Assembly: GCF_012926505.1 (NCBI RefSeq)
Contig: NZ_JABBNT010000009.1
Coordinates: 1 to 32,038, forward strand
Direction of reading: 5' to 3'
Length of the DNA: 32,038 bases
Source: Pacificispira spongiicola
GTDB taxonomy: Bacteria > Pseudomonadota > Alphaproteobacteria > UBA8366 > Aestuariispiraceae
Of this stretch, positions 1 through 32,038 are shown one piece after another. The position numbers and the translations under genes are program-made. Numbering within the stretch: position 1 is the first letter of the stretch; each line of letters opens with the position of its first letter. Below the pieces are notes generated by a model that was given only the letters and a program-made list of their open reading frames with translations, had not been told where the DNA came from and searched no databases.

Positions 1-1
1 T

Positions 2-475
2 GCGTCCGCCATCGATCTGATCGATACCAGCGGCGGGACCTATTTCCCCGGCGCGAAGGCGGCGTCGGACGGGCGCGCCAAGGGTGCCTATTTCCGGGAC
101 TTCACACGCGCGGCCAAGACGCGCACCAAGAAGCCGATCATGCTGACCGGCGGCATCAAAACCTGGGAAGAAGCCGCGGATATCCTGTCGGACGGTAGCG
201 CCGACATGATCGGTCTGGCAAGAAGCCTTGTCATCGACCCTTCCCTACCGAAAAGCTGGGCTCAATCCCCACCCCGGAATCCCGTCTTCCCCCGGTTCGA
301 CAATCCACCCGACGGCGGGATCACAGCCTGGTACACGATGCACCTGACGCAAATCGCCGAAGACCGCGACGCCGAACCGCCGATGGATATCCCCGACGCA
401 ATCGACGCCTACGAGGAACGCGACAAGGATCGCATCCCGCTCTGGCGGGCGCGTTTCGGGGATTGCACCGCCTGA
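2..475 (+). CDS. NADH:flavin oxidoreductase (Old Yellow Enzyme family), 3' part
   Basis: This is the C-terminal part of an OYE-type FMN oxidoreductase whose start lies outside the window. The frame is open from base 2 to the TGA at 473-475. The visible protein has the family's late TIM-barrel features: an IDLIDTSGG strand and loop, then PIMLTGGI, then a DMIGLARSL segment that normally binds FMN phosphate. A roughly 70-residue tail follows the barrel. OYE enzymes use NAD(P)H to reduce activated alkenes or related substrates; the substrate here cannot be told. The type of tail and barrel resembles the NADH oxidase-like branch, the same branch as the gene starting at 31866. It lies just outside the polysaccharide locus and is probably not part of it. 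Confidence 0.8.
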   Translation, partial: ASAIDLIDTSGGTYFPGAKAASDGRAKGAYFRDFTRAAKTRTKKPIMLTGGIKTWEEAADILSDGSADMIGLARSLVIDPSLPKSWAQSPPRNPVFPRFDNPPDGGITAWYTMHLTQIAEDRDAEPPMDIPDAIDAYEERDKDRIPLWRARFGDCTA

Positions 476-487
476 CCCTTTATTGCG

Positions 488-812
488 TCAAACAGTCCTG
501 ACCAGCCGGAGCGCGTCATAGATTGCCGCATGCGTATTGCGGGCGGAGACCGCGTCCCCGATACGGAATAGCTGGAACCGGCCATCGGCGTTTCGGCTGA
601 CCGTCTGCATTTCCCCGGCAATCAGGGCGTCGTAGTCGACCTCCCCCAGATTGCGGGACAGCGGCTTCAGGTCGAAATACAAATCGTCCAACGGGATTGT
701 GCCGTGATTGACGACGATCTGATCCACGGTTCGCTGCAGGGCGATCCCGCCGTAATCGCTGCCGATATGGGCGACGAGTTGGTTTCCGGCCGGCTCCGCC
801 GCCAGCAGGCAA
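488..812 (-). pseudogene. C-terminal remnant of an FAD-containing OYE-type oxidoreductase
   Basis: Read on the minus strand, about 105 codons match the C-terminal end of the large flavin oxidoreductases of the 2,4-dienoyl-CoA reductase or N-methylproline demethylase type. Recognisable pieces are VVNHGT, LKPLSRN, RFQLFRIGDAV and the final HAAIYDALRL before the TGA at 488-490. The homologous reading continues upstream past the first possible start (GTG at 727) to about position 806, where it changes abruptly into IS3 transposase sequence on the other strand. The N-terminal several hundred residues of the enzyme are missing. This is therefore a truncated gene, not a small intact one. The break is probably an IS-mediated deletion or rearrangement; that part is inference. 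Confidence 0.75.
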
Positions 813-1608
813 GGCCTATGGCTATCGCAAACTGCATGACGATCTGCTCGACTAGGGAGAATGCGTCAGTCCGAACCGTGTCGCCCGGCTGGCGCGGATG
901 GCCAGGATAAAAGCTCAGATCGGTTACAAACGCCGCCCCGGCACGCATGGCGACAAACCGTCCCTTGCGATCGACAACACGCTGGAGGGATTTGAGTATC
1001 TGGCGGTTGTCATCGATCTCTACTCCCGCAAGGTCGTCGGATGGTTGATGCAAAGCCGTCAGACCACGGAGGTCGTGCTGCAAGCCCTGAACATGGCCGT
1101 TTGGCGCCGGAAGCCGAAGGGCCGGGGGTTGATCCACTCGGACCAAGGCTCTCAGTTCACAAGCATGGATTGGGCTGCGTTCATCCGCGCCCACAATCTT
1201 GAGCACTCAATGAGCCGAAGGGGCAATTGCCACGACAACGCCGTCGCCGAAAGCTTCTTCAATCTGCTTAAACGGCAACGAATCCGCCGCCGGACCTACA
1301 AAACCCGGGAAGAGGCCAGACGGGACGTGTTCGACTACATCGAGATGTTCTATAATCCAAAGCGAAAACACGTCAGAAACGGAATGCTGTCGCCCGTGGA
1401 CTTCGAGCGGCAACGGAATGTGCCCCCGGAGCGAAGTCCCGTCGCCGGGACGACGGATCGGGCCAGACCGGAACAGCCTGAGTGGCATCGTGATCACGCA
1501 TATTTAAATTGGTCGGCCTTATCCTCATCAAACCCCATCAGGTGGCGGTCGCATGCCGACCCCGTACAGAAGCAAGACACCGGCGACAGGACCACGCGAA
1601 GGGATTGA
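811..1608 (+). pseudogene. Decayed IS3-family transposase (OrfB)
   Basis: A DDE transposase of the IS3 family, damaged in several ways. Reading from 811 gives the helix-turn-helix end (KAYGYRKLHDDLLD), then an in-frame TAG at 853-855, then the rest of OrfB. The catalytic core keeps the HSDQGSQF aspartate and the AVAESFF glutamate, separated by the usual 35 residues (D82 and E118, counted from the ATG at 898). The segment that normally carries the first catalytic aspartate (WVTDITYI type) is missing between IDNTLE and GFEYLAVV, an apparent in-frame deletion near 985-990. Recognisable homology ends near 1422, and the frame runs on to 1608 as unrelated sequence. OrfA and the N-terminus of OrfB are absent, and no terminal inverted repeats could be defined. 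It cannot be active. Confidence 0.85.
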
Positions 1609-1617
1609 CTAACATAG

Positions 1618-1635
1618 GCCCGTTACAGAACGGGC
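1618..1635. repeat. Short inverted repeat before the first operon
   Basis: A perfect 7-bp stem (GCCCGTT / AACGGGC) encloses a 4-base loop. No T-run follows, so it is a poor intrinsic terminator. It lies in the 206-bp gap (1609-1814) between the transposase remnant and the first sugar gene. The rest of that gap shows no ORF or clear promoter. A small palindrome, AGTGT-C-ACACT, sits at 1733-1743, and a good ribosome binding site (GAGGTG, around 1804-1809) precedes the ATG at 1815. Confidence 0.3.
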
Positions 1636-1814
1636 TATTCTCAACAACCCTATGAGATTGCATAAGGTAGTTGCGTAGGTTAGACAATCGCATGGAGTGA
1701 GTTGCGTTCCCGTGCGACGAACCAATGATCAGAGTGTCACACTTTTTGGCGACAGTGCCCTTCAGAAATGGGAATTCGGCCCCTTAATCCGTTGTCACGT
1801 ATCGAGGTGAAATC

Positions 1815-2816
1815 ATGCAGCATGTTCTTGTTACCGGCGGTGCTGGTTATATTGGTAGCCTGTTGTGCCCACAACTCCTAAAGTCCGGATACAAGGTAAC
1901 GGCGTACGACACCTGCTTTTTCGGTAAGGATTTCCTGCCTATCGAAAACGAGAACTTTTCGCTGATCGAAGGCGATATTCGCGATACCGCTAAACTGGTC
2001 GATGCATTCAAGGGTATCGATATCGTCGTTAATCTTGCCTGTATTTCGAACGATGCGAGTTTCGAATTGGACGAATCGCTGTCCACGTCGATCAACATGG
2101 ACGCGTTCGAGCCCATGGTTGCCGCCGCCAAAAAAGCCGGGGTTAAGCGGTTCGTATACGCGTCTTCGAGTTCCGTTTACGGGGTGTCCGAACAACCCAA
2201 TGTGACCGAAGAACACCCGCTACTTCCGTTGACTTTATACAACAAATACAAAGGATTGTGTGAGCCGCTGCTGCACAAATACACGGACGACGATTTCGTC
2301 GGTGTCATCTTCCGTCCGGCTACCGTGTGCGGATACGCCCCGCGTCAGCGTTTGGACCTGTCGGTGAACATCCTGACGAACCACGCGATCACGAACAACA
2401 AGATTACGGTGTTTGGCGGTTCACAAATGCGCCCCAACCTGCATATCCAGGACTACTGCGACGCTGTTGAGGTCTTCATGACGGCGCCTGCGGAAAAGGT
2501 GCAGAACGAAGTCTTCAACGTCGGCTTCCAAAACATGAGCATCGCCGACTTGGCGTTGCTGGTGAAAAAAGTTGTTGAAGAGGAATTCCCCGAAAAGGCA
2601 CCGATCAAGATCGTCACGACGCCGTCCGATGACAATCGGTCGTACCACATCAACTCCGACAAGGTCACCCGGGTGTTGGACTTCAAGCCGCGTTTCAGCA
2701 TTGAAGATTCGATTCGCGACCTGTGCGGGGCCTTCAAGGAGGGCAAACTGCCGAACAGCATGGCGGACGATAAATACTACAATGTCCGAACCTTGAAAGC
2801 GGGCGAAGTGACATGA
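1815..2816 (+). CDS. NAD-dependent epimerase/dehydratase (extended SDR)
   Basis: A 333-residue extended short-chain dehydrogenase/reductase acting on a nucleotide sugar. The N-terminal Rossmann motif TGGAGYIG is at residues 7-14, the ASSSSVYG serine segment near 116-123, and the catalytic pair is Tyr142 and Lys146 (YNKYK). The late RPATVCGY and RPNLHIQDYCDAV segments are typical of sugar epimerases. The length is normal for the class. The start is supported by a strong ribosome binding site (GAGGTG) about 6 bases upstream. It is the first gene of a nine-gene operon and overlaps the next gene by 4 bp (ATGA), so the two are probably translationally coupled. The exact substrate (C4, C3/C5 or other epimerisation) cannot be read from the sequence. 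Confidence 0.85.
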   Translation: MQHVLVTGGAGYIGSLLCPQLLKSGYKVTAYDTCFFGKDFLPIENENFSLIEGDIRDTAKLVDAFKGIDIVVNLACISNDASFELDESLSTSINMDAFEPMVAAAKKAGVKRFVYASSSSVYGVSEQPNVTEEHPLLPLTLYNKYKGLCEPLLHKYTDDDFVGVIFRPATVCGYAPRQRLDLSVNILTNHAITNNKITVFGGSQMRPNLHIQDYCDAVEVFMTAPAEKVQNEVFNVGFQNMSIADLALLVKKVVEEEFPEKAPIKIVTTPSDDNRSYHINSDKVTRVLDFKPRFSIEDSIRDLCGAFKEGKLPNSMADDKYYNVRTLKAGEVT

Positions 2817-3823
2817 GTTCGAAGGCGCTAGCTCTCGTAACCGGGGGAGCCGGCTTTATCGGCTCCCATATGGTCGATTTGCTCCTCGCAGAAGGATATG
2901 CCGTCCGTGTTTTGGACAACATGTCAGGTGGTCATGCGAAAAATCTAGAGCAGCAACGCGACAATCCTGCCCTGGAACTCGTCGTTGCCGATATCCGCGA
3001 ATTGGCCCCTGACGACGCGGTGTTCGACAACGTCGGTTATATATTTCACTTCGCTGGGATCGGCGACATCATCCCGTCTATCGAACGCCCCATAAACTAT
3101 ATGGAAACCAATGTTTCCGGGACGGTCCGGGTTCTGGAAGGCGCGCGGCGATGCGGAGCGAAGAAGTTCGTCTATGCGGCGTCGTCCTCCTGCTATGGAC
3201 TCGCAGAGACTCCGACCCGCGAAGACCATCCGATTCAACCGCAATATCCCTATGCGCTGTCAAAGTATATGGGTGAGCAGTCTGCGTTCCATTGGCATCA
3301 GGTTTACGGGTTGCCGGTGAATGCGATTCGGATTTTCAACGCTTACGGCCCGCGGGTGCGGACGACCGGTGCGTATGGGGCGGTCTTCGGTGTGTTCTTC
3401 CGACAGAAATTGGCTGGCGCGCCCTTTACCGTGGTAGGTGATGGCGAACAGACACGCGATTTCCTGTATGTCACCGATGTAGCGCGCGCGTTTCTTCTGG
3501 CGGCGGAAACGAATAAAGTCGGCGAAATTTGGAATCTTGGCGCGGGAAACCCGCAATCGGTGAACCATTTGGTGGACTTGATCGGTGGCGAAAAAACTTT
3601 TGTCCCGAAACGCCCCGGTGAACCGGACTGCACCTTCGCGGACATTTCGAAAATTTCTGCGGATATCGGTTGGGCCCCGACCGTTGCGTTCGAAGAAGGC
3701 GTCGCCATGATGATGGCCGATATCGGCGCCTGGGAAAACGCCCCCCTTTGGGATCCCAATTCCATCGCACAGGCTACAAAGACATGGTTCGATTTCCTTG
3801 GGAACGACAAGAAGGCGTCTTAG
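2813..3823 (+). CDS. NAD-dependent epimerase, UDP-glucose 4-epimerase-like (extended SDR)
   Basis: A 336-residue extended SDR. It has the GGAGFIG dinucleotide motif at residues 11-17, the AASSSCYG segment at 122-129 and the catalytic Tyr147-x-x-x-Lys151 (YALSK). The later NAYGPR and DFLYVTDVARA segments are as in GalE/WbpP-type UDP-hexose or UDP-N-acetylhexosamine 4-epimerases. The active-site residues are canonical, unlike those of the SDR pair later in the operon. It overlaps the previous gene by 4 bp. It probably interconverts epimers of an NDP-sugar precursor in the cytoplasm; the family is clear but the substrate is not. A strong hairpin follows the stop codon. Confidence 0.85.
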   Translation: MSSKALALVTGGAGFIGSHMVDLLLAEGYAVRVLDNMSGGHAKNLEQQRDNPALELVVADIRELAPDDAVFDNVGYIFHFAGIGDIIPSIERPINYMETNVSGTVRVLEGARRCGAKKFVYAASSSCYGLAETPTREDHPIQPQYPYALSKYMGEQSAFHWHQVYGLPVNAIRIFNAYGPRVRTTGAYGAVFGVFFRQKLAGAPFTVVGDGEQTRDFLYVTDVARAFLLAAETNKVGEIWNLGAGNPQSVNHLVDLIGGEKTFVPKRPGEPDCTFADISKISADIGWAPTVAFEEGVAMMMADIGAWENAPLWDPNSIAQATKTWFDFLGNDKKAS

Positions 3824-3841
3824 TTTTTGGCATACATCGTA

Positions 3842-3865
3842 GGAACGCGGGAATTCCTGCGTTCC
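3842..3865. repeat. Strong hairpin between epimerase and kinase-fusion genes
   Basis: A near-perfect palindrome of 24 bases. The stem has 10 pairs, one of them G-U, and the loop is AATT. It lies 18 bases after the stop of the epimerase gene and 29 bases before the next start. No T-run follows on the + strand, so it is not a standard intrinsic terminator. It could be a processing or mRNA-stability element or an attenuating structure that lowers expression of the downstream genes. Confidence 0.5.
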
Positions 3866-3894
3866 AGCAGGACTAATTAAATAGGTTTCGGCAA

Positions 3895-5448
3895 ATGCTG
3901 GTCTCACTCACTGAACGCTATGGGCATAAAATAAAGACGCCTCAGGAACTACGCGAAATTTTGGGTCCATACCCGCGCGAGAAGAAAGTCATCATGTGCC
4001 ATGGCGTGTTCGATGTCGTGCATCCGGGCCATGTCCGGCACATGCTCTACGCGAAAAGCAAGGCTGACATTCTTCTCGTTTCAATTACGGCTGACCGGCA
4101 TATCGAAAAAGGCACCTATCGGCCGCATGTCCCGCAAGATTTGCGGGCGGCCAACCTCGCGGCATTCGAAATGGTCGATTTTGTCGTGATCGATCAGAAT
4201 GCGGCACCACTGGAAAACATCCGCTTCATTCAACCCGATTTCTTCGCGAAGGGATACGAATATAACGCCACCACGGCGATGAATCCGAAGACCATCGAGG
4301 AAACCGAGGTCATTTCCGAATATGGCGGTGAAATGATCTTCACCCCAGGGGACATCGTCTATTCTTCATCCAATTTGATCGAAATGGCGTCGCCGCAAAT
4401 CCGCGATGAGAAAACGCTAACCGTTATGGAACGGCACGGCGTTACCTTCGACAAGCTGCGTGAAACGCTGACGCAGATCACCGGAAAGAAGGTGCATATC
4501 GTCGGCGACACGATCATCGACAGTTTGACCAATTGCGCCATGATCGGCGGACAAACCAAGACACCGACGATGAGCGTCTTGTTCGAGAATCGCACGAACT
4601 TTGTCGGTGGTGCCGGTATCGTTGCCAAGCATCTTCGAGCCGCCGGTGCGGATGTGCATTTCTCCACCGTGCTGGGGGATGACACGCTTGGAAGATTCGC
4701 TTTAGACGACCTGCAGAAAGCCGGTGTAATCGTCCATCCGCAGATTGATAAGACGCGCCCCACGGTCAACAAGGATGCCTTTGTCGTTGGCGGGTATCGG
4801 CTTTTGAAAGTTGATACTTTGGACAACCGGTCGATCAGCGACAATATCCTGAGCCAAATCGCCGACGCGGTAAAATCGATCAATACTGATGCGTTGATCT
4901 TCAGTGATTTCCGTCATGGTATTTTCAACCGCCGAACCATTCCGCGTTTGATTGATTCCGTTCCCTCGAATTGTTTCAAGGTGGCCGATAGCCAGGTCGC
5001 TAGCCGATGGGGCAATATCATTGAGTTCAAAGGCTTCGATCTGATCACACCGAATGAACGGGAAGCCCGCTTTGCATTGGCTGATCAAGATTCTCCGCTT
5101 CGGTCGCTTGCATCGGACCTTTACGACGCCGCCGGATGCGAAACCCTAATCCTAAAAATCGGCCAGCGCGGTATCCTGACCTATATCAGCGGGGATCATA
5201 AGTCCCTGGACAGCTTCTTCAGCATTGACAGCTTCGCCGATAGCGTCGTCGATGCCGTCGGCGCCGGCGATGGTCTCCTCGCCTATAGTACGCTTGCCAT
5301 GCTTGTAAACAAACAACCGGTCATCGCAGCGATACTGGGATCCATGGCGGCCGCCTGCGTATGCGAACGCGACGGCAATGTCCCGGTCACACCGCAAGAT
5401 GTTCTAGCGAAGATCGACGCCGTCGAACGGCGCATTCAATACCAATAG
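3895..5448 (+). CDS. Bifunctional nucleotidyltransferase / PfkB sugar kinase, reversed HldE-like order
   Basis: A 517-residue two-domain enzyme. Residues about 30-165 are a cytidylyltransferase-like domain with GVFD at 37-40 and the nucleotide-binding HPGH at 43-46. Residues about 185-515 are a PfkB (ribokinase-type) kinase with GGAGIVA near 238-244, TPNERE at 385-390 and the catalytic GAGDG at 456-460. In HldE/RfaE of Gram-negative heptose synthesis the kinase comes first and the nucleotidyltransferase last; here the order is reversed. By analogy it would phosphorylate a sugar phosphate at C1 and then transfer a nucleotide to it. GmhA-like and GmhB-like genes are encoded at 26840-28017, which supports a heptose or related sugar. 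The start ATG has only a weak ribosome binding site. Confidence 0.8.
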   Translation: MLVSLTERYGHKIKTPQELREILGPYPREKKVIMCHGVFDVVHPGHVRHMLYAKSKADILLVSITADRHIEKGTYRPHVPQDLRAANLAAFEMVDFVVIDQNAAPLENIRFIQPDFFAKGYEYNATTAMNPKTIEETEVISEYGGEMIFTPGDIVYSSSNLIEMASPQIRDEKTLTVMERHGVTFDKLRETLTQITGKKVHIVGDTIIDSLTNCAMIGGQTKTPTMSVLFENRTNFVGGAGIVAKHLRAAGADVHFSTVLGDDTLGRFALDDLQKAGVIVHPQIDKTRPTVNKDAFVVGGYRLLKVDTLDNRSISDNILSQIADAVKSINTDALIFSDFRHGIFNRRTIPRLIDSVPSNCFKVADSQVASRWGNIIEFKGFDLITPNEREARFALADQDSPLRSLASDLYDAAGCETLILKIGQRGILTYISGDHKSLDSFFSIDSFADSVVDAVGAGDGLLAYSTLAMLVNKQPVIAAILGSMAAACVCERDGNVPVTPQDVLAKIDAVERRIQYQ

Positions 5449-5457
5449 GCAACGGCA

Positions 5458-6390
5458 ATGCGCAGTATCGTGGTCGGCATGGGCGTTCAGGGAAAGAAGC
5501 GGAAAGCTTTCGCTGGAACGGATTTTGTCGCATCGGTAGACCCGACCCCCGATGTCGCCGACTATCGATCGATCACGGACGTTCCTCTCGGCGAATTTGA
5601 CGCCGCCTTATGCTGCATCCCGGACGATCCGAAGATCGAGATATTGAGCTACCTGCTTTCGAACGGGAAACATGTTCTCGTTGAAAAGCCGCTTTGGGCG
5701 GCGGACGATAGCGACATAGAACGCCTTGAGAGTTTGGCGCGCACCAATGGGGCTGTTCTGTATACAGCATACAATCATCGCTTCGAGCCTCATTTCGTCC
5801 GAATGCGCGATCTGATCGCTTCAGGGGAACTCGGCGACATCTATCGATGCCGGATGTTCTACGGCAACGGCACCGCCCGACTGGTGCGCAATTCCGAATG
5901 GCGTGACCAAGGCTCCGGCGTATTGCACGATCTTGGGTCGCATCTTCTGGACACCGCGGCCTTCTGGTTCGGTGCGACGTGCGACGACTTCAATATTGTT
6001 TTCAGCAACTGCTTCGAAAACCGGGCGCCGGATCACGTGGTTTTCGGCTCAGTCGATCATAAACCACAGCTTGAATTCGAAATGACGTTGTTGCAGTGGC
6101 GAAACCACTTCACCTGCGACATTCTCGCGGAAAATGGGACGGCGCATATCGAATCTTTGTGCAAATGGGGACCGAGCACCTTTACCAAAAGAACCCGGGT
6201 CCTGCCGAGCGGCCGCCCACCGGAAGAACAAGTCACCCTCATTCAAGAGGACCCGACCTGGGCTATGGAATACGATCATTTCAAGGCACTGTGCCAACAA
6301 GGTGCCGTCACCGACCTGAAGGGTGACGTGAGGTTAAACCGCCTTTTGAGGCGTCTCGGCGAAAATGCCGTCGCGGCGAGTCTGTCATGA
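5458..6390 (+). CDS. Gfo/Idh/MocA-family oxidoreductase
   Basis: A 310-residue NAD(P)-dependent sugar oxidoreductase. It has a short N-terminal Rossmann motif (GMGVQG, residues 7-12) and the family hallmark EKP at 76-78, whose lysine is catalytic. Further features are YNHRF near 104-108 and a segment (GSGVLHDLGSHLLD) carrying the conserved late histidine. The family includes WlbA-type dehydrogenases that oxidise C3 of UDP-HexNAc uronates before transamination, so it may provide a keto-sugar for the aminotransferase at 13094-14266; this is inference. The N-terminus is slightly short for the family, with the first strand starting at residue 3. It begins 9 bases after the previous stop and overlaps the next gene by 4 bp. 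Confidence 0.85.
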   Translation: MRSIVVGMGVQGKKRKAFAGTDFVASVDPTPDVADYRSITDVPLGEFDAALCCIPDDPKIEILSYLLSNGKHVLVEKPLWAADDSDIERLESLARTNGAVLYTAYNHRFEPHFVRMRDLIASGELGDIYRCRMFYGNGTARLVRNSEWRDQGSGVLHDLGSHLLDTAAFWFGATCDDFNIVFSNCFENRAPDHVVFGSVDHKPQLEFEMTLLQWRNHFTCDILAENGTAHIESLCKWGPSTFTKRTRVLPSGRPPEEQVTLIQEDPTWAMEYDHFKALCQQGAVTDLKGDVRLNRLLRRLGENAVAASLS

Positions 6391-7685
6391 CGGATAGCAA
6401 GCCCCCCACAATCGCCTTTGTCGGCATGACCCATCTGGGTCTCGTTTCCGCGTCCGCCGCCGCCGGGAAGGGTTTTCCCGTGGTCTGCTTCGATCCCGAT
6501 GCGGAACTGATCGGACGAATGGCGAGCGGCGATTTACCGATTGTGGAGCCGGGCTTGAACGATCTGGTGAAGGACAACGGCGCGCGACAACGGTTCACCG
6601 CATCTCTCTGCGATCTCGCGGCCTGCGACGTTGTCTATATCGCCCCCGATGTTCCCACCGACGATACCGGGAAAAGCGACCTCACCGGAATTCGCGCCCT
6701 TGTTGCGACGGTGACACCGCATCTTTCGGCCACGGCCATTCTTGTTATCCTGTGTCAGGTCCCGCCCGGCTTCACCCGTGGTCTGGACTTCCCCAAGGAC
6801 CGACTGTTTTACCAGGTTGAAACGCTAGTATTCGGCATCGCCGTGCAGCGGGCCAGCGAGCCGGAACGCTATATCGTCGGCTGCGCCGCCCCCGAAGCAA
6901 CGCTTCCGGACGCCTACCGGACGCTTTTGGAAGCACATCACTGCGCGATCGTGCCGATGCGCTATGAAAGCGCGGAACTCGCCAAGATTTCGATCAACAT
7001 GTGCCTTGTCGCCTCGATCAGCGTCGCCAACACCATGGCGGAATTGTGCGAGAATGTCGGCGCGGATTGGAGCGAGATCGCCCCGTCCCTCAAACTCGAC
7101 CGGCGGATCGGTCCCTATTCCTATCTATCACCGGGGCTCGGCATTGCCGGCGGCAACCTTGAACGCGATTTGGCGACCGTCATTCGGCTTGCCGGCGAAC
7201 ATGACACAGATGCCGGTGTGGTCGAAGCATGGATCGCCAATGCCCGCCATCGTCGTGATTGGGTTGTCCGCACCGTCCAAGCGCTCGGTATCCAGGACAA
7301 AACGCTCGCCGTCTGGGGCCTTGCCTACAAGGAAAACACCCATTCCGTAAAGAATTCGCCGTCACTGGCGACGCTCGCCCAATTGCCGGACGCAGCATTG
7401 CGCGTCCACGACCCGGTCGTCCCGCCGACGGCGGTAGGCCGCGCCGATGCCGTCGCGCTCGCCGACCCGATGGTGACGTTGGACGGTGCCGACGCGCTTT
7501 TGATCCTGACCCCTTGGCCGATTTACCGCAAGGCGGATCCCAGGGCGATCTCGGAGCGGCTCACCGGAAATATCGTCATCGACCCCTATCGCACGCTTGA
7601 TCCGGTAGCCAGTCGCAATGCCGGTCTCGATTGGCGTAGCCTCGGGGTTCCGGTAGATCCTATCGAAACGGAGACAAGATCGTGA
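6387..7685 (+). CDS. Divergent UDP-glucose/GDP-mannose dehydrogenase homologue
   Basis: A 432-residue protein with the three-part architecture of nucleotide-sugar 6-dehydrogenases: NAD-binding domain, central helical domain, and C-terminal UDP-binding domain (GLAYKENTHSVKNSPS). Key positions differ from active enzymes. The dinucleotide motif is GMTHLG (13-18) in place of GxGxxG. The block that should read GGSC(F/L)PKD is GGNLERD (255-261), so the catalytic cysteine is absent. A conserved lysine of the LATKIS helix is replaced (LVASIS). The lysine of ELAK (residue 200) is kept. It is therefore unlikely to carry out the usual two-step oxidation through a thiohemiacetal. It may catalyse a single oxidation or reduction, or bind without catalysis. 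It overlaps both neighbours by 4 bp. Confidence 0.8.
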   Translation: MTDSKPPTIAFVGMTHLGLVSASAAAGKGFPVVCFDPDAELIGRMASGDLPIVEPGLNDLVKDNGARQRFTASLCDLAACDVVYIAPDVPTDDTGKSDLTGIRALVATVTPHLSATAILVILCQVPPGFTRGLDFPKDRLFYQVETLVFGIAVQRASEPERYIVGCAAPEATLPDAYRTLLEAHHCAIVPMRYESAELAKISINMCLVASISVANTMAELCENVGADWSEIAPSLKLDRRIGPYSYLSPGLGIAGGNLERDLATVIRLAGEHDTDAGVVEAWIANARHRRDWVVRTVQALGIQDKTLAVWGLAYKENTHSVKNSPSLATLAQLPDAALRVHDPVVPPTAVGRADAVALADPMVTLDGADALLILTPWPIYRKADPRAISERLTGNIVIDPYRTLDPVASRNAGLDWRSLGVPVDPIETETRS

Positions 7686-8575
7686 CGCTAACCCATGATT
7701 GGCCTGAAGGCGGTCGCCCAAACCGTGTAGTTGTCGTCGGGGCCGCGGGCTTCGTCGGTGGCGCCATCTTCAAAAAGGCGCAAGCGGCAGGGCTCGACGT
7801 GCTGCCCATCACGCGTCGGGACGTCGATTTGCTGGCAGAAGGCGCCGCTACCCGTCTGGCGGGACTGCTGCGGCCCGACGATGCCCTGGTTGCCGTTTCC
7901 GCGATCGCGCCGGTTAAAAACGCCGCCATGCTGAAGGACAATGTCGCGCTCATCGACACCCTCGTAGAGGCAGTGAAGAGTCAGCCGGTCGCCCATCTGT
8001 TGAATATCGGATCCGATGCCATCTATTCGGACAGTCCCGATGCCCTGACGGAAGAATCGCCGAAAGAACCCGGACAATTGCACGGCATCATGCACTATCT
8101 GCGCGAAGTCATGTTGCGGGAAGCCGCCGGTGAAACTCCGTTCGCCACACTTCGACCGACACTCATCTACGGTGCGGGCGATCCGCATAACGGCTATGGC
8201 CCCAACCGATTCCGTCGCCTAGTCGCCGAAGGCAAGTCTATCACCTTGTTCGGCAATGGTGAAGAGCGCCGCGATCATGTCTATGTAGAAGATGTTGCGG
8301 ACCTCGCGCTGCGTATTCTCCAGCACCGTTCCCGTGGCGCGCTCAACGCAGCAACCGGAGCCGTTATCTCCTTCCGGGAAGTTGCGGAAGCGATTGTTGG
8401 GCTGGCGTCGTCGCCGGTCGCGATCGAAGGCACGCCGCGGTCCGGGCCGATGCCGCATAACGGCTATCGACCGTTCGATCCCGCTGCAACCCGCGCGGCC
8501 TTCCAGGATTTCGAATATGTCCAACCGTTAGACGGCTTTGCCCGCGTCGCTGTTGAAACCACGGAGACGGCATAA
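7682..8575 (+). CDS. Atypical extended SDR (H-x3-H in place of Y-x3-K), copy 1
   Basis: A 297-residue SDR fold protein with a clear dinucleotide motif (GAAGFVG, 20-26), a strand ending IGSDAIYS near 109-116, and a conserved YGPNRFRR block (172-179). Where extended SDRs have Tyr-x-x-x-Lys it has His134-x-x-x-His138 (HGIMH). It is clearly paralogous to the gene at 10323-11240, which shares the SDAVY, MMH-x2-RE and YGPNRFRR blocks. It starts with GTG inside the preceding stop (GTGA overlap) and has a GGAGA ribosome binding site 6 bases upstream. Function is unknown. A nucleotide-sugar binding or reductase role is likely from fold and context, but ordinary Tyr/Lys proton transfer is not possible. 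Confidence 0.75.
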   Translation: MTLTHDWPEGGRPNRVVVVGAAGFVGGAIFKKAQAAGLDVLPITRRDVDLLAEGAATRLAGLLRPDDALVAVSAIAPVKNAAMLKDNVALIDTLVEAVKSQPVAHLLNIGSDAIYSDSPDALTEESPKEPGQLHGIMHYLREVMLREAAGETPFATLRPTLIYGAGDPHNGYGPNRFRRLVAEGKSITLFGNGEERRDHVYVEDVADLALRILQHRSRGALNAATGAVISFREVAEAIVGLASSPVAIEGTPRSGPMPHNGYRPFDPAATRAAFQDFEYVQPLDGFARVAVETTETA

Positions 8576-9234
8576 TGGGCCGCGAATTGAACCTTCTGTC
8601 CGCCTTGCCGAAGGCGAAGCGCAATATCGAAGCCCGCTTGGACGCGAAAAACCCGGAAACCATGCGCATCTCGAAAGAATACGGCGAAATGTATTTCGAC
8701 GGACCACGGGACTACGGTTATGGCGGTTACAAATACGACGGCCGGTGGGTGCCGGTTGCTAAGGACATTATCGCACATTTCGGACTGAAAGCCGGTGACC
8801 GCGTGCTCGATGTCGGCTGCGCGAAGGGTTTCCTGGTAAAGGACCTGGTCGATGCCTTACCGGGGCTGGAGGTATATGGCCTCGACATCTCCGAATACGC
8901 GATGATGAACTGCCATCCCAATGTGGTCGGCAGGCTGCATCTCGGTTCGGCGGATCATCTGCCCTTCCCGGACGGCGCATTTTCCGCGGTCATCTCACTC
9001 GACACGATCCATAATCTGCCGCGCGCGCGAGCAAAGACCGCGTTGCAGGAAATACAACGCCTATCAAACGGAAACGCTTTTGTCCGCGTCGACAGCTATC
9101 GCACGCCCGAACAGAAGGCGGTTTTCGAGAACTGGGTGCTAACCGCGGAATTTCACGACTACCCCGACGGCTGGGTCCAACTGTTCGACGAAGCCGGGTA
9201 TACCGGCGATTATTATTGGACCATCATCGAATAG
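8575..9234 (+). CDS. SAM-dependent methyltransferase
   Basis: A 219-residue class I methyltransferase. Motif I is VLDVGCAKGF (77-86), followed by an acidic residue at the end of the next strand (VYGLDIS) and motif IV-like VISLDTIHNL. An N-terminal stretch of about 70 residues precedes the fold and contains an aromatic-rich segment (GYGGYKYDGRW). It starts within the stop of the previous gene (TAATG) and has a GGAGA site upstream. It probably methylates a sugar intermediate (O-, N- or C-methylation cannot be distinguished). This is one of three unrelated-looking methyltransferases in the locus, the others being at 11221 and 14269. Confidence 0.8.
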   Translation: MGRELNLLSALPKAKRNIEARLDAKNPETMRISKEYGEMYFDGPRDYGYGGYKYDGRWVPVAKDIIAHFGLKAGDRVLDVGCAKGFLVKDLVDALPGLEVYGLDISEYAMMNCHPNVVGRLHLGSADHLPFPDGAFSAVISLDTIHNLPRARAKTALQEIQRLSNGNAFVRVDSYRTPEQKAVFENWVLTAEFHDYPDGWVQLFDEAGYTGDYYWTIIE

Positions 9235-9288
9235 CGTCGTCGCCCACAAGGCGCCAAGTGCAGCCATAACCAAAAAGCGAGAGATACC

Positions 9289-10284
9289 ATGTCTGAAAAA
9301 ACATACGCAATCATCGGCGGCGGCGGTTCCTTCGGGATTCACACGGCTCTGTACCTGTTGGACCATGCCCAACCGAAGAAGGTAATCGGGATCGGCCGTC
9401 AGGCGCTTCGTCCGGAACCTTTCTCGATGAATGTCGATCAGCGCGAAGGTTATGAGTATTACGCCTATCACGTGACGCATGAACTGGACCTGCTGCTTGA
9501 GCTTCTGGACCGCGAAAAGCCGGATGTAATCATCAATTTCGCCGCCCAAGGTGAAGGCGCCGTGTCATGGAAACATTCCTGGCGGTTCTTCGAAACCAAC
9601 TCCATGGCCTTGGCCCGGCTGTCCGAAGAGCTCATAAAACGGGATTGGATGGAACATTTCATCCAGATCGGTACGTCCGAAATGTACGGATCCGTCGACC
9701 GCGCCGTGACCGAGGAAGAACCGATCAAGCCGTCGAGCCCCTATGCCGCGTCCAAGGTCGCCTTCGACATGTATTTAATGTCGGTGAACAAATTCCAGCA
9801 GTTCCCGATGACAATCATCCGTCCCTGCAATTGCTATTGCCCGGGCCAGTTGCTCCATCGGGTCATTCCCAAGGCAATTTGGGCCGGTCTGACAGGCCAC
9901 AAGCTGCCCCTTCACGGCGGCGGCAAGGCCGAAAAGTCCTATATGCACGCCCGCGACTTGGGCCGCGCCATTCATCTGATCGCGGAGAAAGGGCCGGAAG
10001 GCCGTGTCTTCAACGCAGGTCCGCTCAATCCGACATCGATCCACGAAGTCGTCGAACGTTGCGCGGGTGCGCTCGGCATCCCGTTTGAGGAACTGTGCGA
10101 AGTAACCGGCGACCGCCTTGGTCAGGACAGCCGCTATTGGCTCGATTCCAGCGCAATCAAAGACGCCGTGGGATGGGCACCTGAAATCGGATGGGACGAG
10201 GGTCTGGCGGAAATGGTCGATTGGGGGAAAACCTACCTGGATCAAATTCGCGATTGGCCGACGGACTACACCTTGCGGGCATAA
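9289..10284 (+). CDS. Nucleotide-sugar 4,6-dehydratase-like SDR
   Basis: A 331-residue extended SDR. The cofactor motif is GGGGSFG (10-16), which fits G-x2-G-x2-G. The TSEMYG segment (129-134) has the acidic residue that dehydratases of the RmlB/Gmd type use for water elimination, and the Tyr152/Lys156 pair (YAASK) is canonical. RPCNCYCPGQ near 178-187 corresponds to the RPSNNYGPxQ signature of dTDP-glucose 4,6-dehydratases. A 4-keto-6-deoxy NDP-sugar product is therefore plausible, and would suit the aminotransferase at 13094-14266. Divergence from RmlB is large, so an epimerase or decarboxylase role cannot be excluded. A 54-base gap without other features separates it from the methyltransferase. 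Confidence 0.75.
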   Translation: MSEKTYAIIGGGGSFGIHTALYLLDHAQPKKVIGIGRQALRPEPFSMNVDQREGYEYYAYHVTHELDLLLELLDREKPDVIINFAAQGEGAVSWKHSWRFFETNSMALARLSEELIKRDWMEHFIQIGTSEMYGSVDRAVTEEEPIKPSSPYAASKVAFDMYLMSVNKFQQFPMTIIRPCNCYCPGQLLHRVIPKAIWAGLTGHKLPLHGGGKAEKSYMHARDLGRAIHLIAEKGPEGRVFNAGPLNPTSIHEVVERCAGALGIPFEELCEVTGDRLGQDSRYWLDSSAIKDAVGWAPEIGWDEGLAEMVDWGKTYLDQIRDWPTDYTLRA

Positions 10285-10322
10285 TGCCCGCTACGGTACC
10301 GGGGAAATTCGAGGATGTTCGC

Positions 10323-11240
10323 ATGATACGGCATCATGAATCGGCTGAACACTCGCCGGATCGGGTCGTGATACTGGGCGCGAACGGCTTCATCGGTCGT
10401 GCCTTGGTCGAACGGCTGCATGCGGACGGAATCTGTACGATCGGCTTCGGGTCGGCGGATATAGATTTGACCGAACCGGGGTCTGTCAATCGGCTGGCTG
10501 ACATCCTTTCGCCGACCGACAGCGTAGTGGTTTTGTCCGCCTTGACCCCGGACAGGGGCCGGGACATCGATTCCTTCATGAAGAACCTCGCCATCGGCCG
10601 AAATGTCTTCAAAGCCCTGCACATCCAGCCGGTGCGCCATGTCGTCTATATGAGTTCCGACGCCGTCTATCCGTTCGACGAGGCCCCGGTGGACGAGGCG
10701 AGTCCGATCTCCTCCGAAGACTATTACGGCATGATGCATATCGTCCGGGAGATGATGTTCCGAAAGCTGACCGGTTGCGTCGTCGCCGTACTGCGATGTT
10801 CTTCGGTCTATGGCGGTGCTGACAGCCACGATTCCTACGGACCGAACAGATTCCGGCGGCAAGCAGCGGAGACCGGACGCATCGTGCTAGGGGGAAGCGG
10901 CGAAGAAACCCGCGATCATATCTATGTCGGCGACGTGGTTGACCTGACGGTGCGGGTTCTCGCATGTCATAGCGAGGGCACCTTGAACCTCGCCACCGGG
11001 ACATCAACGACCTTCATGGAAGTCGCAGAAACCGTCGCCGACCAGTTCGACACGCGTCCGGAAATCGTATCGACGACGAGAACACTGCCGATCACCCACC
11101 GCACCTTTGACGTGGCGGCGCTTTCGACAGCGTTCCCGGACTTCGGTCACACCCCGCTTTCGGCGGGATTGAAGCAGGCGCATTTTGAGGAATTCGGCGA
11201 GCGCGAATTCCTCAAGCCGATCAGTTCTTCCGGAACCTGA
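10323..11240 (+). CDS. Atypical extended SDR (Y-x3-H), copy 2
   Basis: A 305-residue paralogue of the SDR at 7682-8575. Shared blocks are the cofactor motif (GANGFIG, 19-25), SSDAVYPF (111-118), MMHIVRE (137-143) and YGPNRFRR (172-179). The catalytic tetrad position reads Tyr135-x-x-x-His139, so the tyrosine is kept but the lysine is replaced, whereas copy 1 has lost both. I chose the ATG at 10323 because GAGGA at 10311-10315 is ideally placed and the N-terminus then aligns with copy 1. The frame is open further upstream (ATG at 10284 inside the previous stop; 10191 inside the previous gene). It is the last gene of the + operon, and its 3' end overlaps the convergent gene by 20 bp. Confidence 0.75.
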   Translation: MIRHHESAEHSPDRVVILGANGFIGRALVERLHADGICTIGFGSADIDLTEPGSVNRLADILSPTDSVVVLSALTPDRGRDIDSFMKNLAIGRNVFKALHIQPVRHVVYMSSDAVYPFDEAPVDEASPISSEDYYGMMHIVREMMFRKLTGCVVAVLRCSSVYGGADSHDSYGPNRFRRQAAETGRIVLGGSGEETRDHIYVGDVVDLTVRVLACHSEGTLNLATGTSTTFMEVAETVADQFDTRPEIVSTTRTLPITHRTFDVAALSTAFPDFGHTPLSAGLKQAHFEEFGEREFLKPISSSGT

Positions 11241-11991
11241 CGATCTTCATCGGGCAGAAGTCGCCGGCCGGCGGCAATGCCGAGAAATAATCGTTCAACC
11301 GCGAATTCGACGTGACCTTCTTGCCTTTCGGCATCAAGGCGGGCAGCAGCACGCGCGAACCGAAATAGTAGCCGCTCAAAAACGGGTTCTGATCGACATA
11401 GGAGCAGCCCAACCGTTCCATTTCGGCAATCGTCTTGTCTTCATCGAAGAAGAGATTGTGCCACGATTCCGGAATTTCTTCGAGGTCCAGTTCACCCCGG
11501 GCTTCATTCAGGTTGTTCAGCCCGGTCCAGAAAGACTCCAGCATCACATACTGGCCGCCCGGTTTGAGCGCGCGGACGATATTTTCCAATGCAACCTTCT
11601 GATCGTCCCAGGAAACGAGGTTCTGAATGCAACGCTCGCTCAGCACCGTGTCATAGAGACCGTCGGCATCGAGTTTGAGCACATCATTGACCGCATAGCT
11701 GACATGGCCTTTTGCATTCTCGATCTTCCGCTTTTGGGCGATTTCGATCATATCCGGCGAAAAATCGAATGCATCGAGATCGATCGAAAACAGCTTTACC
11801 AGTTCCTCCGCGACGAAGCCGTTTCCACAACCGACCTCAAGAACCTTTTCGCCATCACTCAGATGGGCGGCGAGAGCTTCGATTTCCAAGACACGGGTGC
11901 GAATATCCTGGATGGTCGACGTGCCGCCGTCCCCATGCTTCGCCGCCTGTTCCCGATAGAGGTCCAGAATCTGTTCGGTAGTAAATTTCAT
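11221..11991 (-). CDS. SAM-dependent methyltransferase
   Basis: A 256-residue class I methyltransferase with motif I VLEVGCGNGF (50-59), an acidic DAFDFS second strand, and a late LKPGGQYVMLES strand typical of the fold. The ATG at 11991 is preceded by AAGGAG with 6-base spacing, a strong ribosome binding site, so I prefer it over the longer frame starting near 12042. It closes the minus-strand operon that begins at about 16785. Its last 20 bases overlap the end of the convergent SDR gene. The likely role is methylation of a sugar or lipid-linked glycan; the acceptor is unknown. Confidence 0.8.
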   Translation of the reverse strand: MKFTTEQILDLYREQAAKHGDGGTSTIQDIRTRVLEIEALAAHLSDGEKVLEVGCGNGFVAEELVKLFSIDLDAFDFSPDMIEIAQKRKIENAKGHVSYAVNDVLKLDADGLYDTVLSERCIQNLVSWDDQKVALENIVRALKPGGQYVMLESFWTGLNNLNEARGELDLEEIPESWHNLFFDEDKTIAEMERLGCSYVDQNPFLSGYYFGSRVLLPALMPKGKKVTSNSRLNDYFSALPPAGDFCPMKIVRFRKN

Positions 11992-12038
11992 ATTGTGCTC
12001 CTTAGGCGCGCAAGCCAACTTATAGACGAAAGCCGCCA

Positions 12039-12508
12039 TCAACTCGATAAAAGACGATTTTTCTGACTATAAAGCCAGACTGCAAAGGCGTCATAGGGTG
12101 TGACCGGGCGATTTACCAGCAAGTCTCCCCCCTCGACCAATTCCATTTTCTCCCCTTCCCCGAGGACGAAGTCGTCTATCATCGATTCGTCTATGACGAC
12201 CTCAAAATACATCCGATAAACTTTCGAAAGTCTATCGGCTGCAAATCATAGTCGAACTGGGTGAAGAGCGTTGGCGTGAAGTCGCGAAGGCTCAACTCCT
12301 CCGCCAATTCTCGTCGCAACGCGTCCTCCGGGCTCTCACCCGGGTCGACGGCGCCGCCGAAACAGCCCCAATGTCCTGGAAACCAGATATGTGGCAGCAT
12401 ATCGCGCAATTGCATGAGATACCGACCGTCGCCCGTGGTGATAAGCGCGGCGACGGCGTCCTGCGCAGATTGGGACGACTTCGCGGTGGTAAACAGCTCG
12501 CGGCCCAT
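12039..12508 (-). pseudogene. Nudix hydrolase, frameshifted
   Basis: The first 97 codons from the ATG at 12508 encode a Nudix domain with an intact Nudix box: G52, E58, then R66-E67-L68 and E70-E71. The uninterrupted frame stops at 12191. Adding one base in the short T-run read on the minus strand at 12218-12220 joins it to a second open frame. That frame continues as YRMYFEVVIDE and ends at the stop at 12039-12041, giving about 156 residues, normal for GDP-mannose hydrolase-like Nudix proteins. The gene is thus either a recent pseudogene or carries a sequencing error. Nudix enzymes in such loci hydrolyse NDP-sugars. An in-frame TGA just upstream supports the start. No other gene lies in the 85 bases before it. 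Confidence 0.75.
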
Positions 12509-12593
12509 GGCCCCTCACGCATCTTTCGAATTATGCCGCCGGTCCAGAGGCCGGTCGGTCGGACCATGCGCGGTCAATCCGGTTCGCATGTCG

Positions 12594-13097
12594 CTAAATG
12601 CTCCGCCCCGTGGCCTGCTTCAAGTGATTGTTGAGGAACGCGCGCAACGCATCCTGATCGCTGGGGGCCCAATCCGGGAACAGTGCATCGCCGGGAACAA
12701 AGGGGCCCGCCGTTGATTCATGAAAGACCACGACCTCTGTCATCGGCAAAATGGCGTGCCATTGCGACGTGCAAAGCCGATAGCAGGAAACCTGGCCGCT
12801 CCCCCTCGGGCCCATTTCGATAGCCCGCTTTACCGATCCATCATCGTTGAAAAGCAGGACATACAGACTGCCTTCCAACATATGGAAAGACTCGCTTTTA
12901 TTCGGATGCCGATGAGGGCGGAACAAAATTTCCTGCCGTAACGCAATGATCATCTCCTGCACCGGATCTTCCGGTGAAAGATGAAGGCACAGACGTGACC
13001 GTTTCAACGGGCTCTCCGCCGCGGCGGTCTTCAGCTTTTCGATCCAGGCGTCGGTAACCTCGACGATGTCGTCCGTGTTCAGAAAGACTTCCGTCAT
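12594..13097 (-). CDS. wbuC: WbuC-type cupin metalloprotein
   Basis: A 167-residue single-domain cupin. The metal-binding segment PHRHPNKSESFHMLEG (61-76) has the histidines and glutamate of the WbuC family, and an RLCLHLSPEDPVQEM segment precedes it, also typical of the family. WbuC-like proteins are encoded in many O-antigen loci, but their reaction is not established to my knowledge. It overlaps the aminotransferase gene by 4 bp (ATGA), pointing to coupled translation. The length is normal. Confidence 0.75.
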   Translation of the reverse strand: MTEVFLNTDDIVEVTDAWIEKLKTAAAESPLKRSRLCLHLSPEDPVQEMIIALRQEILFRPHRHPNKSESFHMLEGSLYVLLFNDDGSVKRAIEMGPRGSGQVSCYRLCTSQWHAILPMTEVVVFHESTAGPFVPGDALFPDWAPSDQDALRAFLNNHLKQATGRSI

Positions 13098-14266
13098 GCG
13101 CCATTGCCGCCAAAAAAGGATAGAACCGCGTCAATTACGATATCGACCTGATCATCGGTCATGTTCTCATGCCCCGGCAAGCACAGAACGGTGTCCGTCG
13201 TCCGTATCCCGTTGGAATAAGCGGATAAGTCCTGCTCCAAATAGGCTGGATGTTCCGGCATGATAATCGGGTGCTGGATTTTTGTTTCGATCCCACTATC
13301 GGATAAGTGCCGGGCGAGTGCGTTGCGCTCCGACGTGAGGATCGAATAGGTGTAGTAAACGTTGCGGTATCCCGGCGCTTCGGCAGGAACGTCCACAAGG
13401 TTCGCGAAAGCCTCGTTATACCGGGCCGCGATCACACGCCGACGCGCGATCAAATCCTCCAACCGTTCCAACCGCGCCAGCAGGATTGCCGCCTGTATGG
13501 TATCGATCCTACCGTTAATGCTCGGGTCGACGCATTTCTCCTTATTGACGACGCCGTTATAGCGCAGCCACTGCATCGCCTCATAAGCCGTCTCGTCGTC
13601 GGTAACGAGGGCCCCGGCCTCGCCAAGGGCGTTCAAAACCTTCATCGGATTCAGGCTGAGCGCCCCGACCGTGCCGAAGGAACCGGCGCGCTTGCCGTTC
13701 AATTCGGCACCGATTGCCGGTGCCGCATCTTCAATCATAGACAGTCCGTACTTTTCCGCGATCCGCGCCAGGGCATCCATGTCGCATAGCTTGCCGGTAA
13801 AATGCACCGGCATGATCGCCTTCGTTTTCGATGTGATCGCCTGTTCGATCCGGTCGCAATCCATCGAAAATCCGTCAACCACATCAACGAATACCGGCTT
13901 CGCACCAACCAAGCTGATGCCGTTCGCGGTGCCGACAAAGCTCAGGCATGTGGTAATAACCTCATCCTCCGGCCCAATGCCCAGGGCCTTGAGACCGATA
14001 AACAGCGCCGCCGTCCCGGACCCGACGCCGACCGCATAGCGAGATCCACAATAGGTCGCGAGTTTTTCCTCGAATTCCTCAACCTCGGGACCAAGAACAA
14101 CCCGACCATGGCAAAGAACGCGGTCCACCCGGTCAAGGATATCCGCCCTAAGGCCCGCGTCCGTCACCCGCAGATCCAGGAACGGGACGCGGGGGGCGGT
14201 CACCGACGGCGGCGTGGCCAAGGCACGCCCCATGTTCAGGAGCTCTTTTTGGGTCAGGCCGGACAA
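13094..14266 (-). CDS. DegT/DnrJ/EryC1/StrS-family aminotransferase
   Basis: A 390-residue PLP-dependent sugar aminotransferase. GSGTAAL (82-88) is the cofactor phosphate region, EDAAPAIGA (179-187) holds the aspartate that contacts the pyridine nitrogen, and Lys209 in SLNPMKV is the expected Schiff-base lysine. It would transfer an amino group from glutamate to a keto-sugar nucleotide, possibly made by the dehydratase-like or Gfo/Idh enzymes of the + operon. The first possible start is a TTG at 14266 with a good upstream AAGAGG; an ATG at 14233 is the alternative, because homology begins only around residue 25. It sits between a methyltransferase and wbuC with almost no spacing. Confidence 0.88.
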   Translation of the reverse strand: MSGLTQKELLNMGRALATPPSVTAPRVPFLDLRVTDAGLRADILDRVDRVLCHGRVVLGPEVEEFEEKLATYCGSRYAVGVGSGTAALFIGLKALGIGPEDEVITTCLSFVGTANGISLVGAKPVFVDVVDGFSMDCDRIEQAITSKTKAIMPVHFTGKLCDMDALARIAEKYGLSMIEDAAPAIGAELNGKRAGSFGTVGALSLNPMKVLNALGEAGALVTDDETAYEAMQWLRYNGVVNKEKCVDPSINGRIDTIQAAILLARLERLEDLIARRRVIAARYNEAFANLVDVPAEAPGYRNVYYTYSILTSERNALARHLSDSGIETKIQHPIIMPEHPAYLEQDLSAYSNGIRTTDTVLCLPGHENMTDDQVDIVIDAVLSFFGGNGA

Positions 14267-14268
14267 GC

Positions 14269-14961
14269 TTACCTCTTCTTCCCGCAGCCGAGGGCCAAAT
14301 TGTAATGCGACATCTTGTGGAAGCCAGTGTGCACGACCTCATCGTTCATCGAAAACGTAAAGACGTTATGGAAATATTTTTCGAGAGAGGCCTTAAGGTC
14401 CCGCTGGTTCTTGCAGTTCACATGGCCGACCTTGCTGTGCGGGGAGGCATATTCCTGCGATTCCAGCGACGGCGCTCCGACGATCAACACCCCATGTTCG
14501 TCCAGCGACGCGATAATGTTTTCAAAATAAAGGTGCTCCTGTTCCGCCGGAATGTGCTCCATGACGTCCATGGAGTAGGCGGCATCGTATAAACCGTCTT
14601 CCGAAACCGGTACGGGGCCGTCCAGAATGTCGTGCATACGAACGTCGAACTGCCAACGGTCAGACATGATCTCGCGCGCCGATTCAACGAAGTCCTGATC
14701 AAAATCGAACGCGGTCAGCTTGCCCACGGCCTGCCGAACAATGCGGCTGGCGAAGGCATCCCCGCATCCGAGTTCGAGAACGTTGCGACGTCCTTCGAGC
14801 ATTTTGGAGACGAATTTGTAGCGCGCCAACGTAAAGGTCAGACGCTTGGGATCGTCGTAAAACCCCCAACTAGACGTCAGTCCGAGCTTCTGAAGCCCCA
14901 GCTTGCGCATCAGATCGATGGCTTCCTGATACTGAATCTCGCCTTTTTCTTTCTCGGCCAT
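14269..14961 (-). CDS. SAM-dependent methyltransferase
   Basis: A 230-residue class I methyltransferase from the ATG at 14961. Motif I is VLELGCGDAF; a TAFDFD second strand and AYSMDVMEHIP motif IV follow, the latter as in UbiE/UbiG-like enzymes. The ATG lies one base after the stop of the transketolase C-terminal gene, and a longer frame starting at 15006 inside that gene is less likely. Its stop is only 2 bases before the aminotransferase TTG. It probably modifies a sugar in the same pathway; the acceptor cannot be assigned. Confidence 0.78.
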   Translation of the reverse strand: MAEKEKGEIQYQEAIDLMRKLGLQKLGLTSSWGFYDDPKRLTFTLARYKFVSKMLEGRRNVLELGCGDAFASRIVRQAVGKLTAFDFDQDFVESAREIMSDRWQFDVRMHDILDGPVPVSEDGLYDAAYSMDVMEHIPAEQEHLYFENIIASLDEHGVLIVGAPSLESQEYASPHSKVGHVNCKNQRDLKASLEKYFHNVFTFSMNDEVVHTGFHKMSHYNLALGCGKKR

Positions 14962-14962
14962 G

Positions 14963-15895
14963 TCAGTCTTTTCCAATTCGTGCGTGGATCTTTTCAAGGA
15001 TGGCATCCGTGCTCAACCCATGTGCGGCGAGCAACGCCTGATGTGATCCGTAAACGTGTATGAACTCGTCTTTCAGCGAAAAGGCATGGATCTCGCAATC
15101 GGCCTTCTCGTCAAAGGCGACCTGCTTGACCAGACCGCCCAGCCCACCATGCGGCGACGTTTCCTCAATGATCACGACATGATCATGATCGCCGAGCGCT
15201 TCCGCGATCTTCGCCGTGTCGAGTGGCTTCAGCGTATGGACGCACAGGATTGATACCGAATGCCCCTGCTTTTCCAATTCTCCGCCGACATCCATCGCCT
15301 GCTTCATCGTCATACCATAGGACATGATGCAGATATCGCGGCCGCGCCGAATATAGCGGGCTTTCCCAACTTCGAACGGTTCGACGGCATCTTCCGTAAG
15401 CACCGGTTCTCCAGCCTTGCCCAGACGTAGATAAACCGGCCCCTGGGACTGTGTCGCGCAATACTCGGTCGCATACTCGACCTCTAGCGGGTCGCAAGGC
15501 GAAATCACCGTCATACCGGGGATTGCCGAGGCGACAGCGATGTCTTCCTGAGCATGGTGCGTCCCGCCCAGCGTGGAATACACAACGCCACCGCCGATCC
15601 CGACCACGGTGACGGGTAGGCTCTGGTAGGCGAGGTCGTTTCGCACCATCTCGAAAGGACGGTACAGGGCGAAAGTCGCGATCGTATAGGCAAACGGGCG
15701 CAGGCCACGCTGCGCCATGCCAGCCGCCATCCCGATCATCACCTGTTCGGCAACACCGGTATTGATAAAGCGGTCGGGAAACTCCGTTCGGAATTTCTCG
15801 ATCGAACCGGCGGGGGAAATATCCGCGACAATCACGCAAATCCGGGGATCTTCCTGACCCAGTCGGTACACGGTTTCGGCAAAGCGATTTCTCAT
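14963..15895 (-). CDS. Transketolase, C-terminal subunit (split enzyme)
   Basis: A 310-residue protein with the pyrimidine-binding and C-terminal domains of transketolase. It includes NTGVAEQVMIGMAAG, where the glutamate that activates thiamine diphosphate resides, followed by GGTHHAQEDIA and a C-terminal domain with VVIIEETSPHGGLGGLV. The N-terminal half is the adjacent upstream gene, and the two overlap by 4 bp (ATGA), as expected for equimolar subunits. I chose the ATG at 15895 for this reason over the longer frame from 15964. A transketolase within a surface-sugar locus could supply sedoheptulose 7-phosphate, or could transfer a two-carbon unit to make an unusual sugar; neither is proven. 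Confidence 0.85.
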   Translation of the reverse strand: MRNRFAETVYRLGQEDPRICVIVADISPAGSIEKFRTEFPDRFINTGVAEQVMIGMAAGMAQRGLRPFAYTIATFALYRPFEMVRNDLAYQSLPVTVVGIGGGVVYSTLGGTHHAQEDIAVASAIPGMTVISPCDPLEVEYATEYCATQSQGPVYLRLGKAGEPVLTEDAVEPFEVGKARYIRRGRDICIMSYGMTMKQAMDVGGELEKQGHSVSILCVHTLKPLDTAKIAEALGDHDHVVIIEETSPHGGLGGLVKQVAFDEKADCEIHAFSLKDEFIHVYGSHQALLAAHGLSTDAILEKIHARIGKD

Positions 15896-16785
15896 TCCGT
15901 GACCTCTGACAGATTGTCCATGGCATACCGATATTCTTCCGGATTCGGCGAGCGATAGTGCCAAATCGGCACGTTTTCCATGAAATCGACACCCTTACCC
16001 TTAACGGTACGCGCCACGACAAACAGCGGTCCCGTATTGGAATGCGCACGCACGCACTCGTGGATCGCTTCCGTATCGTGACCGTTCACTTCCGCCGTTT
16101 GCCAGCCGAAGGCTTCCAGTTTTTGCGCGACCGGATAGAAATGCGGATGCAATTCACTGGTTCTGCCAAGACCTTGAAAATCGTTGAGGTCCAGGAAGCA
16201 GACAAGATTGCGTACGTCGAGATTCGGCGTCAGCATGATCGCCTCCCAGATGGAGCCTTCCTGCATTTCACCGTCGCCGATCACGGCAAAGACCCGTCGG
16301 TTGGTTCCGGCGATCTTCTCCGCGTAAGCCATACCGAGACTGATCGACAGGCCGTGACCGAGCGATCCGGTGGATGCGGCAATTCCAGGAACCCCGAAAT
16401 CAGGATGGCCGCCCAACATACCGTCCGGCGTGCAATACTCTTCTAGATCACCGGGCGTCAGAATGCCAAGATCTTCGAGGATGGCGTATTGCGCCATGCA
16501 CCCGTGGCCTTTGGACATAACGAAGATATCTTGCAATGCATTCGTATCGTCCCGCGCCATCAAACCATAATACACGGCATCCAGAATTTCCAAGCAGGAA
16601 AAAGCCGGTGCGATATGCATCGCCGTGACATTCTGCGACAGGTCGAGAATGCGTTTCCTGAACCGGAGACACCGTGCCCTGGACTCTTCTATTGAATAGT
16701 TCAAAGTCCGCGTTAATTGTGGCGCTGTCTTAGAACCGTCGGTTCCGCCTATCACTGCAAAGCCCCTTCCGTATTCTCCAATCAC
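15892..16785 (-). CDS. Transketolase, N-terminal subunit (split enzyme)
   Basis: A 297-residue thiamine diphosphate-binding subunit. The SKGHG segment, GSLGHGLSISLG, GDGEMQEGSIWEA and the downstream LDLNDFQ asparagine form the diphosphate/Mg-binding site (GDG...N). Together with the gene at 14963-15895 it makes one complete transketolase. The open frame begins with a GTG at 16785; another GTG at 16755 has a better ribosome binding site (GGAAGGGG, 7 bases upstream) and would give 287 residues. It is the first gene of the minus operon. The 262 bp up to 17048 separate it from a divergent gene and must hold promoters for both directions; I could not pick out convincing -35/-10 pairs there. Confidence 0.85.
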   Translation of the reverse strand: MIGEYGRGFAVIGGTDGSKTAPQLTRTLNYSIEESRARCLRFRKRILDLSQNVTAMHIAPAFSCLEILDAVYYGLMARDDTNALQDIFVMSKGHGCMAQYAILEDLGILTPGDLEEYCTPDGMLGGHPDFGVPGIAASTGSLGHGLSISLGMAYAEKIAGTNRRVFAVIGDGEMQEGSIWEAIMLTPNLDVRNLVCFLDLNDFQGLGRTSELHPHFYPVAQKLEAFGWQTAEVNGHDTEAIHECVRAHSNTGPLFVVARTVKGKGVDFMENVPIWHYRSPNPEEYRYAMDNLSEVTE

Positions 16786-17047
16786 CGTGACCGCCTATAA
16801 CGTCACGACCGAATTTATCTTTTCGTTAAGGGCATGATATGATCGAAGTTAGCTGAGTGAAGCGTTCATTCGAGTATCCTTCACTCAAACTATTATCTTG
16901 AACCCGAAATAATCGGTTTCTCCGAAAGGTGTCAACCCTCGACACCCTCCCCCGACACACTCGGTCATTCTTGGACGAACAGCGTTGCATCAATGAACGA
17001 AATCGTGTCAATCCTGCCAACAATCACCAATAGAAACGATTCCAGCC

Positions 17048-19321
17048 ATGCCCCATCTAAACAGTGAACGATTGGTCCCGTTCCATATCCTAACGCCAGT
17101 ATGGGGTAGTGTTTATACGAAGTTATTCGTCGACGTGTCTTTACCGGTGTTGTTGTCACCCGAAAATATTCCCGTCCTTCAGAATCGTCAGGGAAGTCTC
17201 TACCGGATTTTCACGACGAAGGCCGACAGGGCGGTCATTGAAGCAAGCCCGGCCTATGAGCTGTTGGCCCGCACAATCGCCGTCGAATTCCATGAAATAA
17301 CGACAGACCCGGCCGATCAGGCGAATCCCTACAACACACAATCCGATTGTTACCGTCTGGGGATCGAGCTTGGAAACGCCGCCGACGCAGCCCTGATTTT
17401 TCACAATGCCGACGTGGTGATGGCGGACGGTGGCTTTCGGTACCTCGTCGATGCCGTCGATACCGGGAAGCGCGCTGTAATGGCCATGGGCGTGCGTTTG
17501 AATAAGGAAGATGCGTCATCGGCGATACGTTCCTACCAAGTCGACAAGTCTTCGCCGGAAATCACCCTCACCCCACGCGACCTTTCACGGATCGCGCTCG
17601 ACAATCTTCATCAACTGACAAAGCTTCATATTTTCAATCGCCGGAAGCCCAAGGAATGGCTGCCTTTCGCGATATTCTGGGAAGTCCGCAACGGCCTTCT
17701 TATGCGATGCTTCAACCTTCATCCGGTCGTCGTTTACCCAGAGGTTAAAGACGCTCAGTTCTCGAAGACAATCGACCATGACTATCTTGAGGCAGCCTGC
17801 CCCAACCCGACCGACACCGTGATTGTGCAGGACAGCGACCTGTTCTGCGCTTGCGAATTGAGCCGGCACGATTTGATGATGGACGTCATGCCCTGGCAGG
17901 GAAGCGCCGTGGAAATCGCACGCTGGGCACATTTCCATACCACGTCGCACTACCGTTCGCTCCTGGGCAGCACGATCCGGCTCCATGCCGCTGGCTGCGA
18001 CGGTAGAGAGTGGTTGGATGCCCAAGCCCAATCCGACGCTGTTGTCCGCGAGGTCCTGGAAAAGGTGGACGACGTAGAGGCTTTGGGTGGGGAAGACATT
18101 TTATTCGAGTATGGTAGTTATTCAGAGCCCCAGGCATATGTGCCCATCCACTTCGTCACGTCGGTTTGGGGCGCGGAATATGCGTGCATCTTTTCTGAAG
18201 TAATGCTGCCGAGCGTCCTGTCGCTGCGAAATATTAAGGCAATTCCCAACAAGGAAGACTGCGTTTATCGCATATATACCTGCGGCGAGGGCCGTGAAAT
18301 CATTGAGAACTCCGACGCCGTTCGTTTGCTTTCCGAACATATCGCGGTCGAGTTTCACCCCGTCGACGAGACGGAGGAGAACCGATATGTACGCTCTTCG
18401 AATTGCTACCGCGACTCAATCCAAAAGGCGGCGGAACATAATTCGGCGAGCGTGTTCCTTATTCCTGATATGGTGTTGGCCGACGGCAGCATCGAATCGA
18501 TTTGCCGTATCCTTGGCATGGGGAAACGCGCAATTCTGATCACCGGTTTCCGCGTTTTGCGGAACGAGGTGATCGCGTCCGTTAAACGCGACTATTTGAA
18601 GGACGATATCGTTTCAATCCAACCGCGCGACCTCGTCTCCCTAGCGCTACAGCACCCGCATCCAATCAGCGAAAGCCATCTGTTCGAGGGAAATAACCCA
18701 TTCTTCCATCCCGCCGGATGCTATTGGCGTTTGGACGACGTCGGCTACCTGATGCATTGCTTCCATTTGCACCCGGTGGCGGTGTACCCGAAACAGACGG
18801 ACTTCACGTTCACCGGAACGATCGACGACGATTTTCTGTTTAAAGCCAACATCAAACCTCGCGATACCTATATCGTCGACAGCTCGGACGACATCCTTTG
18901 GTGTGAGTTAAGCCCGGCAGAGTATGCGGTTCCGACCCCTGCCAGATCCGACATGCCGAGCATTCTCGACTGGATTAGGAAGAATACCAACGCGCTTCAC
19001 CAAAGCTATATCCGGCAGCCATTGCGGCTCCTCGCCGTCGAATACCAACGGGACGATTGGGATGCCGTTGAACAGTGCGCTCTGCTCAAGATTGACGACC
19101 TCGTCGCGCGCAGCAAGAAGAGATCCTTCCTGCCAACACTGCCCGTCGCCGTTGCACGGATGGTGCACCTTTTCCGCGGGGTGATATTCCGCGCAGCGCG
19201 AAAGGCGCAGGAGCAGGTGGATACAGCACGCGCGAACGGTTCCGCGCCCCCCCTGTTATCGCGCGCCTATCTTGCGGTGTATTCGGTTTTGTCCCGACTG
19301 ACGAAACTGGCGATCCGATGA
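17048..19321 (+). CDS. Unrecognised protein with two tandem copies of a putative glycosyltransferase-like domain
   Basis: 757 residues, no family recognised. It is an internal duplication: residues about 11-312 and 365-662 are homologous. Matching points are VWG (18-20 and 373-375), a D-x4-DG motif (ADVVMADG at 121-128, PDMVLADG at 473-480), PRDL (176-179 and 526-529), F-x-LHPV-x-VYP (222-231 and 572-581), a TIDxDxL motif (241-247 and 591-597) and SD followed by CE (near 263-270 and 613-620). The same domain occurs in the proteins at 20448 and 22349. The D-x4-DG motif after a hydrophobic strand looks like a metal-binding site of a GT-A type transferase; that is inference. A basic, alanine-rich C-terminal tail follows, without an obvious transmembrane segment. 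The ATG lacks a clear ribosome binding site. It is followed 19 bases later by a GT2 gene. Confidence 0.7.
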   Translation: MPHLNSERLVPFHILTPVWGSVYTKLFVDVSLPVLLSPENIPVLQNRQGSLYRIFTTKADRAVIEASPAYELLARTIAVEFHEITTDPADQANPYNTQSDCYRLGIELGNAADAALIFHNADVVMADGGFRYLVDAVDTGKRAVMAMGVRLNKEDASSAIRSYQVDKSSPEITLTPRDLSRIALDNLHQLTKLHIFNRRKPKEWLPFAIFWEVRNGLLMRCFNLHPVVVYPEVKDAQFSKTIDHDYLEAACPNPTDTVIVQDSDLFCACELSRHDLMMDVMPWQGSAVEIARWAHFHTTSHYRSLLGSTIRLHAAGCDGREWLDAQAQSDAVVREVLEKVDDVEALGGEDILFEYGSYSEPQAYVPIHFVTSVWGAEYACIFSEVMLPSVLSLRNIKAIPNKEDCVYRIYTCGEGREIIENSDAVRLLSEHIAVEFHPVDETEENRYVRSSNCYRDSIQKAAEHNSASVFLIPDMVLADGSIESICRILGMGKRAILITGFRVLRNEVIASVKRDYLKDDIVSIQPRDLVSLALQHPHPISESHLFEGNNPFFHPAGCYWRLDDVGYLMHCFHLHPVAVYPKQTDFTFTGTIDDDFLFKANIKPRDTYIVDSSDDILWCELSPAEYAVPTPARSDMPSILDWIRKNTNALHQSYIRQPLRLLAVEYQRDDWDAVEQCALLKIDDLVARSKKRSFLPTLPVAVARMVHLFRGVIFRAARKAQEQVDTARANGSAPPLLSRAYLAVYSVLSRLTKLAIR

Positions 19322-19340
19322 CGTTGTGAAAGCAAATCAG

Positions 19341-20369
19341 ATGCCTCGCCCGCCGAAACTTGCCGCTTTCTTACCGAACTACAACCATGCCCATTTCTTG
19401 GGCTTGGCATTGGACGCGATCTTGGCGCAATCCGTACAGCCAGATGTGATCGACATTGTCGATGATGGATCGACAGACGATTCCTTGATCATCGCACGAC
19501 GTTACGCGGATCGTTACCCGAATATCAGAGTTCACGAAATCAGCGAGAACCGCGGCATTCTCAAGAATATGGTGGATTGGCTGCGCAAGGCCGATTCCGA
19601 CTATGTCTATTTCGCCGCATCGGACGATTTGGTTCTGCCGGGCCTCTTCGAAAAATCGATGGGGCTGCTGACGCAGTATCCGCAGGCCGGCCTCTGTTCC
19701 GCCCTGTGCCGGATAATCGATGAAGAGGGGCGCGACCTCGGCGTCTTCAACACCCCTACCCCGATCCAGTCCCCCGGATATATTCCGCCCGACGACGTCC
19801 AGCGGTTTCTGATGAAGGACGATAGCTGGTTCAACGGATCCTCGACGATCTACCGACGTGAAGCGTTGCTCGAAGTTGGCGGATTCTATCAAGAACTCGG
19901 CGCTTTCATCGACGGCTTTTCCGCACGCCTCGCCGCCTTGCATGCGGGTGCGTGTTTCGTGGCGGAACCCCTAGCGTGCTGGCGACGCAGCCAGAACGGA
20001 CTAGCCGGACAACAGAGCACCGACCCGACCGAAGCCTTGCTCGTCGCGGATCATGTTCAGACGCTGATACGCGATCGGTATTCGGATTTGTTCCCCCAAA
20101 AATACTATGAAAGATGGCGCGGCCGTTGGCTCTTCGGGGTTTTGCGCGCAATCCTGGGATCCGGCGACACAGCGGCATGGGTGGCATCACGCCGGTGCCT
20201 TGGATCCGGCACGTCGCCGGTTCTCCGGCTCGCATTTTCGCCCCACCTGACACGGATGAAAGCATGGCGCATGCTTCTGATCGTGTTCGGATTCCTGCGG
20301 CTAAGACCGCACGACGCTGTAACGGTCGGCCTGCGCCGTTTGCGCTATCGAATCGGGTCGCAGGATTGA
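19341..20369 (+). CDS. Family 2 glycosyltransferase
   Basis: A 342-residue GT-A fold transferase. The N-terminal FLPNYNHAHFL and the VDDGSTDDS nucleotide-binding motif are followed by the acidic FAASDDLVLPG metal site, all classic for GT2. A later GSSTIYRREALLEVGGF segment and an acceptor-side helix with CWRRSQNG are also typical. The C-terminal 100 residues are rich in Arg and Leu and may be membrane-associated. It should add a sugar from an NDP donor to the growing glycan at the inner membrane face. I chose the ATG at 19341; a GTG at 19326 would add 5 residues. It converges on the gene ending at 20448, and I saw no terminator in the 78 bases between. Confidence 0.88.
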   Translation: MPRPPKLAAFLPNYNHAHFLGLALDAILAQSVQPDVIDIVDDGSTDDSLIIARRYADRYPNIRVHEISENRGILKNMVDWLRKADSDYVYFAASDDLVLPGLFEKSMGLLTQYPQAGLCSALCRIIDEEGRDLGVFNTPTPIQSPGYIPPDDVQRFLMKDDSWFNGSSTIYRREALLEVGGFYQELGAFIDGFSARLAALHAGACFVAEPLACWRRSQNGLAGQQSTDPTEALLVADHVQTLIRDRYSDLFPQKYYERWRGRWLFGVLRAILGSGDTAAWVASRRCLGSGTSPVLRLAFSPHLTRMKAWRMLLIVFGFLRLRPHDAVTVGLRRLRYRIGSQD

Positions 20370-20447
20370 AACCATAAAGCGCCCGTCAAAACCAGAGTGA
20401 CGATTTCCAGATAAGCTTAAGGCAACCTGCACTTAACCGGTATTCCC

Positions 20448-22313
20448 TCAAAGCGGTGCTTTGGGGACGGCCTTGAAGACAAGGCTGGTTGCGCCTTCCG
20501 GGGAGCGGCGGGTCTTGCCGAAAATGCCCCCGGCGAGGTTCGACAAAACCATACCAAGGAACAATCCGCCGAGCATTGCGACGGAGGCGGAGAACACTCC
20601 ACCGCCTGACAAGGCATAACGGTCGGCATGTTTGTAAATCCTACTGCGCAACCGTCGGCGCCAGGAACTCCCGATATAGGTGATCCACTCAATATCGAAT
20701 CCGGTTTGGGAAAGATCGCCGATTTCTCGCAGAACCTTGCGCTCGAACGCCTCGTCATCGATATCCGCATATTCATCGATCACGGATACGAGAAGGCGCG
20801 ACTCCCCCCCGAGGATCGCGTTCAACGCCATCAAGAGAGGCCGGATTCGCGACAGCTCCCCAACCGTCAAATAACAATAGCAGAGCCCGGCACCAGAATT
20901 GCCGTCCGGCATAACGCCATCTGTCCTCCCGGAAATAAGGGCAGCCGGATCGACGCGTCGGCATCGATCTTTGTGCGTCAGGAGATAGAGGTCGAAACGC
21001 GTCTGCCCCGAAGTAACGAACAGCAAGGGACCCGTTTCGGTTTCCAGGAAATCGCGCAACGTATCCCCGACCGGGCGAAATTCCAACCAATCGAAATGTA
21101 ACGGGGTCGCGTGGGGCGGGCTGCCCGCCAGCATCCGGAAAAGGCGGCGTGCGAAAGGTACGGATTCCATCAATTCTCTGTCGACATCAGCACCAGACGT
21201 ATCGGCAGCGGTTTCCGACCAACGCGCCTGTGCCGTCAGATAGCGTGTCGCGGCATGCATCGCCCCGACCCAATACGGGTGATGGCGGACCGGTTGCGGC
21301 GTCGGTCGCAGCAAGGCGTGAATGGATTCCATATAGCGTTGAGATTCTTGCCGAACGGCCTCGACAGCCACCGGAACATCGCCAGCGTGGAACAGGATAG
21401 GACGCAGCGCGTATTCACGATGCTCCTTCGTCGTCCATTCGGAAAGCTGACGTGCGATGGACTCCTGATCCCGCTTCCCAAGCGCAAGGGTTTTAAGCTC
21501 CTGGTCGCGGGACTGCATTTCAAGGATGAATCCGTCGTCGCTGTCATCAATGATATTGATCGCGCTGCCGGGGCAAAGCTCCGGCACGAAAACATAGTCG
21601 CAAAATCCATGAAAACTCTCGACCACGCGGGTCGGCTTAATGCACAGCATAAACAGCAGATAGAAATGGGCGACCATCGTCGTGTGATCGACCCGCCACA
21701 GGAACTGGTTCGCCACGAGGCTATTCGTAAAGGGCTGATTGACGATATTTGCAATCGCCGTGGGGTGCAGGTGACGCAACGTCAGATCCACCGCATCGCG
21801 CGGTGTCAGGATTAAGGTCGCGTCCCCTTGTCCCGCGGCATCGCGCAACGACCCGAAGGTTTCTTCCTGGGTACACCGCAGGCTCGGCGCCATAACAACG
21901 TCATAGCCCGCCGCGATACGCAGTGACAGCGTTTTCAACGTTCCGTCGGCGAAGACGAAATCGGCATTCATGAACACAAAATGCCGGTTAACCATATCCG
22001 CACCATGGACCAAAATGCCTCGGCCATAGGCGTGGGTGAGCGTATAGCTCATCAACCCCGGTATGATGAGGTCGTCAATCGCGATGAAGTCGATATCGGC
22101 ATATGCTTTAATGCGCTCGTAAATGGCGCTTTTCTTGAGATAAGCGATATCCGACTCTTTCGTCAGAAAGACGAACCGGCTGTCCAGCGCAGATGCCATC
22201 GCGGGTAAGTTTCCGGGCGCAAGTAGGGCCGGGCCGCTGACATCGACAAAGAAGTCGATGTATTTTTTGCCCCACATTACGGCTAGAAATTGCACCTTTT
22301 GTTTCTCGACCAT
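20448..22313 (-). CDS. Unrecognised membrane-anchored protein with the WG/D-x4-DG domain (paralogue 3)
   Basis: About 621 residues from the ATG at 22313; a GTG at 22349, overlapping the previous stop, would add 12. The N-terminal domain (to about 320) carries VMWG, NADFVFADG (116-124), LTPRDAVDLTLRHLHP and a late DDSD followed by LEM, matching both domains of the 757-residue protein. A less conserved middle follows. The last 230 residues include a strand/helix pattern ending in GFDIEW, which faintly recalls a methyltransferase-like fold. A hydrophobic segment (SASVAMLGGLFLGMVLSNL) near the C-terminus is a probable membrane anchor. Together with the gene upstream it forms a tandem paralogue pair. 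Function is unknown; a role in glycan transfer or elongation is inferred from context and the shared domain. Confidence 0.65.
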   Translation of the reverse strand: MVEKQKVQFLAVMWGKKYIDFFVDVSGPALLAPGNLPAMASALDSRFVFLTKESDIAYLKKSAIYERIKAYADIDFIAIDDLIIPGLMSYTLTHAYGRGILVHGADMVNRHFVFMNADFVFADGTLKTLSLRIAAGYDVVMAPSLRCTQEETFGSLRDAAGQGDATLILTPRDAVDLTLRHLHPTAIANIVNQPFTNSLVANQFLWRVDHTTMVAHFYLLFMLCIKPTRVVESFHGFCDYVFVPELCPGSAINIIDDSDDGFILEMQSRDQELKTLALGKRDQESIARQLSEWTTKEHREYALRPILFHAGDVPVAVEAVRQESQRYMESIHALLRPTPQPVRHHPYWVGAMHAATRYLTAQARWSETAADTSGADVDRELMESVPFARRLFRMLAGSPPHATPLHFDWLEFRPVGDTLRDFLETETGPLLFVTSGQTRFDLYLLTHKDRCRRVDPAALISGRTDGVMPDGNSGAGLCYCYLTVGELSRIRPLLMALNAILGGESRLLVSVIDEYADIDDEAFERKVLREIGDLSQTGFDIEWITYIGSSWRRRLRSRIYKHADRYALSGGGVFSASVAMLGGLFLGMVLSNLAGGIFGKTRRSPEGATSLVFKAVPKAPL

Positions 22314-22348
22314 ATCACTTCTCGCTCGGAATCCGGTTCCGGTCGTCA

Positions 22349-24205
22349 CTAGCCTTTGAGATGAAAGGTAAAGCTCGACAGGCTTTCAACCGTCGTGCGG
22401 CTGTCCTGTCGTATGGCGGCCTGCCTATTGAAGCCCCAGGCTCGGAACAGTGTCCATAGTGTCAACATCCCAACCAGCGGCAATGCGACTTTGCCATATT
22501 TGAGAAACAGGCCCCTCGCCGTCACGAGGTCATGCTTCAGAGACCGCTTGGTCCGCCCCCCGGCAAACCAGAATTCTAGGTCATAATCAATGCCCGGCCA
22601 AAAATCGCCGACCACCGACATAACACCGGTAGACGTATCCAATTCGGTGTCGGCCATATCCTTCCAGAATAGGATGATTTCCCGTTCCTCATCCATCCGC
22701 GTAGACAACGCCTCTACGACCGCAACGATCCGCAGGGGCGGAAATCGCGTCATTTCAACCACAGCGGCGCGATACCGCGCGCTCAGCGTCTCATCCTCGC
22801 CCCTATCCGAGAGCAGGTCATCGATGGATATATGATCGACGGTTCCCAATGCGGAGGCGAGAAGCCCCAACCCGTCGTCCACATAAATCACAGTCTCTCC
22901 GGGCGTTCGGCGGATACCCGCCAAAACAGGTGCCAGAAGACGATAGTCCAGCCAATCCGGATGCCATCGCGGCAGTTCCGGCACCCTGCCGAGCACATGC
23001 CGCCCGACACGTTGACGCATCGTTTCCTGATGTGGCTCCGAGTTCTGTTCGGACCTCGATCCGTGTTTCTCCACACTATCCTCATTCGACCCGCGCCGGG
23101 CAGCCTTCTGGCGACATGCCTCCCACAAAGCCTGCGATCCCGTCCAATAGGGATGATCGATGTGGGGTTGCGGCGGCGGCATCTTGCCGATCAGCCCCCC
23201 CACAAATGTCCTGGAGTCCGCGACAAACCTTTCCGTATCCGGGGGCAGATCCTGCGAATGAAAGATCAAGACGTGGTCTCGCGCATCCCGCCGATGCGTT
23301 TCGGTGGTCCATTTCGCAAGGCTGTCGACAACCTCTTGGTCCGTGGGTCGCCCCAATCGCAGGAAGTCGGCTTCGCTATCTCTGTACTGGATTTCCAGGG
23401 CAAAGAACTCGTCCGAGTCGCCCAGCACCGTCGACGGCGTCGTCGGGCACATCTCCGGTACGAAGAAATAGTCGCAGAACCCCCTGTTTGAGACGACCAC
23501 CTTCTCAGGCCGGATCGACAACATGAAGTACAGGAAATGACGGCTGACCAAGGTGTTGGAATCCACACGCCAATAGAGCTGGTTCACATGGATTGAGTGG
23601 CAAAAATCGTCGTTCACCAGCTTCGCCACCAGGGTCGGGTGCAAGGATTGCAACGCCATGGACACAAGATCCCGAGACGAAACGGCCAGTGTCCGCTTGT
23701 CGTCGTCGATCATCGCCTTGAGCGGCGCTTCAAGCGCCTCGGAAATCGCCCGGATGGAATTCGCAAGAATACAACGCTCCCCGGCCACGATCCGCTGGGC
23801 CACGCTGGCAAGGGACCCGTCCGACAGGATAATGTCGGAGTTGAGGAAAAGGAAATGGATGTCCACCATGTCCTCCCCGGCATCCGCAACGCCCCTGAAA
23901 TAGGCGTGGGACAAGGTCACACCGGAATATTCATTCACGATGAGATCGTCGATCGGGAGAATTCGTGTCGGGGCCAGGGATTGGAAGCGATCGAAGTTCT
24001 TCTGTTGTTCAAAGATCGGCATCGCGTCCGCCGTGGTCAGCAAGACGAACTCGCAGTTACAAATTTCAGTCAGGGCAGGAAGGTTCCCGGGCGCGAGGAG
24101 CGACGGCAGACAAAGTTCCGCGAACCGTTCGATATAGCGTTCCCCCCAAACCGGCAGAAGGAACCGCACGCGTGGCTGAGTAGAAACCGCTGGCTGCTTT
24201 GCCAT
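22349..24205 (-). CDS. Unrecognised membrane-anchored protein with the WG/D-x4-DG domain (paralogue 4)
   Basis: 618 residues, best aligned with the gene downstream. The N-terminal domain has PVWG (18-21), LAPGNLPAL (37-45), the motif NSDIILSDG (122-130), SSRDLVSMALQSLHP and GDSD followed by LEI. The pair shares a block absent from the 757-residue protein: an IDDLI stretch, then SHAY-x-RG and a DMV-x2-HF segment just before the D-x4-DG motif. Near the C-terminus a hydrophobic helix (VALPLVGMLTLWTLFRAW) should anchor it in the membrane, with the large domain in the cytoplasm if N-in. The start has AGGA 8 bases upstream. It follows the ABC transporter genes, so a role in chain completion or handing the glycan to the exporter is conceivable but unproven. 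Confidence 0.65.
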   Translation of the reverse strand: MAKQPAVSTQPRVRFLLPVWGERYIERFAELCLPSLLAPGNLPALTEICNCEFVLLTTADAMPIFEQQKNFDRFQSLAPTRILPIDDLIVNEYSGVTLSHAYFRGVADAGEDMVDIHFLFLNSDIILSDGSLASVAQRIVAGERCILANSIRAISEALEAPLKAMIDDDKRTLAVSSRDLVSMALQSLHPTLVAKLVNDDFCHSIHVNQLYWRVDSNTLVSRHFLYFMLSIRPEKVVVSNRGFCDYFFVPEMCPTTPSTVLGDSDEFFALEIQYRDSEADFLRLGRPTDQEVVDSLAKWTTETHRRDARDHVLIFHSQDLPPDTERFVADSRTFVGGLIGKMPPPQPHIDHPYWTGSQALWEACRQKAARRGSNEDSVEKHGSRSEQNSEPHQETMRQRVGRHVLGRVPELPRWHPDWLDYRLLAPVLAGIRRTPGETVIYVDDGLGLLASALGTVDHISIDDLLSDRGEDETLSARYRAAVVEMTRFPPLRIVAVVEALSTRMDEEREIILFWKDMADTELDTSTGVMSVVGDFWPGIDYDLEFWFAGGRTKRSLKHDLVTARGLFLKYGKVALPLVGMLTLWTLFRAWGFNRQAAIRQDSRTTVESLSSFTFHLKG

Positions 24206-24276
24206 TGACGTATCCTGTGATTGACCGGCAAGGCAGCGGGAAGCCTACCTTTTCCTATCTGAACTCATGATCTGTC

Positions 24277-25050
24277 TCACATGGTTCCTGCAACGTGGCG
24301 ATTGTATTCGGCAAGGACGGTTTCAAGGTCGCCCTGCGCGATCAGTTCCCCCTTATGAAGGAACATCGCCTTGTTACAGAACTCCCGCAACACGCTTTCA
24401 CTGTGCGATGCAAGAACCAGGATTTGCGCTTTTGATGTAATATTCCGGATACGCGCCGCAGCCTTCGCCTGGAAGGACGCATCACCGGCACCGATATTTT
24501 CATCCATGAGCAGGATATCGGGCTCGATAGAGGTGGCTACGGCGAAAGCCAGACGGGTCAGCATCCCCGACGAATATGTCCGAACCGGAAGGTAGATATA
24601 TTCCTGCAATTCGGTGAATTCGATTATTTCGTCCAACTTACGGCGAATTTCTGGCAGCGTCATGCCCAGGATCAATCCGCATGTCAGGATGTTGCGATAA
24701 CCGGTATCATCCGGGTCAATTCCGATATTGGTATTGAACAAGGTGGAAACGCGCCCGTTGACGATCAACTCGCCACCGATCGGTTCGTAAATCCCCGCAA
24801 GCGTATGCAACAAGGTCGATTTGCCAGCGCCATTAAGGCCAATCAGCCCTATTCTGTCGCCAGTCTCGAAATGACAAGACAAGCTCCGCAGCGCAGTGAC
24901 CGCCGTATGCTTCGCCTTCTTCGACTTCGCCTGCATGATACCGCCGATATTCGGCTTCAGCAGATATTTCCGAAAGTTACGGTCGGCATCATACACCGGG
25001 AACTCGATCGTGACATCGTTGAGCGTTATTGAGGTTTCTTTAGTAGACAT
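24277..25050 (-). CDS. Polysaccharide ABC transporter ATP-binding protein (Wzt/KpsT-like)
   Basis: A 257-residue ABC ATPase. Walker A is GLNGAGKST (71-79), the signature is YSSGM (159-163), and Walker B with the catalytic glutamate is DILLMDE (178-184), followed by the GAGD D-loop region. An extended N-terminal stretch before the core (residues 15-55) is common in O-antigen and capsule exporters. It ends soon after the nucleotide domain, so it lacks the C-terminal carbohydrate-binding domain of Wzt proteins that recognise modified chain ends, and resembles KpsT or short Wzt. The ATG at 25050 comes 4 bases after the stop of the permease gene; a longer TTG-started frame reaches 25092. Confidence 0.88.
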   Translation of the reverse strand: MSTKETSITLNDVTIEFPVYDADRNFRKYLLKPNIGGIMQAKSKKAKHTAVTALRSLSCHFETGDRIGLIGLNGAGKSTLLHTLAGIYEPIGGELIVNGRVSTLFNTNIGIDPDDTGYRNILTCGLILGMTLPEIRRKLDEIIEFTELQEYIYLPVRTYSSGMLTRLAFAVATSIEPDILLMDENIGAGDASFQAKAAARIRNITSKAQILVLASHSESVLREFCNKAMFLHKGELIAQGDLETVLAEYNRHVAGTM

Positions 25051-25054
25051 CGAA

Positions 25055-25855
25055 TTAGATCCAATAAGGGATTCGAGACCGGAAGCGCCCAAAGATGATC
25101 AGGGTGAGACAGCTACCGACCACAAGAGTCCCTATCGTAACCGCCCAATTCATCATCGTCGGCGGATGCCCCAATAGCGGCGCACGAATGAGCTCTATAA
25201 AGTGATAGAACGGATTGGGATCGACGAAGAGGACCTTTCGGCTGCCAGCCTGCTCCGGTATCCAGAAAACAGGTGTTATGAAGAAGATGATTTGAAGAAT
25301 GCTAACGATCAGATTTCCAAAATCGCGGAACCGGGTGCACAACGTGCCAACCAGCAATGCGACCCAAAGAGCATTCAACATAAATAGCGCTAGACTGGGG
25401 ATCAGGAACAACAGGCTCACCGTTGGGTAAACGCCGAAGACGACCATCACCAGAACAAAAACAATTAAGTTATGAAAGAAAACAACCACATTTCTGTGTA
25501 TCACTTGATACACGAAAGTGGAATACGGCATGCCTTTTTGCATGATGAACGGAGTGCTGGCGACGAAGATAGCCGTACTTTCCGTTACAATCGTGTTGAT
25601 CAGAATCCATGCCGTCATTCCCGCCGTCAGGTAAGGAATGAACACACTGACTTCCATATTCCAGAAGTTCGAATACAGAAAACCAAGAGCACCGACGAAA
25701 ATCGCCATGCTCAGGGTCTGCCAAAACGGGCCGATCAGCGTGCGACGATAGCGGAGACGCGTGTCTTTCCATCCCAACCATGACCACAGGCGCCAATTGA
25801 ATGCCCCGCCAACAATATCCTGTACGGCGGTTTTCGCGAATTTATCTAACTGCAT
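25055..25855 (-). CDS. Polysaccharide ABC transporter permease (Wzm/KpsM-like, ABC-2 type)
   Basis: A 266-residue integral membrane protein with an N-terminal amphipathic region (LWSWLGWKDTRLRYRRT-like, ending in LIGPFWQ), then about six hydrophobic segments, as in ABC-2 permeases. The segment RTLIGPFW before the first membrane helix is characteristic of Wzm, KpsM and TagG. It pairs with the ATPase gene 4 bases downstream to flip the finished glycan across the inner membrane. The ATG at 25855 is chosen; a TTG at 25861 gives two more residues. About 200 bases separate it from the transaldolase gene; no promoter or terminator could be firmly seen there. Confidence 0.88.
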   Translation of the reverse strand: MQLDKFAKTAVQDIVGGAFNWRLWSWLGWKDTRLRYRRTLIGPFWQTLSMAIFVGALGFLYSNFWNMEVSVFIPYLTAGMTAWILINTIVTESTAIFVASTPFIMQKGMPYSTFVYQVIHRNVVVFFHNLIVFVLVMVVFGVYPTVSLLFLIPSLALFMLNALWVALLVGTLCTRFRDFGNLIVSILQIIFFITPVFWIPEQAGSRKVLFVDPNPFYHFIELIRAPLLGHPPTMMNWAVTIGTLVVGSCLTLIIFGRFRSRIPYWI

Positions 25856-26053
25856 CGGCAATCTACATTCGTTGGAGATAACTCGGGCAAGACCAATCCT
25901 GCCAGCCCCGGCAACGTTCTAGTAAGTAGACACGAGACGTGCAACCCCCAACCCACCTGCGTTATCTGACGTGCGGCCCAATTACCAAGCAATAGCAAAA
26001 GCTGTTCGCACTACGGTGACGAGAGCGCAATATTTCGGAGATAAATTCGGAGA

Positions 26054-26779
26054 TTAGGATATCTCGAATTCCGCGTTCTGCGCGTCCGTATAAAACATCT
26101 CGACCGTTTCCCGTGAGAATTCGTGCAAATCCTTCCCGACGGAAGACAGCTTTTTCAGGATGTCGTTTGTCGCCGTAATGATATGGCATCCAATCTCATC
26201 TGCCTGGAAAACATTCAAAAGCTCCCGCGGACTTGCCCAAAGAAGTTCGGCTTTCGGTCGATCCGAGAGAACCTTGAGCGACTCGCGCATTGCCAGCGTC
26301 GGATCACGACCGGTATCCGCGATCCGACCCGCAAAAACCGAAACGATGGCCGGTGTCCCTTCAGCAAGGGCTGAGCCAACCTCGCGAACCTGATCGACCG
26401 TCATCAAGGCGGTAATATTAAGGACAATCCCGTCTTTGGAGAGTGCCTCGATCAGGGGAGCGGCACTTTCCCTTTTGGTGTTCATAACTGGAATCTTGAC
26501 GTTCACCTGATCACCCCATGACGCGATAACGCGCGCCTGACGTTCCATCTCGTCGAACTCATCTGCGAAAACTTCCAACGAAATCGGACGATCTGGTACG
26601 CGGCCGATAAGATCCTTTGCGAAGGCCTCGTAGTTTTGCACGCCGGCCTTGCGCATCAATGTCGGGTTCGTCGTGAAACCTTTGATTTTCGGGTCACGGT
26701 ACATTTCCAAAATGCCCGCAAGGTCGGCGCCGTCAGCAAATAATTTGATCTTTAGATCGTCGATAGTCGGGTTCAGCAT
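26054..26779 (-). CDS. Transaldolase-family protein (short type)
   Basis: A 241-residue (beta/alpha)8 aldolase of the short transaldolase/TalC type. FTTNPTLMRKAG (35-46) is the N-terminal family signature and Lys95 in VNVKIPVMN is the expected Schiff-base lysine. A later NITALMT strand and SVFAGRIADTG match the family. Classical TalB proteins are about 315 residues, so this belongs to the shorter branch, which includes fructose 6-phosphate aldolase-like members. With the split transketolase at 14963-16785 it may adjust the sedoheptulose 7-phosphate or another keto-sugar phosphate pool for the locus. A dedicated sugar-building aldol reaction is also possible. Confidence 0.85.
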   Translation of the reverse strand: MLNPTIDDLKIKLFADGADLAGILEMYRDPKIKGFTTNPTLMRKAGVQNYEAFAKDLIGRVPDRPISLEVFADEFDEMERQARVIASWGDQVNVKIPVMNTKRESAAPLIEALSKDGIVLNITALMTVDQVREVGSALAEGTPAIVSVFAGRIADTGRDPTLAMRESLKVLSDRPKAELLWASPRELLNVFQADEIGCHIITATNDILKKLSSVGKDLHEFSRETVEMFYTDAQNAEFEIS

Positions 26780-26839
26780 AAAAGCGATCCAGAATGATGA
26801 AGAGTGGATGGAGCACTTACTCGCATCACATCGAGCAAG

Positions 26840-27406
26840 TCAAATAAACCTCGCCGCATCAGGCGTTGATTTTCCTGAATGCGAGACAATAACACCCACC
26901 GCTTCGGCGAGACTTGAAACCGTTGCTATTTGTTTTTCGGGAATTGGTTCGACCGAATAGTGGCGATCAATAAAAACACTGTGGCATCCGGCATGAAATC
27001 CGCATTCGACATCACTAGACCTATCGCCAACCATGTAACTGGCTGATAAGTCTATTTCCCATTTCTTAGCTGCATCCAACAGCATACCCGGCGCAGGTTT
27101 CCGCCGCCCGACGTCTTGTTCGCGCGTTTCGTAAGAAACCTCGATATCGTCGATTTCAGTCCATTTACTAAGCCGTTCGTGCATGGCTTCCACTGTCTCG
27201 CGCGGGACCAATCCCGCGCCGACATCCGGCTGATTCGTCGCGACGATGACCAAGAACCCCGCACGCTTCAGCACAGCGACGCCCTCTGCCGCGTCCTCAT
27301 AAAGAACGAAATCATCCAGGAATTTTGGTGCAAATGACCGTCCATCGCGGAACTCCGGGATGGACAGAACGCCATCCCGGTCCAGGAACACGGCCCGTGT
27401 CACCAC
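26840..27406 (-). CDS. HAD-family phosphatase, GmhB-like
   Basis: A 188-residue HAD-IIIA phosphatase. FLDRDGVLS (7-15) carries the two catalytic aspartates, VATNQP the conserved threonine/asparagine, RRKPAPGML the lysine, and VGDRSSDVE the late acidic pair. The layout matches D,D-heptose 1,7-bisphosphate 7-phosphatase (GmhB), but the cysteine zinc loop that normally precedes the RKPxPGM block is absent, so the substrate may differ. The probable start is a GTG at 27406, or the next codon, overlapping the stop of the upstream GmhA-like gene; a TTG at 27454 opens the frame earlier. It fits the third step of an activated-heptose pathway. Confidence 0.8.
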   Translation of the reverse strand: MVTRAVFLDRDGVLSIPEFRDGRSFAPKFLDDFVLYEDAAEGVAVLKRAGFLVIVATNQPDVGAGLVPRETVEAMHERLSKWTEIDDIEVSYETREQDVGRRKPAPGMLLDAAKKWEIDLSASYMVGDRSSDVECGFHAGCHSVFIDRHYSVEPIPEKQIATVSSLAEAVGVIVSHSGKSTPDAARFI

Positions 27407-28017
27407 TTTGTTGCGTGCTTCTTTAATGCAGGGTGGGATACGAGACAGTGCCAAACAACCGCTTGGAACGCTTCCGCATACGGCGTCACCAATCCGGCCT
27501 CTACGGTCGGCACAATGACGACCGCATCTGCGACTTGCGCCGTATAGCCACCGTCCCGGCCAACGATTCCATAAATGCTTACCCTGCGCTCTTTCGCGAA
27601 TTTCAGGGCATGCACCAAATTGGCGGAGACATTCGCTTCAGCATTCCCGCCACCGACGGAGAAGACCAAGATGCCGTCTTTGTCGCTGACACGGCTGACA
27701 GCAAGCCAGTTCGCGAAAACCGTTTCCCAGCCTTCGTCGTTGGTACGAGCCGTGAGTTCGGAAACATTGTCGGTCGGCGCATACGCCTCAACATTGCAGA
27801 GCTTTCTGAAGTCGTTAACGGCATGCCCCGCATTTCCCGCACTGCCGCCAACGCCCAGAATAAACAATCTTCCACCGCGTTCGCGGACCGACGATATCCC
27901 TTCTGCCATGGCCTCAATCACCGAAGCATCAAGGCTCGTACATATTTTTGCCGCTTGATTGAGGTAGGTTTCAGAGAATGAGAGGGAGGGCGCAAGGGAC
28001 ATTTCTACATTGGACAT
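27400..28017 (-). CDS. SIS-domain phosphosugar isomerase, GmhA-like
   Basis: A 205-residue SIS domain protein resembling sedoheptulose 7-phosphate isomerase. GVGGSAGNAGHAVNDF (55-70) is the phosphate-binding loop and following helix, and SVGGGNAEANV a second phosphate loop. Compared with my memory of the E. coli GmhA sequence, the catalytic histidine near the C-terminus is kept (His190) and the catalytic glutamate is an aspartate (Asp69). It would convert sedoheptulose 7-phosphate to a heptose 7-phosphate. It sits directly upstream of the GmhB-like gene, with overlapping ends. A TTGACA at 28175-28170 upstream could serve as its promoter. Confidence 0.8.
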   Translation of the reverse strand: MSNVEMSLAPSLSFSETYLNQAAKICTSLDASVIEAMAEGISSVRERGGRLFILGVGGSAGNAGHAVNDFRKLCNVEAYAPTDNVSELTARTNDEGWETVFANWLAVSRVSDKDGILVFSVGGGNAEANVSANLVHALKFAKERRVSIYGIVGRDGGYTAQVADAVVIVPTVEAGLVTPYAEAFQAVVWHCLVSHPALKKHATKW

Positions 28018-28146
28018 GATCTTTGCCTATTTCTCGATGCGGATTGTCGATGTGCTGCAGCTTCGAAGGAAAACGCCGGGAAAAACGCATAGGGCGTGTC
28101 GGTTAGCATAGCCCGCCACGGTCATCGAATGCCCGAATAGTGCCGA

Positions 28147-28175
28147 AATCTGCGTCAATTTCTGGCCTATGTCAA
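28147..28175 (-). promoter_or_regulatory. Possible promoter upstream of the GmhA-like gene
   Basis: On the minus strand a perfect TTGACA (28175-28170) is followed, after 17 bases, by CAGATT (28152-28147), a weak -10 match with three of six bases. It lies in the 288-bp gap (28018-28305) between the asparagine synthase-like gene and the GmhA-like gene. That gap otherwise shows no ORF and could start a new transcript for the isomerase, phosphatase, transaldolase and transporter genes. Confidence 0.25.
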
Positions 28176-28282
28176 CGAATCTCAAGTCAATGAAAGGCCC
28201 TATCGGAGGTCGAGACGACGTCACCGACCGACGACGGGTTTGCTTCGTCATCACGACAACAGATTTGAAGGATGGTCGAGAA

Positions 28283-28295
28283 CCGCCAAAGGCGG
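28283..28295 (-). terminator. Weak hairpin after the asparagine synthase-like gene
   Basis: On the minus strand, about 10 bases after the stop, a CCGCC / GGCGG stem with a TTT loop is followed by TTCTCG. The stem is short and the T-run poor, so termination would be partial at best. Confidence 0.25.
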
Positions 28296-28305
28296 ATACG
28301 TGACG

Positions 28306-30219
28306 TTATCCCGATGCAACGGGTTCATCGATCCACGTCGAATACCACTGTTCGAGTTGCAGGAGGCTCCATATCTTGTACTGGTGTCGGTTCTCGCCCC
28401 GTCGCAACTCCGAGAGCATGGACTGTACGGCCTCTGGCTTGAAAATTCCACGAGACCGAACCCGATCCTCACTAAGTTGATCGTTCGTGAGGTCCCAAAG
28501 CTCGTTTCTTAGCCACTCCGCAAGCGGCGGCGTCAATCCGACTTTATCCCGGGTCAAGATGCTGTCGGGCAACCGACCGTCCATGGCATTTACCAATACG
28601 GCCTTCGGCGATGTACCGGGAAGCCTGATACGTTCCGGAATACCACAGCAAAACTCGACCAGTTCATGATCCAGGAAGGGACAACGCACCTCAAGGCTAT
28701 GCGCCATCGCCGTACGGTCCGTCTTTGTCATGAGCGCCCCCGGCACATAGTTTTCCAGGTCGAACTGAGACGCGCGTGTCATGATATCCCCATCACCGGA
28801 CATCTTTTCACTGATCTCCTCAGCGATTTTTATGTCCATGAACGAGCGCATATCCCCGGAATAGAGGCCGTCACGATCGCTGTCATTGAAGAATGAAATC
28901 ATATTGGCATAACGAAATTCGTCAGCCGTCCCCAGTTCTTTCGCAAGTCGGATAGCGTACCTTGCGGCTCGCGCCTTCGACATGCCGTTCTTCTCTAGCC
29001 AGTAAGCGGAACGGATCGCCATCTGACGGACATTCAATGGTAGAAAATCGAGCGCAGAGGCAAGCTTGCAGCCGACATATCGCGCATATCCGAGCAATAC
29101 CTCGTCACACCCGTCCCCCGACATGGCAACCGTCACATTCCCACGCACCAGCCCCATCAAGCTGAGGGACGGAATCGTCGCCGGATCGGCGAGCGGTTCG
29201 TCGAATATTTTCGCAAGGTGGGCAACCGTATCCTGCACTGCTCCCTGAACGGAGCCGATATAGTGTTCCACCGACAGATCCTTGCAGATCGCTTTCGCAA
29301 ATATGGATTCGTCTAGCTCTTTCGACGGAAATCCGATGGTGAAGGCACTCAACTGCTCTGGGAATATTTTGTGCAACAGATAGGTGATCGTTCCGGAATC
29401 CAAACCGCCGGAAAGGAGTACACCTAAGCTGACATCACTGACGCTTTGTCGCTTTACGGCGCGTGCCAAATGATCCAACAGCCCTTCCGCCGCTTCCTCC
29501 GTGGTCCGTGCTGTCGTGATACTATGGTTCGGTAACCGCCAATACCGCGTCGGTTCGGGGAGAACGGTCGCCCCTTTTTCGATCGTCAGGCAACACGAAG
29601 GTGCCATCGCATAAATGTCTTCGAACGCTGTCTGGGGCGGCGGAATATACTGATAGGTCAGGAACCGGTGCAATCCCTGCATGTTTGGGCGTCGCCGCAA
29701 GCCCGGCCACGCCAATAAGGCCTTGATTTCAGAGGAAAAAAGGAAAGCGCCATTTTGTAAGGTGTAGAAAAGTGGCTTTTCGCCAAAGCGATCCCGCGCC
29801 AGGAAAATTTTCTCTTCTTTGAAATCGTAGACGGCGAAGGCAAACATACCAACCAGTCGTTCGGGCGTCCGGTCCCCCCACCGCATATAGGCTTGCAGCA
29901 ACACTTCGGTGTCGCCGTCGGATCGAAACGTCCGGCCCTCGGATTCCAGTTCTTTCCGCAGCTCTTTGAAATTGTAGATTTCGCCGTTGAAGACGAGGTG
30001 GAAGCGCCCTGTCTGATCGCTCATCGGCTGAGCCGCAGCCTCCGTCAGGTCGATCACCTTTAGGCGGGTATGCGCCAAGCCCGCCGACGGTGCGGACCAT
30101 ATCCCGTTGGCGTCGGGACCACGATGGCGCAAGCGTGCGACCATTGCCTGCAAGCGCGCATCGGACTCACCAGCATCAATTATTGGCGACGGGCTCAGAT
30201 ACCCGGCGATTCCGCACAC
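28306..30219 (-). CDS. Asparagine synthase-like glutamine amidotransferase (AsnB type)
   Basis: A 637-residue two-domain amidotransferase. The N-terminal Ntn glutaminase begins MCGIAG with Cys2 as nucleophile and has RHRGPD (31-36) and FNGEIYN (77-83). The synthetase domain has the pyrophosphate loop SGGLDS at 270-275. Length and order are those of AsnB. Such genes are common in exopolysaccharide and O-antigen loci, where the enzyme is thought to amidate uronic acid or other carboxyl groups on sugars rather than make free asparagine. All visible catalytic motifs are intact. It follows the ligase/polymerase gene by 26 bases and is probably co-transcribed with it. Confidence 0.88.
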   Translation of the reverse strand: MCGIAGYLSPSPIIDAGESDARLQAMVARLRHRGPDANGIWSAPSAGLAHTRLKVIDLTEAAAQPMSDQTGRFHLVFNGEIYNFKELRKELESEGRTFRSDGDTEVLLQAYMRWGDRTPERLVGMFAFAVYDFKEEKIFLARDRFGEKPLFYTLQNGAFLFSSEIKALLAWPGLRRRPNMQGLHRFLTYQYIPPPQTAFEDIYAMAPSCCLTIEKGATVLPEPTRYWRLPNHSITTARTTEEAAEGLLDHLARAVKRQSVSDVSLGVLLSGGLDSGTITYLLHKIFPEQLSAFTIGFPSKELDESIFAKAICKDLSVEHYIGSVQGAVQDTVAHLAKIFDEPLADPATIPSLSLMGLVRGNVTVAMSGDGCDEVLLGYARYVGCKLASALDFLPLNVRQMAIRSAYWLEKNGMSKARAARYAIRLAKELGTADEFRYANMISFFNDSDRDGLYSGDMRSFMDIKIAEEISEKMSGDGDIMTRASQFDLENYVPGALMTKTDRTAMAHSLEVRCPFLDHELVEFCCGIPERIRLPGTSPKAVLVNAMDGRLPDSILTRDKVGLTPPLAEWLRNELWDLTNDQLSEDRVRSRGIFKPEAVQSMLSELRRGENRHQYKIWSLLQLEQWYSTWIDEPVASG

Positions 30220-30245
30220 GTGGTAACTCTCCTACCAGCTTTGTG

Positions 30246-31508
30246 TCAGGTTCGATCAGCCACGAACTCTTCAGGCAACGGAACCGGATGACGCCTGCGC
30301 AACAGGCAAACCCCGACCATCCATAAGGCAATCTGACACGCGACCCACCAACTTTGCCACGCACCGAAGCTCAAGAATCCTATGATAAGAGTATAAACCA
30401 ATAGCGCCATCAAACCAGCCCTGTAGATCAGAGGCCTGTTCTTTCCGAAGCAGATGCTGCGAACTAGGAATACGTAAAAAGTCGAAACGAGAAAAACCCC
30501 GACACCACCTAGTTCCAACCAAACCTGCAGAGCAAGATTGTGCGGATGAAGCGGCAATAGTTCAGCGTTCTCCCGCTCCATCAAATCTTCCCATTGAGGT
30601 AGCGAACGGACAGCCGAGCCCAGAAATCCATCCGGCACCAATGCGTCGCCACCCGGTATCGTTCGAGACGAATCCAATCCATGGCCAATCCAGAGTGCAT
30701 CAGCCACCGATTCAGCTACGAACTGCCATATTGCTAATCGGTGTAGTGCGTTCGGTCCCATCGACGCTTCCAATCCGGAATTCCCGAACGGGACGAGGGG
30801 GAACAAGAAGAACACGACCGGTATGACGATCATCATACCAATCCCGGTTATGCGAGGTGCCCCCCAGAAAAGGACGAAGACAATCAGGCTCAAGAACAGC
30901 GCAACAGCAGCAGACGACGATTTAGATAGTAATACAATACACGCTAGCACCGCCGCAAAAACAACCATCCACACCCAACGTTTTTGCTGAGCGTAATAGG
31001 CGTTAAGCAAGACACACAACGCTCCTATGACAGTACCGAATACTTTATACTCCGCGTCATGCTCTACTTGCTGCACCTGAGTAACGCCAACCAGCATTTT
31101 GGAAATCGAGAACCATGCCTGTTCTGAAAAGAAAATCAGAGCGGCCAATCCAAGCCCAATCTTCAAGGCAGTACCGCATAGCTTATGGGTAATCACATCG
31201 GTGTGGGAACTCACGCTCATTAGCAAAAGACCCATCACGAACAATGGCATGAGCCGTGCCATGCGGACGAACCCCTGAAACGGATCGATACTCCATATAT
31301 TGGATACCAAAGCCCAAAGCAGAAGAGCGATCACAATCAACGACAAACGATGGATAGACGTAAAAACGACGCGTTTCCCGGAATACCCTGCAAGAAGCAA
31401 GCCTCCCAGCAACATGGTTTCCACGAAAAGAACGTGTGTATGCAACGCAACCAAGGGTACCAGTATGGTCAACGCCGCGACGATCGACGAGAATAGCGTG
31501 AAATGCAT
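30246..31508 (-). CDS. O-antigen ligase/polymerase family membrane protein (WaaL/Wzy-like)
   Basis: A 420-residue polytopic membrane protein with about 11 hydrophobic segments. The Wzy_C type motif appears as HRLAIWQ, and the following large periplasmic loop ends with PLHPHNLALQVWLELG, the histidine-containing signature of O-antigen ligases. WaaL transfers lipid-linked glycan to lipid A-core; Wzy polymerises repeat units; the two cannot be separated from sequence alone. Because the locus encodes an ABC exporter and no flippase of the Wzx type is visible, a ligase role is more likely. It is the first gene of the minus-strand block. Confidence 0.8.
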   Translation of the reverse strand: MHFTLFSSIVAALTILVPLVALHTHVLFVETMLLGGLLLAGYSGKRVVFTSIHRLSLIVIALLLWALVSNIWSIDPFQGFVRMARLMPLFVMGLLLMSVSSHTDVITHKLCGTALKIGLGLAALIFFSEQAWFSISKMLVGVTQVQQVEHDAEYKVFGTVIGALCVLLNAYYAQQKRWVWMVVFAAVLACIVLLSKSSSAAVALFLSLIVFVLFWGAPRITGIGMMIVIPVVFFLFPLVPFGNSGLEASMGPNALHRLAIWQFVAESVADALWIGHGLDSSRTIPGGDALVPDGFLGSAVRSLPQWEDLMERENAELLPLHPHNLALQVWLELGGVGVFLVSTFYVFLVRSICFGKNRPLIYRAGLMALLVYTLIIGFLSFGAWQSWWVACQIALWMVGVCLLRRRHPVPLPEEFVADRT

Positions 31509-31865
31509 TTTCTCAGAATACCCTCTGTCGGAGAGTGGTGGTTATGCCCAGAAACACCAGCTATCGTCGCTCTCGTCCAGAAAAATGAGTTGTCGTTATT
31601 CCCCAGACACTTTCTTTTACAATTGTAGAGTGGTCGTACCGACGAGGGCAAAGCAATTTTCAGCAATCAATCCGAACATTCTTTGGCCTGCCTGAAATCG
31701 TTTGCCGAAACGAATCGCCCGTCTCCTGGAAACAGGGATGCACCGGTCTACGCTTTAGTTATAGACAGATTGCCGAACTATCTCGCCCGACGCTCTTCAC
31801 CCTACAATATAGCTTTCCAGTGATCACATCACACCGTCGAGCAACCGGAATCGGAGACCGCGACT
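31509..31865. other. Intergenic region between divergent genes
   Basis: 357 bases between the ligase/polymerase gene (-) and the OYE gene (+). It is somewhat AT-richer than its surroundings and must contain promoters for both, but I see no convincing promoter pair, no RNA gene and no ORF with recognisable homology. A TACAAT at 31803-31808 could be a -10 for the OYE gene, though no well-spaced -35 is visible. CGGAG about 10 bases before the ATG at 31866 is a fair ribosome binding site. Confidence 0.5.
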
Positions 31866-32038
31866 ATGACGACAACTGATGCCGCCCCCCTATTCACCCC
31901 ATTGGAACTGCCTTGCGGCGTCGTGTTGAAGAACCGTCTGGCGAAGGCCGCGATGTCGGATTCGCTCGGCGATGGGGCGGGACGACCGACAGCGCGGCAA
32001 TCCCGCCTGTATGAACGTTGGTCGCAGGGCGGTTTGGG
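31866..32038 (+). CDS. NADH:flavin oxidoreductase (Old Yellow Enzyme family), 5' part
   Basis: The first 57 codons of an OYE-type oxidoreductase that continues beyond the window. The start LFTPLELPCGVVLKNRLAKAAM is the family's first strand and FMN-binding loop, followed by SRLYERWSQGG, both typical of the NADH oxidase-like branch. It lies in the same orientation as the OYE fragment at the left end of the window, so the polysaccharide locus is framed by two homologous genes in direct orientation. Confidence 0.8.
   Translation, partial: MTTTDAAPLFTPLELPCGVVLKNRLAKAAMSDSLGDGAGRPTARQSRLYERWSQGGL

Follow-up and report, generated by a model that had tools for sequence, protein, structure and literature searches.

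Three proteins encoded in a polysaccharide locus of the 32,038-nucleotide stretch analysed here (the window) carry four copies of a domain that we regard as a GT-A glycosyltransferase family unlisted in Pfam, NCBIfam, and PHROGs, with a role in the locus as proposed below (Table 1). We put the probability of this reading at roughly 0.78.

Table 1. Features of the window (domain limits are given in nucleotides unless stated otherwise)
Feature	Coordinates	Strand	Details
Nucleotide-sugar genes	1815..11240	+	Five epimerase/dehydratase-type genes: 1815, 2813, 7682, 9289, 10191
Nucleotide-sugar genes, remainder		+	Oxidoreductase 5458; UDP-glucose-dehydrogenase-type 6387; methyltransferase 8575
HldE-like protein	3895..5448	+	Nucleotidylyltransferase and PfkB domains, in swapped order
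Methyltransferase (companion family)	14269..15006	-	
Split transketolase	14963..16785	-	C-terminal half 14963-15964; N-terminal half 15892-16785
757-aa protein, two tandem GT-A domains	17048..19321	+	Domain limits used: 17075-18028 and 18140-19093
Ordinary GT2 glycosyltransferase	19326..20369	+	PF00535, 70.9 bits
633-aa protein, GT-A domain and C-terminal domain	20448..22349	-	GT-A about 21353-22310
618-aa protein, GT-A domain, methyltransferase-like domain, and long helix	22349..24205	-	GT-A residues 12-316 (about 23210-24175); methyltransferase-like residues 418-549; helix residues 551-599
ABC exporter pair	24277..25861	-	Wzt-type ATPase 24277-25092; Wzm-type permease 25055-25861
Transaldolase	26054..26779	-	TIGR02134, above cutoff
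GmhB-like HAD phosphatase and GmhA-like SIS isomerase	26840..28017	-	GmhB-like 26840-27454; GmhA-like 27400-28017; both below Gmh-specific cutoffs
Wzy_C protein, O-antigen ligase/polymerase type	30246..31508	-	

The four domains, each of ~300 residues, are homologous, with BLASTP identities of 23-40% at E-values of 2e-20 to 2e-88. Identity is 40% between the domains of the 618- and 633-aa proteins (E 2e-88), 36% within the 757-aa protein between its two halves (E 1e-58), and 23-26% in the four cross pairs (E 2e-20 to 2e-24). With 1,000 shuffled domains as a control, BLASTP reached an E-value of 0.47 at best and the family HMM matched none at a threshold of E 10; chance sharing of the motifs was dropped as an explanation on these grounds. 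Among stop-to-stop ORFs of at least 80 aa, the HMM finds exactly four copies in the window, and a fifth copy was found in the genome neither by tblastn (6 of 6 candidates scored) nor by the HMM (5 of 17 candidates scored). The ORFs lie where a previous, sequence-only reading of this DNA had placed them, and both BLASTP and the HMM confirm its claim of four domain copies in three proteins.

The same reading had failed to recognise the family, and indeed the domain is claimed by no model of Pfam, NCBIfam, or PHROGs; nor did any non-transferase family in these collections match it convincingly. PDB sequences were searched with profiles built from 4, 27, and 76 members, and none of them matched significantly; the 27-member profile produced a subthreshold match to glucose-1-phosphate adenylyltransferase (E 0.46). 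The AlphaFold2 model of the domain has a pLDDT of 97.2 and a pTM of 0.93, and a Foldseek comparison with the PDB returned 117 matches at E ≤ 0.001 (best E 2.9e-6), the best 50 of which comprise 36 glycosyltransferases and 14 sugar nucleotidyltransferases; we take these listed matches to share GT-A or GT-A-like folds. The model has a nucleotide-sugar GT-A fold, and this predicted fold supports the earlier suggestion of a new glycosyltransferase-like family. The TMq to solved structures is low (0.26-0.42 among the best 50 of the 117 matches), and the acceptor half is therefore without a close counterpart among the structures listed.

At the sequence level, the family shows a weak likeness to Glycos_transf_2 (PF00535), which was matched at E ≤ 0.1 by 12 of the 76 members (best E 5.8e-4); each of the other Pfam families was matched by at most 4 of them. 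Plain GT2 membership was considered and dropped, because the PF00535 score of the 633-aa protein (11.9 bits) is under the gathering cutoff of 23.3; the 618- and 757-aa proteins have no PF00535 match. An hhalign comparison between the new family and the GT2 sequences from these loci likewise fell short of significance (probability 1.1%), with lower values for the epimerase (0.1%) and methyltransferase (0.2%) controls.

The context had been described as an exporter, a ligase, a GT2, and many NDP-sugar genes, and it holds up: the window contains an ABC exporter pair, whose permease and ATPase genes are matched by PF01061 and PF00005, a Wzy_C protein, a single GT2, and many NDP-sugar genes, among them dTDP-glucose-dehydratase-type and UDP-glucose-dehydrogenase-type genes. 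Four of the five recognisable transferase modules among the scanned ORFs are the new domain and the fifth is the GT2; we infer that the new family does most of the chain assembly. The four GT-A domains and the GT2 would together link the sugars of a surface polysaccharide at the cytoplasmic face; the ABC exporter would then carry the chain out, and the Wzy_C protein would ligate it. A methyltransferase-like C-terminal domain and a hydrophobic helix may hold the 618- and 633-aa proteins at the membrane. Methyltransferase-like fold matches were obtained for the C-terminal domain of the 618-aa protein, which is accompanied by the helix, and the corresponding domain of the 633-aa protein is assigned by its alignment with it. 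No Pfam methyltransferase match was found for this domain in either protein, and a [DE]xGxG string, which would resemble the glycine-rich motif I for SAM, occurs in 4 of 28 proteins, the 618-aa protein of the window among them, anywhere within the last 45% of the sequence. Neither the C-terminal domain nor the helix appears in the sequence-only reading.

Heptose-pathway-like genes, which that reading also does not mention, are present in the window. Judged by its two domains, the HldE-like protein may work like HldE; it scores 134 bits vs an NCBIfam equivalog cutoff of 521, and none of the heptose-type genes in the window reaches a heptose-specific NCBIfam cutoff. We suggest that the donors may include an NDP-heptose, or a related higher-carbon sugar, which the locus itself would synthesise starting from sedoheptulose 7-phosphate, and rate the chances of a heptose-type donor at somewhat below even. 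Of 59 loci, 24 have an HldE-like gene in the examined flanks (each match at E ≤ 1e-20), and such a gene was found in all 36 family-bearing genomes tested, a test which took in 37 of the 58 loci plus the window. These two counts speak against the alternative that the family is a glycosyltransferase using ordinary NDP-hexoses, with the heptose-type genes serving the GT2 or another enzyme. Nonetheless, we would give that alternative an even chance, given the dTDP-glucose-dehydratase- and UDP-glucose-dehydrogenase-type genes noted above, and given that none of the 59 loci yielded a homologue of the transaldolase in the window. Within the class, an HldE-like gene was found in 20 of the 25 genomes with the family vs 39 of the 360 without it, and the five family-bearing genomes in which it was not found likewise favour NDP-hexoses; these co-occurrence counts ignore ancestry and are lower bounds, because few candidates were scored per genome (5 in the family search and 3 in the HldE-like search). 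GmhA-like homologues, found in 6 of the 59 loci, and GmhB-like homologues, found in 4, also weigh against a heptose donor, as do the missed heptose-specific cutoffs.

Returning to the proposed GT-A transferase itself, residue conservation was counted in a 76-row alignment comprising 72 domains from the named loci (of 73) and the four window rows. W10, G11, and N31 are present in 76/76 members and P33 in 74/76, the second copy of the 757-aa protein having K at this position. They are followed by D114 (71/76), D119 (57/76), G120 (62/76), R168 (59/76), H179 (72/76), P223 (52/76), S254 (63/76), and D255 (61/76), with the next residue being E in 32 members and D in 29. The ordered motif set of the sequence-only reading is therefore real in respect of its WG, N-P, D-x4-DG, R, H, P, and SD-acidic elements, which are unequally conserved, while the second letter of its "RD" is unconserved in the wider family. 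D114 lies just after strand 4 and occupies the last position of the DxD, the first position of which is mostly N or another residue; it would be the metal-binding aspartate. D235 is present in 74/76 members, and position 238 is hydrophobic in 74/76. Based on sequence and secondary structure, without superposition, D235 is located at the start of a helix (residues 234-242 of the AlphaFold2 model) that follows the C-lobe strands. PMC9364030 places the catalytic xED-Asp of GT-A enzymes on the F-helix and a hydrophobic residue three positions after it, a rule that D235 and position 238 fit; D235 would thus be the catalytic base. A candidate C-His, H306, follows a late strand and is present in 47/76 members, with a gap in 13. 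The position and conservation of these motifs suggest that the family is a metal- and NDP-sugar-dependent transferase and that it is probably inverting.

D114, H179, and D235 are all kept in 69/76 members, including the four window copies, which argues against the idea that the GT-A domain has lost catalysis and merely binds nucleotides or glycans as the scaffold of an assembly complex, leaving the chemistry to the GT2. We consider such a scaffold improbable, even though the locus has one GT2, the first Asp of the DxD is unconserved, and 7/76 members are without one of the three key residues. The domain is very improbably a GT-A-like nucleotidyltransferase of the RmlA/GMPP type, activating sugar phosphates with no sugar transfer, as the sugar nucleotidyltransferases among the 50 best fold matches and the subthreshold adenylyltransferase match might suggest, and we dropped this reading because RmlA/GMPP-type enzymes carry a glycine-rich GxGxR-type signature, whereas all 76 members have W-G in the loop that follows strand 1. 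The placement of D235 is a transferase feature, and an activating enzyme would hardly be expected in four copies in one locus.

Relatives of the family occur in alpha-, beta-, and gammaproteobacteria, Desulfovibrio-type bacteria, and a few others. Those on genome contigs were found with a seven-row alignment; the 618-aa protein alone, used in a search of the same kind, retrieved no relatives. Further relatives are located on one plasmid record, which was the same in every plasmid search, and on two phage contigs, in one of which the member sits between terminase-like and portal-like genes. The family was not found in phage records, and a search of viral contigs with the phage member retrieved its own contig alone. 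The companion methyltransferase family adjoins members in the two phage contigs, and two relatives carry it as a fusion with the GT-A protein. A scan for fusions took in 72 of the 73 full-length ORFs from named loci (L134 omitted). We rejected it as a strict partner, since it occurs in 17 of 385 class genomes, only 4 of which are among the 25 with the family.

Neighbouring genes were sampled from 46 of the 58 loci, seven having been skipped by name and the rest by a residue limit or because they were without a suitable neighbour. The sample held 122 of 124 chosen ORFs (L110:12577-15957 and L129:5788-8979 were omitted and a third long ORF was kept). Among the 25 of 84 Pfam families listed, epimerases and methyltransferases are the commonest, and PfkB/cytidylyltransferase, GT2, SIS, and NTP_transferase are also represented, a setting that favours the proposed reading. 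No title or abstract start among open-licence PMC papers described the family or its context, and the excerpts of a Bradyrhizobium O-antigen paper (PMC4743980) contain nothing on the family described here.

In polysaccharide loci like this one, the sugar-making genes outnumber the recognisable transferases. A family that escapes Pfam, NCBIfam, and PHROGs would partly fill that gap and would provide annotators with a profile, and a tie to a heptose-like pathway would lead to a definite, assay-checkable prediction on donor and product. The combined proposal, in which an unlisted inverting GT-A family is specialised for heptoses or other higher-carbon sugars produced by its own loci from sedoheptulose 7-phosphate, supplies the main polymerising modules for a surface polysaccharide, and is also carried by phages along with the companion methyltransferase, strikes us as rather unlikely to be correct in every part.

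Among known systems, the GT-A enzymes SpsA, chondroitin polymerase K4CP, LARGE1, the LH3 transferase domain, WrtF, and AvpGT resemble the family in the predicted nucleotide-binding half, and GT-A enzymes share with it an Asp just after strand 4 and an Asp starting the helix after the C-lobe strands. The family differs from them in its own motifs (W-G, N-x-P, G132, H179, and SD), as well as in the absence of a significant PDB sequence match and the low TMq among the listed matches. The whole predicted domain matches that of an uncharacterised phage protein, A0A6J5PWU5 (TM 0.85/0.80, E 3.5e-28), at 19% identity. PMC11231755 describes a new family, GT137, which attaches a terminal Kdo and whose sheet topology is methyltransferase-like; on that description it is a different domain from the one found here. 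The multi-module transferases of ABC-transporter-dependent O-antigen assembly (WbbB, KpsC, and the Klebsiella O4/O7 enzymes) belong to systems with a coiled-coil ruler and a Wzt C-terminal binding domain, the latter of which Pfam did not detect here at E 1e-3. This locus is like theirs in that a small number of proteins hold several transferase modules and an ABC exporter is encoded alongside.

A domain of ~300 residues occurs twice in the 757-residue protein encoded in the window and once each in the 633- and 618-residue proteins, whose ORFs all lie where the sequence-only reading had placed them. Pairwise BLASTP alignments of the four domains span 265-317 residues and have E-values of 2e-20 to 2e-88; among 1,000 shuffled domains used as a control, none did better than 0.47. 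The four copies claimed were confirmed by a scan with a family HMM, which returned exactly those four from the window, and two whole-genome searches (one of which scored 5 of 17 candidates) found no fifth copy in the genome. None of the three proteins has an above-threshold match in Pfam, or any match in NCBIfam or PHROGs. The domain stands as a real family, as had been proposed, and its predicted structure indicates a GT-A family that is undescribed as far as we searched.

A structure model of the 618-residue protein's domain, built from a 76-row alignment, had a mean pLDDT of 97.2 and a pTM of 0.93. Foldseek gave 117 PDB matches at E ≤ 0.001, and the best 50 of these comprise 36 glycosyltransferase rows (with LH3, a hydroxylase that carries a transferase domain, tallied here) and 14 sugar nucleotidyltransferase rows, all of which we take to have a GT-A or GT-A-like fold. 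Among viral predicted structures, the top match was an uncharacterized phage protein whose alignment spans the full domain (TMq 0.85, 19% identity), and most other named rows in the best 50 were glycosyltransferases. The order of the modeled secondary-structure elements also fits GT-A. Many of the PDB rows align ~145-160 columns, about half of the domain, at an rmsd of 4-6. Counting against this assignment are the low TM-scores versus solved structures and a first DxD position that is mostly not Asp. As far as computation goes, the suggestion of a glycosyltransferase-like family is supported by the GT-A model and its Foldseek matches.

The full-length 618-residue model, from 28 rows, had a pLDDT of 87.6. 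Its PDB matches add class I methyltransferases (best E 3.7e-6), which we assigned to the C-terminal part because the domain-only match list is without them. Pfam returned no methyltransferase match there, and a motif-I-like string is present in the C-terminal part in 4 of 28 relatives, including the window's own protein. We take this part to be a methyltransferase-like domain, perhaps degenerate, that would anchor the enzyme at the membrane.

Features of the window (nucleotides) and of the modeled 618-residue protein (residues)
Feature	Position	Strand	Remark
Integrase-core (rve) transposase gene	898-1608		near the contig's left end
HldE-like gene	3895-5448		usual order of its kinase and nucleotidylyltransferase domains inverted
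Methyltransferase gene	11221-12042	-	
Companion methyltransferase METHYLTRANSFERASE	14269-15006		
Transketolase	14963-16785		split in two genes, within the polysaccharide locus
757-residue protein	17048-19321	+	two domain copies
633-residue protein	20448-22349	-	one domain copy
618-residue protein	22349-24205	-	one domain copy
GT-A domain (model)	12-316		
Poorly predicted stretch (model)	374-396		pLDDT <50
Alpha/beta domain (model)	418-549		
Single long helix (model)	551-599		
Final strand (model)	609-617		

Family homologues were found in at least 25 of 385 genomes of the window's class, and in 2 of 398 in a phylum-drawn sample, namely the window's own genome and one other of the same class. 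Named assemblies hold 58 family loci, with Marivibrio, Bradyrhizobium, Bosea, Methylocapsa, Azospirillum and Magnetospirillum among the genera; MAGs with such loci include beta- and gammaproteobacterial, Desulfovibrio, Nitrospirales and Sericytochromatia ones. Plasmid pDCAR1 of Solidesulfovibrio carbinolicus encodes three members (WP_129356073.1, WP_129356123.1 and WP_165352188.1), each annotated as 'hypothetical protein'. One locus (L101) lies on CP051228.1 (4,907,757 bases), a record titled Mesoflavibacter but apparently the same chromosome as that of genome G004 (4,907,657 bases), which is assigned to the alphaproteobacterial genus of the window; the name Mesoflavibacter is probably an error. 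In-frame double copies are rare; the cases seen are the window's own and two ORFs from a relative, G267. A scan of 72 full-length relatives, with ORFs defined stop to stop, found GT2, WD40, TPR, fasciclin or sialic-acid-esterase domains sharing one ORF with the family domain in one to three cases each.

Besides the family, the window encodes five epimerase/dehydratase-type proteins, one oxidoreductase, one UDP-glucose-dehydrogenase-type protein, one aminotransferase, three methyltransferases, an ABC exporter pair, an asparagine-synthase-type protein, one GT2 and a Wzy_C protein. A plus-strand ORF (11185-12066) that overlaps the methyltransferase gene at 11221-12042 is matched by no Pfam family and probably does not represent a gene. 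Because the window is the entire 32,038-base contig, the locus may be cut off on either side. Heptose-pathway-like genes comprise the split transketolase, a transaldolase, and GmhA-like, GmhB-like and HldE-like genes. Of these, only the transaldolase passes the cutoff of an NCBIfam equivalog model; the HAD (GmhB-like) protein passes two broader HAD models and not the GmhB models, and the HldE-like protein passes only a general cytidylyltransferase domain model. These proteins are relatives of heptose enzymes and only candidates for that role; jointly they could convert sedoheptulose 7-phosphate to a nucleotide-activated heptose. The split transketolase, which may produce branched or higher-carbon sugars, also occurs in polysaccharide loci of the Solidesulfovibrio plasmid (L077 and L148), where it lies beside radical SAM genes.

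HldE-like homologues (all E ≤ 1e-20) were present in the examined flanks of 24 of 59 family loci, not all of which are independent, some sharing a contig. A whole-genome search, using 37 of the 58 loci plus the window, found a match at E ≤ 1e-20 in all 36 family-bearing genomes tested, 34 of which have a single one; by arithmetic, the chance of a single copy falling inside a 21-kb locus is ~1% or less (genomes of 1.7-8.4 Mb). Across the class, 20 of the 25 genomes that carry the family have the gene, compared with 39 of the 360 other genomes (Fisher p 7e-14, kinship ignored), counts that rest on few scored candidates per genome and on treating the two 385-genome samples as identical, given their same size, handles and listed members. 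Each transketolase half is near the family at 19 of 59 loci, GT2 homologues at 14, exporter genes at 12, GmhA-like at 6, GmhB-like at 4 and transaldolase at none. Based on these locus and genome counts, the family's tie to the HldE-like gene is firm, that to transketolase moderate, and those to the remaining pathway genes weak. Most likely, the family provides most of the chain-building transferases of the window's locus, as the sequence-only reading had suggested; a heptose-type donor is our best testable guess, a tentative one held at somewhat under even odds.

The companion methyltransferase family is present in 19 of 58 loci, counting two relatives in which it is fused to the GT-A protein in one ORF (53% and 56% identity). 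At the genome level its tie to the GT-A family is weak (4 of 25 class genomes with the family versus 13 of 360 without). It goes together more often with the HldE-like gene than with the GT-A family: its 17 class genomes include 16 in the HldE-like list and 4 in the GT-A list. Viral contig L139 (5995-9674) carries a family member, a second, divergent member and a methyltransferase that shares 45% identity with that of the window; judging by sequence only, we read the ORFs on either side of them as terminase-like and portal-like. Another viral contig, L142 (6690-10952), carries a methyltransferase of the window's type and two divergent members; no member was found in the DNA examined of the other methyltransferase-bearing viral loci, L143-L147.

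In the domain model, the invariant W-G sits near the end of strand 1, and after strand 4 (107-110) come N-S/A-D114 and then helix 121-130. Three strands (199-221) precede helix 234-242, and D235 lies close to the beginning of that helix. All four window copies retain D114, H179 and D235, as do 69 of the 76 aligned members. In known GT-As, according to PMC9364030, the catalytic xED-Asp lies on the F-helix and is followed, three residues later, by a hydrophobic one; inverting enzymes conserve this Asp, and retaining enzymes often carry another residue in its place. Of the 76 members, 74 have D235 and 74 have a hydrophobic residue at position 238; taken with that rule, the conservation of D235 suggests that enzymes of this family would be inverting.
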